From positions 4,650,001 through 4,714,000 of the forward strand of contig NZ_JAUSZX010000001.1 in the NCBI RefSeq assembly GCF_030818015.1: a DNA stretch of 64,000 nucleotides. The letters are read 5' to 3'. The translations under genes and the position numbers were made by a program. The notes under the pieces are model-generated. The model was not told the DNA's origin and made no database searches. It was given only the letters and a program-made list of their open reading frames with translations. Each line of letters begins with the position of its first letter. Within the stretch, counting starts at the first letter, position 1. Source of the stretch: Arthrobacter globiformis (GTDB taxonomy: Bacteria; Actinomycetota; Actinomycetes; Actinomycetales; Micrococcaceae). This document shows positions 1 through 64,000 of the stretch, piece after piece.

Positions 1-192
1 GAGGAACTCCTGGACGAGGAATACTCCAAGCTGGAACGCTTCGACGGCGATCGCTTCGACGATGCCCGCGACATCTTCAAAGAAGTCACCCTCGCCCAGG
101 ACTTCCCGTCCTTCCTCACCCTCCCTGCCTACGCCAGGTACCTGACGGAAAACCGCGCAAGGGCCACCGTCGAAGAACTTGCCACGGCCTAG
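1..192 (+). CDS. aceB: Malate synthase A, C-terminal fragment (runs off the left edge)
   Basis: Open from the first base to a TAG at 190-192, giving 63 residues of a protein that begins outside the window. The acidic stretch around DARDIFKEV, followed by DFPSFLTLPAYARYL, matches how actinobacterial malate synthases of the glyoxylate shunt end; the enzyme condenses glyoxylate with acetyl-CoA. Only the C-terminal cap is visible, so no catalytic residue can be checked. The assignment comes from recalled family sequence. A strong inverted repeat follows at 315-352. Location is consistent with the glyoxylate-producing allantoin module further along, though nothing shows co-regulation. Confidence 0.75.
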   Translation, partial: EELLDEEYSKLERFDGDRFDDARDIFKEVTLAQDFPSFLTLPAYARYLTENRARATVEELATA

Positions 193-314
193 TAGAAAAG
201 AACGCCAGTCAGCCCCAGCAATCCAATCGCAACAGGACACCCGAAAGCCGGGAGCTGGGCTGACTGCGTTAGGTGATGCCTACTTTGCCCCAATTGGCGA
301 GAAAGCATCCTCCT

Positions 315-352
315 AACTCCGCGTACCGTTCACACGGACGGTACGCGGAGTT
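315..352. terminator. Perfect 15-bp inverted repeat, probable terminator
   Basis: Positions 315-329 and 338-352 are exact reverse complements with an 8-base loop. The repeat sits 120 bases after the malate synthase stop and before the next ORF, and a short T-containing stretch (TTCTTT) follows on the plus strand. A bidirectional terminator is the simplest reading; an operator is possible because the arms are symmetrical. Confidence 0.55.
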
Positions 353-414
353 GTGGGAGTTCTTTCGGGACTTTGAACAGGCCTGACGTCCCATCCAAGA
401 ATGAAAGAATTGAC

Positions 415-624
415 ATGACCCCCGAATCCACAGAGTCCATAACGCTGAAGATATGGGACCGGTCAGCTATTTTCAGCACCCTTGAGGGTGTCGTGCAGGA
501 GCTAGCGACACGGGCCGGGACCACTAAAGACAGCGTCGTAGTTGGCCGCAGCGGCCCTGATACGTTTACTGTCCGCCTGATCGGGGATTCCTACCTTGAT
601 CCGCTCCAGGAGGTCCCCTGCTGA
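415..624 (+). CDS. Small protein of unknown function
   Basis: Encodes 69 residues from ATG 415 (an in-frame TTG at 373 would add 14 residues). A GAAAG-like weak ribosome site lies upstream of 415. The product is soluble, with no signal peptide or membrane segment, and looks like one small alpha/beta unit: a beta-like SITLKIWDRS start, a helix-like middle (FSTLEGVVQELATRAG) and a beta-rich end (TFTVRLIG). It is preceded by the hairpin at 315-352 and followed by about 200 bases without a gene. I do not recognise the family, and its reality as a gene rests on codon pattern only. Confidence 0.4.
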   Translation: MTPESTESITLKIWDRSAIFSTLEGVVQELATRAGTTKDSVVVGRSGPDTFTVRLIGDSYLDPLQEVPC

Positions 625-822
625 CAAACCTGGTTCATCCAGCCCACCCAGAATCCAAAGCGGGACTGCCCTGGCTTAGCTGACTCGGGGTTAGGCCGCG
701 GTGCGCGGTCCAGTTAATGGTTTCACCTTCTACGCGCGTTAATTTCGTCGTTATGGCCGGGAGCCGGTCTGTGGCGCCGCAATAATCACTTCTCCATTTG
801 TAAGCCGAGCCGAGGAAGAATC

Positions 823-1515
823 ATGATGAAAATTAGTAATCGTCGAATTGCCGCTGTTGTTGGCTCTGTGGGGGTGTTGGGCGCGATCGTGGCCGGTGCT
901 GCAAGTGCCAGTCCGACGTTGGAGACGTCTGTCCCTGCCGCATCAGAAAAGCATCCCGTGGAGATCGAGGTGCTAGCCCCTGGAAAGGGAGACAACGCCG
1001 GAATCTCTGGTGCCGGATGGTTCGTAGATCTACGCGTGCGGTACGACGGCGGCCTGGCCACAGCAGGCTTCAGCGGCCTGCAGCTCACCGGGCCCGCCGC
1101 GCATGTGAACACGGCACCCTTTCCCGGGTCTTTCTCCACCGGTCGGGATGATCGTCTGCCGGGCCTCGTTGTACTCGCCTCCACCACCACTAGCACCATC
1201 AAGGGCTTCTCCGGGCCCGGCACGAATCTCGCCAACCTGTTCAATCTCACCGGCGTGACCGACCGCTCGAACAAGGGCGCTGAAGTTTGGGATTCCTGGA
1301 TCGTAGGCGCCCCGATTGCCGGTCAGGATGTGGACAGCACCCTGACCGTCGCTGTGATCGCCGACCTCAACCACGATGGGCTCTATAACGATGCCCCGAG
1401 CGTCGTGCCGGATGCCAACGGCGATGGCACGATTGATGCACGAGATCTCGAAGCCATCGGAGTCGCATCCAAGATCACAACGATCCCGTTCCACATTTCG
1501 GGCGACCCCAGGTAG
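823..1515 (+). CDS. Secreted protein with EF-hand/dockerin-like calcium site
   Basis: Encodes 230 residues. The N-terminus has basic residues (MMKISNRR), a hydrophobic core (IAAVVGSVGVLGAIVAGA) and an Ala-X-Ala-type end near ASASP, so it should be exported by Sec and cleaved. The mature part is rich in Gly, Thr and Asn, as in beta-sandwich surface proteins. Near the C-terminus two Asp-rich loops, DLNHDGLYND and DANGDGTIDARDLEAIG, fit the D-x-D/N-x-D-G EF-hand or dockerin calcium loop. AGGAAG lies upstream of the ATG pair at 823/826. The function is unknown; calcium-stabilised secreted or surface protein is inferred from these motifs. Confidence 0.7.
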   Translation: MMKISNRRIAAVVGSVGVLGAIVAGAASASPTLETSVPAASEKHPVEIEVLAPGKGDNAGISGAGWFVDLRVRYDGGLATAGFSGLQLTGPAAHVNTAPFPGSFSTGRDDRLPGLVVLASTTTSTIKGFSGPGTNLANLFNLTGVTDRSNKGAEVWDSWIVGAPIAGQDVDSTLTVAVIADLNHDGLYNDAPSVVPDANGDGTIDARDLEAIGVASKITTIPFHISGDPR

Positions 1516-2050
1516 CGCGAACAGCTGCACAGGTCGCCAACCGCGACGTGATCCCCCGGCAGAAGAGTCGAAGGCACCCCACCGGGGCCGGGTCGGCTGC
1601 CCTAAAGGTTTTGCGGCTGTTGATCAAAACCGTCGAAATCGGTGATCTGCAGGCGGCCGGAGACTTCTTTTCCGCCCAGCTCGCTGCTGCTGATATGGCT
1701 GAAACGACCGGCCCCGTGGGCCACCGTCAACCGATGGTGGCCCGAGATCGAGACATTGATGAAAACACGGGTAAGGACGGCCAAGGTTGGGGCAGCGTAC
1801 ACGATGGTCAAATACATCAAGCGCATTGGACCGGGGTTCCGGAACGCGAAGAACTATCAAACACGTATTCCGTAGCCAGCGCCCCCGGACGGTTGCATGA
1901 ATATTATCCCCAGCGGGGTTTTCACGACGAACCGTGAAAAGCCATGTCACTGGCGCGATGGTTTGGTTCTCAGCTGGGAGCTGAGCCTATGTGTCCCTCA
2001 GGAATGTCGGTCCTGATCTCAAAAAAAGCCTGCAGAGGAGCCGCATTTTT
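1516..2050. other. 535-base intergenic stretch with two small hairpins
   Basis: No convincing gene: short ORFs here lack a ribosome site and have poor codon periodicity. Two hairpins lie near the downstream end: 1916-1926 with 1933-1943 (11-base arms, one mismatch) and 1969-1975 with 1979-1985 (CTCAGCT, exact, 3-base loop). Either could act as a terminator for the secreted-protein gene or as leader structure for the lipoprotein gene. Nothing else was seen. Confidence 0.35.
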
Positions 2051-3109
2051 ATGAACAAGCGAATCAGTACAACCATGGCGGCGATATCCCTGATCGCGTT
2101 GGCATTTACCGGCTGCGACGCCTCAACAGATACCGCCAGCGGCGCAAAATCCTCGTCCACCGATGCCGCGGCCAGTTCGGCCCCCGCGCCTCCCGAAAAC
2201 CGTAGAACCGGATTTGACGCCGAGATTACCAATAACTCCCTTGCGGTGAGCCCGGATGAGAAAACCGCGGTAGTCTCGGACAGCCGTGAAAAGTCACTCC
2301 TGATCTATGACCTGGCCGAAGGTAGGCTGCGCAAGAAGATCGACGGCTTTGGCACACCTCGGAACATTGTCTTTATTAATGACGGCTCGCAATTTGTCGT
2401 CTCTGACAGCAGCCTCGGCACCCTCCGTTTTTACAGCACGAAAAACTATACGTTGCAGGATGAAGTCGTGGTTGGACCGGGAGCATTCGGAACAGCGGTA
2501 AGTCCGGATGGAAAGACCATATATGTGAACAACCAGGCACATAACTCCGTCACGGTCGTCGATCTTGAGGCACGGAAACCGGTCGGCGTCATCACCGGTT
2601 TTTCCCAGCCAAGGCAAGGCATCAAGGTATCTCCGGACGGAAAGCACGTCTTTGTGACGAACTTCGAGGGCGATAAGGTCACGGTTGTCGACGCCGCCAG
2701 CAGGAAGATTACCCGAGAACTGACCGGATTCTCCAAGATCCGGGGAATCTCCGTAACCGCTGACGGAAACACGCTGTATGCCGCAAACAGCGGGCGCAAC
2801 AGTATCTCCGTGGTCGACTTACGGAGGGGAAATATAAGGAACGAAATCCATGTTGGTCGCGAGCCATACGGTGCCGCCCTGTCACCGGACGGCAAACTCC
2901 TTTTTGCCAGCAATAAGGCCGACAACACCATTGACGTAATCGACGTCAACGAAAACGCCCTCGTAAAGACACTCGAGGGCTTCAAGGAGCCCCGCCAGGC
3001 AATTGTCTTCAGCCATGGCCAAAATCGAGCGTATGTGTTGAATCGGGACCTTTCTGTTGCCCGCGTGAACGTCGAAGACCTTTCCTTAACAGACACGGTC
3101 TATGAATAA
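2051..3109 (+). CDS. YVTN-type beta-propeller lipoprotein
   Basis: Encodes 352 residues from ATG 2051; a GAGGAG ribosome site 10 bases upstream favours this start over a longer frame from 1991. A lipoprotein signal is clear: MNKRISTT, hydrophobic core, then LAFTGC with Cys about residue 22, then a Ser/Thr/Ala linker. The rest consists of repeats of about 42 residues with SPDG(K), (V)VDL and (Y)VxN motifs, the pattern of YVTN/NHL beta-propellers, with about six or seven blades. Such proteins are anchored outside the membrane and often bind partners or metals; the ligand is unknown here. The next gene is a DUF3105 protein, so both may serve the envelope. Confidence 0.8.
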   Translation: MNKRISTTMAAISLIALAFTGCDASTDTASGAKSSSTDAAASSAPAPPENRRTGFDAEITNNSLAVSPDEKTAVVSDSREKSLLIYDLAEGRLRKKIDGFGTPRNIVFINDGSQFVVSDSSLGTLRFYSTKNYTLQDEVVVGPGAFGTAVSPDGKTIYVNNQAHNSVTVVDLEARKPVGVITGFSQPRQGIKVSPDGKHVFVTNFEGDKVTVVDAASRKITRELTGFSKIRGISVTADGNTLYAANSGRNSISVVDLRRGNIRNEIHVGREPYGAALSPDGKLLFASNKADNTIDVIDVNENALVKTLEGFKEPRQAIVFSHGQNRAYVLNRDLSVARVNVEDLSLTDTVYE

Positions 3110-3208
3110 ACGGGAGAAAGCAGGCGACATTAAGACGCGGCGGCGCTCCGGCGGCCAACCGGCAGTCATCGCAAACAAGTACCCGTCCGCAGCGCCCGAA
3201 GGAGGCCC

Positions 3209-3841
3209 ATGAAACCCCGAACAACGCCCGGCTCCCACCCACCCGCACACGCCATCACCAACAGGCCAAGTCCCAAATCGCCTGCCAGATGGCGGAGGCC
3301 GCTGACGGCCATCGGTGTGCCTCTCATCCTCGCCACCGGGGCACTCACCTACGGATTCACCGCTAACGGCATTGGCCAACCGAACCCGGCGGCAGGGAAG
3401 GACCCGACCATGATCGAAGGAGTTATCAGCTATGCCGGTCTGAGCAGGAACCACGTCCAGACCGTGGTGACCTATCCGCAGCGTCCCGGCGTCGGCGGAG
3501 ACCACTCACCGATCTGGACGAACTGCGGAGTTTATGACCGGCCCGTGCAGGAAACCCGGGCCGTGCACTCCCTCGAACACGGTGCCGTATGGATCAGCTA
3601 TCAGCCAGAACTTCCCGCCGACGACATCGCCCAACTCGCCCGGCTTGCAACCAACCACAGCCACGTCCTGGTCAGCCCTTTCCCCGGCCAAGGCTCCCGC
3701 ATCGAGGCCACCGCCTGGGGCAAACAATTAAGTGTCGCCGACCCGGCAGACCCTCGGCTGTCGGCATTCATCGATGCCTTCCAGCAAGGTCCGCAAACAC
3801 CCGAAGCCGGCGAGACCTGCAGCGGCGGAGTCAATGGATAA
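3209..3841 (+). CDS. DUF3105 family membrane-anchored protein
   Basis: Encodes 210 residues: a basic, Pro-rich cytoplasmic start (about 1-32), one membrane segment (about 33-52, IGVPLILATGALTYGFTA), then an extracytoplasmic domain. The family's hallmarks are present: HVQTVVTYPQRPGVGGDH, the W-x-x-C-G-V-Y-D segment, and VHSLEHGAVWISY. The family is widespread in actinobacteria and of unknown function; its conserved His, Cys and Glu residues suggest metal binding. An AGGAGG ribosome site sits just upstream of ATG 3209. It lies 99 bases after the beta-propeller lipoprotein gene on the same strand and may be cotranscribed. Confidence 0.8.
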   Translation: MKPRTTPGSHPPAHAITNRPSPKSPARWRRPLTAIGVPLILATGALTYGFTANGIGQPNPAAGKDPTMIEGVISYAGLSRNHVQTVVTYPQRPGVGGDHSPIWTNCGVYDRPVQETRAVHSLEHGAVWISYQPELPADDIAQLARLATNHSHVLVSPFPGQGSRIEATAWGKQLSVADPADPRLSAFIDAFQQGPQTPEAGETCSGGVNG

Positions 3842-3998
3842 ACTCAAGTGGCATGCTGTCACTCTGCCGCTCAGCCCTCCCAGCGCCGTCCCACGCCGGA
3901 CCGGCGTACACCAGTTCCACCGGGGCTGTAAGCAAAGCGATGGGGAACGGCGTGGCCCGACCGAAAGGCGAGGCTCTGACTGAGACGACAGAGATGCC

Positions 3999-4293
3999 AT
4001 GACCGGAGAGATCATCGATCAGAAGGAGCTCGCTGAGGCGCTGCTGGAGCGGGCACGCGAGCAAGGCTGAGCCTCCTGGGGCCGGCGCGCTGCTGGCCGG
4101 CCTGCCAAAGAACGTGCTCGCGACCGCACTGGAGGAGGAGATGACTGAGTACCTCGGCCACGAGAGGCACTGGCTGGCCGAGAACGGGAACGTGCGCAAG
4201 GGACCCGGTCCAAGCCCATGTTCGCGGAGGTCGGCCCCGTGCCAGACTGATGTTCCCAGAGACGGCGAGGGCAGTTTCGAGCCGCAGATGGTA
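3999..4293 (+). pseudogene. Decayed IS256-family (mutator type) transposase N-terminus
   Basis: Translation from ATG 3999 gives MTGEIIDQKELAEALLERA, then a stop after the Gly codon at 4065-4067. In the next frame the protein resumes with GALLAGLPKNVLATALEEE and MTEYLGHE. Around 4200-4245 the reading slips frame again (TRSKPMFAEVGPV is readable only in another frame) and then returns for DVPRDGEGSFEPQMV, after which similarity ends. This order matches the N-terminal third of IS256-type transposases as I recall them. At least three frameshifts plus loss of the DDE catalytic region make it non-functional. No terminal inverted repeats were identified. Confidence 0.8.
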
Positions 4294-4622
4294 ATGAGGC
4301 GGATTGCCACCGTCACCCTGCTCATGGCGGAGGAAATACCACGAGCCGAGGCTTCACTCTCGATATCTTGGCCGGTAATCCCAGCCGCCTGTCATGGAAG
4401 CCGGCCAGCCTTCGACATTAAGTTCGATAATTGACGTGATGCAAAGCTCCGACCTCCTCGGGAGCTCAACAGGAAACGCGAAGGAGTGCTTTCGCCCGTA
4501 GCGATCCCGTTGACTGCTTCCCACACTTGAGACGGTGCAAAGTCAGTTTTAGGCACACCCCAGCCTGACACTGCTGCCGTGAGCCTTGCCGTGGCGGCCC
4601 ATAGGGGCTGGAGATCACTTGG
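4294..4622. other. Gene-free stretch with IS-like fragment
   Basis: No gene seen. The segment contains the ACACCCCA..CTGAC repeat (4545-4573; see repeats) and probably consists of rearranged mobile-element debris downstream of the IS256 remnant. Confidence 0.4.
4545..4573 (+). repeat. Dispersed repeat B, copy 1
   Basis: Contains CAGTTTT, then CACACCCCAGCCTGACA. Related copies lie at 18317-18348 and 35507-35528. All three are in gene-free stretches with mobile-element debris, so an insertion-sequence end or its target is likely. Confidence 0.45.
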
Positions 4623-4940
4623 TCAGTACGTGAAGTCAGATGCGGAATGGGGCGATCCCTGCCCTGCCCGCGGCTGCTGACGCACGGGAAGAGCATCGAT
4701 TTTGACCAAGGCGCGGTGCACCGCGACGAGAATCATGATGTACCCGGCCGCGGTGAGGAGTAAACCAACGGCAGCGATGATCAGGCCGATTACCAATCGC
4801 TCGCGATTTGCGTTCCCGGTATAGAGGACAGCGATGTTTGGGGCGGCGATGACTGCTCCAAGTGCAGCGAGGACTGGGCCACCAATGGCCATCAGAACCC
4901 CTGCCTTAAAGATCCCTGCTGAACGCTCGAACCGCATCAT
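4623..4940 (-). CDS. Small two-pass membrane protein
   Basis: Encodes 105 residues with two hydrophobic segments: about 12-40 (GVLMAIGGPVLAALGAVIAA) and about 49-73 (LVIGLIIAAVGLLLTAAGYI), separated by a short polar loop (YTGNANRER). The C-terminus is basic and polar and probably cytoplasmic. GGGGGA precedes two adjacent ATG codons at 4940 and 4937; the second has the better spacing. Frame periodicity is typical for this genome. The family is not recognised. It stands alone between the IS remnant and the cold-shock gene. Confidence 0.6.
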   Translation of the reverse strand: MMRFERSAGIFKAGVLMAIGGPVLAALGAVIAAPNIAVLYTGNANRERLVIGLIIAAVGLLLTAAGYIMILVAVHRALVKIDALPVRQQPRAGQGSPHSASDFTY

Positions 4941-5089
4941 TCCCCCATTAGATATTCGTGACTAGGGACAGACTACAGTTGGCGTTCATTCGGTCCTGAA
5001 ACGCTTGGTGTGAACGAACTGACACGATGTACGCCGGGTGGATCCAAAGCCACCGACGGGATTGCTCGGTCAACCACAGGCTCACTGCA

Positions 5090-5112
5090 GGTTGACGGAA
5101 TCGCGGTTATCG
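5090..5112 (+). repeat. Dispersed repeat A, copy 1
   Basis: Contains GGTTGACGGAATC then GCGGTTATCG. A near-identical copy lies at 7607-7630 and a diverged one at 18360-18387. All are intergenic. Together copies 1 and 2 bracket the cold-shock gene and the unknown operon 6056-7584. Confidence 0.5.
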
Positions 5113-5350
5113 CGTTCAAGAATCAGCCGGAAGCGGCCCGCATTAGGCGTCTGGAGGATCGGCAGGAACATTCTGTTGCGTCGGGATTCCGCCATGGGAT
5201 CGACGACGGAAAACAACTTCTGGCTCAGAAATTCAGGAAGCCCGTCAGCCCTGCTGCAGTTATGGAATTGTTCGACATTCAGAACTGCTGCCTTTTGGCT
5301 GGCGGGCCTCCTTTGTGGTCGTGCCGCTGTGCGTGCGGCAACGGGGCTGG

Positions 5351-5391
5351 TGAAAACAGAGAAGCTGGCCGGTTTGCAGCCGGCCAGCTTC
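5351..5391 (-). terminator. Rho-independent terminator of the cold-shock gene
   Basis: Arms 5361-5372 and 5380-5391 are an exact 12-bp GC-rich inverted repeat with a 7-base loop. Read on the minus strand the hairpin lies 11 bases after the stop codon and is followed by TCTGTTTTCA, a T-rich tail. Confidence 0.85.
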
Positions 5392-5402
5392 CTGACAACC
5401 AC

Positions 5403-5606
5403 TTAGAGCGGCTGGATGTTCTCCGCCTGCGGACCCTTAGGGCCCTGGGTGACGTCGAACTGAACCTTCTGGTTCTCGTCCAGGGAGCGGTAACCGCTGG
5501 ATGCGATTGCTGAAAAGTGTGCGAACACGTCAGCGCTTCCGTCGTCGGGGGCGATGAATCCGAAGCCCTTTTCGGCGTTGAACCACTTGACCGTACCTGT
5601 TGCCAT
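5403..5606 (-). CDS. cspA: Cold-shock protein CspA family
   Basis: Encodes 67 residues, the normal size for a single cold-shock domain that binds single-stranded RNA/DNA and melts mRNA secondary structure. [18 protein letters not shown] includes RNP1 (KGFGFI); RNP2 is VFAHFS. The start at 5606 is chosen because the family begins MA.GTVKWFN; a longer frame upstream (to 5669) encodes nothing family-like. It is monocistronic, with a strong terminator 11 bases downstream. The 449 bases upstream contain no gene and probably include the long 5' leader usual for this family. Confidence 0.97.
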
Positions 5607-6055
5607 GCTTTTTTCCTTCACGGGTCGCGGGCCGGATCCGCTTGTCGGACTGCCGTCCCCGCAACTCACATGTTGAGCCTATGTGTCAGTGCCGGTGCGG
5701 GCAACAGATTGGTCAAAGAGAGGGACTGGATGTAAAGCGGTCTGCCCCACTGGCCACGGCGTAGTCAACCGCTCCACGCGATTCTCTGGGATCCAGTCCT
5801 GTCCAGCCGCCATCCCAGCCTCGGATTCTTCCACGTAACCCGCCCCTTCAGGCCTCGCCGCCTTACGGGAAAGACGGGGTGACCTCCCCCGGGCGGACAA
5901 TGGCTTGACGAAATATCCCTTATCGGCGTCAGGCTCGAAGTACTGCGAGAATCGCGCATTTAGTCTCTGGTTTCTGCCACCAGCAGGGATCGCGTTACCG
6001 CGCACCTCAACGCTTTTCCCAAAGGGAACTTCAGCTTGTAGGGCAGGATGAGTCC
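5607..6055. other. Divergent intergenic region, cold-shock leader
   Basis: No supported gene in 449 bases. It must carry the promoter and leader of the minus-strand cold-shock gene and the promoter of the plus-strand operon at 6056. ORFs in it, such as the minus-strand frame 5679-6155, overlap the start of the next gene and show no family features. Confidence 0.4.
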
Positions 6056-6754
6056 ATGACTCCAGACGAACTAGCCAGACGCTCAGCCGAGATAGCCGAA
6101 TCATCCGCCCATGCGGCATGGTGGTCCGCAGCGGGATCGATCGGGACCGCGGCATTGACTCTCGGCCTGCTCGTCGGGGCCATCGCCGCTTGGCACACAG
6201 CCAAGGAGTCCCTAAAACAGGCGCGGGCCGCTCAGCTCCAGATCAAGCTGGACAGCATCGAGCAGACGCGCCCGTTTGTCTTTGCCCGTATCGTGCCAGG
6301 GATTGGCGGGGTGAGCACTTGGGACCTAGTGGTTAGCAACTCAGGAAAATCGAGCGCAGAAGACCTCATTATCGATACTGACGACTGGCCCGAGAATGAC
6401 GATCTGATCGTCACCGCCCTGAAGAGGATGTTCTCTACAAAACAGACGCTGCCGCCAGGAGTAAGTTTGCGATCGTTCTGGCGTATAGACCCAACTCCTG
6501 GCAGCAGAAGGTCTGATGGCGGCCCCGATGTTGACGGGATGCCCAGAACAGCTACTTTGAAGCTGACGTACACGAGCCAAGACCCGACAAAGCCGCTTTA
6601 TAACGACACCTACGTCATAAGTAACGAGAATATTGGGCTCACGCCCGTAGCCTCAAAGGGCCCAGACCCAAGCTCGCGATTGTCCGACGGAGAAGCGAGT
6701 CTCCACAAGATGTTGGGCCGCATCGTTCAGAGCATAGGTGAACTTCGCAGATGA
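6056..6754 (+). CDS. Unknown single-pass membrane protein, first gene of a two-gene operon
   Basis: Encodes 232 residues. A short helical N-terminus (PDELARRSAEIAE) leads into one membrane segment at about 24-46 (GSIGTAALTLGLLVGAIAAW). A charged, probably coiled-coil linker (HTAKESLKQARAAQLQIKLDS) follows, then a predicted soluble beta-rich domain (RPFVFARIV, TWDLVVSNSGKSSAEDL) whose V-x-N-x-G-K pattern is common in Ig-like folds. Its stop overlaps the next start by four bases (ATGA), so translation is probably coupled. Codon choice looks less GC-biased than the sugar operons. I do not recognise the family. Membrane-anchored sensor or scaffold is only an inference. Confidence 0.65.
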   Translation: MTPDELARRSAEIAESSAHAAWWSAAGSIGTAALTLGLLVGAIAAWHTAKESLKQARAAQLQIKLDSIEQTRPFVFARIVPGIGGVSTWDLVVSNSGKSSAEDLIIDTDDWPENDDLIVTALKRMFSTKQTLPPGVSLRSFWRIDPTPGSRRSDGGPDVDGMPRTATLKLTYTSQDPTKPLYNDTYVISNENIGLTPVASKGPDPSSRLSDGEASLHKMLGRIVQSIGELRR

Positions 6755-7584
6755 GTGATGGGTCGCATGATCCTGGGAATGATGCCGAGGACTTTGCTTC
6801 AGGTGTGAGTAACCTGTTCGGATCCCTGGCTGGTGCCATCACAGGGCACGCCGTATCGGGCCCGACCGGAGCGATTACAGGGGCCATCGTTGGCCCAATC
6901 CTTGAGGAAGCGGGGCGGTCCGTACTCTCCCGAATTCTGGGAGCCAGAGAACGTCGCCGCGTTGAATCCGTGGTCACGTTTGCGACCGATGCTGTAAATA
7001 GAAACCTAGAAGCCGGAATGACGATACGTCAAGACTCATTCTGGCAAGCTCGCGGAGGGTTTGCCCCCGATGCGCAAGAGACATTTGAAGCAGTGCTCGT
7101 CGCGGCGCAGCGCGATCCGGAAGAGCGGAAGCTGCCGTTCATGGGCAGCGCCTACGCCTACATTTCCTGTGACCCTGCCATGACTGCCGCCGCATCCCAT
7201 TGGCTCATCCGGCAAGCGGAATCTCTTACTTGGACCCAGTTCCAGTTGCTTGCCTTAGTAGCGCGGGAAGATGAGCTTGATCTCGCCGGGATCCGTATCG
7301 GACAGTCTGCCCGCAACTGGGACAGCGTGGCACTTCACAGGGAACTGAGCGACTTGGGGTTGGGCGGACGCTACCTGATCCACGGCGGGATGGAGACACG
7401 TTCAAGTGGGATTCAGGTGCCGACGGGTCTGCTCGAACGATACAAACTTCAGAATCCAGGGCTAATCCTATTTGGCGCCCTGCACTTGAGGGACATTTCC
7501 CTGTCTGAATTGCAAGACTTGGCTTCGCGGCTGCGCCGACCCATTGAAGAAGCCGAACAAGCATCGGCCGATGCGACCTCGTAA
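6751..7584 (+). CDS. Unknown protein with glycine-rich hydrophobic N-terminal region
   Basis: Encodes 277 residues and starts inside the stop of the previous gene. After an acidic start (SDGSHDPGNDAEDF), residues about 18-52 form a small-residue hydrophobic stretch (FGSLAGAITGHAVSGPTGAI) with repeated G-x-x-x-G spacing, like helix-packing or membrane-inserting hairpins. A basic patch (GARERRRVES) follows, then a mostly helical region of about 200 residues containing FWQARGGFAPDAQETFEAVL, WTQFQLLALVAREDE and ELSDLGLGGRY. The tandem with a membrane-anchored partner suggests a complex at the membrane. No catalytic motif is visible. The family is not recognised; an effector of a stress or defence module is a guess from location. 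Confidence 0.65.
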   Translation: MSDGSHDPGNDAEDFASGVSNLFGSLAGAITGHAVSGPTGAITGAIVGPILEEAGRSVLSRILGARERRRVESVVTFATDAVNRNLEAGMTIRQDSFWQARGGFAPDAQETFEAVLVAAQRDPEERKLPFMGSAYAYISCDPAMTAAASHWLIRQAESLTWTQFQLLALVAREDELDLAGIRIGQSARNWDSVALHRELSDLGLGGRYLIHGGMETRSSGIQVPTGLLERYKLQNPGLILFGALHLRDISLSELQDLASRLRRPIEEAEQASADATS

Positions 7585-7899
7585 CCGTCGGGTACGAGGA
7601 CACTTGGGTTGACGGAATCACGGTTATCGGCCTTTTAAATAGGCGGGAGAGTGCCCCCAAGCCAAGCCCGCGAAATGGCTCACTTTTCAACCATGGCTGA
7701 CACTTCCAGTTCATGGACGACGGCGCTCCCGCCGGCCTCTCCACTAGGTCAGCGTCTGGTTTGGGGTCGTGAGGATCTCCGGGGTGGGCGCCGATAACTG
7801 GTTTGATGCCAGCTTGGTGAATGGCACTGCAGTCTTGCGGCCAAGTTCCAAGGGACTGGGACGGTCAAGTTAGAGCAGTCGGCGTCGGCTGTTGCTTGA
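7585..7899. other. Gene-free stretch with repeat A and IS-like end
   Basis: No gene seen. It carries repeat A copy 2 (7607-7630) and, at about 7677-7706, a segment beginning GGCTCACTTTTCAACC and continuing through GCTGACACTT, reminiscent of the terminal region of IS21-like elements (from memory, unverified). Confidence 0.35.
7607..7630 (+). repeat. Dispersed repeat A, copy 2
   Basis: GGTTGACGGAATCACGGTTA continuing TCGG; differs from copy 1 (5090-5112) by one base over the shared 23. It lies 22 bases after the stop of the unknown operon. Confidence 0.55.
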
Positions 7900-8883
7900 T
7901 CAGCTCCACCGCGCCTCTGCAGGGCGCAGGTCATGGGGACCGGCAGCAAGGTTGGTCGGCAGGGTGTCATTCGTTGTTGGGTAGGAGTTCTGGGCTCCGT
8001 GCCCTTGGACGGAGAAAGCTGCAACACGCACGGCCTGATTGCAGGCGGTCGGGAGGTCGGCTCCGTGGGCCACAGCAGCGGCCAGTGCGCCAACGAACGC
8101 ATCGCCTGCGCCAGTTGTGTCGGTGGCTTCTACTTCGGGCGCTTCGATTTGGATAACTCCTTGGTTTGTGGCCAGAGCCGCGCCTGCTGCTCCGAGCGTT
8201 ACGATGGCTGACTTGATCCCTGTTTTCACCAGTGCGGCTGCGAGTTTAGGGCCGTGCCCAGTTCCTTCAGCAGGCGTGAAGGGGAGAACACCAGTGTGTG
8301 CTGCTGCGAGGATTTGGGCGGCTTCGTGTTCGTTGACGACCAGGGGGTCCGATCGTTTGAGAACTGACATCGGCAGGCTCAGGACCGGGGCCAGGTTGAG
8401 GATCTGCCGCACGCCAAGTCTCTCCAGCGTGGCCGAGGCGAAGATGATGGTCTCTGTGGGTATTTCTCCCTGGATAACTGCCACAGTGCAGGTACCGAGC
8501 GCTTCATGGGCTGCCTTGATGTGATCAGGAGTCAGCCGGGCGTTTGCTCCCGGAACGACGATGATGTTGTTCTCGCCATCGGCATCAACTGCCACTATGG
8601 CGAGCCCGGTCGGTCCTGGCACTGTGACCACATGGTCGAGGTTCACTCCGGCCTCGCGGAGCAGCCGGGTAGCGGCGTCGGCGTGGGAGTCAGAACCGAT
8701 GGCCCCGATCATCATGGTTTCTGCTCCCTGTCGCGCTGCCGCGAGGGCTTGATTGCCGCCTTTGCCGCCGGGGGACAGTTGCCCGCCAGTACCGAGGATA
8801 GTTTCCCCCGGCCGCGGGTGGCGCTCAACGCCGACGGAGAGGTCAGCGTTGATAGATCCGATTACTCCCACATGTGGGCTCAT
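7900..8883 (-). CDS. rbsK: Ribokinase (PfkB family carbohydrate kinase)
   Basis: Encodes 327 residues from ATG 8883, preceded by GGAAGGACGAGA; a longer frame to 8955 is ignored because the family starts with the GSINAD strand. Phosphorylates ribose, or a related pentose, at O5 with ATP. Visible motifs: N-terminal GSINADLSV (9-17), substrate loop GGKGGNQA (39-46), and the anion hole/catalytic base GAGDAF (258-263, Asp 261). The C-terminus ends GHGAQNSYPT plus a short tail as in other ribokinases. It is the last gene of a minus-strand operon with an ABC transporter, and a nucleoside hydrolase that could supply ribose is encoded nearby (16140-17072). Confidence 0.88.
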   Translation of the reverse strand: MSPHVGVIGSINADLSVGVERHPRPGETILGTGGQLSPGGKGGNQALAAARQGAETMMIGAIGSDSHADAATRLLREAGVNLDHVVTVPGPTGLAIVAVDADGENNIIVVPGANARLTPDHIKAAHEALGTCTVAVIQGEIPTETIIFASATLERLGVRQILNLAPVLSLPMSVLKRSDPLVVNEHEAAQILAAAHTGVLPFTPAEGTGHGPKLAAALVKTGIKSAIVTLGAAGAALATNQGVIQIEAPEVEATDTTGAGDAFVGALAAAVAHGADLPTACNQAVRVAAFSVQGHGAQNSYPTTNDTLPTNLAAGPHDLRPAEARWS

Positions 8884-8924
8884 TCTCGTCCTTCCGGGAC
8901 TGGCTTGCTTGTTTACTGCTGGTT

Positions 8925-8958
8925 GGTGTGGTCCGCGGGATTTCCCGTGGACCACACC
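8925..8958 (-). terminator. Hairpin between GATase1-like and ribokinase genes
   Basis: Positions 8925-8940 and 8943-8958 are inverted repeats with one mismatch in 16. It lies 6 bases after the upstream stop, within an operon and without a T run, so an attenuator or mRNA-stabilising stem is more likely than a full stop. Confidence 0.5.
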
Positions 8959-8964
8959 AACGGA

Positions 8965-9717
8965 TCAGACTTTCTTGGTGACCCAGTCGATGATTCCGCC
9001 GAAAATCTCTTGGTAGCCGGGCCATTCTTCGCAGAACTGCTTGGGTGCCCAGTGCGGGGAGCAGTCAGAAGTGAAGACTGCGCTGCGGCCGTTGCCGGTT
9101 TCAGACAGGGCGATCAGGGGATCACCATTGATGGATGCCACGAGCTCAGCTCCGGGCTTGAGGACGGTTCGGTTGTATCCGAGAAGCAGGGGCCAATCCG
9201 TTCCTGCGCTGCCAATGGCTTTGTGTTCGGGCTGCTCGACCTGAGCTGTGAGTCCTGCGGGAAGTTCCCACCTGTCGTCCTCGGAAAGCATGTCCACCGG
9301 AAGGACCTCTGCGATGGCGGTATTCCGGAACGCAGCGCGAGCCTGGAACCCGGAGAACGAGAGATAGCCGCCGATCATGACTAACGCGCCGCCGTCCTTG
9401 GTCCATTGGGCGAGAGCCGCGAGCCGGTCCTGGCCGGGGATAAATTTTTCAAAGACGTCCGGGGCGAGCTGGATTGAGTTGGCACCGATGTCGGAAAGCA
9501 CCACAGCGTCATACGTGGCCAGTTCCTCGGCGGAGCCGGGAAAGGCCATGGGGACGACGTGGGCAGGCATATGCACGACCTCGTGCCCTTGTGCCTCAAG
9601 GGCATTTTTGAGAGGGCCCACGCCTTCGACGTATGAATGTACGGAGAATTCATCCACTCCCTTGACGTGCGTGGATATGGTCATCCAGCTCTCGCCGGCG
9701 ATAAGTACTCTTGCCAT
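8965..9717 (-). CDS. GATase1-like protein (STM3548-type)
   Basis: Encodes 250 residues. The opening ARVLIAGESWMTISTHVKG and later SYVEGVGPLKNALEAQGHEV, AVVLSDIGANS and LVMIGGYLSFSG match the class I glutamine-amidotransferase-like family named after Salmonella STM3548 (Pfam GATase1_like). The fold is flavodoxin-like. At the nucleophile-elbow position the sequence reads MIGGYLSF, with no Cys, so normal glutamine hydrolysis is unlikely. It sits 19 bases after the phosphotriesterase-family gene, upstream of ribokinase. The family often accompanies sugar catabolic genes and its biochemical role is unknown; a sugar-binding or hydrolase role is inferred from context. Confidence 0.75.
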   Translation of the reverse strand: MARVLIAGESWMTISTHVKGVDEFSVHSYVEGVGPLKNALEAQGHEVVHMPAHVVPMAFPGSAEELATYDAVVLSDIGANSIQLAPDVFEKFIPGQDRLAALAQWTKDGGALVMIGGYLSFSGFQARAAFRNTAIAEVLPVDMLSEDDRWELPAGLTAQVEQPEHKAIGSAGTDWPLLLGYNRTVLKPGAELVASINGDPLIALSETGNGRSAVFTSDCSPHWAPKQFCEEWPGYQEIFGGIIDWVTKKV

Positions 9718-9736
9718 TGGTGTTACCTGTTTCTAA

Positions 9737-10762
9737 CTAGTTGGTTGAGTTTATGAAGAGACTGGCGGGGTTCGAAGTGAGCATTGCATCGACTTCTTCT
9801 GGGCTGACCCCGCGCTCGTACAGCCGCGCCGGGAAGGCAAACGGGACATAGTTGAAGCCGTTCCCGCCGTGTTTGGTGAGCATGGACTTGAGGAAGAGGT
9901 CGTGGCTGAGCAGGATCTGTTGTCCGAAACCTTTCCGAACGAGCAGGGCAATGGCGTCAGCACTTTCCCCCGGTCCGGGACTTTCCCCTTCAGATGGAAA
10001 ACTGAAAGGCATACCGATCATGTCGAAGCCGAGCATGACACCTCGGTCTGCCATGGACAGCTGATATGCCGCATCATTGTGAGACGGGTCCAGGTGGCAA
10101 AGGACCACCGCGTGCGGGCTGACCCCGCATTCGTCGATGACAACGTCCAGGATCCGGGAGCCCATCCTTTCCCAGGCCGGCGTGTGGATGAATAGTGGTA
10201 CACGTAGTTCCTTCTGCCCCAGAGCGGCCGCCCGCAGCGCCTGTAGTTCCGCTGGCGAGAAAGCCGGCGATACACCTATTTCCCCGATAACCCCTGGCCG
10301 TGCCCCTGGTCGGGAAAAGTCAGCCAACAAAGAGTTGATGAGGGTCTCGACGTCCGCCGCACGGGTGGAGTCGTCCTGGAATTTTTCCAGGTACCAGCCC
10401 GAGCCCATGATGATGTTGACGCCGGATTGCTTGGAAAGGTGTCCTAAGGCTTCAGGGTTGCGTCCGAGGTCGGGAGGGGTGAGGTCAATGACGCTCCCGC
10501 CTCCCAGATGGCGGAATGCCGTCAGGTCCTCGACCATGGCCTGCAGGTCATCGAGCCGGCAATTGTCGGCGCTGTTGTACGGGTGTTCCCTCAGCAACCA
10601 GGCCAGATCGGCAGAGACGGGGGCGTCCAGAAGATCACGGATGCGCTGGTCGGTGGCCGGGCTGTACGCGGTACTAAGGTCGTTGACTAGGTGCTCGTGA
10701 GGGAGAACTATCCCCAGGTCGCTGATGCTGACAGATCCCGTAACGGTCTGGACTGTGGTCAT
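9737..10762 (-). CDS. Phosphotriesterase-family metal-dependent hydrolase (probable sugar lactonase)
   Basis: Encodes 341 residues of the amidohydrolase-superfamily PTE/Php group. Metal ligands are visible in order: HEH at 22-24, the bridging position in GEIG (Glu161, where classic PTE has a carboxylated Lys), His193 (FIHT), His223 (LCHLDPS) and Asp288 (LSHD). A bridging Glu is typical of the sugar-lactonase and Php-like branches rather than organophosphate hydrolases. The start overlaps the permease stop (ATGA). With ribokinase and an ABC importer in the operon, hydrolysis of an aldonolactone or similar sugar ester in the cytoplasm is likely. The substrate is not evident from sequence. Confidence 0.8.
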   Translation of the reverse strand: MTTVQTVTGSVSISDLGIVLPHEHLVNDLSTAYSPATDQRIRDLLDAPVSADLAWLLREHPYNSADNCRLDDLQAMVEDLTAFRHLGGGSVIDLTPPDLGRNPEALGHLSKQSGVNIIMGSGWYLEKFQDDSTRAADVETLINSLLADFSRPGARPGVIGEIGVSPAFSPAELQALRAAALGQKELRVPLFIHTPAWERMGSRILDVVIDECGVSPHAVVLCHLDPSHNDAAYQLSMADRGVMLGFDMIGMPFSFPSEGESPGPGESADAIALLVRKGFGQQILLSHDLFLKSMLTKHGGNGFNYVPFAFPARLYERGVSPEEVDAMLTSNPASLFINSTN

Positions 10763-11778
10763 TTCTGTAGGAGCTTCGCGACCAGGTCAGAGAGCTGCTT
10801 GCCGCGCAGATTGATCCAGATAGCGATCAGCAGCACCAGGCCGGTGATGATCGGTGTCAGGAACGGACTCATGCCGACCAGAGTCAGACCGTTCGCAATG
10901 ACGCCTGTCAGGATGGCCCCGATCAGCGTGCCGGTGATCGTTCCTCGGCCGCCGAAGAGGTCGGTACCACCGATGACGACAGCGGCGATGACGGTCAGTT
11001 CAAGACCCGTTGCAGAGTTCGCGGAACCGGAACCAAGGCGCGCTGCGATGAGGACACCAGCGACGCCGGCAGCCAGGCCGGAGAACGCCATGGCCCACAT
11101 CTTGACGGCGCGGGTGTTGACGCCGGCTCGCCGCACCGACTCCTCGGAGGAGCCGATCCCTGTTGTGTACTGACCAAATCGCATGGAGTGCATCATTACC
11201 AGCCCGATGAGGAACACAACGATCGCGATCCAGGCCATGAACGTAATCCCGAGGAACTCACCGTTTCCTACTGTCCGGAAAATCGTGTAGTCCGGAATCG
11301 GTATGGAGAATCCGCCTGTTCCCAACAGGGCCAGGCCCCTGATCATGGACAAGGTCGCAAGCGTGACGATGAAGGAGGGAATTTTCTGGTAGGAGCTCAG
11401 GAGTCCGTTGACCAGTCCCCAGCCGAGGCCCATGAGGGCGCCGATCACCATCACGGCAGCGGAATTGAGCCCTGTTTGAACCAGCTGGGCGCAGGTCGCG
11501 GCTACGAACGCGGCAATTGCACCGACTGACAGGTCGATTTGTCCTCCGGTGATGACGAAGGTCATGGCGACGCCAATGATCAGCACGGGAGCGATTTGTG
11601 TGGCCATGTTCGCGACGTTGACGAAGGACAGGAATGCCGGGCTGGCTATGGAAAAAGCCACGATCAGGACCAGGGTGACACCTGCCATCAGCAGCGTTGA
11701 CTTGTTGGCCCGCTCGAAGAATGAAGGGGGCAGAATTTTCACCGATGGAGCACCGGTAGGAGCAGTTTGCAGCATCAT
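10759..11778 (-). CDS. Ribose-type ABC transporter permease
   Basis: Encodes 339 residues of the RbsC/BPD_transp_2 family with about eight to ten membrane segments. Family marks include ITGGQIDLSVGAIAAF and the C-terminal VIGGTDLFGGRGTITGTLIG cytoplasmic coupling region. The ATP-binding gene upstream overlaps it by four bases and the PTE-family gene downstream overlaps by four bases, which makes these three translationally coupled. It forms the membrane channel for the binding protein encoded at 12536-13555. A ribose-like monosaccharide or a nucleoside substrate is inferred from the neighbouring ribokinase and the nearby nucleoside hydrolase. Confidence 0.9.
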   Translation of the reverse strand: MMLQTAPTGAPSVKILPPSFFERANKSTLLMAGVTLVLIVAFSIASPAFLSFVNVANMATQIAPVLIIGVAMTFVITGGQIDLSVGAIAAFVAATCAQLVQTGLNSAAVMVIGALMGLGWGLVNGLLSSYQKIPSFIVTLATLSMIRGLALLGTGGFSIPIPDYTIFRTVGNGEFLGITFMAWIAIVVFLIGLVMMHSMRFGQYTTGIGSSEESVRRAGVNTRAVKMWAMAFSGLAAGVAGVLIAARLGSGSANSATGLELTVIAAVVIGGTDLFGGRGTITGTLIGAILTGVIANGLTLVGMSPFLTPIITGLVLLIAIWINLRGKQLSDLVAKLLQK

Positions 11779-12530
11779 GATGCCTCCGGATACTGGTGGT
11801 CTGAACGGGTGATCATGGCCACGAGCCGTTCAATGTTGAGTTCTGAGATGGGTTTGTCGTCCACGCTCTCGCCTTCGTACATGGCGGTCACACGGTCACA
11901 GACACGGAAGATGTCCTGAAGCCGGTGGGTGATGAGGATGACCCCTACACCTTCAGCAGCGACCTTCTTGATCAAGCGGAGCACTGATTCGACTTCGGCG
12001 ACGGCCAAGGCTGCGGTCGGTTCGTCCAGGATCAGCACGTCGGGTTTGAACGACACGGCGCGGGCGATGGCGACAGACTGGCGCTGGCCGCCCGAAAGGG
12101 TGCCGATTTCCTGATAGGTGGATTTCACGCGCACATGCAGGTCATCCAGGACTGCGGCGGCACGGGCATGCATGGCGCTCCGGTCCAGGAACCTGGCCTT
12201 GCGCGGTTCCCTTCCTAGAAAAAGGTTGCTTGCGACGTCCAGGGTGTTGCACAGGGCAAGGTCCTGGTAGACGATGCCGATGTTCTCGTTGCGGGCGTCG
12301 CTGGGGTTGGAGAACCGGACGGACTTGCCCCTGATCAGGATTTCGCCCTCGTCGTGCTGCTCCGCCCCTGCCAGGACCTTCATCAGCGTGGACTTGCCGG
12401 CACCGTTGTCACCGACAAGGCCTACAACTTCGCCGCGATGAAGCGTGAAATCTACTCCTCGGAGGGACTGCACGGGACCGTAGGATTTCTTGATCCCGCG
12501 GAGCTCCACAAGCATTTCGTTGGTATTCAT
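11775..12530 (-). CDS. Sugar ABC transporter ATP-binding protein, single domain
   Basis: Encodes 251 residues with one complete ABC domain: Walker A GDNGAGKST, Q-loop region YQDLALCNTLD, signature LSGGQRQSVAIARA, Walker B VLILDEPTAAL, and His switch ILITHRL. RbsA-type ATPases usually have two fused domains (about 500 residues); this one is the short FrcA-like form, presumably a homodimer. The second importer in this window (25452-27038) has the long form. The gene lies between the binding-protein gene (five-base gap) and the permease (four-base overlap). Confidence 0.9.
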   Translation of the reverse strand: MNTNEMLVELRGIKKSYGPVQSLRGVDFTLHRGEVVGLVGDNGAGKSTLMKVLAGAEQHDEGEILIRGKSVRFSNPSDARNENIGIVYQDLALCNTLDVASNLFLGREPRKARFLDRSAMHARAAAVLDDLHVRVKSTYQEIGTLSGGQRQSVAIARAVSFKPDVLILDEPTAALAVAEVESVLRLIKKVAAEGVGVILITHRLQDIFRVCDRVTAMYEGESVDDKPISELNIERLVAMITRSDHQYPEAS

Positions 12531-12535
12531 AATTG

Positions 12536-13555
12536 CTACTTCTTCAGGTAGTAGGCGAAACTGTCGACGTTCTCCGGGGTGACGATCTGCGTCGGAACCG
12601 GGATGTTCTTCTCCACTGTTTGGCCGCAGCTGGCCTTAATGGCCGCGCCCATGGACTCGTAGCCAAACTTGAAGGTGTTCTGCTGCACAACACCCTTCAC
12701 GAAGCCGGCCTTCAGTCCGTCCATCGCGGACTCGGACAGGTCCCAGCCCACTACGTTGATCCGCGACTGCGCTTTCTGGTTGTTAACGCCGGCGACAAGG
12801 CCTATAAGAGCCGGTTCGCCTGTGGCATAGACATATTTCAGGTCAGGGCTTGAGGTCAGCAGGTTCTCGGCCGCTGACTGCGCGGACTCCTGGACGTTCT
12901 TGCCGTCCACAACGGTGCCTTCTGTCATGCCCTTGGCCTTGATGGCATCAACGAACCCCTTCTGCCGTTCCAGTTGGATCGTGGAGTTCAGCGCGCCGAC
13001 GATGCCTACCTTGCCGGTGTTGTTGGCCAGCTTGGCCAGGAAGTCACCCATTTGCCGGCCGGATTCGGCGTTGGAGGTGCCGACCTGGGTGGATACAGCC
13101 GGGTCGGCAACGATGGCATCCACGGCAACGACCTTCACACCGGCCTTGGCTGCCCGCTGGACGGCGGGCTTGATGCCCTCAGTGTCGATGGCAGCGACGA
13201 TGATGGCCTGGACCTTTTTCGCTACGAGGTTGTCTACAGCACTGCTCTGCTGGATAGCGTCGTCGTTGGCGCTGACGACCTGAAGGTCCACACCCGCCTG
13301 GTCGGCGACGGTCTTGGCGCCGGTGCTGACCTGGTTGAAGAACAGTGCCTGCAGGTTCGGCGTTACCAGTCCGATTTGCAGCTTTCCTCCACCGGGGGCG
13401 GGGCAGGCCGAGGGCACGTTCTCGGGACCGGGGATTTCCGCGGAGGCAGCAAGGTTGTTCCCGGCCGGGGCTGAGGACGTCGGCCGGGCCTCGCAGGCCG
13501 CAACTCCGGTCATAACAACGGCTGCGGCAAGCACAGCACCGATTTTCTTGTACAT
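12536..13555 (-). CDS. Sugar ABC transporter substrate-binding lipoprotein (RbsB-type)
   Basis: Encodes 339 residues. MYKKIGAVLAAAVVMTGVAAC is a lipoprotein signal with Cys at 21 in the VAAC lipobox. The mature part is a periplasmic-binding-protein type 1 fold: LQIGLVTPNLQALFFNQVS, VDNLVAKKVQAIIVAAIDTEG, VVAVDAIVADPAVSTQVGT and VYATGEPALIGLVAG. First gene of the minus-strand operon, so the 394-base region up to the LacI gene holds its promoter; the GTAATCGATTAC palindrome (13705-13716) lies 150 bases upstream. The ligand is probably a pentose, ribose-like sugar or nucleoside, inferred from the operon. Confidence 0.9.
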   Translation of the reverse strand: MYKKIGAVLAAAVVMTGVAACEARPTSSAPAGNNLAASAEIPGPENVPSACPAPGGGKLQIGLVTPNLQALFFNQVSTGAKTVADQAGVDLQVVSANDDAIQQSSAVDNLVAKKVQAIIVAAIDTEGIKPAVQRAAKAGVKVVAVDAIVADPAVSTQVGTSNAESGRQMGDFLAKLANNTGKVGIVGALNSTIQLERQKGFVDAIKAKGMTEGTVVDGKNVQESAQSAAENLLTSSPDLKYVYATGEPALIGLVAGVNNQKAQSRINVVGWDLSESAMDGLKAGFVKGVVQQNTFKFGYESMGAAIKASCGQTVEKNIPVPTQIVTPENVDSFAYYLKK

Positions 13556-13949
13556 GAACTTCTCCTATGTGGATAGGGGGCCCTGGGCGTATGCGAGGGC
13601 TGGAAGAGTAAAGCCGCACATCTCCGTCCCCCCTCGGGGTCGGTGTGCCTGAAACATGTGCCGGATAGTCGGCGTCCGGGCCTCCAGACCAGTGAACCGG
13701 GTTTGTAATCGATTACTTTATGGTCGTGGAAAAGACGTTACGGTCGTCACTGAGGACTGTCAATAGCTCCGGGAAATATTAACCAACAACGCCTGTCTAG
13801 GGTGTCGAGAACGCCGGAAACCCGGGGATTTTGCGATGTCGCAAGCCTTAAAGGAAAGGCGAACTTTCCATCCTCCTGTCGGCGTGAAATGATGAATACG
13901 ATTACAATCAAGTCCGGAGTTTGAGGCTGAGGCTGATGGAGGGGAACCC
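13556..13949. promoter_or_regulatory. Divergent promoter region between binding protein and LacI gene
   Basis: A 394-base gene-free region. It contains the operator at 13705-13716 and a weaker half-match at 13894-13905 (GAATACGATTAC, 9 of 12) just before the LacI start, consistent with repression of the transporter operon and autoregulation. An A/T-richer patch at 13700-13790 probably contains the promoters. Confidence 0.55.
13705..13716. promoter_or_regulatory. LacI-type operator GTAATCGATTAC
   Basis: A perfect 12-bp palindrome with the central CG usual for LacI-family operators. It sits upstream of the transporter operon and the adjacent LacI gene. The same core occurs at 17098-17113 beside the second LacI gene. 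Confidence 0.75.
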
Positions 13950-14978
13950 TTGTCGAAGGTGACGATCAAGACCGTGGCCGAGCATGCCGGCGTCTCCACG
14001 GCGACCGTTTCCCGCGCCCTGAGCGGAACGGGGATTGTCTCGCCTGAGCTGCGCCGCGCGGTGACGACTGCGGCGGAAAAGCTGGGCTACTCAGGCAACA
14101 CCGTGGCCAGCGCGCTGCGCAGCTCGCGTACCAACGCCGTGGGAATGGTGATTCCTGAAATCGCCAACCCGTTCATGACTGATTTGGTGCAGGAAGTCGA
14201 AGAAGTCCTCCACTTGAACGGTATCCAGCTGCTGCTGTGCAACTCCCGCCAAGATCCGTCGCGGGAGCGGGATGCGCTCACCTCCCTGATCGCCAGGAGA
14301 GTCGACGGACTGATCGTCTGCCCCGTGGACGCGACCTCCAGCTTTGCAGCTGTGCAGGCAGCCTCCCGTTCCGTCCCTGTCGTACAGGTTGACCAGCGCA
14401 TCGACGGGCTCGACGCTGATTGGGTCGGGATCAACGATGAAACAGCCATGCGGCTGATCGTGGACCATTTGTCCTCCCTGGGCGTGTCCTCAGCAGCCTT
14501 CATCGGTTCCAAGGAAAACGACTCCTCCTCACGCATCCGCTTGGACTCCTTCCTCGCGTATGCCACATCTGCCGGCATCGAGGTCGCCAAGGAGCACATC
14601 TTCCTGGGTAGGTACAGCGTCGTCTGCGGACGGGAATCATTGAAGCAGCTCATCGACTCCGGCCCGCTTCCCGATGCCTTGGTTTGCGCCGCTGACGTCA
14701 TTGCCGTCGGTGCGCTCCAGGCCTGCCACTCGGAGAAGATCTCGGTCCCGAAGGACCTGATCATCACTGGTTTTGATGACATCGAATTCGCCAACCTCTG
14801 CACGCCCCGCCTCACCACCGTCCGCCAACCACTCAAAGCAATCGCAAAGCACGCGGTAGACATCCTCCGGGCATCACAGACCGAACAGGACCACGCCTCC
14901 GTGCAGCTGGCCTTGTCCCCCACCCTCGTAGTGCGTGAGAGCAGCAAAGCAGCAGATATTGAAGGAGACACAGCATGA
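13950..14978 (+). CDS. LacI-family transcriptional regulator
   Basis: Encodes 342 residues from TTG 13950, with GGAGGGG upstream. The helix-turn-helix VTIKTVAEHAGVSTATVSRA (4-23) and hinge YSGNTVASALRSSRT are canonical, followed by a sugar-binding effector domain (GMVIPEIANPFM, VDGLIVCPVD, LIITGFDDIEFA). Divergent from the ribose-type transporter operon and overlapping the M20 hydrolase start by four bases. Likely represses both via GTAATCGATTAC and responds to a sugar or nucleoside. Its recognition helix (STATVSRAL) closely resembles that of the second LacI regulator at 17211 (SIATASRAL), in line with a shared operator core. Confidence 0.9.
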   Translation: MSKVTIKTVAEHAGVSTATVSRALSGTGIVSPELRRAVTTAAEKLGYSGNTVASALRSSRTNAVGMVIPEIANPFMTDLVQEVEEVLHLNGIQLLLCNSRQDPSRERDALTSLIARRVDGLIVCPVDATSSFAAVQAASRSVPVVQVDQRIDGLDADWVGINDETAMRLIVDHLSSLGVSSAAFIGSKENDSSSRIRLDSFLAYATSAGIEVAKEHIFLGRYSVVCGRESLKQLIDSGPLPDALVCAADVIAVGALQACHSEKISVPKDLIITGFDDIEFANLCTPRLTTVRQPLKAIAKHAVDILRASQTEQDHASVQLALSPTLVVRESSKAADIEGDTA

Positions 14979-16084
14979 ACCAAAAAGCCCTCATCGATCT
15001 GCTCCATGAACTCGTCGCCATTGATACGACGTCCGGCCGGACGGAGGCGCAACGGCACCTGCAGGCACACGTGGCGACCACGCTTCTCGAACAGGACAGC
15101 CGCTTCACCGTTTCCACCTCTCCTGCCGCCAGCTTCCCATGGACGCTCGTGCGAACCGAGGCGACCGGTCCCTACCTCCTTTTCGCCTGTCACGTTGACA
15201 CCGTCCCCGTTGGAAACGAGAACGTCTGGGACCACCCTCCCTTCTCCCCCATCACCAGGGACGGAGTCATCTACGGACGCGGCACTGTCGATATGAAGGG
15301 CGGCCTCGTGGCCGCCGCCAGCGCTCTCCTGCAGGCAGCCAGCCACGGAAAACCCGTGGCCCTGCTGATGACGAGCGACGAGGAAATCGGGTCCCTCGGC
15401 GCCCCCGACGCATCAGCGTCCCTCACAGATCTGGACATCGGAGCAGTAATCATCCCCGAGGCCACGGAAAACAAGATCATCACCGGCCACCGGGGTGCCC
15501 TGTGGTTAGAAGCCAAGTCATCAGGACGAGCCGCCCACGGCAGCACTCCAGAGCGCGGCGAAAACGCTGCCCTGAAACTCACCTCAGTCCTCGAACGGGC
15601 GCGGACACAACTGCCGCTTCTAGCGGACGAACGACTGGGAAGCGAAACCTGGAATCTTGGAATGATCAGCTCCGGAACAGCACCCAACATCGTCCCGGCC
15701 GAAGCCTCAGCCACAATCGACATGAGGACGGTCAACACCGGAGACCACCTGCTCGACTGGTGGCAGGACCAGACCGGACTCGCATCAGTAGACATTGTTC
15801 TTCGCCTTCCGGCTCTCCGCACGGATCCAGCGAACCCCTGGCTACAGGCGCTCCCCGCAGAAGTATCCGATAAACCGGCCCCATACTTCACTGACGGCTC
15901 CATCCTGTCCCAATCCCTACCCGACACTCCGATCGTGGTCTGGGGGCCAGGCGTCCCTTCCCAGATGCACGCCCTCAACGAACACCTTCCGATCCAATCC
16001 TTGGAAACCGCCACACAAAATTTCCGAGGGGCAGTTCAAACATGGCAGACGGAGCAGAAGGCATCCACGGAGGCTCGCTATTAA
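14975..16084 (+). CDS. M20 family metallohydrolase (ArgE/DapE/carboxypeptidase type)
   Basis: Encodes 369 residues. Zinc-site motifs are clear: ACHVDTVPV (first His/Asp), GRGTVDMKGG (bridging Asp), DEEIGS (catalytic and ligand Glu), and the late QMHALNE His. The middle holds the small dimerisation domain (HGSTPERGENA). Such enzymes cleave amide bonds of N-acyl, N-carbamoyl or dipeptide substrates in the cytoplasm. Translationally coupled to the LacI gene (ATGA overlap), which is unusual and suggests that its substrate belongs to the same pathway as the transporter. The specific substrate cannot be read from sequence. Confidence 0.85.
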   Translation: MNQKALIDLLHELVAIDTTSGRTEAQRHLQAHVATTLLEQDSRFTVSTSPAASFPWTLVRTEATGPYLLFACHVDTVPVGNENVWDHPPFSPITRDGVIYGRGTVDMKGGLVAAASALLQAASHGKPVALLMTSDEEIGSLGAPDASASLTDLDIGAVIIPEATENKIITGHRGALWLEAKSSGRAAHGSTPERGENAALKLTSVLERARTQLPLLADERLGSETWNLGMISSGTAPNIVPAEASATIDMRTVNTGDHLLDWWQDQTGLASVDIVLRLPALRTDPANPWLQALPAEVSDKPAPYFTDGSILSQSLPDTPIVVWGPGVPSQMHALNEHLPIQSLETATQNFRGAVQTWQTEQKASTEARY

Positions 16085-16139
16085 CCCGCAAGACTCAACG
16101 CCGCCGGCATCTCAGCTGCACCACAGCTGATCGATGCGG

Positions 16140-17072
16140 TTAGCGCAGTGCGCCTACAGCATCAACGATCAGGTCCCAGAATTTGTCTGCATGGAGTTTG
16201 ATCGGCACGGTGACGTTGTGCTTCTGCTTGAGCATGTCAAAAAGGTCTACGCTTGTAGCTCCCGCCGTAAATACGCCGCTGAGTTCGACGTCCAAGTGGC
16301 TTTCCACACTCTCTACGACCTCCGGAAGCGCCAGAAGCGCAATGGTAACCGGATCGTGAAGGGGACCTTCTGGCATGTCCTGCCACGCATCGTAGTTCGA
16401 GCAGAAGAACTTGAGGAGTTCGACGCCAAACTTCGAGGTTTCGTTGCCAATCGCATCGATCCGGTCGATGACCTCCTGGGTGATCAGGGCCTGGTGAGTG
16501 ATGTTAAGGCCGACCATCGTGAACTTCAGACCGGTCTTGAGCACGACATCGACTGCTTCGGGATCAACCCATGCATTGAACTCTGCATAGGGCGTATGGT
16601 TTCCGCGTGTTGTAGAGCCGCCCATCCAGACGATCTCCTTAATTTTTGGCAGCACCTCGGGATGGGTGCGGACAAGCAAGGCGATGTTGGTGAGCGGGCC
16701 GGTGGGAACGAGCACGACGGGCTCGTCCGATTCGTTGAGAACGTCGACGATTAGGTCGACCGCAGTGCGCGGATCCAGCGGGACCGTGGGCTCTGGCAGA
16801 ACCGGACCACCGAGCGCGTTTTCGCCGTGGATATGCTCTGCGGGCTGGAGTTCACGCACCAGCGGCTTGTCCGCGCCAGCCGCAATCGGAACTCCCTCAA
16901 TTCCGCCCACCGTAAGCGCGATCCGTGCGTTCAGTGTTGTGTATTTCAGATACCCATTCCCCCCAACGGTGGTGATTGCCTTCAGATCAATCCTCGGGTT
17001 GCCCGCAGCAAGCCAGATCGCAAAGACATCGTCGTGTCCAGGATCGCAATCGATAATGACGGGGATGGGCAT
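16140..17072 (-). CDS. Inosine-uridine-type nucleoside hydrolase
   Basis: Encodes 310 residues from ATG 17072, preceded by AAGGAGAG; a longer frame to 17162 would run through the operator. The calcium-binding signature DCDPGHDD (8-15) is intact, with LVPTGPLTNIALL, VWMGGS, NAWVDPEA and LHDPVTIA further on, the core of the IunH fold. Splits nucleosides into base and ribose in the cytoplasm. Transcribed divergently from the LacI gene at 17211, with a perfect palindrome 26 bases upstream of its start. The released ribose could feed the ribokinase at 7900-8883. Base preference is not predictable. Confidence 0.9.
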   Translation of the reverse strand: MPIPVIIDCDPGHDDVFAIWLAAGNPRIDLKAITTVGGNGYLKYTTLNARIALTVGGIEGVPIAAGADKPLVRELQPAEHIHGENALGGPVLPEPTVPLDPRTAVDLIVDVLNESDEPVVLVPTGPLTNIALLVRTHPEVLPKIKEIVWMGGSTTRGNHTPYAEFNAWVDPEAVDVVLKTGLKFTMVGLNITHQALITQEVIDRIDAIGNETSKFGVELLKFFCSNYDAWQDMPEGPLHDPVTIALLALPEVVESVESHLDVELSGVFTAGATSVDLFDMLKQKHNVTVPIKLHADKFWDLIVDAVGALR

Positions 17073-17097
17073 GTTCTCTCCTTGGTTTCCGTGGGTT

Positions 17098-17113
17098 GCG
17101 TAATCGATTACGC
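17098..17113. promoter_or_regulatory. LacI-type operator GCGTAATCGATTACGC
   Basis: A perfect 16-bp palindrome with central CG in the 138-base gap between the nucleoside hydrolase and the divergent LacI gene. Contains the same 12-base core as 13705-13716. Position is suitable for repression of both genes. Confidence 0.85.
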
Positions 17114-17210
17114 CATTAAGCTTTTGGGATGTCAAGGAATGAACGCCATTGGCGCTCCCCAAGTCTCTATTCTGCGATAATGTTTACGCAGATGAAGGAT
17201 TGGCGGAACG

Positions 17211-18206
17211 ATGGACCAGATAGTAAAGCTGCAGGATGTCGCGAATGAAGCGGGCGTCTCGATCGCAACCGCTTCACGTGCCCTAGCGGGCAAAGACCGC
17301 GTGTCACGCGAGACCACTGAGATAGTGATGACGGCGGCGAAGAAGCTTGGCTATTCTGTCGATCCCATCGCCCGCGCGATGCGAGAGGGGATAACGCGTA
17401 CGGTCGGCATGATCGTCCCAGTGATCGGCAACCCTTTCTTCGCCGAACTTGTGGACGCGGTCGAAGCCGAGCTGCAACTCTCCGGCCGAGAACTCATCAT
17501 TGCGGATTCGCACGGCGACGTCGCTCAAGAAGCGCGGCGCCTAGAAACCCTCGTCGGGCGCCGTGTTGATGGAATCCTCATCGTCTCGCAGGACCACGAT
17601 CGATCAATCCCAGCTATTCGAAAAGCCGCCCGCTCGGTTCCGGTGGTGCAAGTCGACCGGAAGGTTGGTCGACTTTCAGGTGATTTCGTCGGCGTGGACA
17701 ACTTCATCGGCATGCAACTGATTCTTGACCACATGGTGCACCGAGGTACCAAAAGCGTTGTTCTGGCCTCATCGGACAATGCAAACTCTGCAGGCCGAAG
17801 CCGACGAGTAGCCTTCGAACAAATTACACGTGAACTGCCCTTGGACGTTCAGGAGCACATCATTGGCGATTTCAGCATCGAATCGGGGCGACGGGCCGGC
17901 GAGGAGCTACTACGGCGCAAAACTTTGCCAGACGCCGTTGTGGCGGGATCTGATCTAATAGCGTTTGGGATCATGTCCACCTTGATACGCTCGGGCGTCC
18001 GCATTCCGGATGACCTGTTGGTGACAGGCTTCGATGGGACCTCCCTCTCTGGAGTTTTCGAGCCACCCCTAACGACCGTGACGCAGCCGCTCGCCGCGAT
18101 TGCGCGAGACGCCGCAGCCTTCCTGACTACACGGATTGCGGATGCGAACGAACCGACTCGGGACTCGAGAATCGCGCCAACGCTGGTAGTACGCGAGTCC
18201 GCTTAG
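17211..18206 (+). CDS. LacI-family transcriptional regulator of the nucleoside hydrolase
   Basis: Encodes 331 residues. N-terminal helix-turn-helix VKLQDVANEAGVSIATASRA (6-25), hinge YSVDPIARAMREGITR, then a PBP-1 effector domain (GMIVPVIGNPFFAELV, VDGILIVSQD, LLVTGFDGTSLSGVF). It diverges from the nucleoside hydrolase gene with a perfect operator between them. Codon usage is slightly less GC-biased than the xyl genes that follow. Probably an intracellular ribose or nucleoside sensor; the effector is an inference from its target. A weak hairpin follows the stop. Confidence 0.9.
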   Translation: MDQIVKLQDVANEAGVSIATASRALAGKDRVSRETTEIVMTAAKKLGYSVDPIARAMREGITRTVGMIVPVIGNPFFAELVDAVEAELQLSGRELIIADSHGDVAQEARRLETLVGRRVDGILIVSQDHDRSIPAIRKAARSVPVVQVDRKVGRLSGDFVGVDNFIGMQLILDHMVHRGTKSVVLASSDNANSAGRSRRVAFEQITRELPLDVQEHIIGDFSIESGRRAGEELLRRKTLPDAVVAGSDLIAFGIMSTLIRSGVRIPDDLLVTGFDGTSLSGVFEPPLTTVTQPLAAIARDAAAFLTTRIADANEPTRDSRIAPTLVVRESA

Positions 18207-18215
18207 AGTTAGATT

Positions 18216-18235
18216 GCCCTGTAACAGGGCCTCTT
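18216..18235 (+). terminator. Weak hairpin after the second LacI gene
   Basis: GCCCTG-TAA-CAGGGC directly after the stop codon, followed by CTCTTCC. Short but exact; a probable weak terminator. Confidence 0.45.
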
Positions 18236-18316
18236 CCTGATCAAGCTTTGGTGCACAGAGATACCGTTCATCATCAAGCCATAGGGAGAGGCCCCATTGG
18301 CAGTGTGCCGTGCCGC

Positions 18317-18348
18317 CAGTTTTCAAGTACACCCCAAACTGACATCAG
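18317..18348 (+). repeat. Dispersed repeat B, copy 2
   Basis: CAGTTTTCAAG followed by TACACCCCAAACTGACATC. Shares CAGTTTT, ACACCCCA and CTGACA with copy 1 (4545-4573), and GTACACCCCAA..CTGAC with copy 3 (35507-35528). Confidence 0.5.
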
Positions 18349-18359
18349 AAGCCCTGCTA

Positions 18360-18387
18360 GGTTGACGGAATCTCTCCACTATCGGCG
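18360..18387 (+). repeat. Dispersed repeat A, copy 3 (diverged)
   Basis: GGTTGACGGAATC is exact, then a diverged middle and ACTATCGGCG. Lies 12 bases after repeat B copy 2, the only place where both repeats are together. Confidence 0.4.
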
Positions 18388-18736
18388 TTTAGCCAGGATT
18401 CTCCACGGGTGGCTGTGCCGGGGCCCTGCATTGATGGCCATGTTGTTCTCTCTTCCCGGCAAATCATGATCGCCGCCATGACCCCCCGTCAGTGGAATGC
18501 GATCAAAAGCGCGGCCCGGCTGTCCGACGACCTGGAAAAACTTGGGTGCGATGCGTGCATATGGCGCCTTAGAGCTCGCCGGGGGCGTGCAGTCCGGCTC
18601 CACGCTCTAACAAAGCGTACGGTTGCGACGACGGTTTCGCGGGTTTCGCAGAGAAAGTTGCGGCAGCGGCTGTTCACGGAGAATGCGCGCCGGATTCAAG
18701 GTCAGTGGACCACGGAGAATGAGTGAGTCGTGTTGC

Positions 18737-20149
18737 TCAGGCAATGGCGGCAAGGTTGGCAGCGGCCCGGTAGCGTTTGAGTACTTCCGGCGTAGCTTCA
18801 GTGGTGATCTTCTTGGCCGCCCCGAGTGACCAGTCGGGAAATTTGCCAAGGAGTACTCCGGCGGCTTGTCGCGCTGCTCCGTCGGCGACGTATTCGCCGG
18901 GTTCGGGAATTGCGACGGGCATCCCAAAGACGCCCGCGGTGACTTGTTGCAGCGTTTCAGAGCGCGCACCGCCACCGATGAAGATGATGCGCTGCGCGGT
19001 GACCCCCATACCGGTGAGCGCGGCGAGCCCGTCGGCCAGGGAGCACGCGATCCCTTCGAAGGATGCACGGGCGAGGCTGGGTGGGTTGAAATTGGCGAGG
19101 GTGATTCCGTGGAGGGAACCGGTGGCGTCCGGGAGGTTCGGCGTCCGTTCACCCTCGAAATAGGGAACGAGCACAAGCCCTCCTGCGCCCACGGGCGCAG
19201 CCAGCGCCAGTTTAGATAGTTCCGGCAAAGTAACGGAAAGGATGCGTGCTGTTGCATCGAGGATTCTTGAGGCGTTCAGCGTGCATACCAGGGGAAGGAA
19301 GTTCCCGGTGGCGTCGGCGAAGCCAGCTACCAGGCCTGCGGGGTCTGCTGTCGGAGCGGCCGACACTGCGAACACGGTGCCGGACGTGCCTACTGAGACA
19401 ATGACGTCACCAATTCCGGCATTCACGCCGAGGGCTGCTCCTGCGTTATCCCCGGCCCCGGGGCCGATGAGCGCGCCGGAAGGCGTTTTATACTCGGACT
19501 GCAGGTGACCGAGCACCCTGGGGAGGACGGGCACGTGGCCGAGCGTCCGTTCCAGTACCTCGGGCAGGTAACTCCCGGTTGAGGGGGACCAGTAGCCTGT
19601 GCCTGATGCGTCGGAACGGTCGGTACGGAGGGCATCGAGGCCGGCAGCGCCAGAGCCTGGCCCGTAGCCGGCCAACCTCCAGCTCAGCCAGTCGTGCGGC
19701 AGGCAGACAGCTGCGGTGCGACTGGCGTTGTCCGGTTCGTTTTCAGCAAGCCAACGCAGCTTTGTCGCGGTGAGAGAGGCAACAGGAACGGTCCCGGTGT
19801 GCGTCGCCCAGTAGCTGGCCCCGTCTGGTTCTGCTTCCGTTATGAGTGCCTGAGCCGCGCTGGCCGACCGGGTGTCGTTCCATAGAAGCGCGGGCCGGAT
19901 GACGTGTCCATCGGCGTCGAGGCAGACCATGCCGTGTTGCTGTCCGGCCACCGAAACGGCTGCGACGTCATCAAGGCCGCCACTGGAAGTGATGGCTTCC
20001 TGAAGGGCGGACCACCAGACTTCAGGGTCGACCTCGGTCCCCTCCGGGTGCCGCGCTGAACCTCGGCGAACCAGGGCACCGCTGTGGGCATCGCGGATGA
20101 CCACCTTGCAGGACTGGGTGGAGCTGTCCACACCGGCTACCAAGGACAT
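18737..20149 (-). CDS. xylB: Xylulokinase
   Basis: Encodes 470 residues of the FGGY kinase family. [20 protein letters not shown] is the N-terminal phosphate-binding hairpin; substrate contacts include the [10 protein letters not shown] segment and LLWNDTRS, and the second-domain ATP motif is [13 protein letters not shown]. The C-terminal [15 protein letters not shown] matches the FGGY signature. Phosphorylates D-xylulose to xylulose 5-phosphate for the pentose phosphate pathway. It follows xylA on the minus strand after a 74-base gap containing a perfect 14-bp hairpin, which may reduce its expression relative to xylA. Confidence 0.93.
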
Positions 20150-20177
20150 TGGCTGATCTCCTCTGCTTGTGGGGTTT

Positions 20178-20208
20178 GCCGCCGGGCACGGATACCGTGC
20201 CCGGCGGC
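20178..20208 (-). terminator. Perfect 14-bp hairpin between xylA and xylB
   Basis: Arms 20178-20191 and 20195-20208 are exact complements with a 3-base loop. Very GC-rich and without a T run. As it lies inside the operon it is better viewed as an attenuator or as an mRNA 3'-end stabiliser for xylA. Confidence 0.6.
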
Positions 20209-20223
20209 GAGGGGATCCGTGGG

Positions 20224-21411
20224 CTATCGCGCACCCATCAGATGCTCCATGGCCAGCTGGTTGAGCCGGATGAAGGCGAACGAGCGCTCCGCGGCCTTTC
20301 CGGCATCAAACTCTGTGAACGCCGAGCGGTCCGCGAGCAGCTCAGCGGGGGTTTCCCCTGCTGAGAGCGTTGGCTCACCGAGTTCGAAGACGCCGGACGT
20401 TCGGAGTGCTTCCTGCACTTCGGGGTCTGCCCTGAATGCCAGGGCGCGCTCCTTCAGCATCAGGTACATGGACATGTTGGCTTTGGCTGAATCCCACACT
20501 CCGTCATATCCGTCCGTGCGTGAGGGCTTGTAGTCGAAGTGCCGCGGACCTTCGTACCGCGGTCCCTCGTTGGGGAAGCCGTTCTCGAGCAGGTCGACTG
20601 TGAAGAATGCGCTGGTGAGGTCGCCGTGGCCGAACACCAGGTCCTGGTCGTACTTGATGCCGCGCTGGCCGTTGAGGTCGATGTGGAAGAGCTTTCCAGC
20701 CCACAGCGCCTGGGCGATGCCGTGGGTGAAGTTCAGACCTGCCATCTGCTCGTGCCCAGTTTCCGGATTCAGCCCTACGATGTCGCCATGTTCGAGCTGG
20801 GCGATGAAGGCCAGGCCATGGCCGACGGTGGGAAGGAAGATGTCGCCGCGGGGTTCGTTCGGCTTGGGCTCGAGGGCGATCCTGAGACCGTATCCTTTTT
20901 CTTTGATGTAACCAGCTGCCGTGTCGACGCCTTCCTTCATCCGGTCAAGGGCAGCCGAGAGGTCCTTGGATCCGTCGTATTCGCTGCCTTCGCGGCCGCC
21001 CCACATGACGAACGTTTCGGCGCCCAATTCGGCGGCCAGGTCGATATTCGTCAAGACCTTCGCCAGCGCGTAGCGGCGGACCGAGCGATCGTTGGATGTG
21101 AATCCCCCGTCCTTGAAGACCGGGTGGCTGAACAGGTTCGTGGTGACCATGGGGACCTTGAGTCCCGTTTCGGTGAGGGCTGCTTTGAAGTTCTTCAGGA
21201 TGAGCTCGCGTTCCGCGGCGGTGGTCTCGAACGGTATGAGGTCGTTGTCATGGAAGGTGATGCCGTAGGCGCCGATCTCTGCGAGTTTGCGTACTGCTTC
21301 CAGCGGGTCAAGGGCTGCCCGGGTGGGAACGCCGAACGGGTCTCCCCCCGTCCAGCCGACGGTCCACAGGCCGAAGGTGAAACGGTCTTCGGGGGTTGGT
21401 TGTACTGCCAT
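20224..21411 (-). CDS. xylA: Xylose isomerase (class I actinobacterial type)
   Basis: Encodes 395 residues from ATG 21411 (AGAGG upstream; a GTG at 21420 overlaps that site). Converts D-xylose to D-xylulose with two divalent metals. Visible hallmarks: [16 protein letters not shown] near the start, the catalytic His segment [23 protein letters not shown], the metal/substrate motif [11 protein letters not shown] (Glu and Lys), [13 protein letters not shown], and [15 protein letters not shown] (metal-site Asp residues). Length is typical of the Streptomyces/Arthrobacter enzymes. It lies between the oxidoreductase gene and xylB on the minus strand, under probable control of the divergent ROK regulator. 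Confidence 0.96.
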
Positions 21412-21547
21412 GATTAGCACCTCTTTGGGCTAGTTGGTGTTGAGTGTTTTTCGCATGGGCGAAGAGTCGGCGACGGGTCCTGGGCCCCGGCACCGTGACG
21501 GTCTTTGGCGCCTCCGCCAGAGGCGGGCGGCCGTGGGCGGCTGCGTT

Positions 21548-22624
21548 TCAGGGCTGCTGCGGCTCGCTGTGGATGCGTTCCAGGATCTTGACGACTTCGA
21601 GGGCCTCATGCGGTTCGACCGGTACGGGCCCTGTCCCCTGCACGGCAGCAGCGACCCCCCGGTAGAAGGCCGGGTAATTTCCCCGTTCGGTGGGAACCTT
21701 TGAGGGTGCCGGATATCCGGGGGCGGAGACACCCAGCGTTCCCCATGTCTCTGCGGGCTCCGTTCCGTAACGTTCATCAGTGGGCAGGATGCCGGCGGCC
21801 AAAGCGGGTTCCTGGCCGTCCAAGCCGTAGGAAACGTACGCTCCTGCTGTGCCGAGAACACGGAACCGGGGACCGGGCTGGGCGCCGACCCTGCTCATCC
21901 ACAAGCGGGAGCGCACCCCGGATTCATGGGTTAATTCGATGTAGCTGGCATCGTCATTTCCGCCGCCTTCCCGGACGGTTCGAAGGTCTGCCCGTACGGC
22001 GGACACCGGCCCGAAAAGGACCAGGGCCTGATCGATCAGGTGGCTTCCCAGGTCATAGGCCACCCCGCCGCCCAGGGCTGCAGGCGTGACGTCCTGCCAC
22101 CTGGACTCGGTCTTTGGCGCCCAGTGTTCAAAGCTGGATTCGAACTGGTACACCTCACCCAGCTCCCCTGCGGCGAGGATCTTCTTCACGGTGAGGAAGT
22201 CGCCGTCCCAGCGGCGGTTCTGAAACACGGCCAGGGGACGTTGCACCTCTTCCGCTTTACTGATCAGTTCCTCCGCCTCAGTCACCGAAGCGGCGAAGGG
22301 CTTGTCCACGACCACTCCCACACCTTTGTCGAGGAAAGCCGATCCTTGCTCGAGGTGTGCGCCGGGAGGACTGGCCAGCACCACGAGATCAAGGTCGGCC
22401 ACATGCTTCAGGAGTTCGTTGGCATCAGCAACAATGGCGGCACGAGGGTAGTCACGGCTCGCCTGGCGTCTGCGTTCGGGGTCATTTGTTGCAATGAAAT
22501 CCAGCGAGAATTCGGGGCTAGCTTCAATGAACGGGCAATGAAAGACTTTACCTGCAAGGCCGTATCCGACGACGCCTGTGCGGATAGGACCGCCATTCGA
22601 AGGGCCGGCTGTGATGTAGGTCAT
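21548..22624 (-). CDS. Gfo/Idh/MocA family NAD(P)-dependent oxidoreductase
   Basis: Encodes 358 residues. The N-terminal Rossmann motif is VGYGLAGKVFH (about 18-29); VVVDKPFA carries the conserved EKP-like lysine (DKP here), and GGGVAYDLGSHLIDQAL contains the D-x-G-x-H-x-x-D segment that shapes the sugar site. The C-terminal half is the alpha/beta substrate domain. Such enzymes oxidise or reduce sugars or inositols; YdgJ/IolW-like branches share the GLAGKVFH start. It is first in the xyl operon and divergent from the ROK regulator. A xylose dehydrogenase or related side reaction is possible but unproven. Confidence 0.85.
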   Translation of the reverse strand: MTYITAGPSNGGPIRTGVVGYGLAGKVFHCPFIEASPEFSLDFIATNDPERRRQASRDYPRAAIVADANELLKHVADLDLVVLASPPGAHLEQGSAFLDKGVGVVVDKPFAASVTEAEELISKAEEVQRPLAVFQNRRWDGDFLTVKKILAAGELGEVYQFESSFEHWAPKTESRWQDVTPAALGGGVAYDLGSHLIDQALVLFGPVSAVRADLRTVREGGGNDDASYIELTHESGVRSRLWMSRVGAQPGPRFRVLGTAGAYVSYGLDGQEPALAAGILPTDERYGTEPAETWGTLGVSAPGYPAPSKVPTERGNYPAFYRGVAAAVQGTGPVPVEPHEALEVVKILERIHSEPQQP

Positions 22625-22765
22625 ACTGGAAGGATAGGTTGGAAAGGCAATTTGTTCAAGCTAACCACATATTAGGATTAGCGATCCCAGATGCGGAGTG
22701 GACTTTGCGGTCCGCACCGCTCACTCTTAGATGGACGGTGTCCTTCTTGAGGGGTTGGACGCACG
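22625..22765. promoter_or_regulatory. Divergent xyl promoter region with candidate operator
   Basis: Gap between the oxidoreductase and ROK genes. Contains AACCACATATTAGG at 22663-22676 inside an interrupted inverted repeat GCTAA (22660-22664) / TTAGC (22678-22682). A related AACCACTATATTGG occurs at 25366-25379 in front of the sugar importer operon. This could be the ROK regulator's binding site. Confidence 0.45.
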
Positions 22766-24037
22766 ATGAGGTTGGAGAATGCATTGCCGGTCAGTAAGGG
22801 CACTTCGCCCAGCCAGGAACCGCCGCGCGGGGCAACGAGGATGGGCAACAATCTGGACAGCGTCCGCCAGCACAACCTCTCCACGATTCTTACCCTTGTG
22901 CACCATGCAGGAAGTGTTCCGCGCGCGGAACTTACCCGCCGCACAGGCCTGAACAGATCGACCATTGCTGCCTTGGTCGGGGAGCTTATTGATCTTCAGC
23001 TCGTCTTCGAAGCCCTGCCGGAAGCCACCAGCCAGGTCGGTCGCCCGAGCTCCGTGGTCCGCACGGCCGCAAGCACTGTGGCGATTGCGGTGAACCCTGA
23101 AGTTGACGCCGTTACCGTGGGCGTGGTCGGCCTGGGGGGCACAGTGTTGAACCGCATCCGGTATGCAACAGAGAAGCCGCCCACGGTAAGGGAAGCTGTC
23201 AATATCACCTCAGCCATCATTGAAGCGATCAGCGCGGGGATGAACTCTGAGAACCGGATTGTAGGCGTTGGAGTCGCAGTGCCAGGGCTCGTCTCCCAGG
23301 AAAGCGGCCGCGTCCGGCTGGCCCCGCATCTTGGGTGGAAAGATGAACCGCTGACCGAGATGCTCACCGAGGCCACCGGTTTCCCCACATCAGCTGCGAA
23401 TGACGCGAGCCTTGGCGCCCTCGCGGAAAGGACTTTCGGGGCAGGGCGCGGGATCGACGACATGATTTACCTTAACGGCGGTGCCAGCGGTGTTGGCGGC
23501 GGAGTTATCTCAGGCGGCGTCGCCCTGGGCGGTGCCAGCGGGTACGCGGGAGAACTGGGACACATGCGGGTACGCAGCAATGGCCGGACCGATACCGCCG
23601 GCGCACACGGCACCCTTGAGTCCGAAGTGACCAGGGAAGCACTGTTGGAAGTCCTTGGCCTGGTGTCCGCAGACACTGAAGAACTTGAACGGGCCCTGTT
23701 TGCCGCCAAATCCCTGGCTGTCCGCTCAGAAGTGAACCGCCAGCTCGATTTCCTCGGCATTGCCCTGGGAAGCGCGATTAACATCCTCAACCCCCGGCTG
23801 ATCATCCTCGGCGGCTTTCTCGGGTCCCTTTACGCCACCGACCCGGACCGCCTCCACAACGCCGTCACGCACGAGGCCTTGCCAGCGGCCTGGAATGATG
23901 TGACCATTTGCCGGCCAAAGCTCGGAACGGACCTGCTCATGGTGGGTGCGGCGGAGTTGGCCTTCGCGGCGCTCCTGGCCGACCCGGCGGGAGTCCTGAA
24001 CGCGGAACCCCGGCCCCTGCTGGAGAAGTCCCTTTAG
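22766..24037 (+). CDS. ROK-family transcriptional regulator (XylR-like), zinc cysteines absent
   Basis: Encodes 423 residues; an alternative ATG at 22841 (MGNNLDSVRQHN) would remove 25 unconserved residues. The N-terminal winged helix (about 29-90) includes VPRAELTRRTGLNRSTIAAL, typical of ROK repressors. The kinase-like domain follows (VGVGVAVPGLV, NDASLGALAERTFGAG, YLNGGASGVGGGVI). At about 263-284 GELGHMRVRSNG runs into DTAGAHGTLES, where ROK proteins normally have a C-x-C-G-x-x-G-C-x-E zinc site; no Cys remains. Divergent from xylA/xylB and followed by aldose epimerase, so xylose-responsive control is likely. Confidence 0.88.
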   Translation: MRLENALPVSKGTSPSQEPPRGATRMGNNLDSVRQHNLSTILTLVHHAGSVPRAELTRRTGLNRSTIAALVGELIDLQLVFEALPEATSQVGRPSSVVRTAASTVAIAVNPEVDAVTVGVVGLGGTVLNRIRYATEKPPTVREAVNITSAIIEAISAGMNSENRIVGVGVAVPGLVSQESGRVRLAPHLGWKDEPLTEMLTEATGFPTSAANDASLGALAERTFGAGRGIDDMIYLNGGASGVGGGVISGGVALGGASGYAGELGHMRVRSNGRTDTAGAHGTLESEVTREALLEVLGLVSADTEELERALFAAKSLAVRSEVNRQLDFLGIALGSAINILNPRLIILGGFLGSLYATDPDRLHNAVTHEALPAAWNDVTICRPKLGTDLLMVGAAELAFAALLADPAGVLNAEPRPLLEKSL

Positions 24038-24056
24038 CACCTGAGAAAGGCGTGCC

Positions 24057-25067
24057 ATGGGTCCTGACGAAATCACTGTATCTAATGGCCATGGACTCGC
24101 CATGACACTCAGCAGCTTCGGAGCGCGTCTCGTTGAACTCAACCTCCCGGACAGGAACGGGCTGGTAGAGAACGTAGTCCTCGGATTTGACGGACTGGCG
24201 CCATACGAACAGCATGCGAACCTGTACCTTGGCTCCACGATCGGCCGGGTGGCCGGACGCGTCGCCGGCGGCCACTTCCTTTCCGGCGGCCTGGATTTAC
24301 AGCTTGATCCCAACGAGGGAGACAACCACCTGCACGGCGGCCGGCACCGAAGCTTCGACCGCGTGGAATGGTCTGTGGCAGCAAGTCACCCCAGCCTTGG
24401 AGCTGGCGTAATCTTCGAGTACGTCAGTCCGCACGGGGAGGAAGGCTATCCCGGTACTCTGCATGCGCGCGCTGAATACGCACTGTCGGAGGACAATGAG
24501 CTGCGGGTCGTCCTGACAGCGACCTGCGACCGGACCACTCCCGTAAATCTGACAAACCACACCTACTGGAATCTGGCGGGCGGCAACGTTCCCATCACCG
24601 GACACCAGCTGATGATCCAGGCGCACAACACGTTGGCGACCAGCGCGGATCTGATACCCACCGGCTCGCTGGTGCCGGTGCCGGGGACGGCGCTGGACTA
24701 CCGGCAGCAACGACGCATCGGCGACGCCCTCCCGGAGGGTGGCGGTGAACCTTGGCCGGGACTGGACCACACTTACCTGTTGGACGACAGCGACGGCAGT
24801 CTCAGGCGAGCCGCCATTCTCTATGACCCAGACAGCGGTCGAAGCGTTGAACTGTTCACCACGGAGCCAGCCCTTCAGGTCTACAGCGCCAACCGGCTGC
24901 CGGCGCTCCAGGGGCGGAACGGGGTGAGTTTCGCCGCGGGCCATGCATTGTGCCTCGAACCCCAAAAAGTCCCCGACTCTCCCGCGCTTCCCGGCCTTCC
25001 CTCCATCGTCGTGCCGGCAGCCCAGGAGTACCGGCACGTGATCTGTTACAAATTCCGCACCCGTTAA
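24057..25067 (+). CDS. galM: Aldose 1-epimerase (mutarotase)
   Basis: Encodes 336 residues. The family motifs occur in order: SFGARLVELNLPDRNG, LYLGSTIGRVAGRVAGG, the first active-site His in DNHLHGG, the catalytic His in VNLTNHTYWNLAG, the Asp in GLDHTYLLDD, and the catalytic Glu in ALCLEPQKVPDSP. Interconverts alpha and beta anomers of aldoses such as xylose, glucose or galactose so that the isomerase receives the right form. It lies 19 bases after the ROK regulator and is probably cotranscribed; as part of the xyl region it fits xylose use. Length is normal. Confidence 0.93.
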   Translation: MGPDEITVSNGHGLAMTLSSFGARLVELNLPDRNGLVENVVLGFDGLAPYEQHANLYLGSTIGRVAGRVAGGHFLSGGLDLQLDPNEGDNHLHGGRHRSFDRVEWSVAASHPSLGAGVIFEYVSPHGEEGYPGTLHARAEYALSEDNELRVVLTATCDRTTPVNLTNHTYWNLAGGNVPITGHQLMIQAHNTLATSADLIPTGSLVPVPGTALDYRQQRRIGDALPEGGGEPWPGLDHTYLLDDSDGSLRRAAILYDPDSGRSVELFTTEPALQVYSANRLPALQGRNGVSFAAGHALCLEPQKVPDSPALPGLPSIVVPAAQEYRHVICYKFRTR

Positions 25068-25451
25068 CTCTCGGCTGCCGGTGCCCGCCCCGACCTTCCG
25101 GCCTTGAACAGCTGCTGACAGGCAAGTTGCTGACCGTCGTTTGTCAAAACATATTGCACGAAGCAACTGCTTCTGCGGCTGAGCGCACGGCAGGAGATGC
25201 GTCAGAGCAGCGCATGTTTGACGCCGAACGCGCCACCGGCCGGCCCCGAAGGCTCCAAAAGTTCCCGTGAACCAAGGTAGTGAGCAGGCGAGCCGCCTGT
25301 CCGCGCGGTAAAAGGGTCCCCCAAAATAAGCATCCAGAAAGCGACTATTGCTTTTTGTTGTTTGAAACCACTATATTGGCACTTAGTGATTCAGGTCACT
25401 TCTGGGGATCTTCTACCACCGCCACTTTCAACGATGAGAAGGAGCGATCGC
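25068..25451. promoter_or_regulatory. Promoter region of the large sugar cluster
   Basis: 384 bases without a gene. A sigma-70-like promoter is visible: TTGCTT (25348-25353), an 18-base spacer and TATATT (25372-25377). The -10 overlaps AACCACTATATTGG (25366-25379), related to the motif in the xyl divergent region, so a repressor could block RNA polymerase here. Confidence 0.5.
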
Positions 25452-27038
25452 GTGACTGAACGCCCAGCCCCGGCTGCTGATGGATTCCTGCTGGACGCCG
25501 ATGGAATCAGCAAACACTATGCCGGCGTTACTGCCCTGGATAGCGTCGGACTGCAGGTTCGTCCGGCCGAAATCCATGCGCTGCTCGGCGGCAACGGCGC
25601 CGGCAAATCGACCCTCATCAATATCCTGTCGGGACTGACCCCGCCAGACGCCGGAACGATCACCCTCTCAGGCGCTCCGCTTGAGCTTCGCCGTCCGAGC
25701 GATGCCTTGGGCAGCGGCATCAACACCATCCATCAGGAACTCTCCCTGGTCCCCGCGCTGACTACCCTGGACAACATCTTCCTCGGCAGAGAGGTCAACG
25801 CACGCTTCATCGGCTTGAACATGAGGCTGGACCGTCGCCGGATGGAGGAACGCGTCCGTGACCTTGCCGCGGAATTCGGTCTATCCGGGGAAGATCTGAA
25901 GCTTCCGGTCGGCGAGTTCGGCGCCCTGAAGAAGCGCGTCGTGGAAATCGTCAAGGCCCTGGCATTCGACACGCGTCTTCTCATCCTGGACGAGCCGACC
26001 TCGGGGTTGGAAGAAGAGGAGCGCCTCAACCTGTTCGAACATATGCGCCGCCTGCGCGACAAGGGTGTCTCCCTGGTCTGGGTCACCCACCATCTGGAGG
26101 AGCTGTACGGGCTCGCCGATACAGCGACCGTGTTCAGGGACGGCCGGAGTGTGGGCACCGTGAACGTGTCCGACACCAGCGTTGACGATCTGCTGGCCAT
26201 GATGTTCGGTATCGCAGCAGGGGAGTTCGGCTCCATGGCCACTGCGCCGGCCGTGACGGAGGCAGAAGAGTCCCGCGAAGAAGTGCTCCGCCTCACCGAC
26301 GTCAACCGCAGCTACATCCTTCGCGACATCTCACTTACTGTCCACAAGGGAGAAATCCTGGGTATTTCCGGCCTGGCGGGCGCGGGCCGCACCGAGCTTG
26401 CCCGGGCCATTATGGGCATCGACAAGATCAGCAGCGGAACAGTGCACCTGAGAGGCGAAGCAGTCCGGTTCTCCGAATCGAGCGCCGCCTACCGGAAGGG
26501 TCTGGCGATGCTCCCCGAAGACCGGAAACAGCTGGGCATCCTGCCCGAGCTGTCGGTTGCGGAGAACATTTCCATCTCAAGCCTCGGCCGTGTCTCGCAG
26601 CTCGGGTTCGTTCTGAAAAACAGGGACGAAGTCGCCCAGGCCGAAAACTATCGTCGGCGGCTTGGTATCAAGACGGCGGACGTCAGGGAGAAAATCCGCA
26701 ACCTCAGCGGCGGGAACCAGCAAAAGGCCATTGTCGCCCGTTGCCTCAACACGAACCCGGACCTGTTGATTTTCGATGAGCCGACCCAAGGGATCGACGT
26801 GTCCGCGAAGGTCGAGGTCCACAACCTCATCCGTGAATTCGTCGCCAACGGCGGCGCCGCCATCGTCATCGCCTCCGAAATCGCCGAACTCGTCGAACTC
26901 AGCCACCGCGTCGTGGTCATGAAAAAGGGCCGCCTCGTGGGCTCGGTCGACCAAGTTCAGCACGCGCTGGTCTCGGGGCAGTTTGAAGCCGTTAAGAACC
27001 GCATCCTCGCGATGTCTGCAGGCAGGACCGAATCATGA
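25452..27038 (+). CDS. Sugar ABC transporter ATP-binding protein, two ABC domains
   Basis: Encodes 528 residues from GTG 25452, with AGAAGGAG seven bases upstream; the longer frame to 25362 would overlap the promoter. Two fused ABC domains as in RbsA/XylG. Domain 1 has Walker A GGNGAGKST and Walker B LLILDEPTSG, but its signature region reads FGALKKRVVEIVKAL rather than LSGGQ. Domain 2 has a degenerate Walker A (GLAGAGRTE), signature LSGGNQQKAIVARCL and Walker B LLIFDEPTQGID. This asymmetry is usual for the family. First gene of a plus-strand run that continues to 35331; the stop overlaps the first permease. Confidence 0.92.
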   Translation: MTERPAPAADGFLLDADGISKHYAGVTALDSVGLQVRPAEIHALLGGNGAGKSTLINILSGLTPPDAGTITLSGAPLELRRPSDALGSGINTIHQELSLVPALTTLDNIFLGREVNARFIGLNMRLDRRRMEERVRDLAAEFGLSGEDLKLPVGEFGALKKRVVEIVKALAFDTRLLILDEPTSGLEEEERLNLFEHMRRLRDKGVSLVWVTHHLEELYGLADTATVFRDGRSVGTVNVSDTSVDDLLAMMFGIAAGEFGSMATAPAVTEAEESREEVLRLTDVNRSYILRDISLTVHKGEILGISGLAGAGRTELARAIMGIDKISSGTVHLRGEAVRFSESSAAYRKGLAMLPEDRKQLGILPELSVAENISISSLGRVSQLGFVLKNRDEVAQAENYRRRLGIKTADVREKIRNLSGGNQQKAIVARCLNTNPDLLIFDEPTQGIDVSAKVEVHNLIREFVANGGAAIVIASEIAELVELSHRVVVMKKGRLVGSVDQVQHALVSGQFEAVKNRILAMSAGRTES

Positions 27039-28090
27039 ACTTCCAGCGGACCACCTCCCGCGTCCTTTCCACTACCGGCGTCCCCATCGCTATCGCCCTT
27101 GTGATCGTTGTCATCGTCTTCCAGATCATGTCGCCAGTGTTCCTGACTCCCGGAAGCGTGCGCGATTACATTAACAACGCAATCCCCATCCTGCTCCTTA
27201 CCGTGGGCGTTTCCATCGTCATCGTCGGCGGCGGCATCGATCTCTCTGTTGGTACTGTGGCCGGGCTCAGCGCCGGCACAACCATGTGGACACTGGTCTC
27301 GGGCGCCCCCACATGGATCGCAGTTCTCGTCGGCGTCGGCACGGGGCTGGTCTTCGGCCTCTTCAACGGGCTCATGATCACCCGTTTCGGCATCAACGAC
27401 TTCATCGTCACCCTGGCCACACTGAACATCGCCGGCGGACTGCTCATCGTGCTCACGGAGCAGGTTCCGCTGCAGGGAGTCACGACTCCCGGCTTCTCCG
27501 AGATCGTGTACGGGAACCTGCTCGGCATTCCCAATGCCTTCTGGATCGCTGCGATCCTCTTCGTGCTCATGCAGTTCTTCCTCATCAAGACAATCTTCGG
27601 CCGGCGCATCTTCGCCATCGGCATCGGCGCATCAGCGGCCAACGTCGCAGGAGTGAACGTCAACCGCGTCAGGCTCGAAACCTTCGTCCTTTCGGGCCTG
27701 CTCGCAGGCGCCGCCGGGGTTCTCCTCGCATCCCGTCTCGGAGCCGTCCAGGCATTCCTCGGCAATGGCTACGAATTCGTTGCGATCGCCGGCGCAGTCC
27801 TCGGCGGTGTCAGCCTCGCCGGCGGCAGGGGCTCAGTCTGGGCTGCAGTCGCCGGCGGGCTCATGCTCGCCAGCCTGCAGCAAGGGCTGCGGCTCAACGG
27901 CGTGGACCCGGTCTACTTCAGCATCGTCACCGGCCTGTGCATCGTCGCGGGCGTCGTCTTTGATCGCCGGATCCAGCAGTTCGCGCTCAGCAGCATCAGA
28001 AGGCGCGGTGGCAGAACATCGTCAACGCCGCCCCCAACAACCAAGAGCGACCGCGAAAACCACTTGCTCAGCACCGGGAAGCAGGACTGA
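27035..28090 (+). CDS. Sugar ABC transporter permease 1
   Basis: Encodes 351 residues of the RbsC family, with about ten membrane segments. IVGGGIDLSVGTVAGLSAG and the late IAGAVLGGVSLAGGRGSVWAAV coupling motif are clear. The C-terminus carries a basic, polar tail (RRRGGRTSSTPPP) absent from the second permease. Overlaps the ATPase gene by four bases and is two bases from permease 2. Two different permeases beside one ATPase imply a heterodimeric channel, as known for LsrCD (AI-2) and YtfT/YjfF (galactofuranose). Confidence 0.9.
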   Translation: MNFQRTTSRVLSTTGVPIAIALVIVVIVFQIMSPVFLTPGSVRDYINNAIPILLLTVGVSIVIVGGGIDLSVGTVAGLSAGTTMWTLVSGAPTWIAVLVGVGTGLVFGLFNGLMITRFGINDFIVTLATLNIAGGLLIVLTEQVPLQGVTTPGFSEIVYGNLLGIPNAFWIAAILFVLMQFFLIKTIFGRRIFAIGIGASAANVAGVNVNRVRLETFVLSGLLAGAAGVLLASRLGAVQAFLGNGYEFVAIAGAVLGGVSLAGGRGSVWAAVAGGLMLASLQQGLRLNGVDPVYFSIVTGLCIVAGVVFDRRIQQFALSSIRRRGGRTSSTPPPTTKSDRENHLLSTGKQD

Positions 28091-28092
28091 CA

Positions 28093-29139
28093 ATGAGCAC
28101 CACAACCACCACCCCAATGAAGGACAACAAGAGCCTGACGGACCGGGCAGCCGGCCGCCTCCTGGTGGACCCGACACTCGGTGTATTGGCCCTGCTGCTT
28201 CTGATCTGCCTGATCTCCGCGTTCGCACTGCCGGTCTTCCTGAACCCATCCAACCTTTACAACCTCCTCAACACCAGCCTGATCGTCATGATCCTGGCCA
28301 TGGGAATGACCGTGGTCCTGATCTCCGGAGGAATCGACCTCTCAATCGGCACCACCATGGCCCTTTGCGCCGGCGTTGCGGCCACAACCATGAACTACGG
28401 ACTGCCGCTCATCGCAGCCCTGCTCGCCGCCCTGGCCACAGGTGCCCTGGTCGGAATCGGCAACGGCCTGCTAATCACCAGGCTCGGCCTGCCTGACTTC
28501 ATCGCCACGCTCGCCATGCTCGGTTTCGCCAGCGGCATCCTCTACATCTGGACCAAAGGTGTTCCGATCATCGGCTACATGGTCCCCGAGTTCTACACGA
28601 TCGGCGGCCTGACCCCGCTGGTGGGACCCCTCACCCTTCCGATGCTGATCGCCCTTGCCGTCGCACTGGTCCTCGGAGGAATCCTCGGCTCCACCCGCCT
28701 CGGAACGCACTTTTTCGCCGTCGGAAGCAGCAAGACCGGCGCCATGCAATCAGGTGTCCGCGTAGACCGCATCCGCGCCCAGGCCTACATCGTCAGCGGC
28801 CTGGCGGCAGCTGTCGCCGGCATCATCATGGCAGGCCGCAACACCAACGTCCCTGCTGACCTCGGCAACGGTTACGAGATCCAAGCGATCGCCGCCGCGG
28901 TCATCGGCGGCGCAGCCCTGACTGGAGGCCGCGGCCGGATCCTCGGCGCCATCCTCGGGGCAATCACCCTGGCCGCAACAGTCAACCTGATCAACCTCGT
29001 CGGCGTCCCGTCCAGCTATCAAAAGATTGTCATCGGCGCCATCCTGGTCGTCGCCGTCCTGGCCAACCGCCTCAGCGCAGTCATCAGCGCCAAGGTGCGC
29101 CAGCGCAGAGCTCTGGTCCTTGAAGGAATCCCTGCCTAA
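28093..29139 (+). CDS. Sugar ABC transporter permease 2
   Basis: Encodes 348 residues of the RbsC family. Motifs: LISGGIDLSIGTTMALCAG, GLPDFIATLAMLGFASG, and the C-terminal AAAVIGGAALTGGRGRILGAI. Starts two bases after permease 1. It has clearly diverged from permease 1 in sequence, so the pair is not a recent duplication. It is followed after 68 bases by the binding-protein gene. The substrate is most likely a monosaccharide, glycoside or polyol consumed by the oxidoreductases downstream. Confidence 0.9.
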   Translation: MSTTTTTPMKDNKSLTDRAAGRLLVDPTLGVLALLLLICLISAFALPVFLNPSNLYNLLNTSLIVMILAMGMTVVLISGGIDLSIGTTMALCAGVAATTMNYGLPLIAALLAALATGALVGIGNGLLITRLGLPDFIATLAMLGFASGILYIWTKGVPIIGYMVPEFYTIGGLTPLVGPLTLPMLIALAVALVLGGILGSTRLGTHFFAVGSSKTGAMQSGVRVDRIRAQAYIVSGLAAAVAGIIMAGRNTNVPADLGNGYEIQAIAAAVIGGAALTGGRGRILGAILGAITLAATVNLINLVGVPSSYQKIVIGAILVVAVLANRLSAVISAKVRQRRALVLEGIPA

Positions 29140-29207
29140 CCCAACTCCAAACCAGCCACGCAGTTGTGGCAAGAAAGCCCCATCCACAAGTGAAGGAAGC
29201 ATCAACG

Positions 29208-30380
29208 ATGAGCTCAACCACAGTGAATACACGGCCAGGCCGCCGCGGCAGCAGGGCCCGTCTCGCCCTCGCCTGCACGGCGACAGCAGCAGCGCTGCTC
29301 CTCACCGGCTGCACCACCGTGAACTCGTCCGGCGGAGGCTCCAACGCAGGAGCCAGCGGCGGCGGAGGCACGGACTACCTCCCTGACGAGACAGTCAAAA
29401 AGATCGTCAACGGCCGTGAAATCAAGGTCGGATTCGCCCCGCCAATCCTCTCCGAGTTTTACACCCAGGTTGAAAAAGCCGCCCAGAACAAGATGAAGGA
29501 ATACGAGGACCGCTTTGGGGTGAAGTGGAAGTGGGAACGCCAGGGAGCCCTGAACGACGCCCACTCCGGCACTGAGACCCTGGGCATCGTGCAGGGATAC
29601 ATCGCCCGCAAGTTCGACGCCGTCTTCGTCTGCTCAGCCGCCAACGCCTCGACCATGCAGGCCCTGTACAAGCAAGGGTCCGCCAAGGGCATTGACTTCT
29701 ACCAGTTCAACTCCACCGAAGAGCTCGCCAACCCTTCCCAGGCCGAGAACCCCACCGGCGGCCTGTCCACCGTGTCCAACATCGGCTACGACGACCGGTG
29801 GCAGTCCGGGTACCTCGCCGGGCAGTACATTGCCAAGCAGCTAAAGGGCCAAGGCTCCATTATCCAGATCATGGGCCCCTCGGGGTCCGACTGGACGAAG
29901 CTGCGTCAGCTCGGCTTCAAGAAGGCCATCGCTGAATACCCGGACATGAAGATTGTCGGCGAAGCAGACGGCGGGTACGTCCGTGACAAGGGACTCACCG
30001 CTGCGCAGGACCTGTTGACGAAGTTCCCGGACGTTAAAGCCATCTACGGCGAGAACGAGGACATGGCCCTGGGAGCCGCCCAGGCTATCGACGCACGGGG
30101 CCTGAAGCACTGGGACGGAACCTCCGGCATCATCACCATCGGCGCCGACGGCCTCGTCTCGGGCATGGACGCCATCAAAGCCGGAAAACTGACCGCCACC
30201 GTGGACGTGAACAGCTCTGAGATGGGCAGCCGGATGATCGAAACCCTCTTCGCCCATGAGTTCCTCGGCCAGGAAGTCAACCAGTTCATCCGCATCCCCA
30301 CCGGCGTCGTGGACAAGTCCAACGTTGACTGGCACGAAGGAGTCCTCAAGAACGTCCTCAGCGGGCCCGGCAAGTACTGA
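29208..30380 (+). CDS. Sugar ABC transporter substrate-binding lipoprotein
   Basis: Encodes 390 residues from ATG 29208 (GAAGGAAGC upstream). The signal has three arginine pairs (RPGRRGSRAR), a hydrophobic core and the lipobox LLTGC, then a Ser/Gly-rich linker. The mature domain is PBP-1-like: EIKVGFAPPILSEFYTQVE, YIARKFDAVFVCSAANAS, NIGYDDRWQSGYLAGQYIA, IIQIMGPSGSDWTKLRQLGF and VKAIYGENEDMALGAAQAI. Longer than RbsB (about 290), with an insert in the first lobe. A perfect 13-bp hairpin follows at 30391-30422, probably limiting read-through into the oxidoreductase genes. Confidence 0.9.
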   Translation: MSSTTVNTRPGRRGSRARLALACTATAAALLLTGCTTVNSSGGGSNAGASGGGGTDYLPDETVKKIVNGREIKVGFAPPILSEFYTQVEKAAQNKMKEYEDRFGVKWKWERQGALNDAHSGTETLGIVQGYIARKFDAVFVCSAANASTMQALYKQGSAKGIDFYQFNSTEELANPSQAENPTGGLSTVSNIGYDDRWQSGYLAGQYIAKQLKGQGSIIQIMGPSGSDWTKLRQLGFKKAIAEYPDMKIVGEADGGYVRDKGLTAAQDLLTKFPDVKAIYGENEDMALGAAQAIDARGLKHWDGTSGIITIGADGLVSGMDAIKAGKLTATVDVNSSEMGSRMIETLFAHEFLGQEVNQFIRIPTGVVDKSNVDWHEGVLKNVLSGPGKY

Positions 30381-30390
30381 CCGGCCACCT

Positions 30391-30422
30391 GTCCCGGTCC
30401 GGTATGGACACCGGACCGGGAC
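30391..30422 (+). terminator. Perfect 13-bp hairpin after the binding-protein gene
   Basis: Arms 30391-30403 and 30410-30422 are exact complements with a 6-base loop. No T run follows. Such stems after binding-protein genes usually stabilise that part of the message and thin out downstream transcription. Confidence 0.6.
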
Positions 30423-30460
30423 CCAGCAAGTTCCTCTGAAAAGCACGAAAGGTTCGCGCA

Positions 30461-32143
30461 ATGAAGCGAAAAATGGACCCGGTCGATGTCGTGATCGTAG
30501 GGCTGGGAGCCGGCGGCGGGCCGGCAGCAAAAGTACTCAGCGAGGCCGGATACAAGGTCGTCGGATTTGATAAAGGTCCCTGGTTGCGCCCGGAAGAGCA
30601 CTATTCGGGAGACGAGCTGAAGTTCCAGAACCGCAGCTACCTGTGGCCGGACGTGAACCTCATGCCCCGCACCGTCCGCAGCGATGACAAGTCCGAAGCC
30701 CGGATCTTCAACTTCTCCCCCGTGCCGTCCAACGTCGGCGGCGGAACGAGTCACATGGCGGGGTGGATGCCGCGGCCGCGTGTCTCGGACTTCATCTTCC
30801 ACTCCCTCCACGGCGCTCTTGAGGGAGCAAGCCTCGCGGACTGGCCCTACCGCTACGAGCATCTCGAGCCCTACCTGACAAAGGTTGAATGGAGCTACGG
30901 CATTTCCGGCCTCGCCGGCGCCGACAAGGGTGAAGGCTTCCGCAGCAAGGCCTACCCCAGTGCCCCGCTTCCCCCTACCAGCTTCGGCAAGAAATTCTAC
31001 GAAGGCTCCAACAAGCTCGGCATCAACTCCTTCCCCCTGCCGATGTCGCACCTGACCGAAGGCAACGCGCTTGGTCGGCCGGCGGTCAACCGGACCAGCT
31101 TCTGGAACCAGTACGGCGACCCCACCCAGACCCGGTCCAGCGTCGCCACGACCTACATCCCGGAAGCCCTGGCCACCGGAAACTTCGAGGTCCGGGCCGA
31201 CAGCTTCGTCCGGGAAGTCAAGGTCGGAAAAGACGGGAAAGCCACGGGAGTCATCTATATCGACCCCAGCGGACTGGAAATCGAACAGGACGCCAGGGTG
31301 GTCATTCTCGCACTCGGCGCCATCGAATCCGCGCGTCTCATGCTCCTGTCCTCATCCAACAAATTCCCCGACGGCCTGGCCAACGATTCAGGACTGGTCG
31401 GCAAGAACGCCACCTTCCACGAGTACATCTTCGCCGTCGGACTCTTCGACAGGGACATGGAGGACCCGCTGCACGGGTGGACCGGGAACTACCAAAGCGG
31501 CGGATCCACCCACTTCTACGAGACAGACGAAAGCCGCGGCCACATCGGCGGAGGGATCATCGCCACCACCCAGATCGGACAGGCCATCAACGCCATCATG
31601 CCCGGACGACCCACCTGGGGACAGGCCATGAAGGACGCCGACCGTGACTACTTCGACTACTCCATGAAGATCGGATTCATCCTCCAGGACATGCCGCAGG
31701 AGACAAACAGGGTCGACTTGGACCCCACCGTCAAAGATGCCTGGGGAATGCCTGTCGCGCGCATCACCAACAAACCTCACGCGAACGATATCGCCATGAG
31801 CAGGTGGCAGATCGACAAGAACCAGGAGATCCTCCAAGCGGCCGGCGCGAAGAAGACGATTCCCGTCTACCTCGGGGACGAGTTCACCGGAAACGCCTGC
31901 CACCAGCAGGGCACCGTGCGGATGGGCACCGACCCTGCCAAGTCCGTGCTGAACGAATGGGGCCAGGCGCACTCCGTCGAAAACCTCTTCGTCCTCGACG
32001 GGGCAGGCTTCCCCACCGCACTCGGCGTGAACCCCACGCTCACGATCATGGCGCATTCCTGGCGCTGCGCGGACTACATCGCCAACACCTACATGAAGGG
32101 CCGCTCCGAACGCCTGAACCTGTCCCCAATCAAAAAATCCTAG
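30461..32143 (+). CDS. GMC-family FAD-dependent oxidoreductase (large subunit)
   Basis: Encodes 560 residues. FAD-binding GLGAGG at 14-19 followed by GFDKG, the second flavin contact NVGGGTSHMAGW, and the GMC C-terminal domain with NACHQQGTVRMGTD (catalytic His) and GVNPTLTIMAHSWRCADYI (catalytic Asn). This resembles the flavoprotein subunit of gluconate 2-dehydrogenase, sorbitol dehydrogenase and glycoside 3-dehydrogenase complexes. No export signal, so it acts in the cytoplasm or at the inner face of the membrane. The next gene encodes a small-subunit-like partner 14 bases away. The substrate is probably an imported sugar, glycoside or polyol. Confidence 0.88.
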   Translation: MKRKMDPVDVVIVGLGAGGGPAAKVLSEAGYKVVGFDKGPWLRPEEHYSGDELKFQNRSYLWPDVNLMPRTVRSDDKSEARIFNFSPVPSNVGGGTSHMAGWMPRPRVSDFIFHSLHGALEGASLADWPYRYEHLEPYLTKVEWSYGISGLAGADKGEGFRSKAYPSAPLPPTSFGKKFYEGSNKLGINSFPLPMSHLTEGNALGRPAVNRTSFWNQYGDPTQTRSSVATTYIPEALATGNFEVRADSFVREVKVGKDGKATGVIYIDPSGLEIEQDARVVILALGAIESARLMLLSSSNKFPDGLANDSGLVGKNATFHEYIFAVGLFDRDMEDPLHGWTGNYQSGGSTHFYETDESRGHIGGGIIATTQIGQAINAIMPGRPTWGQAMKDADRDYFDYSMKIGFILQDMPQETNRVDLDPTVKDAWGMPVARITNKPHANDIAMSRWQIDKNQEILQAAGAKKTIPVYLGDEFTGNACHQQGTVRMGTDPAKSVLNEWGQAHSVENLFVLDGAGFPTALGVNPTLTIMAHSWRCADYIANTYMKGRSERLNLSPIKKS

Positions 32144-32157
32144 AAGGAGGAGAACAA

Positions 32158-32889
32158 ATGGTGTCAAAAGCTGACTGGGAAATAGCACCCATTCACATCG
32201 ATCCTGATACGACCGAAAAGCTATTCTTCACCGACCACGAGTGGGACACGATCGAAGCAGCAGCGGCCAGGATCATGCCCACGGATCACGATCCGGGGGC
32301 CCGCGAGGCACGCGTCATCGTCTTCATCGACAGGTACCTGTCCGGCATCGACTACCTCTACGCCGCAGCCGACGGAAGCGGATTCCTGCAACTGGCAGAT
32401 AAAGATGCCCACGCGGCCCGGGCCCGGAACGCCAACATGCAACGCCTGTACCGGGAAGGCATCCTCGAGCTGGACACGAAGGCCCGGGAACTGCGCGCCC
32501 CATCCTTCAAAGAGGCCTCCGACCAGATTCAGGACGAAGTGCTCGAACAGATCAGCGGCGCGCCCAAACCCGTCCCTGTGTCCCTCACATCCAGGGAGGT
32601 GTACTACTCACGCCTCCAGGGCAACACCGACGAAGGCAAGAGTTTTTTCGACACGCTCTGCCTCCACGTCCGCCAAGGCTTCTACGGCGATCCCGTCTAC
32701 GGGGGAAACAAGGACCAGATGGGCTGGAAAACGGTCGGTTTCGTGGGACCAAAGAGCCTGAAGGACACCATGGACGGCACTTACAGCACCGCCGAGTTCT
32801 TTATCCAGGAGTACGACTGGGAAGATCTGGTCCCCGGTTTCAAACACAGCCAGGATCCCACCTCCAACCAGCAGCAGAACGGTCAGTGA
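32158..32889 (+). CDS. Gluconate 2-dehydrogenase subunit 3-like partner protein
   Basis: Encodes 243 residues from ATG 32158, behind an AAGGAGGAG ribosome site. The FFTDHEWDTIEAAAARIMPT start, then DPGAREARVIVFIDRYL, matches the gluconate_2-dh3 family, small subunits that accompany GMC dehydrogenases. The C-terminal part (FFDTLCLHVRQGFYGDPVYGG, then KTVGFVG) is also family-typical. In well-known members this subunit has a Tat signal; none is present here, suggesting a cytoplasmic complex with the preceding flavoprotein. The partner's role is usually stabilisation or export. Confidence 0.85.
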   Translation: MVSKADWEIAPIHIDPDTTEKLFFTDHEWDTIEAAAARIMPTDHDPGAREARVIVFIDRYLSGIDYLYAAADGSGFLQLADKDAHAARARNANMQRLYREGILELDTKARELRAPSFKEASDQIQDEVLEQISGAPKPVPVSLTSREVYYSRLQGNTDEGKSFFDTLCLHVRQGFYGDPVYGGNKDQMGWKTVGFVGPKSLKDTMDGTYSTAEFFIQEYDWEDLVPGFKHSQDPTSNQQQNGQ

Positions 32890-32975
32890 CCGTCCTGGAC
32901 GACCAAGGTAACCCGTCTCCGGCGCTTCAGAGCCGGCGCAGGACCATCTGAAATAAATCGAGAGGAAAGAAGACA

Positions 32976-33746
32976 ATGACCGCCTTCGAAGACAAGCTCA
33001 ACAAGTACGTCGACCGTTCCTACCGCTTCATCCCCGACACCATCGACCTCAGCAAGACCGTCGTGCACGCACTGGACATCCAGAACCTCTGCCTCGATCC
33101 CAAGGGCGCCGACTACATCGAAAGCGTCGGCGGCGCTCCCTCCGGCCAGGAATCCCTCGGCCCTGCAAAGAGGATCCTGGAACTCGCCCGCGAAAAGGGT
33201 ATGAAGGTCATTTGGTCACTCTGGGGCATGCACCCCGAGGGCGCAGACCTTGGTATCTGGGGACTGAAGTACCCTTCATGGAACGAGCCGGATTCCCCCT
33301 TCAACCACGGCACCTGGAACGGCGCCCTCGTCGACGGATTCGAACCGCAAAAAGGCGAACCCGTCTTCCAGAAGCACCGCAACAGCAGCTTCTACGGGAC
33401 AGCTTTCAACGAGTACCTGATGCAGGACCGAGCGGAGTATCTGGTCATCATCGGGTCATCGACGGCCAATTGCGTCCCCACGACGGCCCGCGACGGGTTC
33501 GACCGCGGCTACAAGGTGATCGTCGTCGCCGACGCGGGGACTGCCATCCCGATCAACACCCACGGCCGCAACCCGGAATTCGATCACGAAACACCCGAAG
33601 GCTACGGCCAATACTGGGAGTCGCTGCGCAACATCCAGGCACAATACGCCGACGTGATGTCCAGCGACGAGTTCGCTGCCCTGGTGGAGCGCTCATCCGC
33701 CGCCCAGACAAAGTCCGGCGAACAGCTGACAAGCGCAACACGCTAA
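32976..33746 (+). CDS. Isochorismatase-like cysteine hydrolase
   Basis: Encodes 256 residues, longer than the usual 180-220. Catalytic triad positions are intact: Asp34 in HALDIQNLCLD, Lys133 in FQKHRNSSFYGT, and Cys166 in SSTANCVPTTARDG. The family hydrolyses amides, carbamoyl groups or enol ethers; no substrate can be named. About 45 extra N- and C-terminal residues extend the fold. It lies between dehydrogenase and reductase genes, with a perfect 13-bp hairpin after it. In a sugar-oxidation pathway such an enzyme might open a ring or remove an amide, which is inference only. Confidence 0.85.
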   Translation: MTAFEDKLNKYVDRSYRFIPDTIDLSKTVVHALDIQNLCLDPKGADYIESVGGAPSGQESLGPAKRILELAREKGMKVIWSLWGMHPEGADLGIWGLKYPSWNEPDSPFNHGTWNGALVDGFEPQKGEPVFQKHRNSSFYGTAFNEYLMQDRAEYLVIIGSSTANCVPTTARDGFDRGYKVIVVADAGTAIPINTHGRNPEFDHETPEGYGQYWESLRNIQAQYADVMSSDEFAALVERSSAAQTKSGEQLTSATR

Positions 33747-33765
33747 ACGCCACAGCACCGCCCCT

Positions 33766-33799
33766 GCCGCCCGCGTCTGCAACCCGGACGCGGGCGGCA
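33766..33799 (+). terminator. Perfect 13-bp hairpin after the hydrolase gene
   Basis: Arms 33766-33778 and 33787-33799 are exact complements with an 8-base loop, GC-rich, no T run. Lies in the 127-base gap before the aldo/keto reductase; a processing or attenuation site inside the cluster, or the end of its first transcript. Confidence 0.6.
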
Positions 33800-33873
33800 A
33801 GCGCAAAAGCACTCCTCATCCTGTGCATCCGCGCACGGAAACCGGCCTGTTCACCAGGTGAAAGAAGAACCCA

Positions 33874-34923
33874 ATGGCCCCACTCAGCATCGCCGCCCAA
33901 CGGACCTTCGGACGTGCCGGCTGGTCAACCACGTTGGCAGGTTTTGGCTCCGTAGCCCTGGGCAACATGGGAAAAGTCATGCCCACCACCGAAGCCCGCA
34001 ATCTGGTCAACCATGCCTGGGAATCAGGCGTCCGCCTGTTTGATACCGCTCCCATGTACGGGCACGGACTGGCCGAATACCGGCTCGCGGATGAACTGAT
34101 GGACCGGAACCGCGACGAGTATGCACTGGTCACAAAGGTCGGCCGTACCCTCCACCCCGCACCCTCAGGCACCTTCGACGCCGGACCTTGGAAAAACACG
34201 CCGCCGATGCGCATGGAATACGACTATTCCTATGACGGCGTCATGAGGCAAGTCGAAGACAGCATGCAGCGAATGGCGACGGACCGCTTCGATGTACTGC
34301 TCGTCCATGACACCGACCGGTGGACGCACGGAGACAGGCACCGTCAACGATTTCAGGAAGCCATAGAGGGTGCGTTCAGAGCGCTTCTGTCCCTCCGTGA
34401 GCAAAAAGTGGTCAGCGCCATAGGGATAGGCGTGAACGAAGTGGACGTATGCATCAACGCGGTGAACATGGTCGACATCGACTGCACGCTGATCGCAGGA
34501 ACCTACAACCTCCTGGACCAGGAGGCAGCCAAAGAGCTGCTTCCCCTTTGCCAGACGCGAGGAATAGCAGTCATCAACGGACGGGTGTTCGGATCCGGCA
34601 TCCTGGCCACAGGAACAATCCGCGGCGCCCGGTTCAACTACGCTCCCGCAAGCGCCGAACTCATCGCGAAGGTACGGCCAATCGAGGATCTCTGCGGCGA
34701 CTACGGCGTATCCCTTGGCGCTGTCGCGGTCCAGTTCGCCGCGTCGCATCCAGCCATCAGCAACGTCTGCATGGGGGCCGGCAGCGTCGAGCAACAGAAA
34801 CAGAACTACTCATGGCTCGAAGAGGAAGTACCCGACGGGCTTTGGAACGAGCTGACTACCAACGGCCTGCTGCCAGCCCACACCCCCTTCCCCGTCGAGC
34901 CTAAACAATCCTCCGGATACTAA
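33874..34923 (+). CDS. Aldo/keto reductase (aldose/pyridoxal dehydrogenase-like branch)
   Basis: Encodes 349 residues. The AKR features are present: GFGSVALGNMG, active-site Asp and Tyr in FDTAPMYGHGLAE, catalytic Lys in LVTKVGR, and the His of VLLVHDTDR. LGAVAVQFAASHPAISNVCMGA is the family's NADP-binding region. The arrangement resembles L-fucose/D-threo-aldose 1-dehydrogenases and the AKR-type pyridoxal 4-dehydrogenase, which oxidise aldoses or aldehydes to lactones. That would suit an oxidative sugar pathway following the GMC enzyme. It lies 12 bases before the GlcG-like gene. Confidence 0.85.
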   Translation: MAPLSIAAQRTFGRAGWSTTLAGFGSVALGNMGKVMPTTEARNLVNHAWESGVRLFDTAPMYGHGLAEYRLADELMDRNRDEYALVTKVGRTLHPAPSGTFDAGPWKNTPPMRMEYDYSYDGVMRQVEDSMQRMATDRFDVLLVHDTDRWTHGDRHRQRFQEAIEGAFRALLSLREQKVVSAIGIGVNEVDVCINAVNMVDIDCTLIAGTYNLLDQEAAKELLPLCQTRGIAVINGRVFGSGILATGTIRGARFNYAPASAELIAKVRPIEDLCGDYGVSLGAVAVQFAASHPAISNVCMGAGSVEQQKQNYSWLEEEVPDGLWNELTTNGLLPAHTPFPVEPKQSSGY

Positions 34924-34935
34924 GGACCCCAACAA

Positions 34936-35331
34936 ATGCTTCAAGAAGCGGAAAAAATCGCCGCCGCAGCCGAAAATGCAGCCGCAGAAGCAGGCGTGAA
35001 CGTGGTTGTCAGCATCGTAGACACACATGGCAACCCGGTTCTCCTGCACAGGATGGACGGCGCACCACTGCACTCCCTCGAGATGGCCTTCCGCAAAGCC
35101 TACACAGCAGCCTCCTTCGATGTGGCCACGGAGGAACTGGCAAACCAAGTACTGCCCGGCCAGCCCCTGTACGGCCTCGCCGTCAACTCCGGCAGCAAAC
35201 TCATCACCTTCGGTGGCGGGGCGCCCACGACGCTTTCGGACGGTCGCAAAGTCGGTGTCGGAATTTCGGGAGGAACTACAGAAGAGGACATCGACATCCT
35301 ACAGAGTGCGCTTGGGCAGACCGTCACCTAA
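34936..35331 (+). CDS. GlcG/HbpS-like small protein (DUF336)
   Basis: Encodes 131 residues. AEAGVNVVVSIVDTHGNPVLLHRMDGA, then AFRKAYTAASFDVAT and GVGISGGTTEEDIDI match the heme-degrading-domain / GlcG / HbpS fold found beside many catabolic operons. It lacks a signal peptide, so it is cytoplasmic. GlcG-like members are linked with glycolate oxidation, PduO C-terminal domains with cobalamin, and HbpS with heme; which applies here is unknown. It closes the plus-strand cluster starting at 25452. Confidence 0.82.
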   Translation: MLQEAEKIAAAAENAAAEAGVNVVVSIVDTHGNPVLLHRMDGAPLHSLEMAFRKAYTAASFDVATEELANQVLPGQPLYGLAVNSGSKLITFGGGAPTTLSDGRKVGVGISGGTTEEDIDILQSALGQTVT

Positions 35332-35731
35332 CTCTTCGCACACACGCCAAGGTTGAAGCTTTGATGGCGTGGCCCTTACCCACAACGGGATGGGCAGCTA
35401 ATCTGTCGAAGCTCTGGCAGAGCAAAACCGGAGCAAGCCACGCACTCCGAACTCGTAATCTGTGCCATCACGGTTTTGAACAGCAACCTCCAGTTGTCCG
35501 GTTGGCGTACACCCCAACCTGACGTCAGGAACGTGTCCAAAAGCTGTCAGATTAGAGTCCAAATTCCTTTTCTGGGCACGAGCCTCATGACGCTCTTAGA
35601 AGTCAACCTGACATCCCGCGGCGGATGTACCGTGGCGTCAACGGTTCCGCCCCAACGTCTGCGGGCGGAGTTCACCACTGGACACCCGAGAGGCCTGTTT
35701 GCCGTCAGCGCCGCTTGCAAGACCGCGCCCT
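35332..35731. other. 400-base gene-free stretch with repeat B copy 3
   Basis: Separates the convergent sugar cluster and ABC exporter genes. Contains repeat B copy 3 (35507-35528). ORFs in the region are short and lack ribosome sites. Likely mobile-element debris plus the two transcript ends. Confidence 0.4.
35507..35528 (+). repeat. Dispersed repeat B, copy 3
   Basis: GTACACCCCAACCTGACGTC then AG; differs from copy 2 (18327-18348) at two bases over 22. Confidence 0.5.
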
Positions 35732-37741
35732 TTAAACCTCCGCCACAGGAGCCGCGAACTGCGCCTCGTACAGCCGCGAATAAGCCCCACCCGCCGCCAA
35801 CAACTCAGCGTGCGTCCCCTGCTCCACGATCTGCCCGGCCTCCATCACCAAAATGAGGTCGGCGTCGCGGATCGTGGACAGGCGGTGCGCGATCACGAAG
35901 CTCGTCCGGTCGGACCGCAGCGCGCTCATCGCCTTCTGCACGAGCACCTCTGTGCGCGTATCCACTGAAGAAGTCGCCTCGTCCAGGATCAGCACCGAGG
36001 GCCGGGCCAGGAACGCCCGCGCGATCGTCAGCAGCTGCTTCTCGCCGGCAGACACATTGGAGCCCTCGTCCTCCAGCACGGTGTCGTAGCCCTCCGGCAG
36101 TGAGTGCACGAACCGGTCCACGTACGTCGCCCGCGCTGCCTCCAGGATCTCCTCCTCGGTGGCAGAAGGCCGGCCGTACGCAATGTTGTCCCGGATGGAC
36201 CCGCCGAACAGCCACGTATCCTGCAGCACCATGCCCATCCGCGAGCGCAGCTCGCGCCGGGAAACGGTGGTGACGTCCACGCCGTCGAGCGTTATCCGTC
36301 CCGCATCAATCTCGTAGAACCGCATCATCAGGTTCACCAGCGTCGTCTTACCGGCGCCCGTCGGGCCCACGATCGCCACCGTCTGCCCCGGTTCCGCCAC
36401 CAGGCTCAGGTCCGAGATCAGCGGCTTGTCCGGTGAATAGGAGAACGAGACGTTCTCGAACACCAGCCGCCCCCGCCCGCCGGCCGGCGCCGCCGAAGGA
36501 GAAGGATCAGCCGACTGCTCGTCCTCATCCAGCAGCTCGAACACCCGCTCGGCCGACGCCACCCCGGACTGCAGCAGGTTGGCCATGGACCCCAGCTGGG
36601 CCAGCGGCTGGGTGAACTGCCGCGAGTACTGGATGAACGCCTGCACATCGCCCAGCTGCATCGCACCGGACGCCACCTGCAGGCCGCCCACCACGGCGAT
36701 GCCCACGTACACCAGGTTCCCAATGAACGTCATGGCCGGCATGATCAGCCCGGAGATGAACTGCGCGCCGAAGCTCGCCTGGTACAGCTCCGCATTCTTC
36801 TGCCGGAACCGCTCCCCCACCTCCTGCTGCCGGCCGAACACCTTCACCAGAGCATGCCCGGTGTACGTCTCCTCGATCTGCCCGTTCAGCTCCCCGGTAT
36901 GCTTCCATTGCGCCACGAACAGCTTCTGCGAGCGCTTGGCGATCATCGCCGTCGTCACCAGCGTCAGCGGAATGGTCACTAGCGCAATCACCGCCAGCGT
37001 GGGCGAGAGCAGGAACATCATCAGCAGCACGCCCAGCACCGTCAGCAGGGAGGTCACCGCCTGGGAGATCGACTGCTGCAGGCTCTGCGAGATGTTGTCC
37101 ACGTCATTGGTCACCCGGCTGAGCAGCTCGCCGCGCTGGATCGAATCGAAGTACCGCAGCGGCAGCCGGTTGATCTTCGCCTCGATCCGCTCGCGCAGCC
37201 GGTACACCGTCCGCTGCACCACGCCGTTGAGCACATACGCCTGGACCCACATGAACGCGGACGCCAGCACGTACAGCGCCAGCGCCCACAGCAGCACATT
37301 GGCCAGCGCAGTGAAGTCGTCCCCCGTCCCGGGCGTCAGCGCCATGGCACTGAGCATGTCCGCCTTCTGGTTCTCCCCAGCCGCCCGAAGCTGCGCGATC
37401 AGCTGCGCCTTGCTCATCCCCGGCGGGAGCTGCTTGGACACGACGCCGGCAAAGATGATGTTGGTGCCCTCGCCCAGCAGCCGCGGCCCGATCACGGACA
37501 GCGTCACCCCGGCAACGCTCAGCGCGATCACCAGCACCAGCCACAGCCGCTCCGGCCTCAGCTGCCCCAGCAGCCGCTTGGCGGACGGCCAGAAGTTCAG
37601 CGCCTTCTCCGCGGGGATGTTCATCCCCGCAAAGGGGCCTCCGCGGCCGGGTCCCATGGGCGGACGCGGCGGGCGTCCGACGGCGGTGGTCCCGGCTTCC
37701 GGGGCCGGCCCCGGCCTGGTGGGGGTGCTGCGCCCGCTCAT
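35732..37741 (-). CDS. ABC exporter half-transporter, canonical ATPase site
   Basis: Encodes 669 residues: a Pro/Gly-rich cytoplasmic N-terminus (about 1-45), six membrane segments (about 60-370), and a nucleotide-binding domain with Walker [11 protein letters not shown], Walker [13 protein letters not shown] and His switch VIAHRLSTI. Its signature motif is VSAGEKQ instead of LSGGQ. The partner gene (37738-39480) overlaps by four bases. Together they form a heterodimeric exporter of the BmrCD/TM287-288 type: this subunit supplies the catalytic Glu and His, the other the normal signature. Cargo is unknown (drug, lipid or peptide). Confidence 0.92.
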
Positions 37742-39480
37742 ACCGCCTCCTCCGCTGCCAGCTGCGAGGACACGATCTCGCGGTACGTCTCCGAAGCCTC
37801 CAGCAGCTCGTCGTGCGTGCCGCGCCCCACGATCCTGCCGTCGTCCAGCACCAGGATCTGGTCCGCGTCGGCGATGCTGGACACCCGCTGGGCGATGATC
37901 ACGAGGGTGGCGCCGGAGGTGTCGTGCTTGAGGGCCTGCCGCAGCCGGGCGTCAGTGGCGGTGTCCAGCGAGGAGAACGAGTCGTCAAAGATGTAGAGCT
38001 CCGGCTGTTTCACCAGCGCCCGGGCGATCGCGATCCGCTGCCGCTGCCCGCCGGAGACGTTGGTGCCGCCCTGCGAAATGGGAGCGTCCAGCCCGCCCTC
38101 CATCTCCCGGACGAAGTCCTGCGCCTGCGCCGTGGCCAGGGCCCGCCACAGCTCATCCTCGGTGGCGTCCGGCTTGCCGTAGAGCAGGTTGCTGCGCACC
38201 GTGCCGGAGAACAGGTACGGCCGCTGCGGCACCAGCCCGACATGTCCCCACAGCTGGTCCGGGTGCAGCTCGCGGACGTCCACGCCGTCGAACTTCACCG
38301 CACCGCTGGTGGCGTCGAAAAGCCGCGGCAGCAGGTTCACCAGGGTGGTCTTGCCGGACCCGGTGCTGCCGATGATCGCCGTCGTCTGCCCCGACCGGGC
38401 GGTGAAACTGATGTTTCTGAGAACGGGCTGCTCGGCACCCGGGTAGGCGAACCCGACGTCGTGCATCTCCAGCTCACCGCGCCCCAGCTGGCCGGCGGCC
38501 ACGGCCACCGGCGTCAGGGGCGGCCGGACACTCGACTCTGTGGTCAGCACCTGGCCGATCCGGTCGGCCGAGACCGCGGCCCGCGGGATCATCACGGCCA
38601 TGAACGTGGCCATCATGACGGACATCAGGATCTGCATCAGGTAACTGAGGAAGGCGATGAGCGTGCCCACCTGCATGGAGCCGTCCTCGATCCGGAACGA
38701 GCCGAACCAGATCACCGCCACGCTGGAGACGTTCAGCACCAGCATCACCACCGGAAAAGCGAGCGCCATCAGCCGGCCGGCCCGGAGCGCGGTGTCCGTG
38801 ACATCCTCGTTGGCGCGCGCGAACCGGGCCGTTTCGATGTCCTCGCGCACGAACGCCCGCACCACCCGGATGCCGGTGAGCTGCTCACGAAGTACCCGGT
38901 TCACGGTATCGATCCGCACCTGCATCATGCGGAACAGCGGCACCATCCGGGTGATGATCAGGCCGACCCCGGCCAGCAGCACAGGCACGCTGACGGCGAT
39001 CAGCCAGGACAGCTGCGCATCCTGCCGGACGGCCATGATCACCCCCCCAATACTGAGCATGGGCGCGGCCACCATCAGCGTGGCGGACATCAGCACCAGC
39101 TGCTGGACCTGCTGGACGTCATTGGTGGAACGGGTGATGAGGCTCGGCGCCCCGAACCGGGTGACCTCCTGTTCGGAGAACTCCCCCACCCGCATGAAGA
39201 TGGCCCCGCGCAAGTCCCGGCCCATGCCCATCGCAGCCTTCGCCCCGAAGTACACCGCCACCACCGCACACGCGATCTGCAGCAGGGTGATGAACAGCAT
39301 CAGGCTGCCCACCCGCAGAATGTAGCCCGTGTCCCCCTTCGCCACGCCCTCGTCGATGATGTCCGCGTTGAGCGTGGGGAGATAGAGGGAGGCGATGGAC
39401 TGCGCCAGCTGGAAAACGACGACGGCGGCCAGCAGCCGCCGCTGCGGCCGCAGGTATTCAACCAGAAGTTTCCAGAGCAT
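37738..39480 (-). CDS. ABC exporter half-transporter, degenerate ATPase site
   Basis: Encodes 580 residues: six membrane segments, then a nucleotide-binding domain with Walker [11 protein letters not shown] and canonical signature [15 protein letters not shown]. The catalytic residues are altered: Walker B ends [12 protein letters not shown] (Asp for Glu) and the switch reads IIAQRVSSI (Gln for His). This matches the non-catalytic half of heterodimeric exporters. First gene of the two-gene operon; the promoter must lie in 39481-39650. Substitution at both positions suggests that the pair is functional as an asymmetric exporter, not decayed. Confidence 0.92.
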
Positions 39481-39653
39481 CCGGACTCCACTTCACGCCG
39501 CGGAGGTTCCGGGGAATCCCGCGCAAACAGTTTTGAAGGCCAGTGTACGTCCGGAGCCTTGGGATGGGCCGTGACCCTGGGCCAGTCCCGGATGCCTGGC
39601 CTGTAGGCTGTTGACTTACCGCCGGGTAGGTGCGGCAACGGCCATGTTGAAGA

Positions 39654-40091
39654 TTGGGGACTTCATTGGGGGAACAGAGCGTGGATTCCGGCGCGCCGGA
39701 AATCATACCGCTGGTTTTGCGGGCGTCGGCGGCATTCTGGCTGGTCAGCGTTGGGGCCGGCATCCTGCCGGTCATTCTGGAGGTGGCGGGGGTCGACTAC
39801 GGCCAGTCCACGCCCGGCTGGGCGGTGCCTTTCCTGGTGGTATCGGCAGTGCCGCTGGCCGCGCTGCAGGTGTGGGCGGCGGTCGAACTGCTGCAGGGCG
39901 CACGGTGGACGCGCGTCGTGCTGACCGTCATCGCCTCGTTGTCTGTCGCCGGAACACCGCTGGACCTGTCCGGACTGGTCCTGGCCGTGCTCTGCCTGAC
40001 ACTGGCCGGTGCCGTGCTCATGTGGCTTCCCGCGGCCAACCGGTTTTTCCTGCTTCAACGGAACACTCATGGGTATCTGCCCGCCGCCTGA
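39654..40091 (+). CDS. Small integral membrane protein
   Basis: Encodes up to 145 residues; possible starts are TTG 39654, TTG 39666 and GTG 39681, none with a strong ribosome site. Four hydrophobic segments are visible (about 19-45, 57-80, 85-105 and 106-127: VSVGAGILPVILEVAG, WAVPFLVVSAVPLAALQVW, VVLTVIASLSVAG, GLVLAVLCLTLAGAVLMWL). The end is short and polar. It resembles small four-helix membrane proteins common in Arthrobacter but I cannot name a family. It is divergent from the exporter operon and 68 bases before the YbaK-like gene. Confidence 0.6.
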   Translation: MGTSLGEQSVDSGAPEIIPLVLRASAAFWLVSVGAGILPVILEVAGVDYGQSTPGWAVPFLVVSAVPLAALQVWAAVELLQGARWTRVVLTVIASLSVAGTPLDLSGLVLAVLCLTLAGAVLMWLPAANRFFLLQRNTHGYLPAA

Positions 40092-40159
40092 TGGCCGCCG
40101 GACACGTATGCCTTCCGCGCGCCGCCGCCGTGGCCGCTTCAACCGAAAGGGTTCCTCCC

Positions 40160-40678
40160 GTGACTGACTCGATTCTCCTGCCCGCGGTGGCCGATGCCTT
40201 GGCCGTCCACGGGGTGTCGCACGAAGTGCTCGAATGCTCCCCGGAGCTCGCCGATACCGCCGAGTTCTGCGCCCACTACGGCTTCGCCCTGGACCAGGCA
40301 GCCAACACCATCCTGGTTGCCTCCAAGAAGGTCGAGCCGCCGCGGTATGCGGTGTGCGTGGTCCTGGGGACCACCCGGCTGGATGTGAACCGTTCAGTCC
40401 GCGCACTGCTGGACGTCAAGCGGGCCTCCTTCGCCGACGCCGACACCACCACCGCGCTGACGGGCATGCTGGTGGGCGGCGTGACCGTGCCCGGCATCGA
40501 AGGGCTGCCTGTGTATGTGGACCGCGCAGTGATGGACGCGCCCCGGGTGGTCATGGGCGGCGGCAACAGGTCCAGCAAGATCGTCCTGGCCCCGGCCGAG
40601 CTCCTCAAGCTGCCCGGCGTCGAGGTGGTGGACGGGCTTGGCACGCCGCGCGAACCGGCGGAGATGCCGGGCGAGTGA
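40160..40678 (+). CDS. YbaK/ProX-type aminoacyl-tRNA deacylase domain protein
   Basis: Encodes 172 residues from GTG 40160, with AAAGGG upstream; the same frame is open further upstream but is not conserved-looking. The YbaK fold is recognisable: VLVCSK-like ILVASKKVEPPRYAVCVVLGTTRLDVN near the middle and TGMLVGGVTVPGIEGLPVYVD followed by VVMGGGNRSSKIVLAP. Members hydrolyse misacylated tRNA such as Cys- or Ala-tRNA-Pro. The usual catalytic Lys is probably within the ASKK segment. Stand-alone; context gives no further information. Confidence 0.8.
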   Translation: MTDSILLPAVADALAVHGVSHEVLECSPELADTAEFCAHYGFALDQAANTILVASKKVEPPRYAVCVVLGTTRLDVNRSVRALLDVKRASFADADTTTALTGMLVGGVTVPGIEGLPVYVDRAVMDAPRVVMGGGNRSSKIVLAPAELLKLPGVEVVDGLGTPREPAEMPGE

Positions 40679-40845
40679 ATCGGGTTCTTGGCGGCGGCAC
40701 CGGGCAGGCCACTTTTGCGGATTGGCTCTGGTGCGCTGTCCGTCCGGCTGCCTACCGTGGTTGCGGGACTCGGATTCCCGGGCTCGCCGGAGCCCGGGCA
40801 ACCCCGAGCCTGAATTTCAGAGATTGAAGCCAGAGAAAGAACAGC

Positions 40846-41694
40846 ATGTCCGCCACCGTGAACGAGTATCCCTTTTCGCAAGTCGACGTCTTTGCCCCCG
40901 GGCCAAAGCCCGGCAACCCGGTCGCCGTCGTCCATGACGCCGACGGCCTGTCCGCCGAGCAGATGCAAAGCTTCGCCAACTGGACAAACCTCTCCGAAAC
41001 CACGTTCCTGCTGCAGCCGACACAGCCGGAGGCGGACTACCGGCTGCGGATCTTCACGCCGGCGTCCGAGCTTCCCTTCGCCGGCCACCCGACGCTCGGT
41101 TCCGCGCACGCGTGGCTGGAGAACGGCGGCCAGCCGCATCGTTCGGGCGAACTCGTGCAGGAATGCGAGGTGGGGCTCGTCAAAATCAGTCAGACCGCCG
41201 GCGAGCAGTTCTTCGAAGCCCCGCCGCTGCGCCGTTCCGGTTCCGTGGAACCTGACGTGCTGGAGCGGGCCATCGCGAGTCTGGGTATCGGGCCCGAACA
41301 GGTTCTGGACAGCAACTGGGTGGACAACGGACCCGGCTGGCTCGGCATCCGGCTGGCATCGGCCCGGCAGGTGCTCGACCTGACGCCGGATTTTGTAGCG
41401 ATGGGAACGCTGAACGTGGGCGTCATCGGGGCCTACGGGGACGGCGGCCCGGCGGACTTCGAGGTGCGCGGCTTCGTTCCCGGCCTGGCCATCCCCGAAG
41501 ACCCGGTGACCGGCAGCCTCAACGCCGGCCTTGCACAGTGGTTGCGCGGCTCAGGCGTCACGGACGGCAACTACACCGTCAGCCAGGGTACCGTCCTGGG
41601 CCGCGGCGGACGGCTCACCATCACCAGCGAAGGCGACAGCATCTGGGTGGGCGGCACCAGCCGCACGGTCATCCGGGGCAGCGTCTTCCTGTAA
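40846..41694 (+). CDS. PhzF-family isomerase/epimerase-like protein
   Basis: Encodes 282 residues. YPFSQVDVFAPGPKPGNPVAVV and NLSETTFLL (catalytic Glu) start the first half; YRLRIFTPASELPFAGHPTLGSA is the family's signature loop. The second half has DFEVRGFVPGLAIPEDPVTGSLNAGLAQWL. The fold is that of diaminopimelate epimerase; PhzF itself isomerises a phenazine precursor, but most homologues have no known substrate. No phenazine genes are near. An AAAGAA site precedes ATG 40846 and the gene appears monocistronic. Confidence 0.9.
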   Translation: MSATVNEYPFSQVDVFAPGPKPGNPVAVVHDADGLSAEQMQSFANWTNLSETTFLLQPTQPEADYRLRIFTPASELPFAGHPTLGSAHAWLENGGQPHRSGELVQECEVGLVKISQTAGEQFFEAPPLRRSGSVEPDVLERAIASLGIGPEQVLDSNWVDNGPGWLGIRLASARQVLDLTPDFVAMGTLNVGVIGAYGDGGPADFEVRGFVPGLAIPEDPVTGSLNAGLAQWLRGSGVTDGNYTVSQGTVLGRGGRLTITSEGDSIWVGGTSRTVIRGSVFL

Positions 41695-42054
41695 TTCCGC
41701 CCGCCCCTTTAATTCCGCGCGCCCAGTTCGACGAACGTGCCGGGGATGGGCCGGTGCCCCATTGCGCCTGCCCGTCCCAGTCCGTGGTCTTCGTGGGTGA
41801 TCTGGATGGTGATCTGCGTACCGGGTCTCTAGCGGGGCCGCGGCGCTTCTGCACGGCCCCTGCGAAATACTGTCCCCCGCACCGCTCAGGAATGGCGCAA
41901 CTTTGCGGAAGGATCGCTGCAAGATCCGGCGGGCCCGCCGTCACCCGTTTTGGGGGTGGGCCAGCCGCCAACTGGGCCAACAGCGTGACGTGCACCTCAA
42001 AGCAGCAACGTTGTCCGGCCCCCGCCCGTTGGACAGGGGACGGAAGGAGGCCAC
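41695..42054. other. 360-base intergenic stretch
   Basis: No gene, repeat or strong hairpin recognised. An open frame in it overlaps the next gene in another phase and is not credible. Contains the promoter and a GGAAGGAGG-like ribosome site for the kinase at 42055. Confidence 0.4.
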
Positions 42055-42636
42055 ATGATCATTGTTCTGGCAGGAATCGACGGTTCGGGGAAAACGACGG
42101 CGGCCCATTCCCTGGTTGCCGCGGCCCGTGCAGAAGGCAAGGACGCGCTTCTGCTGAGCAACTATGCGGGCCGGCGGCGGATGTCCCTGCTCAGCGCCAG
42201 ACTCGGCATCCAGCTGCCCGGCCGCCTGGCCGAGGCGGCCGAAACCACCATGCGGGTGTTCAACGTACTGGTGTCGCATGCCCGGGCATCCCGATTCCAT
42301 GGCCTTGTTGTCATGGACCGGCACCTTCATTGCCAGCTGGCGCTGCGCGAGGCAAGGGGCCTGCGCCGCGGACGCCTTCTCCCCTGGCTGCTCCGCACTC
42401 TGCCCACCCCGGACGTGGTCCTCCACCTGGACGTGAGCCCCGAAACCGCGCACCAACGGGTCCTGGCGCGCGGCACGGACGAGGAACCCGTGACCGAACT
42501 CACCGCCCTCCGGAACGCCTACCGCGCACTGCCCGAGTACGCGGACATGGTAAAGATCGACGCCGGAGGGCCGCCGGCCGACGTGCTGGCCAGGCTGCTC
42601 GACGCCGTCGATTTCCGCCGGCTACTCAAGGTTTAG
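42055..42636 (+). CDS. Thymidylate-kinase-like P-loop nucleotide kinase
   Basis: Encodes 193 residues, preceded by a strong GGAAGGAGG. P-loop GIDGSGKTT (7-15), the DRH motif (VVMDRHLH) that in thymidylate kinases contacts the nucleotide base, VVLHLDVSPETAHQRVLARG with a lid-like RGTDEEP. Length and motifs fit the tmk/deoxynucleoside kinase superfamily. Classical Tmk sites (YRTS-like) are not clear, so it may be a divergent nucleotide or sugar kinase. Monocistronic, ended by a hairpin at 42737-42772. Confidence 0.75.
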   Translation: MIIVLAGIDGSGKTTAAHSLVAAARAEGKDALLLSNYAGRRRMSLLSARLGIQLPGRLAEAAETTMRVFNVLVSHARASRFHGLVVMDRHLHCQLALREARGLRRGRLLPWLLRTLPTPDVVLHLDVSPETAHQRVLARGTDEEPVTELTALRNAYRALPEYADMVKIDAGGPPADVLARLLDAVDFRRLLKV

Positions 42637-42736
42637 TCAAGAATTTCCGAAACGGCCCAATAAGCCTTCCCTGAAGTCCTGCCCGCTGTACATTGGTGCA
42701 AGCTCTCCTCTTTCCCCCCAAACCGGAGTGCTGGAA

Positions 42737-42772
42737 GCCTCCGCGCTTGAGTCCCTTGATTCGCGCGGAGGC
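42737..42772 (+). terminator. Terminator after the P-loop kinase
   Basis: Arms 42737-42746 and 42763-42772 (GCCTCCGCGC / GCGCGGAGGC) are exact; loop 16 bases; followed by CTCCCCTTTT. Confidence 0.75.
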
Positions 42773-42907
42773 CTCCCCTTTTCGCCCGCAAAACATTGGC
42801 CCGGCACTGCCCGCTCTGGCCACGCAGCACCGTCGAAGATATAGTAAGCATGCTGATGACTTCGGATTGCCGGACCATCATCTGTTCACTTCGACGAAGG
42901 AGACACT

Positions 42908-43879
42908 ATGAGCACGAGGGTTGAGAAGCGCATTCTGGTGAACGTGCCGGTCAGCACGGCATACAACCAGTGGACCCAGTTCGAGGACTTTCCGCACTTC
43001 ATGGGCGGCGTCAAGAAAGTGACCCAACTCAGCGATGACCGTCTCGAGTGGGTGGCCGAGATCGCGGGCGTGAAGCGCAAATGGGAGGCCCGGATCCTCG
43101 AGCAGAAGCCGGACCAGAAGGTTGCCTGGGCCGCCACGGAGGGGGCCACCAACGCCGGCTCGGTGGAGTTTGAAGACGTGGGCGGCGGCCAGACCTCCAT
43201 CAAGCTGTTCATCGACTACGAACCCGAGGGGCTCGTGGAGAAGATCGGCGACAAGCTTCACGTCGTGGAGCACCAGGCCGAGGCCGACCTCAAGAGGTTC
43301 AAGGAATTCATCGAGGACGAAAGCTACGCCAGCGGCGCCTGGCGGGGCTCGGTCAACGAAGGCGGCTCGGTGGGCACGCCGGGCGTTGAACACGCTGCCG
43401 GATCGCTCGGCGACAGCGGCAAGGCCGGCGTCTCGGGCAAGATGGCGGCGGCTGCCGGAGTGGCGGCTGCAGCTGGCGCGGCAGCTATGGCCGCCGGCAG
43501 CAAGGACAAGGACTCCGACACCGTCTATGTCGTCGACGAAACCGTCACCCCGGTGGTTCCGGAGTACACCGAAACCGCTGTCGCTACCGATACGACCGAC
43601 ACTCCGGGCTTCTCCGGCGGAACTACAGCGGGCACCGTTGCTGGTGGAACCGTTACCGGTGGAACTACTGCAGGTGAAACTGCGGCAGGCACCGGTTCGG
43701 CGCTGACGGACGAGTCCGTCGCCCATCCCTTTGACCAGACCAACGGCCTGATTGACGATGAGGGTGACTCGGACGAGACGGCGGCGAGTGACACCAGAAG
43801 CGCCGCCGACCGGGCCGAAAGCGCAGACCGCGATCCGGGCACCATCCCGCCCCTTGGCGGCACTTCCGGCCAGCACTAA
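42908..43879 (+). CDS. SRPBCC-domain protein with hydrophobic Ala stretch and disordered tail
   Basis: Encodes 323 residues. Residues 1-140 form an SRPBCC/polyketide-cyclase-like domain: STRVEKRILVNVPVSTAYN, FEDFPHFMGGVKKV, then WAATEGATNAGSVEFEDVG and HQAEADLKRFKEFIED. A low-complexity hydrophobic stretch follows at about 180-198 (MAAAAGVAAAAGAAAMAAG), then an acidic/Thr-Gly tail with repeats of G-G-T-x and T-A-G (GGTTAGTVAGGTVTGGTTAG). The N-terminal domain binds hydrophobic ligands in other proteins; the tail may anchor or position it. Related standalone cyclase/dehydrase proteins occur in many actinobacteria, but the tail is unusual. Terminated by a 20-bp hairpin. Confidence 0.8.
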   Translation: MSTRVEKRILVNVPVSTAYNQWTQFEDFPHFMGGVKKVTQLSDDRLEWVAEIAGVKRKWEARILEQKPDQKVAWAATEGATNAGSVEFEDVGGGQTSIKLFIDYEPEGLVEKIGDKLHVVEHQAEADLKRFKEFIEDESYASGAWRGSVNEGGSVGTPGVEHAAGSLGDSGKAGVSGKMAAAAGVAAAAGAAAMAAGSKDKDSDTVYVVDETVTPVVPEYTETAVATDTTDTPGFSGGTTAGTVAGGTVTGGTTAGETAAGTGSALTDESVAHPFDQTNGLIDDEGDSDETAASDTRSAADRAESADRDPGTIPPLGGTSGQH

Positions 43880-43897
43880 CGCCGGTCTTCCAACTGA

Positions 43898-43946
43898 ACA
43901 GCAATCACGGCGGCACCGGAATGGTGTCGCCGTGATTGCTGTTTTG
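43898..43946. terminator. 20-bp hairpin, bidirectional terminator
   Basis: Arms 43898-43917 and 43923-43942 with one mismatch (G:U possible) and loop GGAAT; followed by TTTTG on the plus strand. It lies between the SRPBCC gene and the convergent small gene at 43966. Confidence 0.9.
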
Positions 43947-43965
43947 TGTAGTTTCGGCCGCCCTG

Positions 43966-44172
43966 TCAGAGTGCGGGGTCCTGTGCGCCTGCTGACTTGT
44001 TGCGGGTTTCCATCAGGTGATGCTGCAGTTTCGCTTCTGCTTCCCGGCGCCGTTTGGCCTGCTCGCGCATTTGCCGCGTTGCCTCGGAGCCTTCGGAGTG
44101 GATCAGTCCGGCCATTCGATTGCGGGGAGCGCCACCGCCGGAGGGTGCCGCCGCCATAAGTTCTTCGCTCAT
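43966..44172 (-). CDS. Small basic hydrophilic protein
   Basis: Encodes 68 residues. Composition is strongly charged (MREQAKRRREAEAKLQHHLM) and predicted helical in the middle, with Gly/Ala-rich start. No signal or membrane segment. It is convergent with the SRPBCC gene and shares its terminator hairpin. Coding periodicity and the ATG with nearby AAGA-like purine tract support it weakly. The family is not recognised. Confidence 0.45.
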   Translation of the reverse strand: MSEELMAAAPSGGGAPRNRMAGLIHSEGSEATRQMREQAKRRREAEAKLQHHLMETRNKSAGAQDPAL

Positions 44173-44401
44173 GCCTCATGGTCACATGGGCGTGATCTTA
44201 CGGGAAGAGCCGTGACCGGATCGGAACCTGGCGGCATTCATAAGGGCCGGCGGCGCTTGGGAAGGCACCCCGGGCTCGTAAGGATCGCTCTCCGGGGATC
44301 TTGCCGTCGGCCCCACCTTTATTTTACGAGCCCGGAGCCCCATCAAACAGGGTTTTTTGCGCTTCCGTGTTCGCTGGTTGGGCGCTACCGCCGGCCCGGC
44401 A

Positions 44402-46429
44402 CTAGCGCTGCGCGGCCACGTAGCTGATGGACGGCATGGCCGGACTTTCCATGCCATCGCCGCTGAAGAAGCTCGGGTGCGGAGGCTGGTTGTAGGCCAC
44501 GTTTTCGCGGGCCACGGACGTCCGGTACACGGGATCGTGCATCAGGGTGCGGAGCCGCATCCCGGTCCGTGCAGTGGTGGTGTAGATCCGCAGCTCGGTG
44601 CTGTCGGCGGACGGCCAGGCCAGCTCCTCGCGCCAGTCACCCAGCAGGTCGGACTGCAGCGAGGGATTGCCTTTGGTGGTGTTGTTGCTGCGCGCACCCG
44701 TGGCCGTCAGGAGCCGATCGCTGGCCTCGGTTTCCCAGTTCCACTTCGAGATAGTGGGCACGCCGGTGGAGGTCGTGAAGTCGTAGTCGTGGTCGACGAT
44801 CTCCCGTAGCGGATCGCCGTCCCACCAGGCCAGGAAGTTGGCGGCCGGGATGTTTTCCGAGATCAGCTCGCCCTTGGCAGACCTGAGCTCCCCCACGGGT
44901 GAATTCCAGGCGGCGGTTCCGCCGACGGCCCAGCCTTCGGCGCCTGCGTAGCGCGGATCGATGTCGCCCGCAGCGCCGCGGCCTGTGTCCTTTGTTGCCG
45001 GAATGCTCCAGAGGATCTCTCCGGTGGCGGCGTCCCGGAAGGTGGCGCCGCGGTTCCCGCTTTGGCCCATGCTCTCGTGCACGGCGAAGGTTTCCAGCCC
45101 TGGTCGGGACGGATCCAGGTCGGAGGTGTGGATGGCGTCGCCGTGGCCGAGCTTGGTGTTGTAGAGCGGCTTGCCGTCGTCGTCGATGGTCATGGAACCG
45201 AACACGAACTCGTCCTTGCCGTCCTGGTCCACGTCCGCCACGGACAGGTTGTGGTTGCCCTGGCCGCGGTATTCAGCTCCGGCATCGTTGGAGTCGAACT
45301 TCCAGCGCTTCACGAGCTTGCGGCCCACCAGGTCATAGGTGACCAGGGCGGTGCGGGTGTAGTAGCCGCGACTGAACATCATGGACGGGTGTTCGCCGTC
45401 GAGGTAGGCCACGCCGGCAAGGAAGCGGTCCACGCGGTTGCCGTAGGAGTCGCCCCAGCTGGCGACGCTGCCCCGGCCAGGCTCATAGGCGACCGTGTCC
45501 ACGGCGGCGCCCGTCCCGCCGTCGAACACGGTGAGGAACTCCGGTCCGGACAGCACATAGCCGGAGCTGTTCCGGTAGTCAGCGGCCGCGTCGCCGATCA
45601 CGGTACCGGCGCCGTCCTTGGTGCCGTCCGCCGTCTTCATCGCCACTTCGGCCTTGCCGTCGCCGTCGAAGTCGTAGGCCAGCACCTGGGTGTAGTGCGC
45701 GCCGGCGCGGATGTTGTGTCCCAGGTCGATGCGCCACAGCTTGGTGCCGTCCGTCCTGTACGCGTCCACGTAGACGTTGCCGGTGTAGCCGGACTGCGAG
45801 TTGTCCTTGGCGTTCGAGGGTGCCCATGACTGGATGATCTCGTACTTGCCGTCCCCGTCCAGGTCCGCGACGCTCGCGTCGTTGGCGGAGTAGGTGTACG
45901 GCTTGCCGTCCTTGGTGGCGCCGTCGGCCGGTTTGTCCAGCTTGATGGCGAGGTAGTTCTGGGATAGCGGTGTGAACTCCGCCGTGAGCTTGTCCTGGCC
46001 GTTGCCGTTGCCCACCGCTTTGATCACATACCTGGACGACGCCGTTCCCTCCGGATCGACGTAGGTGGTGGTGTTGCGGATGGGCTCGTCGGTGATCTGC
46101 ACGCCGTCTCGGATCACGTGGAAGCCGATGCTGTCCCTGTCCAGGCCAAGCATGCGCCAGCCCAACGTGACGCCCTGGTCGGTGATGACGGCCACCGGGG
46201 CGCGGTCCAGGTTTTCCATCTGGCGCTTGAGGCCCTGGGCTTGTTGCGCTGCTGCGGCTCCGTCTTCGGCATGGCTTGCCGGCGCCTGGGTTACGGGTGC
46301 CGCCTGGCTGAGCGGAACGCCGGTGAACGCCAGAGCGGCGGCGGCCAGTGAGGCTGCCGTCGCTATCAATGGGGCCTTCCGGGTTCTGCGTTTTGCATTG
46401 CTGGTGGAGCGAGTGTCGCGGTATGCCAA
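44402..46429 (-). CDS. Rhamnogalacturonan lyase, polysaccharide lyase family 11
   Basis: Encodes 675 residues from TTG 46429, with AAAGGAG six bases upstream; the longer frame to 46495 lacks such a site. A signal peptide is clear: KRRTRKAPLIATAASLAAAA, hydrophobic to LSQA-APV. The mature enzyme is the PL11 eight-bladed propeller with calcium-binding loops DLDGDGKYE, DFDGDGKAEV and DVDQDGKDEF, plus GQGNHNLSVADVD, HGDAIHTSDLDP and LLGDWREELAW. Cleaves the rhamnogalacturonan I backbone of pectin outside the cell by beta-elimination. A perfect LacI-type palindrome (46550-46561) lies upstream. No pectin-uptake genes are adjacent. Confidence 0.92.
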   Translation of the reverse strand: MAYRDTRSTSNAKRRTRKAPLIATAASLAAAALAFTGVPLSQAAPVTQAPASHAEDGAAAAQQAQGLKRQMENLDRAPVAVITDQGVTLGWRMLGLDRDSIGFHVIRDGVQITDEPIRNTTTYVDPEGTASSRYVIKAVGNGNGQDKLTAEFTPLSQNYLAIKLDKPADGATKDGKPYTYSANDASVADLDGDGKYEIIQSWAPSNAKDNSQSGYTGNVYVDAYRTDGTKLWRIDLGHNIRAGAHYTQVLAYDFDGDGKAEVAMKTADGTKDGAGTVIGDAAADYRNSSGYVLSGPEFLTVFDGGTGAAVDTVAYEPGRGSVASWGDSYGNRVDRFLAGVAYLDGEHPSMMFSRGYYTRTALVTYDLVGRKLVKRWKFDSNDAGAEYRGQGNHNLSVADVDQDGKDEFVFGSMTIDDDGKPLYNTKLGHGDAIHTSDLDPSRPGLETFAVHESMGQSGNRGATFRDAATGEILWSIPATKDTGRGAAGDIDPRYAGAEGWAVGGTAAWNSPVGELRSAKGELISENIPAANFLAWWDGDPLREIVDHDYDFTTSTGVPTISKWNWETEASDRLLTATGARSNNTTKGNPSLQSDLLGDWREELAWPSADSTELRIYTTTARTGMRLRTLMHDPVYRTSVARENVAYNQPPHPSFFSGDGMESPAMPSISYVAAQR

Positions 46430-46477
46430 AGAACATCTCCTTTGATGCGGGCGGCAGGAATCGGGCCGCCGCTGATC

Positions 46478-46561
46478 GGTTTTGTATCGTTTCATTCAAG
46501 TGCCGAAGACACGCCCCACATTTTTGGCAGAGAGTGGTCCGGATGCGAAGAAAGCGCTTTC
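46478..46561 (-). promoter_or_regulatory. Promoter region of rhamnogalacturonan lyase with LacI-type palindrome
   Basis: GAAAGCGCTTTC (46550-46561) is a perfect 12-bp palindrome with a central GC pair, typical of LacI-family operators. A second weaker site TGTATCGTTTCA lies at 46482-46493. No LacI gene is adjacent, so the controlling regulator would be elsewhere. Confidence 0.6.
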
Positions 46562-46703
46562 CGCACCTAAGGTTTATCAGGGGTGGCGGAGCGCGGTCAA
46601 GGGTTTCGGCGGACCTCCACCTGCGCCTTACTGATCCAGGTACGGCACAGCCCAACCCGGTGCAAGACTTTCATTTCGGAATTTTCCGACATATTCTGCA
46701 GGC

Positions 46704-47018
46704 GTGCTTCCCGACATCTTCGGCGCCCTGGCCAACCCGGCTCGGCGCACCATCCTCGACGAGCTGCGGAACGGACCACGGACAGCAGGCGACCTCACGG
46801 GCCTGCTCGAGCAGAGCCGTTCTGCCGCGTCGGAACACCTCGCCGTGCTCCGCGGGGCCGGGCTCATCCGGGAAGAGCGGCGCGGAAGGCACCGGGTGTA
46901 TCACCTCCAGGCCGCCGGCCTGGCCGAGGTGGGCGGCTGGCTGAAGAACTACGAGCACTACTGGAACCAGCGCCTCGACGCGCTGGGGAACCTACTGGAC
47001 CAGGAGAACCCATCATGA
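46704..47018 (+). CDS. ArsR-family (SdpR-like) transcriptional regulator
   Basis: Encodes 104 residues from GTG 46704. Winged helix-turn-helix: IFGALANPARRTILDELRNG, then TAGDLTGLLEQSRSAASEHLAVLRGAGLI (recognition helix SAASEHLAVL), and RGRHRVYHL wing. No cysteine motif for metals is present, so it belongs to the SdpR-like branch paired with SRPBCC proteins. Overlaps the next gene by four bases. Probably regulates its own operon; inducer unknown. Confidence 0.85.
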   Translation: MLPDIFGALANPARRTILDELRNGPRTAGDLTGLLEQSRSAASEHLAVLRGAGLIREERRGRHRVYHLQAAGLAEVGGWLKNYEHYWNQRLDALGNLLDQENPS

Positions 47019-47428
47019 CCGACAACACGATCCGCCTCATGCGCCACTTCCCGCACCCGCCCGAGGCAGTCTGGAAGGCACTCACGACGCCCGACCTGCT
47101 CGCGCGCTGGTGGGCTCCGGGCGACATCGCCCCCACCGTGGGACACCGCTTCAGCCTGGACATGGGAGCCTGGGGCACACAGCAGTGCGAAGTCCTCAGC
47201 GTCGATCCCGGCACCGCCATCAGCTTCCTATTTGCCGAAGGTGCCCTGGACACCACCATCACATGGACGCTTGAAACTGTGGAAGACGGAACGGTCCTGC
47301 ATCTCGAGCACGCGGGCTTCAAGCTGGATACCCCGATGGGCCAGCAGGCATTCGAAGGCATGGGCAATGGCTGGCGAGGGGTGCTGTCCCGGATCGACGA
47401 CGTCCTCGTCGACGCTGCGCGCCCTTAG
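47015..47428 (+). CDS. SRPBCC (AHSA1-like) protein
   Basis: Encodes 137 residues from ATG 47015. NTIRLMRHFPHPPEAVWKAL, LLARWWAPGDIAP, and late FEGMGNGWRGVLSRIDDVLVD match the activator-of-Hsp90-homologue-1/SRPBCC family common in two-gene operons with ArsR regulators. The fold is a helix-grip cavity binding small hydrophobic ligands. Start overlaps the regulator stop. Function unknown; co-regulation with the ArsR protein is the only safe inference. The dual hairpin at 47456-47504 ends this transcript and the convergent transporter. Confidence 0.85.
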   Translation: MTDNTIRLMRHFPHPPEAVWKALTTPDLLARWWAPGDIAPTVGHRFSLDMGAWGTQQCEVLSVDPGTAISFLFAEGALDTTITWTLETVEDGTVLHLEHAGFKLDTPMGQQAFEGMGNGWRGVLSRIDDVLVDAARP

Positions 47429-47455
47429 TCCGTCAGCGCAAATACAGCCCGCAAC

Positions 47456-47504
47456 AGGGAGGGCCGGCACCACTGGTGCCGACCCTCCCTGCGTTTCCAC
47501 GCAG
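47456..47504. terminator. Dual hairpin terminator, copy 1
   Basis: First hairpin arms 47456-47472 and 47474-47490 (one mismatch); second arms 47489-47494 and 47499-47504 (CTGCGT / ACGCAG). A similarly built dual hairpin with shared sequence lies at 52316-52365. Between convergent genes here. Confidence 0.8.
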
Positions 47505-47526
47505 CCGGGGCTTTCAGTGCGAGAGG

Positions 47527-48849
47527 CTACAGAACTGTCGTTCGAGACAAGGACAGGTCCTTCGTCTCCCGGAAGAAAAGGACAACGACGACGGCGGAGA
47601 CTACCGCCACTCCCACCAGATAGAAGGCGGGAGCCAAAGGCGTGCCAAAGCCAGCAACCAGGCCGGTAGCCACGAAGGGGGCGGTGCCGCCGAAGAGGAC
47701 ATAGGCCAGGGTGTAACCGATCGCCGAACCGGAGGCCCGGACCGAGCTGGGGAACATCTCCACGAGAGCAGGCACGTTGGAGGTTCCGATTACGGCCACC
47801 AGAGCGCCTAGGACGCTGGTTCCCAGGATCGCGAAGCCCAGACCGAGCGGCATGATCGCGAAGGCAGGAATCGTCATCACCACGAAGCCAACGCAAGCCA
47901 CCAGCAGCATTCTTCGGCGTCCGTACTTGTCGCTGGCCCTGGCCGCTAGCGGGCACGTCGCAGTGTAGACAAGCATGGTAATCACGCTGGTGATCATCGA
48001 CTCCGTGCTCGAGTAGTGGAGGCTGGATGTCATGTACGCGATCATGTAACTGCTCATCAGGTAGTAGGCGACCGCGTTGGTGATGCTGTAGCCGAAGAGC
48101 GTGAAGATCTGGCGGGCACACATACGGACAGCGTCTCCGAGCGGCCTCTTGGCCACTTCGCCCTTCTTCTCCAAGCCGCGGAAAACCGGAGTGTCATCCA
48201 CGCGCGATCGGATGTACAAGCCGATCAGGCCGAGCGGCGCGGCCAGCAGGAACGGAATTCTCCAACCCCATGCCTGGAGATCTGCCGGGCTGAGGGTGGC
48301 CGTGATAGCGGCGCCGAGCAATGCACCCGCAACCGACGCCAGACCCACCGTGGCCGGGATGATGCTGGCATACGTCGCGCGCTTGCCGGCCGGGGCGTAC
48401 TCAACAATGAAGGCCGAGGACCCGGTGTACTCGCCACCGGTCGTGAAGCCCTGGACGGCCCGGAAGACGAACAGCAGGATGGGCGCCCAGATGCCGATCA
48501 CCGCGAACGTGGGCAGGATGCCAATGCAGAACGTCGCCGCACTCATGATGACCACGCACAGGCCGAGCATCTTGTTGCGGCCGATCCTGTCACCGTAGCG
48601 TCCGAAGAATGCCGCCCCGAGCGGCCTGGCGATGAAGCCGCCGGCGAAGATCGCCCACACGGCCAGCAGGGACGCCGTCGTCGAATAGTCCGGGAAGAAG
48701 AGCTTTGCGATCGTCACCGACATCACCGCATAGGCCGCCGAATCGAACCATTCGACGAAATTTCCGACGGCGGCCGCTGCGGCCACGCGCTTGAGGTTCC
48801 GGCGCGGGGAGGACTCAGTTCCAGCGAGGTTCTCGGTCAGGGTCTTCAT
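47527..48849 (-). CDS. MFS transporter of the metabolite:H+ symporter (MHS) type
   Basis: Encodes 440 residues with 12 membrane segments. MHS features: VGNFVEWFDSAAYAVMSV near the N-terminus, FIARPLGAAFFGRYGDRIGR (first cytoplasmic loop), AVQGFTTGGEYTGSSAFIVEY and the middle loop RSRVDDTPVF. Related to shikimate, proline/betaine and dicarboxylate transporters. Overlaps the acyl-CoA synthetase gene by four bases in a LysR-controlled minus-strand operon. Likely imports the carboxylate activated by that enzyme. Confidence 0.9.
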   Translation of the reverse strand: MKTLTENLAGTESSPRRNLKRVAAAAAVGNFVEWFDSAAYAVMSVTIAKLFFPDYSTTASLLAVWAIFAGGFIARPLGAAFFGRYGDRIGRNKMLGLCVVIMSAATFCIGILPTFAVIGIWAPILLFVFRAVQGFTTGGEYTGSSAFIVEYAPAGKRATYASIIPATVGLASVAGALLGAAITATLSPADLQAWGWRIPFLLAAPLGLIGLYIRSRVDDTPVFRGLEKKGEVAKRPLGDAVRMCARQIFTLFGYSITNAVAYYLMSSYMIAYMTSSLHYSSTESMITSVITMLVYTATCPLAARASDKYGRRRMLLVACVGFVVMTIPAFAIMPLGLGFAILGTSVLGALVAVIGTSNVPALVEMFPSSVRASGSAIGYTLAYVLFGGTAPFVATGLVAGFGTPLAPAFYLVGVAVVSAVVVVLFFRETKDLSLSRTTVL

Positions 48850-50444
48850 GAGGGTTGTCCTTCGAGACGGGGAGAAGGGGGTGTGTGCGGCAGTTCGCGA
48901 AGCTGGGCCCGCTGGACTTTTCCGGTGGCCGATTTGGGCAACTCTGCGACGTATTCGATGAATCTTGGGTAGGCGAAGCGGGAGAAGTTCTCCTTCACGT
49001 GGGCCACGATCGTTTCACTCAGTTCATCTCCCCCAAAGTGGCCGGGCATCAGCTCGATCCACGCCTTGATGGACTGGCCACGGAGCTCGTCGGGCACGCC
49101 GGTCACAGACACATCCCTCACGGCATCGAGTTCACGGATGACTGCCTCCAGCTCGTACGGCCCCACGCGGTAGCCGGACGTTTTGATGACGTCGTCAGTC
49201 CTCCCCAGGAACCAGAAGTAGCCGTCATCGTCGGTGAAGGCCTGGTCCTTCGTGTGGTACCAGGCGCCTCCGAATGCGGCGGCTGACGCCTCCGGCAAAT
49301 TCCAGTATCCCAAGGGAAACTGAGGGTTGGAGCGCGAACGGAGGCAGATTTCGCCCGTCTCGCCGCCGGGCACTTCCTGCTCATTCTCGTCCAGCAGCCG
49401 AACCTCCCAGCCCGGAAGCGGCCTGCCCATGGAACCAGGCTTCACCGGCACCCCCGGGTAATTCCCCAGCAGGGGATACGACTCCGTGGAGCCGTAGTAG
49501 TCCAGCAGAGTGACGCCGAACTGTTGCCGGAACCAAGCGATCAGGTCAGACGTCAGCGGCTCATTGGACGAGCAGACAGTCCGCAGGGACAGCGGGAAGC
49601 GAGTTCCGGCGTCGGGCACGTCCTCTCGCATCTTCCGCAGGAACGTCGGGTTAACTAGCGCGCTGGTTACTTGGTTGCGGCTCATGCTGTCCAGCAGGGC
49701 GGCGGGGTCGAAGCCGCCGGCGGGCCGGAAAACCAGGTGTGTGACGCCGAGCCGAAGCGGCCCCATGAGCTTTGCGAGCGACCAGGCCCAGTCCCCCGCG
49801 CCGTAGAAGACGTCGCCGTCGCCGATCTGGTGACAGTACTCGAACTCGTTGTGCCCGAGCAGGGTCCGGTGGGCGTGGACGATTCCCTTGGCCCGGCCGG
49901 TGGTACCCGAAGTGTAGAAGATCAGCGCGGGGTCGTCGGCTTTCGTTTCGACGTCCTCGAACTCCGTGGGCGCGTTGGCGATGGCGGGGCTGTCGATATC
50001 GAGGAACGTCCCGTCGTAGCCGTCAAACAGTGCCTTGGCCGATTCCTCGGCGATGATCACCGAGGCGCCGCTGTCTTCGAGCCGGAAGCGGATGGGTTCC
50101 GCGGCCCACAGCAGGGACATCGTGACCAGGATGGCGCCGGTCCGCAGCACGCCGAGGTAGGCGGCCGGGGTGTCGGCACGCTGCGGCAGAAGCACGGCGA
50201 CGCGGTCGCCCTTTTGGATGCCGGCAGCCCGCAGGGTAGCGGCGATCTGCCGGGAGCGGTCCTGGATCTCACCCCAACCCACCTCGCGTTGGCCTTCGAC
50301 GGCGGACTCCAGGATGAGCGCACGCTTGTCACGTGGGTGCCGGTCGGCGACGTCGACGGCCATGTTGTAGAACTCGGGCACCTCCCAGCGGTGCGTGTCC
50401 AGCAGTTCGGCGTAGCGGTCTTGGGTTGCGGTGTTCGGTGTCAT
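48846..50444 (-). CDS. Acyl-CoA/aryl-CoA synthetase (AMP-forming)
   Basis: Encodes 532 residues from ATG 50444 (GGGAG upstream); a much longer open frame to 50780 overlaps the enoyl-CoA hydratase gene and is rejected. ANL-family motifs: IFYTSGTTGRAKG (phosphate loop), YGSTESYPLLGNY, the hinge region FLGRTDDVIKTSGYRVGP, and ELPKSATGKVQRAQLR with the C-terminal catalytic Lys. The GDWAWSLAKL and FDPAALLDSM segments resemble benzoate- or short-chain-acyl-CoA ligases. Activates an imported carboxylic acid, perhaps aromatic, for the neighbouring enoyl-CoA hydratase. Confidence 0.88.
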   Translation of the reverse strand: MTPNTATQDRYAELLDTHRWEVPEFYNMAVDVADRHPRDKRALILESAVEGQREVGWGEIQDRSRQIAATLRAAGIQKGDRVAVLLPQRADTPAAYLGVLRTGAILVTMSLLWAAEPIRFRLEDSGASVIIAEESAKALFDGYDGTFLDIDSPAIANAPTEFEDVETKADDPALIFYTSGTTGRAKGIVHAHRTLLGHNEFEYCHQIGDGDVFYGAGDWAWSLAKLMGPLRLGVTHLVFRPAGGFDPAALLDSMSRNQVTSALVNPTFLRKMREDVPDAGTRFPLSLRTVCSSNEPLTSDLIAWFRQQFGVTLLDYYGSTESYPLLGNYPGVPVKPGSMGRPLPGWEVRLLDENEQEVPGGETGEICLRSRSNPQFPLGYWNLPEASAAAFGGAWYHTKDQAFTDDDGYFWFLGRTDDVIKTSGYRVGPYELEAVIRELDAVRDVSVTGVPDELRGQSIKAWIELMPGHFGGDELSETIVAHVKENFSRFAYPRFIEYVAELPKSATGKVQRAQLRELPHTPPSPRLEGQPS

Positions 50445-50458
50445 GGCTGCGGCTCCCT

Positions 50459-51226
50459 TCAGCGTCCGCGGCCAGCGAGGAAGCGGGCCATTTCGCGCTG
50501 CGGTTCGCCGGTGCCGTAGGCCTCGCGGTGGACGCGCTTGGCTTCGGCCATGGCGTCGCTGAGGTCGTCGTCCTCGAGGCTGCGCAGCCGGTTCTTGGTC
50601 AGGCGGACCGCGCCGGGAGGAAGGAGGCTCAAGCGTGAGGCGAGGTCCTTCGCATAAGCCAGCACGCCGCCGTCGTCCGCCAGGTAGTTGAGCAGGCCGA
50701 GGCGCTGGGCTTCCGCTGCATCGACCAGTTCGCCGGTGAGGACGAACTGGGAGGTCTTGGACTTGCCGAGGATGCTCCACATGGCCCAGATTCCCGTGAT
50801 GCTGGGGATGCCAGAGAGGACTTCAGGCTGGCCCATGCGGACTTGGGAGTCGCCGACGCGGAGGTCGGCGAGGAGTGCGTACTGGAAGCCGGAGCCGGCG
50901 GCGACGCCGTTGACGGCGGCGATGGTGATCTGATCGAGGTTGCGGACGGCGCGGTAGAGGCGGTCGAAGCCGTCGATCCACGCCTCGGCGGCGGCGTGGT
51001 CCTCCGGGTTCATCGATGCGGTCTCGGCCAGGTCCTGCCCCGCGCAAAAGGCTCGGCCGCTGCCGGTGAGGATGACTGTGCGGACTTCCTCATTGCCCTT
51101 CAGGCCCTCCAGGTGTTCGATGAGTTCGCTGCGCATGGCCTCGGTCCACGCGTTTAGCTTGTCCGGGCGGTTGAGCGTGATGATGGCCGTTGAGCCGATT
51201 CGTTCGAAGAGGACGTCCTGGGACAT
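50459..51226 (-). CDS. Enoyl-CoA hydratase/isomerase family protein
   Basis: Encodes 255 residues of the crotonase fold. ITLNRPDKLNAWT, the first oxyanion-hole strand GRAFCAGQDLAE, the second NGVAAGSGFQYALLADLRV, and GQPEVLSGIPSITG with a Glu at the usual catalytic place. First gene of a minus-strand operon (hydratase, CoA ligase, transporter); 14 bases separate it from the ligase. Divergent from the LysR gene. Product assignment beyond family is not possible; CoA-dependent side-chain shortening of an aromatic or short-chain acid fits. Confidence 0.88.
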   Translation of the reverse strand: MSQDVLFERIGSTAIITLNRPDKLNAWTEAMRSELIEHLEGLKGNEEVRTVILTGSGRAFCAGQDLAETASMNPEDHAAAEAWIDGFDRLYRAVRNLDQITIAAVNGVAAGSGFQYALLADLRVGDSQVRMGQPEVLSGIPSITGIWAMWSILGKSKTSQFVLTGELVDAAEAQRLGLLNYLADDGGVLAYAKDLASRLSLLPPGAVRLTKNRLRSLEDDDLSDAMAEAKRVHREAYGTGEPQREMARFLAGRGR

Positions 51227-51340
51227 TTGGGCCTTTTCCTTCCGTGGATGCTGCGGATTGCCTCCATCAGACCACCGCGTAATGTGACCCGTCTAACATC
51301 AAAATCCACTCGTAGCGATACCAAACTGATATGGTGCCGC
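51227..51340. promoter_or_regulatory. Divergent promoter with LysR box
   Basis: The 114-base gap between the hydratase and LysR genes contains TACCAAACTGATA at 51319-51331, a T-N11-A LysR box, extended to ACCA / TGGT dyad symmetry (51320-51335). Confidence 0.6.
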
Positions 51341-52234
51341 ATGGACATCCACCATCTCAAGTACTTCGTGGTGCTCAGCGAGGAGCTCCATTTCGGCCGT
51401 GCAGCGCAGCGCCTGCACATGGCCCAGCCGCCGCTGTCACAGCGGATCAAGGACCTGGAGAAAGAGCTCGGAGTGCTGCTGTTTCACCGACGGCGGAGCG
51501 GCGTGGAGCTGTCTGAGGCGGGCGCGTTGCTGCTGGAGCACGCTCGCAACGTGCTGGACAACGTGGCCATGGCCCACGAGTCGATGCGGCGGATCCGCCC
51601 GGGCACTTCAGGCATCCTGCAGGTCGCCGTGCCGCCGGACACGAACCCTCGAGCGCTTTCAGCGATGGTTGCTGCGTTTGGTGACGCGGCGCCCGACGTG
51701 CTGCTGAACCTGCACGAGCTCACCACTGTTGAGCAGGTGGAGCGGCTGCGCGACGGCGAACTGGACGTTGCGGTGGTCCGTCACCCTTTGAGCAGCGTGG
51801 GTTTTGAGTCCGGGCCGGTGGCTTCCAAGGCGTTGGGGGTGATTCTGAATGCTTCGCATCCGCTGGCTGCTTTGGATGCCGTTCGCTTGCGGGACCTGGA
51901 GGGCAACCCGCTAATCATTTTTCCGCGGCACATGGCCCCGCCGCTGTACGACTCGTTCCTCCAGACATGCCGCGATGCCGGATACCTGCCGGCCGCGATT
52001 GTGCATGCCCGGAACCAGCACTTCACGCATGGGCTGATCCTGGCCGGTCGTGGCGTGCACTTCAACGAGGAGCCGTGGACGCCGCTGACTTCCGGGGTGG
52101 TTTGGCGGCCGATTGTAGGTGACCCGCTGGCCTGGCGGACGTCGGCACTATGGCTGAAGAGCCGCAGGTCAGCTGAAACGGACGCGTTTGTTAAGGCCGT
52201 GTGGGCCGGGTTGGCGGCGGGCGGGCATGGGTGA
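51341..52234 (+). CDS. LysR-family transcriptional regulator
   Basis: Encodes 297 residues from ATG 51341, since LysR proteins begin MD..HLKYFV; an open frame upstream to 51227 is not used. Helix-turn-helix at about 17-36 (FGRAAQRLHMAQPPLSQRIK), then the effector domain (SGILQVAVPPDTNPRALS, LDVAVVRHPLSS). Divergent from the hydratase-ligase-transporter operon, which it very likely activates in response to the imported acid or its CoA ester. Ends about 80 bases before a dual-hairpin terminator. Confidence 0.92.
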   Translation: MDIHHLKYFVVLSEELHFGRAAQRLHMAQPPLSQRIKDLEKELGVLLFHRRRSGVELSEAGALLLEHARNVLDNVAMAHESMRRIRPGTSGILQVAVPPDTNPRALSAMVAAFGDAAPDVLLNLHELTTVEQVERLRDGELDVAVVRHPLSSVGFESGPVASKALGVILNASHPLAALDAVRLRDLEGNPLIIFPRHMAPPLYDSFLQTCRDAGYLPAAIVHARNQHFTHGLILAGRGVHFNEEPWTPLTSGVVWRPIVGDPLAWRTSALWLKSRRSAETDAFVKAVWAGLAAGGHG

Positions 52235-52315
52235 AAGTACACGACGATAGTTTCCAGTCGCTCCGCGCACCCAGCCAGCACTGCGACCACCGTTAAGTCA
52301 CGCAGCTAGCCAATC

Positions 52316-52365
52316 AGGAAGTGCCGGCACCCCTTGGTGCCGGTACTTCCTGCGTGTCCACGCAG
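52316..52365. terminator. Dual hairpin terminator, copy 2
   Basis: First hairpin arms 52316-52331 and 52336-52351 (one mismatch); second arms 52350-52356 and 52359-52365 (exact). Shares GCCGGCACC, GGTGCCG and CCACGCAGCC with copy 1 at 47456-47504. Confidence 0.8.
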
Positions 52366-52534
52366 CCTCAGAACTGCGCCAGCGCCCCCGCACCCTAACG
52401 GACCCCCTTGACTACCTCCCCGCCCCTTCCCTACACTTTTCATAACGCAGAATCTAAATTCCACAAAGCGGAAACGGCATGGAAGCTGAGAAGCAGGGAA
52501 GATAGATCAAAGCCCCTCCCCGGAAGGACCTACG
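52366..52534 (+). promoter_or_regulatory. Promoter region of the glyoxylate/allantoin operon
   Basis: Contains the interrupted palindrome TTCCACAAAGCGGAA at 52459-52473 (TTCC / GGAA arms) and GAATCTAAATTC just before it. IclR-family AllR-type regulators use TTCC/GGAA-like symmetric sites, so this is a candidate operator; no regulator gene of that kind is in the window. Confidence 0.45.
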
Positions 52535-53335
52535 ATGACGTACACAGTGAACTGCTCCATCCTGCTGACGGAACTGCCCCTGCTCGAGCGCCCCGCAGCC
52601 GCGAAGTCGGCGGGTTTTGACGCCGTCGAGTTCTGGTGGCCGTTTGAGAGCTCAGTCCCTTCCGACGCCGAGACCACGGCTTTCGAGCGCGCCATCACCG
52701 ACGCCGGCGTCCAGCTCTCCGGCCTGAACTTCAACGCCGGCAACATGCCCGGCGGTGACCGCGGCCTGGTCTCCTGGGTGGGCCGTGAAGGTGAGTTCAA
52801 GGACAACATCGACGTCGTCGCCGGCATCGGCGAGCGCCTCGGCTGCAAGGCCTTCAACGCCCTCTACGGCAACCGCCAAGAGGAATTCAGCCCGGAGGAG
52901 CAGGACGAACTCGCGGCCAAGAACCTGGCCGCGGCTGCCGAGGGCGTGGCCCGGATCGGCGGAACCGTCCTCCTAGAACCCGTCAGCGGAGCCCCCCGGT
53001 ACCCGCTCCTCAAGGCCCAGGATGCGCTCGACGTGATCGCCCGGGTCAAGGCGGAATCCGGCGCGCAGAACATCAAGCTACTCGCCGACTTCTACCACCT
53101 GGCTGTCAACGAAGACGATGTCGCCGCGGTCATCGAAAAGCACGCCAAGGACTTCGGCCACATCCAGATTGCCGACAACCCCGGCCGCGGGGCTCCCGGA
53201 ACCGGTGAGCTTCCCCTCGGCGAGTGGATCGCCCGCAGCCGCGAACTCGGCTACGAGGGCTACATCGGGCTCGAATACAAGGAACCGCAGGAAACCGCCT
53301 TCAACTGGGCCATCCGCGAACACGCTTCCAACTAG
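52535..53335 (+). CDS. hyi: Hydroxypyruvate isomerase
   Basis: Encodes 266 residues, ATG 52535 with GGAAGGA upstream. TIM-barrel of the xylose-isomerase-like family: MTYTVNCSILLTELPLLERP, FWWPFESS, FNAGNMPGGDRGLVS, LLADFYHLAVNEDD, GHIQIADNPGRGAPGTGEL and YIGLEYKEP. The metal-binding Glu, Asp and His residues lie in the VLLEPVSG, ADFYH and QIAD segments. Interconverts hydroxypyruvate and tartronate semialdehyde. First gene of a glyoxylate-assimilation operon with gcl and glxR. Confidence 0.93.
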   Translation: MTYTVNCSILLTELPLLERPAAAKSAGFDAVEFWWPFESSVPSDAETTAFERAITDAGVQLSGLNFNAGNMPGGDRGLVSWVGREGEFKDNIDVVAGIGERLGCKAFNALYGNRQEEFSPEEQDELAAKNLAAAAEGVARIGGTVLLEPVSGAPRYPLLKAQDALDVIARVKAESGAQNIKLLADFYHLAVNEDDVAAVIEKHAKDFGHIQIADNPGRGAPGTGELPLGEWIARSRELGYEGYIGLEYKEPQETAFNWAIREHASN

Positions 53336-53432
53336 TCCCCACCCGCACCCTAACCTCGCAAGCTCGGTCAGGGAACCCGGCGGGCGTGGGCCCAGCACCC
53401 GCACCACCACAGACTTCAGAAAGAGAACCATC

Positions 53433-54311
53433 ATGAGCAACGTTGCAGTCATCGGACTCGGAATCATGGGCCTTCCCATGGCCATCAACCTCGTCAAGGC
53501 CGGCCACACCGTCACCGGCTTCAACCGCAGCCAGGACAAGATCGACAAGCTCGTCTCCGAAGGCGGCAAGGGCGCCTCCAGCATCGCGGACGCCGTCAAG
53601 GACGCCGACGTCGTCATCACCATGGTGCCGGACTCCCCCGATGTTGAGGGCGTCGTCAGCGGGCCCGAGGGCGTCTTCGCCAACGCCAAGCAGGGCACCC
53701 TCTGGATCGACGCGTCCAGCATCCGCCCCGACGTCGCCAAGCGACTCTCGGAAGAAGCAACCGCAGCCGGCATCCGCCCCCTCGACGCCCCGGTCTCCGG
53801 CGGCGAACAGGGCGCCATCGACGCCGTCCTGTCCATCATGGTCGGCGGCGACAAGGCAGACTTCGAGGCAGCCCAGGACGTCCTGAACGCCGTCGGCAAG
53901 ACCATCGTCCACGTCGGCCCCTCCGGCTCCGGCCAGACCGTCAAGGCTGCCAACCAGCTGATCGTCGCCGTCAACATCGAGGTCCTCGGCGAGGCCATCG
54001 CCTTCCTCGAGGCCTACGGCGTGGACACCGACGCAGCCCTCAAGGTCCTTGGCGGCGGCCTCGCCGGTTCCAAGGTCCTGGACCAGAAGGGCCAGAAGAT
54101 GCTGGACCGCAACTTCGACCCCGGCTTCCGCCTGGCCCTGCACCACAAGGACCTCGGCATCGTCACCTCCGCAGCCCGCGAAGCCAACGTCTCCATCCCG
54201 CTCGGCGCCGTCGTCGCCCAGCTCGTCGCCGCCACCGTCAACCAGGGCGACGGCGGCCTGGACCACTCGGGACTCTTCAAGCAGGTCCTCCAGCTCTCTG
54301 GTCGAAAGTAA
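53433..54311 (+). CDS. glxR: Tartronate semialdehyde reductase (2-hydroxy-3-oxopropionate reductase)
   Basis: Encodes 292 residues from ATG 53433 (AAGAGA upstream; an open frame extending to 53118 overlaps hyi). Rossmann motif [10 protein letters not shown] (8-17), [14 protein letters not shown], the beta-hydroxyacid dehydrogenase signature [11 protein letters not shown], and catalytic Lys in [18 protein letters not shown]. Reduces tartronate semialdehyde to D-glycerate with NAD(P)H. Between hyi and gcl, as in glyoxylate pathways of other bacteria. Confidence 0.93.
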
Positions 54312-54466
54312 ACCAGGCCGGAAGTGAAGCACCTCCGGCAGTAGCCGGACAACAAGCGAAACCGGAGATCCGCCGTCGTACTTCAACGACGGCGGCTCCC
54401 CGAGTACACCCAAAATCAGCCCAATTCAGCCCGCAAGGGCACCCCAAAGCTTTCAAGGAGCACACC

Positions 54467-56245
<1,779 letters not shown>

Positions 56246-56329
56246 CAACCTGCAGGACTGACACCCAGCAGGACTGGCACCCAGCGGGACAAAACAGCCG
56301 CACCCAAAAGTACCGAAGATAGGCAAGCA

Positions 56330-57541
56330 ATGCGCATCGTGATCGCGCCGGACAAGTTCAAGGGCTCACTCTCCGCCCCGGACGTCGCCCGGCACCTTGA
56401 AGAAGGGCTCCGGAAGGGCTCCGCCACAGCGGCCGGGCCGTGCAGCCTAGAGGGACAGGGCACCCTTGAGGTACTGCGGATTCCCGTGGCCGACGGCGGC
56501 GAGGGCACCCTCGACGCCGCCGTCGGCTCCGGCTTCACCCGCCGCCGCGCCGTGGTCAGCGGCCCCACCGGGCAGCCGCTGACGGCGGAGTTCGCGGTCC
56601 GCGGCCGGGAGGCCGTGATCGAAATGGCCGCGGCTTCCGGCCTCGCTGCCCTTCCCGGGTACGACGGCGGGCGGCCGGGTTCCGCTTCTGCCCGGACCGC
56701 CAGCAGCCTGGGCACCGGGGAACTGATCCGCGCGGCGCTCGACGCCGGCTGCCGGCAGATCATCCTGGGTGTCGGCGGCAGCGCAAACACCGACGGCGGC
56801 GCGGGCGTGCTGCAGGGACTCGGCGCCCGGCTGCTCGACGCCGCCGGCAACGAACTCCCCCTGGGCGGCGCGGCCCTGGCGGAGCTGGCGGCCATCGACT
56901 TCTCCGGCTTCGACACCCGGCTGGAGGAGTCCCGCTTCGTCCTGGCGAGCGACGTGGACAACCCGCTGCTCGGGCCGGAAGGCGCGGCGGCCATCTTCGG
57001 ACCGCAGAAGGGCGCCACCGCCGCCGACGTCGGCGAACTGGACGCCGCCCTCGCCAACTTCGTCCAGGTCCTCGCCGCGGAGATCGGGCCGCGCGCGGTC
57101 AAGGCCGCCAACGCGCCGGGCGCCGGAGCGGCAGGCGGCGTCGGCTACGCCGCCATCGCGGCACTGGCGGCATCACGCCGGCCGGGCATTGACGTCGTGC
57201 TTGAATTCACCCGGCTGGCCGAGCGGCTGGCCGGCGCGGACCTGGTGATCACCGGCGAAGGCAGCCTGGACGAACAGAGCCTGCTGGGCAAGACGCCCAT
57301 GGGCGTTGCCCGGGCGGCTGCCGGGGCCGGCGTGCCGGTGCTCGCCGTGTGCGGCCGCACCACCCTGGACGACGGGCAGATCAGCCGCTCAGGTTTCCGG
57401 CAGGTCTACCCCCTGACGGCGCTGGAAAGCAATGTAGAGATATGTATAGCTGAAGCAGGCCGACTGCTTGAAGAATTGGGTCAGCACATCGGCGTGCACC
57501 TGACCGACAGTGCTTACACGAAGGAGCCCCTGAATGTCTGA
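56330..57541 (+). CDS. Glycerate kinase (GlxK/GarK type)
   Basis: Encodes 403 residues. [20 protein letters not shown] starts the family; [13 protein letters not shown], the [20 protein letters not shown] loop, [19 protein letters not shown] and [23 protein letters not shown] are typical. Phosphorylates D-glycerate, feeding glycolysis. About 20-25 residues longer than E. coli GlxK, mostly in the N-terminal insert around [12 protein letters not shown] and at the C-terminus, which overlaps the allantoinase start by eight bases. The C-terminal 30 codons are A/T-richer than the rest. Confidence 0.9.
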
Positions 57542-58877
57542 AGAACGCTTTGACCTGGTCATCCGGGGCCGGCGCATCCTCACCACCGCCGGGATCGCCG
57601 CCCGTGAAGTGGGCGTGCGCGGTGGAAAGATCGTCGCCCTCGAGCCGCTCGGCAACGGCCTCGCCGGCGCCGAGGTAATCGAGCTCGCCGACGATGAAAC
57701 CCTGATCCCCGGCCTGGTGGACACCCACGTCCACGTCAACGAGCCCGGCCGCACCGAGTGGGAGGGGTTCGCCTCCGCCACCCGGGCCGCAGCCGCCGGC
57801 GGCGTGACCACCATCATCGACATGCCGCTGAACTCCATCCCTCCCACCACCAACGTGGAAGGCCTCAAGCTCAAGCGCGAGGTGGCCGAGGACCAGGCCT
57901 TCGTGGACGTCGGATTCTGGGGCGGCGCCATCCCCGGCAACAAGGCCGACCTCCGCCCGCTGCACGACGAGGGCGTCTTCGGCTTCAAGTGCTTCCTGCT
58001 GCACTCCGGCGTGGACGAGTTCCCGCACCTGGAGGCGGACGAGATGGAGGAGGACATGCGCGAGCTGAAGTCCTTCGACTCGCTCATGATCGTCCACGCC
58101 GAGGACTCGCACGCCATCGACCACGCACCCCACCCCGGCGGCGCCCACTACTCCACTTTCCTGGCCTCCCGCCCCCGCGGCGCCGAGAACAAGGCCATTG
58201 CCGAGGTGATCGAGCGCGCCCGCTGGACCGGCGCCCGCGCCCACATCCTGCACCTGTCCTCCTCTGACGCGCTGCCCATGATCGCTTCGGCAAAGCGCGA
58301 CGGCGTCCACCTCACCGTGGAAACCTGCCCGCACTACCTCACGCTCATGGCCGAGGAAATCCCCGACGGCGCCACCGCCTACAAGTGCTGCCCGCCCATC
58401 CGCGAGGCCTCCAACCGCGAGCTCCTCTGGCAGGGCCTGCAGGACGGCACCATCGACTGCATCGTCTCCGACCACTCGCCCTCGACGCTGGACCTGAAGG
58501 ACCTCGAAAACGGCGACTTCGCCGTTGCCTGGGGCGGAGTCTCCTCGCTGCAGCTGGGCCTGTCCCTCATCTGGACCGAGGCCCGCCACCGCGGCATCCC
58601 GCTGGAGCAGGTGGTGTCGTGGATGGCCGAGAAGCCGGCCGCACTGGCCCGCCTCTCCAACAAGGGCCAGCTTGCCCTGGGCTACGACGCCGACTTCTCC
58701 GTCTTCGCCCAGGACGAGGCCTTCGTGGTGGACGTGTCCAAGCTCAAGCACAAGAACCCCATCACCCCGTACGACGGCAAGGCACTCTCCGGCGTGGTCC
58801 GCCGCACGTACCTGCGCGGCAGCGTGGTGGACGGCCAGACCCCCGGCGGCAAGCTGATCCGCCGCGGCGGCATCTGA
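57534..58877 (+). CDS. allB: Allantoinase
   Basis: Encodes 447 residues. Zinc motifs: [20 protein letters not shown] (first His pair), FKCFLLHSG with the carboxylated Lys, [21 protein letters not shown] (His) and [12 protein letters not shown] (metal Asp). Opens allantoin to allantoate, the first step of allantoin use. Starts inside the glycerate kinase gene, AAGGAG eight bases upstream. Allantoate amidohydrolase and ureidoglycolate lyase must be encoded elsewhere, as they are not in the window. Confidence 0.95.
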
Positions 58878-58887
58878 GGACCGCGCG

Positions 58888-59685
58888 GTGGCTGTGCATG
58901 CCCATTCACCGCGCGGCACTTCTGCCCCCTGGGGCGCCAAGGCCCACGGTGCTGCCAACGCCCCCAGAACTGCCATGGCCCCAGGGACTGCAAAGGCCCA
59001 CGGCCTGGCTGTCTGGGTAGCTCCCCCCGAAGGCCAGGACATCGATCCGGAGGTCCTGGCCCGGGCTGCCGAGCTGGTGCTGGCGCGGGCCCTTCAATTT
59101 GCTCCGGAGGCGGAAGTCCACTGGCCCGCCGCCGGAGCTGCAACTTCCGCCGCCGGGACGCACCCGGGCACGCCCCCAGGGGAGGGGGAACCCAACGGTG
59201 CGCCCGACGGCGGAACTCCCGTGCCGCCGTCGTCCTCCCTGGAGGATTCCCCGTACCCGGACCCCTCGCAACAGGTACCGGCGCAACAGGAACCAGCGGA
59301 ACTGGAGTTCCCGGAAACGGACGACGGCGGCGCACCCCACCTCCCGCCGTCGGCCGGTCACGTCAGCCGGGTGGCCGTGGACCTGGCCCAATCAGAAGTG
59401 CTGCTGGACGGTGAGCGGGTGCCTTTGACCGGCGTCGAATTTAAACTGCTGCGCTACCTCGTGGAGCACTGCTCACGGACCGTTGACCGGGAGGAGCTGC
59501 GGCTGTTCCTGGAGTCGTTCGACAGCCCCGGCGCCGCGACCCGTTCCATCGACGTCTACGTGGGGCGGGTGCGGCGTAAGCTGCGCGACGGCCGGCACGC
59601 GATCGCCACGGTCCGCGGCGGCGGCTACCGCTTCATCAGCGGGCCCGCAGCAACCGTGCGCGGTCCGGCGGAATACAGTATCTAG
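58888..59685 (+). CDS. Orphan OmpR-type winged-helix DNA-binding protein
   Basis: Encodes 265 residues from GTG 58888. The C-terminal ~95 residues form a Trans_reg_C winged helix: VAVDLAQSEVLLDGERVPLT, GVEFKLLRYLVEHCSRTVDR, SIDVYVGRVRRKLRDGRHAI and TVRGGGYRF. No receiver domain precedes it; instead there are about 160 residues, starting with repetitive Ala/Pro-rich sequence (GAANAPRTAMAPGTAK), a short conserved-looking helix (PEVLARAAELVLARALQF) and a long Pro/Gly/Glu linker. Ten bases after allB, so it may be cotranscribed. Could be a phosphorylation-independent regulator; targets unknown. Confidence 0.75.
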   Translation: MAVHAHSPRGTSAPWGAKAHGAANAPRTAMAPGTAKAHGLAVWVAPPEGQDIDPEVLARAAELVLARALQFAPEAEVHWPAAGAATSAAGTHPGTPPGEGEPNGAPDGGTPVPPSSSLEDSPYPDPSQQVPAQQEPAELEFPETDDGGAPHLPPSAGHVSRVAVDLAQSEVLLDGERVPLTGVEFKLLRYLVEHCSRTVDREELRLFLESFDSPGAATRSIDVYVGRVRRKLRDGRHAIATVRGGGYRFISGPAATVRGPAEYSI

Positions 59686-59769
59686 GGCTGCTGTTATCCA
59701 TTTCAGTCCGATCGGTCATTGTGCTTGACCAGATTTTTCGCTCGACCCAGATCCATCAGAAGGAATGCC

Positions 59770-60249
59770 ATGAGCCCCAAACTGACCACCAAGCTCCAGC
59801 CCGGAACCCAGGCGCCGGACTTCACCCTGCGGGACGCAGAAGGCAAGCAGACCGCGCTGACCGACTACCGCGGCAAGAACGTCATCGTGTACTTCTACCC
59901 CGAGGCCGCCACCCCCGGCTGCACCACCGAGGCCTGCGACTTCCGCGACAACCTGGCCTCGTTCCAGGGCTCGGGCTACGCGGTGCTGGGCATCTCCCCC
60001 GATGCGCCGGAGAAGCTGGCCAACTTCACCGGCGACTTCGGGCTCACCTTCCCGTTGCTTGCTGACGAGGACCACGCCGTGGCCTTGGCCTACGGCGCCT
60101 GGGGCGAGAAGCTCATCGACGGCGAGGTGCACGAGGGCATCGTCCGTTCCACCGTCGTTTTGGATCCCGAGGGCAAGGTTACGCTGGCCCAGTACCAGGT
60201 CAAGGCGCAGGGCCACGTCCAGGCGCTCCGCGAGCAGCTCGGCGTCTAA
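59770..60249 (+). CDS. bcp: Thioredoxin-dependent peroxiredoxin, BCP/PrxQ type
   Basis: Encodes 159 residues from ATG 59770 with AGAAGGA upstream; an open frame to 59719 is not conserved. PGTQAPDFTLRDAEGKQTAL, peroxidatic Cys51 in TPGCTTEACDF with the resolving Cys56 four residues on, as in PrxQ alpha. ADEDHAVALAYGAWGEK and STVVLDPEGKV complete the fold. Reduces hydrogen and organic peroxides in the cytoplasm. Monocistronic, followed by tandem repeats and a large hairpin. Confidence 0.93.
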   Translation: MSPKLTTKLQPGTQAPDFTLRDAEGKQTALTDYRGKNVIVYFYPEAATPGCTTEACDFRDNLASFQGSGYAVLGISPDAPEKLANFTGDFGLTFPLLADEDHAVALAYGAWGEKLIDGEVHEGIVRSTVVLDPEGKVTLAQYQVKAQGHVQALREQLGV

Positions 60250-60254
60250 CCCGG

Positions 60255-60350
60255 ACGCTTCCTCACCTTTGGTCGTCTAGATTCAAACGCTTCCTCACCT
60301 TTGGTCGCCTCACCCCAAACGCCTCCCCACCTTTGGTCGCTTAAGGCGAA
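60255..60350 (+). repeat. Three tandem 32-bp repeats
   Basis: Units start at 60255, 60287 and 60319. Each has ACGC(T/C)TCC(T/C)CACC then TTTGGTCG, followed by about ten variable bases ending in AA. A fourth unit begins at 60351 (ACGCTCC) but turns into the hairpin. Located between bcp and purU; no spacer-like unique segments as in a CRISPR. Confidence 0.85.
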
Positions 60351-60389
60351 ACGCTCCTGCAAGAACTGCAGGAGCGTTTCGGCTTAAGC
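60339..60389. terminator. 23-bp hairpin between convergent bcp and purU
   Basis: Arms 60339-60361 and 60367-60389 pair with one mismatch; loop AGAAC. It starts within the third tandem unit. Serves as a bidirectional terminator, with GCGTTT on each strand. Confidence 0.85.
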
Positions 60390-60412
60390 GGCAGGACCTG
60401 AGGAAGGATCCC

Positions 60413-61312
60413 CTACTTCAGGACCACAGTCCGGTTGCCGTTCAGGATGATCCGGCCTTCGCAGTGCCAGCGGACGGCGTTGCTGAGCGCCTTGCACTCG
60501 GTGTCCCGACCGGCGGCGACCAGGTCCTCGGGGCCGAAGGTGTGGTCCACCTCCACCACCTGCTGCGCGATGATCGGCCCCTCGTCGAGTTCCGCGTTCA
60601 CGTAGTGCGCCGTGGCGCCAACCGTCTTCACTCCGCGGGCGTAAGCCTGGTGGTACGGCTTGGCACCCTTGAACGACGGCAGGAACGAGTGGTGGATGTT
60701 GATCGCCTTGCCGTCCAGCTTCCGCGCCAGGTCGTCGCTGAGGACCTGCATGTAGCGGGCCAGCACCACCAGCTCGACGTCGAGCTCGTCCACGATTTCC
60801 AGCAGCCGGGCCTCCGCCTGCGGCTTGGTGGCCGCGGTGACGGGGACGTGGAAGAACGGGATGCCGTGCCAGTCCACGAGTGTCTGATGGTCGGTGTGGT
60901 TTGAAACCACGCCCACAACTTCGATGGGGAGTTCCCCCACCCGGGCCCTGAAGAGCAGGTCGTTGAGGCAGTGGCCGAACTTCGAGACCATGATCAGGAC
61001 CTTGCGGCGTGACCCGTTCCGTTCCAGCCGCCACTTCATGTTGTACTTCTCGGCCACCGGGGTGAACCCGGCACGCAGCTGCTCCAGCGTGGATTCGTTG
61101 CCGTCGGACGCGAAGTGCACCCGCATGAAGAAGTGGCCTTCGGACCGGTCGCCGAACTGCTTGTTGTCGATGATGTCGCAGCCGTATTCCAGCAGGAAGC
61201 CGGAGACGGCGTGCACGATGCCAGGGCCTTCGGGGCAGTCCAGGGTCAGGACGTGCTCGACGCCGCTGCTTGCCTGCCCGGAGGCTCGGTCCTCAGTCTG
61301 AATAGCAGTCAT
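60413..61312 (-). CDS. purU: Formyltetrahydrofolate deformylase
   Basis: Encodes 299 residues. N-terminal ACT domain (about 20-95: HVLTLDCPEGPGIVHAVSGF), then the formyltransferase-like catalytic domain with the folate and active-site motifs LVLARYMQVLSDD, INIHHSFLPSFKGAKPYHQA (Asn and His) and NAELDEGPIIAQQ (Asp). Releases formate from 10-formyl-THF. Four bases after sdaA on the minus strand in an operon with sarcosine oxidase, where it recycles one-carbon units made during demethylation. Confidence 0.95.
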   Translation of the reverse strand: MTAIQTEDRASGQASSGVEHVLTLDCPEGPGIVHAVSGFLLEYGCDIIDNKQFGDRSEGHFFMRVHFASDGNESTLEQLRAGFTPVAEKYNMKWRLERNGSRRKVLIMVSKFGHCLNDLLFRARVGELPIEVVGVVSNHTDHQTLVDWHGIPFFHVPVTAATKPQAEARLLEIVDELDVELVVLARYMQVLSDDLARKLDGKAINIHHSFLPSFKGAKPYHQAYARGVKTVGATAHYVNAELDEGPIIAQQVVEVDHTFGPEDLVAAGRDTECKALSNAVRWHCEGRIILNGNRTVVLK

Positions 61313-61315
61313 GGT

Positions 61316-62689
61316 TCAGCACTCAATTACATTCACAGCGAGGCCTCCTCGAGAGGTTTCCTTGTACTTGGTTTTCATGTCTGCGCCTGTCTCGCGCATG
61401 GTCTTGATGGCCTTGTCCAGCGACACCTTGTGGCTGCCGTCCCCGTGCAGGGCCAGCCGCGCGGCGTTGATGGCCTTGACACTGGCGATCGCGTTCCGCT
61501 CGATGCACGGGATCTGCACCAGGCCGCCCACGGGGTCGCAGGTCAGCCCCAGGTTGTGTTCGATCCCCACCTCGGCGGCGTTCTCCACCTGTTCGGGGGT
61601 GCCGCCCAGCACCTCGCAGAGCCCGGCCGCGGCCATGGAGCAGGCCGAGCCGACCTCGCCCTGGCAGCCCACCTCCGCACCGGAGATGGAGGCGTTGATC
61701 TTGAACAGAATCCCGACGGCGGCTGCGGCCAGCAGGAAGCGGACGACACCGTCGTCGTCGGCTCCGGGAACAAACTTCACGTAGTAGTGCAGGACCGCCG
61801 GTACGATGCCGGCCGCCCCGTTGGTGGGGGCGGTGACGATGCGGCCGCCGGCCGCGTTCTCCTCGTTGACGGCCAGCGCGAAGAGGTTCACCCACTCCAT
61901 GGCGCGGAGCGGGTCGGTGCTGCCGGAGTCTTTGGACAGCGTCTGGAAGAGCGACGGCGCCCGCCGCCTTACGTTCAGCCCGCCGGGCAGGATGCCTTCC
62001 GCGGCGCAGCCGTTCTCCACGCATTCGCGCATGACGGCCCACAGCTTCAGCAGTTCCTCGCGGAGCTCCGTCTCGCTGCGCCACACCAGCTCGTTGGCGA
62101 GCATGACGTCCGAGATCGACATGCCTTCGCGCTTGCAGATCTCCAGGAGTTCGTTGGCAGTGGTGAATGGGTACGGCAGCGGGGTTTCATCCGCCACCAC
62201 CTTGGCGCCGGCGTCGGCATCGCCGTCAACCACGAAGCCGCCGCCGATGGAGTAGAAGCTCCGCTCGCTCAGCACCGTACCGGCGTGATCGAGGGCGCGG
62301 AAGGTCATGCCGTTGGGGTGGGCCGGCAGCGACTTGCGCCGGTGCAGCACCACGTCCTCGTCCCAGTTGAAGTCCACCCGGTGGTCCCCGCCAATCCGCA
62401 GTTCGGCGTCCAGGGCGGCGGCTGCCACCTGGTCATCAGCGGTGGACGTGTCAACGGTTTCCGGTTCCAAGCCCTGCAGGCCCAGCACCACTGCCTTGTC
62501 GGAGCCGTGGCCCCGGCCAGTGGCACCAAGGGACCCGAAGAGCTCTGCCTGGACCCGGGTTGTGGCACTGAGCAGCCCGCCGCCCTTGAGCCCGTCGGCG
62601 AACTGCTTTGCCGCCCGCATCGGGCCGACCGTGTGTGACGACGACGGCCCGATGCCAACGGAAAACAAGTCCAGGGCGCTGAGCGCCAT
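61316..62689 (-). CDS. sdaA: L-serine ammonia-lyase, single-chain iron-sulfur type
   Basis: Encodes 457 residues from ATG 62689; the frame open to 63070 runs over soxG. Beta-domain [24 protein letters not shown], then alpha-domain with the catalytic/cluster region: [52 protein letters not shown] (two Cys ligands of the [4Fe-4S] cluster) and QIPCIERNA (third). Converts serine to pyruvate and ammonia. Its ATG overlaps the soxG stop by one base (TGATG), so expression is coupled to sarcosine oxidase. Confidence 0.94.
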
Positions 62690-63324
62690 CAGGGTACCTC
62701 GGGGGAAGCGAACTCCCTCATGGCGTCCAGGAGCCAGCGGCCCAGGTAGTCCGCGAACGAGGCGCGGGGAAACAGCCGGAAGCTTTCCTCCCCGGTCTTG
62801 AACAGGACCACCGGGATGTTGCCCACCTCGGTGTTCAGGGCGGTGCCCGGCTTGAGGGTGCGCGGGTGCAGGTCCAGGGCGCAGCCCTTCTCCAGCACCG
62901 CCCGGGCCCGCGGGCCGGAGAGCTCGAACGTGGTGCGGTTGGCGGACAGGTCCACCACCTGTCCGGCGCCGTCGCCCAGGGCGGACTTGAGGGAGCCGAT
63001 CAGGTCTCCGCCCAGGGAGTCGTGGGCGTCTTCCGGGGCCACCACCAGGAACTCCTGCGGACCGAGCCACAGGACGCTGACCCGTTCCGTGCCGCGGACC
63101 TCGCCGCAGCGCTCCGGCAGGCCGCCGGTGACGGAGGCAATCCGGGCGCCGGCCTCGGAGCTGCGGTCCACCCGGACGCCGGCCATGGTCTGGAACGGGC
63201 CCTCTTTGAGGGTGACTGTTCCCTGCACGGACCCGGAGTCGAATGCTTCGGCCAGGTGTGAGGCTGGGCTGCGGCGGATTTCCCGGAGTCCATTGATGCC
63301 TGTGAAGGCTGCGGTGTTAGCCAT
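62689..63324 (-). CDS. soxG: Sarcosine oxidase gamma subunit
   Basis: Encodes 211 residues from ATG 63324 (GAAGGGA upstream; a TTG at 63348 is less likely). [65 protein letters not shown] and [22 protein letters not shown] match the gamma subunit of tetrameric sarcosine oxidase. The subunit completes the heterotetramer that oxidatively demethylates sarcosine to glycine, with THF and O2. Overlaps the soxA stop by eight bases. Confidence 0.92.
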
Positions 63325-64000
63325 CTTTGCGGGTCCCTTCGGGGTCAAACAGTACGGTTTCTGCCACGACTACGTCGACGAGCTGGTTGCCGGCGGCGGC
63401 CACCAGGGTCTCGCCGATCCGGTTGCGGCCGTTCTTGATCAGGGCCAAGCCGAACGAGCGGCCCAGTGCGGCACTGTGGTAGCTGGAGGTCACGAAGCCC
63501 TGCATCGGGACGGGGCCGTAGGCGGGGCTCGCCGGGATGCCCTTCTCCACCAGCTGGGTTCCTTCCGGAAGCTTCAGCGAGCCGTCCACCGGCAGGACGC
63601 TGACCAGGTGCTTGCGGTCATCGCGCTGCGCGTCCACCCGGGAGTAGGAGCGCTTGCCGATGAAGTCCTTGGCCTTGGAGACGATCCATTCCATGCCGGC
63701 ATCCTGCGGGGTGACGGTGCCGTCGGTGTCCTGCCCGACGATCGGGTAGCCCTTCTCGGCACGCAGCACGTGCATGGTCTCGGTGCCGTAAGGGGTGATG
63801 TTGAACTCGGCACCGGCCGCGGCCACGGATTCCCAGGTGTTCAGCCCGTACCAGGACGGCACGTTGATTTCGTAGGCCAGTTCACCGGAGAACGAGATCC
63901 GGCAGATGCGGGCCTGCACGCCGGACGCGAGGGTGGTTTCGCGGAAGGTCATGAACGGGAACGCCTCGGCGTCGAGGCCGCCGTTGGCGGCCAGTTCCGG
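63317..64000 (-). CDS. soxA: Sarcosine oxidase alpha subunit, C-terminal part (runs off the right edge)
   Basis: 227 residues are visible, with the start outside the window. The segment [71 protein letters not shown] and [20 protein letters not shown] is the GCV_T-like folate-binding part of the alpha subunit, related to the glycine-cleavage T-protein; it binds THF and captures the methyl carbon. soxB and soxD are expected upstream, outside this window. It is the first visible gene of the soxA-soxG-sdaA-purU run. Confidence 0.93.

Follow-up and report, generated by a model that had tools for sequence, protein, structure and literature searches.

A candidate xylose-linked operon for sugar-conjugate import and oxidation with a dedicated cysteine hydrolase in Arthrobacter globiformis

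Nine genes, all on the plus strand of the 64,000-nucleotide stretch of Arthrobacter globiformis DNA analysed here (the window), encode in this order the ATPase, permease 1, permease 2 and binding protein of an importer, a GMC flavoprotein, a subunit-3-like partner, a cysteine hydrolase, an aldo/keto reductase (AKR) and a GlcG/HbpS-like protein (25452-35331). We propose, with a probability of roughly 40%, that they form a xylose-linked import-and-oxidation operon in which a xylose-yielding compound would be imported and oxidized by the GMC enzyme, an acyl or amide bond would be hydrolysed by the thiol hydrolase, and the sugar would pass to XylA and XylB. A preceding sequence-only reading had described a single uptake-plus-oxidation unit, with a complete importer and this enzyme set on one strand; both the genes and their order were confirmed, and the view of a single unit was supported. 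The relevant features are as follows.

18737..20149, minus strand: xylB, xylulokinase-like FGGY kinase (FGGY N and C domains)
20224..21420, minus strand: xylA, xylose isomerase, open reading frame listed from GTG (TIGR02631, 710 bits, cut-off 447)
21548..22624, minus strand: Gfo/Idh/MocA oxidoreductase (Pfam)
22766..24037, plus strand: ROK-family regulator (PF00480, 137 bits)
24057..25067, plus strand: aldose 1-epimerase (mutarotase; PF01263, 257 bits)
25330..25400, plus strand: promoter-like region, TTGC...TTTGTTGTT ... TATATT, then a GTGA-N6-TCAC palindrome (25386-25399); conserved in relatives
25452..27038, plus strand: CUT2 importer ATP-binding protein, two ATPase domains (ABC_tran)
27035..28090, plus strand: importer permease 1 (BPD_transp_2)
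28093..29139, plus strand: importer permease 2 (BPD_transp_2)
29208..30380, plus strand: sugar-binding lipoprotein (Peripla_BP_4)
30461..32143, plus strand: GMC flavoprotein, H481/N524 (Pfam GMC N and C domains)
32158..32889, plus strand: gluconate-2-dehydrogenase-subunit-3-like partner, no Tat motif (PF13618)
32976..33746, plus strand: dedicated cysteine hydrolase, isochorismatase fold, D34/K133/C166 (Pfam Isochorismatase)
33874..34923, plus strand: AKR, D57/Y62/K88/H145 (PF00248)
34936..35331, plus strand: GlcG/HbpS-like protein (PF03928)

Pfam cut-offs were exceeded for ABC_tran, BPD_transp_2 (twice), Peripla_BP_4, GMC N and C, Gluconate_2-dh3, Isochorismatase, Aldo_ket_red and HbpS-like. 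Translation starts were placed at GTG 25452 for the ATP-binding protein (its ribosome-binding site is kept in three relatives), at ATG 29208 for the binding protein (29205 is one codon too early) and at ATG 32158 for subunit 3. With these refined starts the ATPase and permease 1 genes overlap by 4 bases, and the subsequent gaps up to the GlcG gene measure 2, 68, 80, 14, 86, 127 and 12 bases, in line with the coupled or close spacing claimed before.

The best NCBIfam matches of the importer ATPase, to models for arabinose, xylose and related sugars, stayed under their cut-offs. The binding protein carries a lipobox-like LLLTGC (read by eye), and its closest solved chain is 2ioy (E 3.6e-29). The promoter-like region is kept only in the window and in three relatives (L025, L032, L060). 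Its palindrome was absent from seven other relatives of the lineage that were looked at, five of which have another upstream motif in common (by eye); taken alone, it occurs twice in the window versus 0.8 times expected. A scan for consensus promoters did not flag this region.

The GMC protein of the window belongs to a monophyletic clade of 12 members. Among the 11 relatives in this lineage, the ROK regulator was linked to the module in 11, the mutarotase in 10, the Gfo/Idh gene in eight, xylA in seven and xylB in four, and the linkage persists in at least three different gene arrangements. For the end product, xylose is therefore the best clue. The same linkage was found in none of 28 loci of a sister lineage. 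The XylB protein scored 370.1 bits against TIGR01312, slightly under the cut-off of 380.25. A second xylA (67% identical, at C1:561507) is present in the same genome; it is one of eight other xylA loci from this and related genomes (L136-L143), all of which contain xylA-xylB without this importer or any GMC gene. The sequence-only reading had left out the xylose block next to the operon. Its gene set from 25452 to 35331 stands, but its boundary at 25452 does not, given the ROK and mutarotase genes nearby in 11 and 10 of the 11 relatives.

The linkage to xylA could be due to nothing more than common regulation; as a counterpoint, no common 14-base word (at most two mismatches) was found among the regions upstream of abcA, gfo/ROK, xylA and mro. 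It is also conceivable, though quite improbable, that the importer and the xylose block make up a xylose regulon, with the enzymes at 30461-35331 a separately acting neighbour carried along. Consistent with such an arrangement are the gaps 5' of the AKR gene (127 bases) and the hydrolase gene (86 bases), hairpins 3' of the binding-protein and hydrolase genes, and the fact that only 15 of the 28 sister loci have a similar binding protein next to the enzymes. However, the importer, GMC, subunit 3 and hydrolase genes adjoin in 10 of the 11 lineage relatives (the eleventh, L030, lies at a contig end), and the region upstream of the importer is conserved in close relatives.

A comparison of neighbourhoods of the GMC gene, as suggested earlier, showed that the module recurs. 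Orthologs of the GMC gene were found at 43 named loci in three phyla (Actinomycetota, Bacillota, Alphaproteobacteria), accompanied by subunit 3 in 42 and by the same hydrolase subfamily in 39. Three of the four loci lacking the hydrolase (L051, L057, L063) lie at contig ends; the fourth, L058, is a true miss with GMC and subunit 3 only. At a threshold of 1e-150 the GMC protein was detected in six of the 396 genomes of the phylum, in six of the 197 of the family and in four of the 385 of the class to which the genome of L055 belongs; in these alignment-based searches the top three to seven candidates per genome were scored. Among the 197 family genomes the hydrolase subfamily occurred in three, all GMC-positive, and a nitrilase-type enzyme in two others. 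All five lie within the six GMC-positive genomes, an outcome with a chance of 2.6e-9 if genomes were independent. With subunit 3 at 42 and the hydrolase at 39 of the 43 loci, co-occurrence with GMC exceeds chance.

Nearest to the GMC protein among solved structures are fructose dehydrogenase (FDH) and FAD glucose dehydrogenase (FAD-GDH; E about 1e-30 to 1e-28). The region of the catalytic His is the same as in their large subunits, whereas overall similarity is low (about 104-110 bits across roughly 540 residues). H481 and N524 are invariant in 12 sequences compared and conserved at the 95% level in 42; tree and conservation counts were made without L063 and L065, in which the gene is cut or split. 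Besides the large subunit, FDH and FAD-GDH complexes comprise a small and a cytochrome subunit, and they are exported; in the lactose 3-dehydrogenase LacABC, LacA is a GMC protein and LacC is subunit-3-like. The operon shares with dehydrogenases of the FDH, FAD-GDH and LacAC type the GMC domains with His and Asn and an adjacent subunit-3 gene; a Tat-exported small subunit and a cytochrome c partner were not found in the cluster. No Tat motif (RRx[FGAVML][LITMVF]) occurs in subunit 3 of the window or in 42 homologues, a Tat-like motif is absent from all five enzymes of the window, and no open reading frame of at least 80 amino acids between 25001 and 36000 contains CxxCH. Both the missing Tat signal and an intracellular oxidation had been claimed, and a cytosolic GMC/subunit-3 pair agrees with them.

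The GMC protein did not reach the cut-off of the pyranose 2-oxidase model TIGR02462 (57.9 versus 544.9 bits). Vitamin B6 compounds had been listed as candidate substrates. Microbacterium has a pyridoxine 4-oxidase of the GMC family and a pyridoxal dehydrogenase of the AKR family; yet the importer ATPase scored 381 bits against the B6 importer model NF047930 (cut-off 670), the neighbouring genes concern xylose and, in relatives, sugar acids, and subunit 3 is not known to belong to that pyridoxine oxidation system. We regard this possibility as very remote.

D34 and C166 of the hydrolase are conserved in 40 of 40 sequences and K133 in 37, with Arg in the other three; the active sites of the GMC protein, hydrolase and AKR are thus intact, as had been noted. 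Fold neighbours include biuret hydrolase and RutB. The description as isochorismatase-like holds for the fold, while the Asp-Lys-Cys triad and these neighbours sharpen the predicted activity to that of a thiol amidase. Identity to biuret hydrolase, RutB, triuret hydrolase and N-carbamoylsarcosine amidase is about 21-29%; unlike these amidases the protein is found with GMC clusters, and it missed all NCBIfam cut-offs. The earlier claim of a hydrolase step with no place in standard sugar pathways is thereby supported.

In some distant GMC/subunit-3 clusters the hydrolase is replaced by an unrelated, formamidase-like thiol amidase of the nitrilase superfamily (nitrilase-type); in others there is an IolE-type TIM barrel. 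The nitrilase-type amidase was present in 10 GMC rows that lack the first hydrolase. Its identity between clusters is 67% and 81%, compared with 36% and 38% for the GMC proteins, which argues that the amidase goes with the reaction and not with GMC descent. A thiol hydrolase and an IolE-type barrel were never found together in the 73 GMC rows examined: neither the window cluster (L101) nor any of the 54 rows with a thiol hydrolase had an IolE-type match. In the 3-ketoglycoside pathway such a barrel or a DUF1080 protein would accompany the dehydrogenase as cleaving enzyme. The corresponding Fisher's p of 1.6e-4 for mutual exclusion overstates it, as the rows are related by descent. The set also contains duplicates (L073 represents the contig of L034 and L096 that of L056, and L101 is the window itself); L100 and L062 overlap, and the GMC genes of L080 and L081 are distant ones. 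Neither enzyme was found in 13 of the 73 rows, some of which are truncated at contig ends. Since XylA itself belongs to the TIM-barrel family PF01261, the contrast is limited to IolE-type barrels. Tentatively, thiol hydrolases of two unrelated folds may replace the IolE-type barrel as bond-breaker after GMC/subunit-3 oxidation; sugar conjugates of one class would then be degraded by an undescribed route in which the lineage sets the released sugar (xylose in that of the window; in others, sugar acids or tagatose-type enzymes).

The AKR tetrad D57, Y62, K88 and H145 is kept in nine sequences compared, two distant matches (L046, L062) having been dropped beforehand. The sole pointer to the lactone formation claimed for this AKR branch is L-galactose dehydrogenase (9w6y, E 6e-28), which is the closest solved relative but a weak one. 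As the AKR is missing in three of the 11 lineage relatives (L030, L031, L054), it is not obligatory.

GlcG was present in 10 of the 11 lineage relatives and absent in one, DJ-1 was present in all 28 sister loci, and the two were never together in the 73 rows. The DJ-1 protein of sister locus L043 scored 162 bits against the PfpI/YhbO deglycase/protease model (cut-off 139). These observations, and the use of thiol hydrolases of two unrelated folds, would fit a repair module in which the oxidase yields reactive dicarbonyl sugars and the thiol hydrolase, with DJ-1 in the sister lineage or GlcG in that of the window, clears damage products outside the carbon route. Repair enzymes are usually general, whereas the hydrolase subfamily is confined to GMC-positive genomes in the family; we consider this explanation unlikely.

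The 28 sister loci further encode a cycloisomerase-like dehydratase (27), a KDPG aldolase (17) and a lactonase-type gene (19), the types being KDG kinase, KDPG aldolase and SMP-30 or metallo-beta-lactamase lactonases. The dehydratase, compared with solved structures in one form only (L052), is nearest to 3,6-anhydro-D-galactonate and galactarolactone cycloisomerases (DauB, 5olc, E 6e-96; AtGCI, 4ggb). Such a sugar-acid route is easier to reconcile with an aldonate formed by C1 oxidation than with a released aldose, and it argues against our main reading. A possible but doubtful scheme is that the GMC protein or AKR oxidizes C1 of a free aldose to the lactone and the cysteine hydrolase opens the lactone, or an aldonamide derived from a glycosylamine, to the aldonate, followed in the sister lineage by dehydration and the KDG/KDPG steps. 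FAD-GDH, one of the nearest solved GMC relatives, is a C1 oxidizer, and the sister enzymes point the same way. Dehydratase and KDG enzymes were, however, absent from all 11 lineage relatives of the window, seven of these contain xylA, which requires an aldose, and the separate lactonase-type gene in 19 sister loci would make the hydrolase redundant.

For the proposed xylose-linked operon we infer the following scheme, from substrate and electron acceptor to the individual reactions, their order and the amide: (i) the CUT2 importer would take up a small sugar conjugate yielding a xylose-type aldose; (ii) the cytosolic GMC/subunit-3 pair would oxidize a sugar carbinol (H481/N524); (iii) the thiol hydrolase would cut an acyl bond, most likely an amide, via an acyl-Cys166 intermediate, in the oxidized compound or its non-sugar part; (iv) the AKR, or the Gfo/Idh enzyme where it is missing, would reset the redox state of the sugar; (v) the mutarotase would equilibrate the sugar for conversion by XylA and XylB to xylulose 5-phosphate. 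GlcG may have an assisting role. In its favour are the co-occurrence of GMC with subunit 3 and the hydrolase, the distribution of the nitrilase-type amidase and the linkage to the xylose block in the GMC clade of the window. On the other side, no glycosidase or recognized oxidized-sugar-cleaving enzyme was found in the cluster, and we know of no amide-containing substrate that suits all these sugars. The lineage relatives without AKR (three) or GlcG (one), locus L058 and the 13 rows with neither hydrolase nor IolE-type barrel also count against it. If correct, the scheme adds a catabolic route spanning three phyla and a function for two amidase subfamilies, possibly also for GlcG and a DJ-1 subfamily, and the xylose block indicates which sugar should be released.

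Literature searches revealed no described pathway with this gene set, in agreement with the earlier statement that none is named. GMC/subunit-3 sugar oxidation is itself known; its combination with a dedicated thiol hydrolase in oxidative sugar or glycoside catabolism is probably new. The GMC protein weakly matched 7qf8 (E 3.6e-10), which we take to be the glycoside 3-oxidase PsG3Ox. In Caulobacter, LacABC and the 3-ketolactose hydrolase DUF1080 are membrane-bound and periplasmic; as in the operon, a sugar dehydrogenase dedicated to the pathway is found close to a candidate hydrolase, along with a transporter and a sugar reductase (PMC9007349). The operon differs by its lack of a Tat motif and of a CxxCH protein and by its thiol hydrolase. 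Pseudarthrobacter siccitolerans combines PsG3Ox with C-deglycosidases, likewise a GMC oxidation followed by bond cleavage in Pseudarthrobacter (PMC10646112); a C-deglycosidase was not recognized in the operon's cluster. DauABC serves the 3,6-anhydro-D-galactose route of carrageenan catabolism, followed by a 2-keto-3-deoxy-galactonate kinase, and, unlike the modules here, is described without GMC protein or thiol hydrolase in the portion of the source available (PMC5698469). The window's own lineage has no DauABC-like branch.

Elsewhere in the same genome, a cluster with an IolE-type barrel and a Gfo/Idh gene (L074) looks closer to the PsG3Ox/C-deglycosidase type. The record names of the loci, in our reading, suggest that the sources include soil, plants, cold habitats and freshwater.

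The nine plus-strand genes at 25452-35331 were confirmed, and their families and catalytic residues are intact. The nearest named loci are those of Pseudarthrobacter sp. AL07 and MDT3-9 (GMC identity 98%). The sequence-only reading was right about the genes and too narrow in its limits, as the unit exceeds the cluster and takes in an upstream xylose block:

Upstream of the cluster, minus strand: xylB, xylA and a Gfo/Idh enzyme gene
Upstream of the cluster, plus strand: ROK regulator and mutarotase genes

XylA scored 710 bits against a cut-off of 447 with the model for Arthrobacter xylose isomerase, and XylB reached 370 bits with its own model, slightly under the cut-off of 380. In the 11 loci of the window's lineage (L025-L032, L054, L060, L066), whose GMC proteins are monophyletic with that of the window, linkage to the GMC gene was found for ROK (11), mutarotase (10), Gfo/Idh (8), xylA (7) and xylB (4); part of the misses is not real, because the stretches of L025, L030, L031, L032 and L060 stop near the block. 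The genes lie on either side of the cluster in varying orientation. None of the five was present in any of the 28 sister-lineage loci, and eight further xylA loci (L136-L143), including the second xylA of the window's genome, contain xylA-xylB without this importer or GMC gene. Given this distribution, the linkage is taken as functional coupling to xylose, short of proof.

A single scan of named genome contigs yielded 43 GMC loci, 42 with subunit 3 and 39 with the hydrolase. Three of the four hydrolase-less loci are at contig ends; L058 is a genuine miss. Loci of the window's lineage contain importer, GMC, subunit 3 and hydrolase, with GlcG in 10/11 and AKR in 8/11; the absence of AKR from three relatives argues against a fixed role for this enzyme. 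The sister loci, distributed over Actinomycetota, Bacillota and Alphaproteobacteria (phylum from record titles), carry hydrolase, GMC, subunit 3 and, in 28/28, a DJ-1/PfpI protein. GMC, subunit 3 and hydrolase almost certainly form one functional module.

Our main reading, to which we give a probability of roughly 40%, is that the substrate would be imported, a sugar hydroxyl oxidised by GMC/subunit 3, an acyl bond cut by thiol hydrolysis, and the redox state reset through AKR or Gfo/Idh before mutarotase, XylA and XylB act in turn. Amides are the usual bonds cut by both the isochorismatase-type and the nitrilase-type family. The strongest competing explanation is oxidation at C1, which would give a lactone or amide and then an aldonate; in its favour, the sister lineage carries sugar-acid enzymes: an enolase-superfamily dehydratase (27/28; L048 is a short contig), PfkB/KDG-type kinase (20/28), KDPG aldolase (17/28) and a candidate lactonase of SMP-30 or metallo-beta-lactamase type (19/28). 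Dihydroxyacetone kinase (9/28) and a similar binding protein (15/28) also occur. The L052 dehydratase is closest to 4ggb, galactarolactone cycloisomerase, and to 5olc, described as a 3,6-anhydro-D-galactonate cycloisomerase in PMC5698469. Each route may hold in a different lineage, provided that the GMC enzymes act on different sugars.

In a survey of 197 genomes of the family (E-value cut-offs: hydrolase 1e-25, GMC 1e-150, nitrilase type 1e-60), the hydrolase was found in three, GMC in six and the nitrilase-type enzyme in two. All five hydrolase- or nitrilase-type-bearing genomes are among the six GMC-positive ones (2.6e-9 if genomes are independent). The nitrilase-type enzyme is a CN_hydrolase whose best models and solved relatives include formamidase and aliphatic amidase, with model scores far under cut-off. 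It accompanies GMC in L068-L070, L075, L076, L078, L079, L090, L091 and L100, mostly with AKR and in several clusters with Gfo/Idh and a zinc alcohol dehydrogenase. Two pairs of these enzymes are 81% and 67% identical, versus 38% and 36% for the GMC proteins of their clusters, which occupy separate GMC tree branches. The isochorismatase-type hydrolase is read as dedicated to these GMC clusters, and the nitrilase-type enzyme as its probable replacement. A third flavour, an IolE-type TIM barrel, occurs in L072, L074, L077, L085, L086 and L099, six rows with no thiol hydrolase and, in four, Gfo/Idh. Among 73 GMC rows, which contain duplicates and related loci, the isochorismatase type is present in 44, the nitrilase type in 10 and the IolE barrel in 6; no row combines two of them, and 13 lack all three. 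XylA, although the copy beside the window's cluster itself belongs to Pfam PF01261, was counted separately from the IolE type. In Pseudonocardia kunmingensis, nitrilase-type (L100) and isochorismatase-type (L062) clusters adjoin, each with its own GMC gene.

No Tat-like motif was found in the window's five enzymes and no CxxCH among ORFs of at least 80 aa in 25001-36000; oxidation is therefore probably cytosolic, and the electron acceptor is not evident. LacABC with DUF1080 (PMC9007349) and glycoside 3-oxidases with C-deglycosidases (PMC10646112) likewise oxidise and then cleave, similar in spirit to the window's set. However, location and hydrolase type differ and the window's set has no cytochrome; it is therefore placed outside these systems. 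A second GMC/subunit-3 cluster of the window's genome (C1:449360-451054; L074) resembles the glycoside-oxidation type: besides a CUT2 importer it encodes an SDR, a Gfo/Idh enzyme and two TIM barrels that are xylose-isomerase-like (IolE-type).

Eleven sister loci (L035-L037, L039, L041, L042, L044-L046, L053, L062) have a second, distant GMC gene, preceded in L036, L042 and L044 by what looks, by eye, like another subunit-3 gene. GlcG/HbpS-like genes also neighbour GMC/subunit-3 genes in loci that do not belong to the window's lineage (L051, L071, L078, L087, L088), and never share a row with DJ-1 in the 73 rows; a general function of GlcG alongside such oxidases is possible. Strong GC-rich hairpins within the operon, 3' of the binding-protein gene (30381-30460; z -2.8) and of the hydrolase gene (33747-33873; z -3.9), are possible mRNA processing or attenuation sites. 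Elsewhere in the window, 7900-18206 holds another CUT2 importer and two LacI-type regulators (both read by eye), a PfkB/ribokinase-like kinase, a GATase1-like protein, a phosphotriesterase-family hydrolase and a nucleoside hydrolase, and looks like a region for nucleoside or sugar scavenging.
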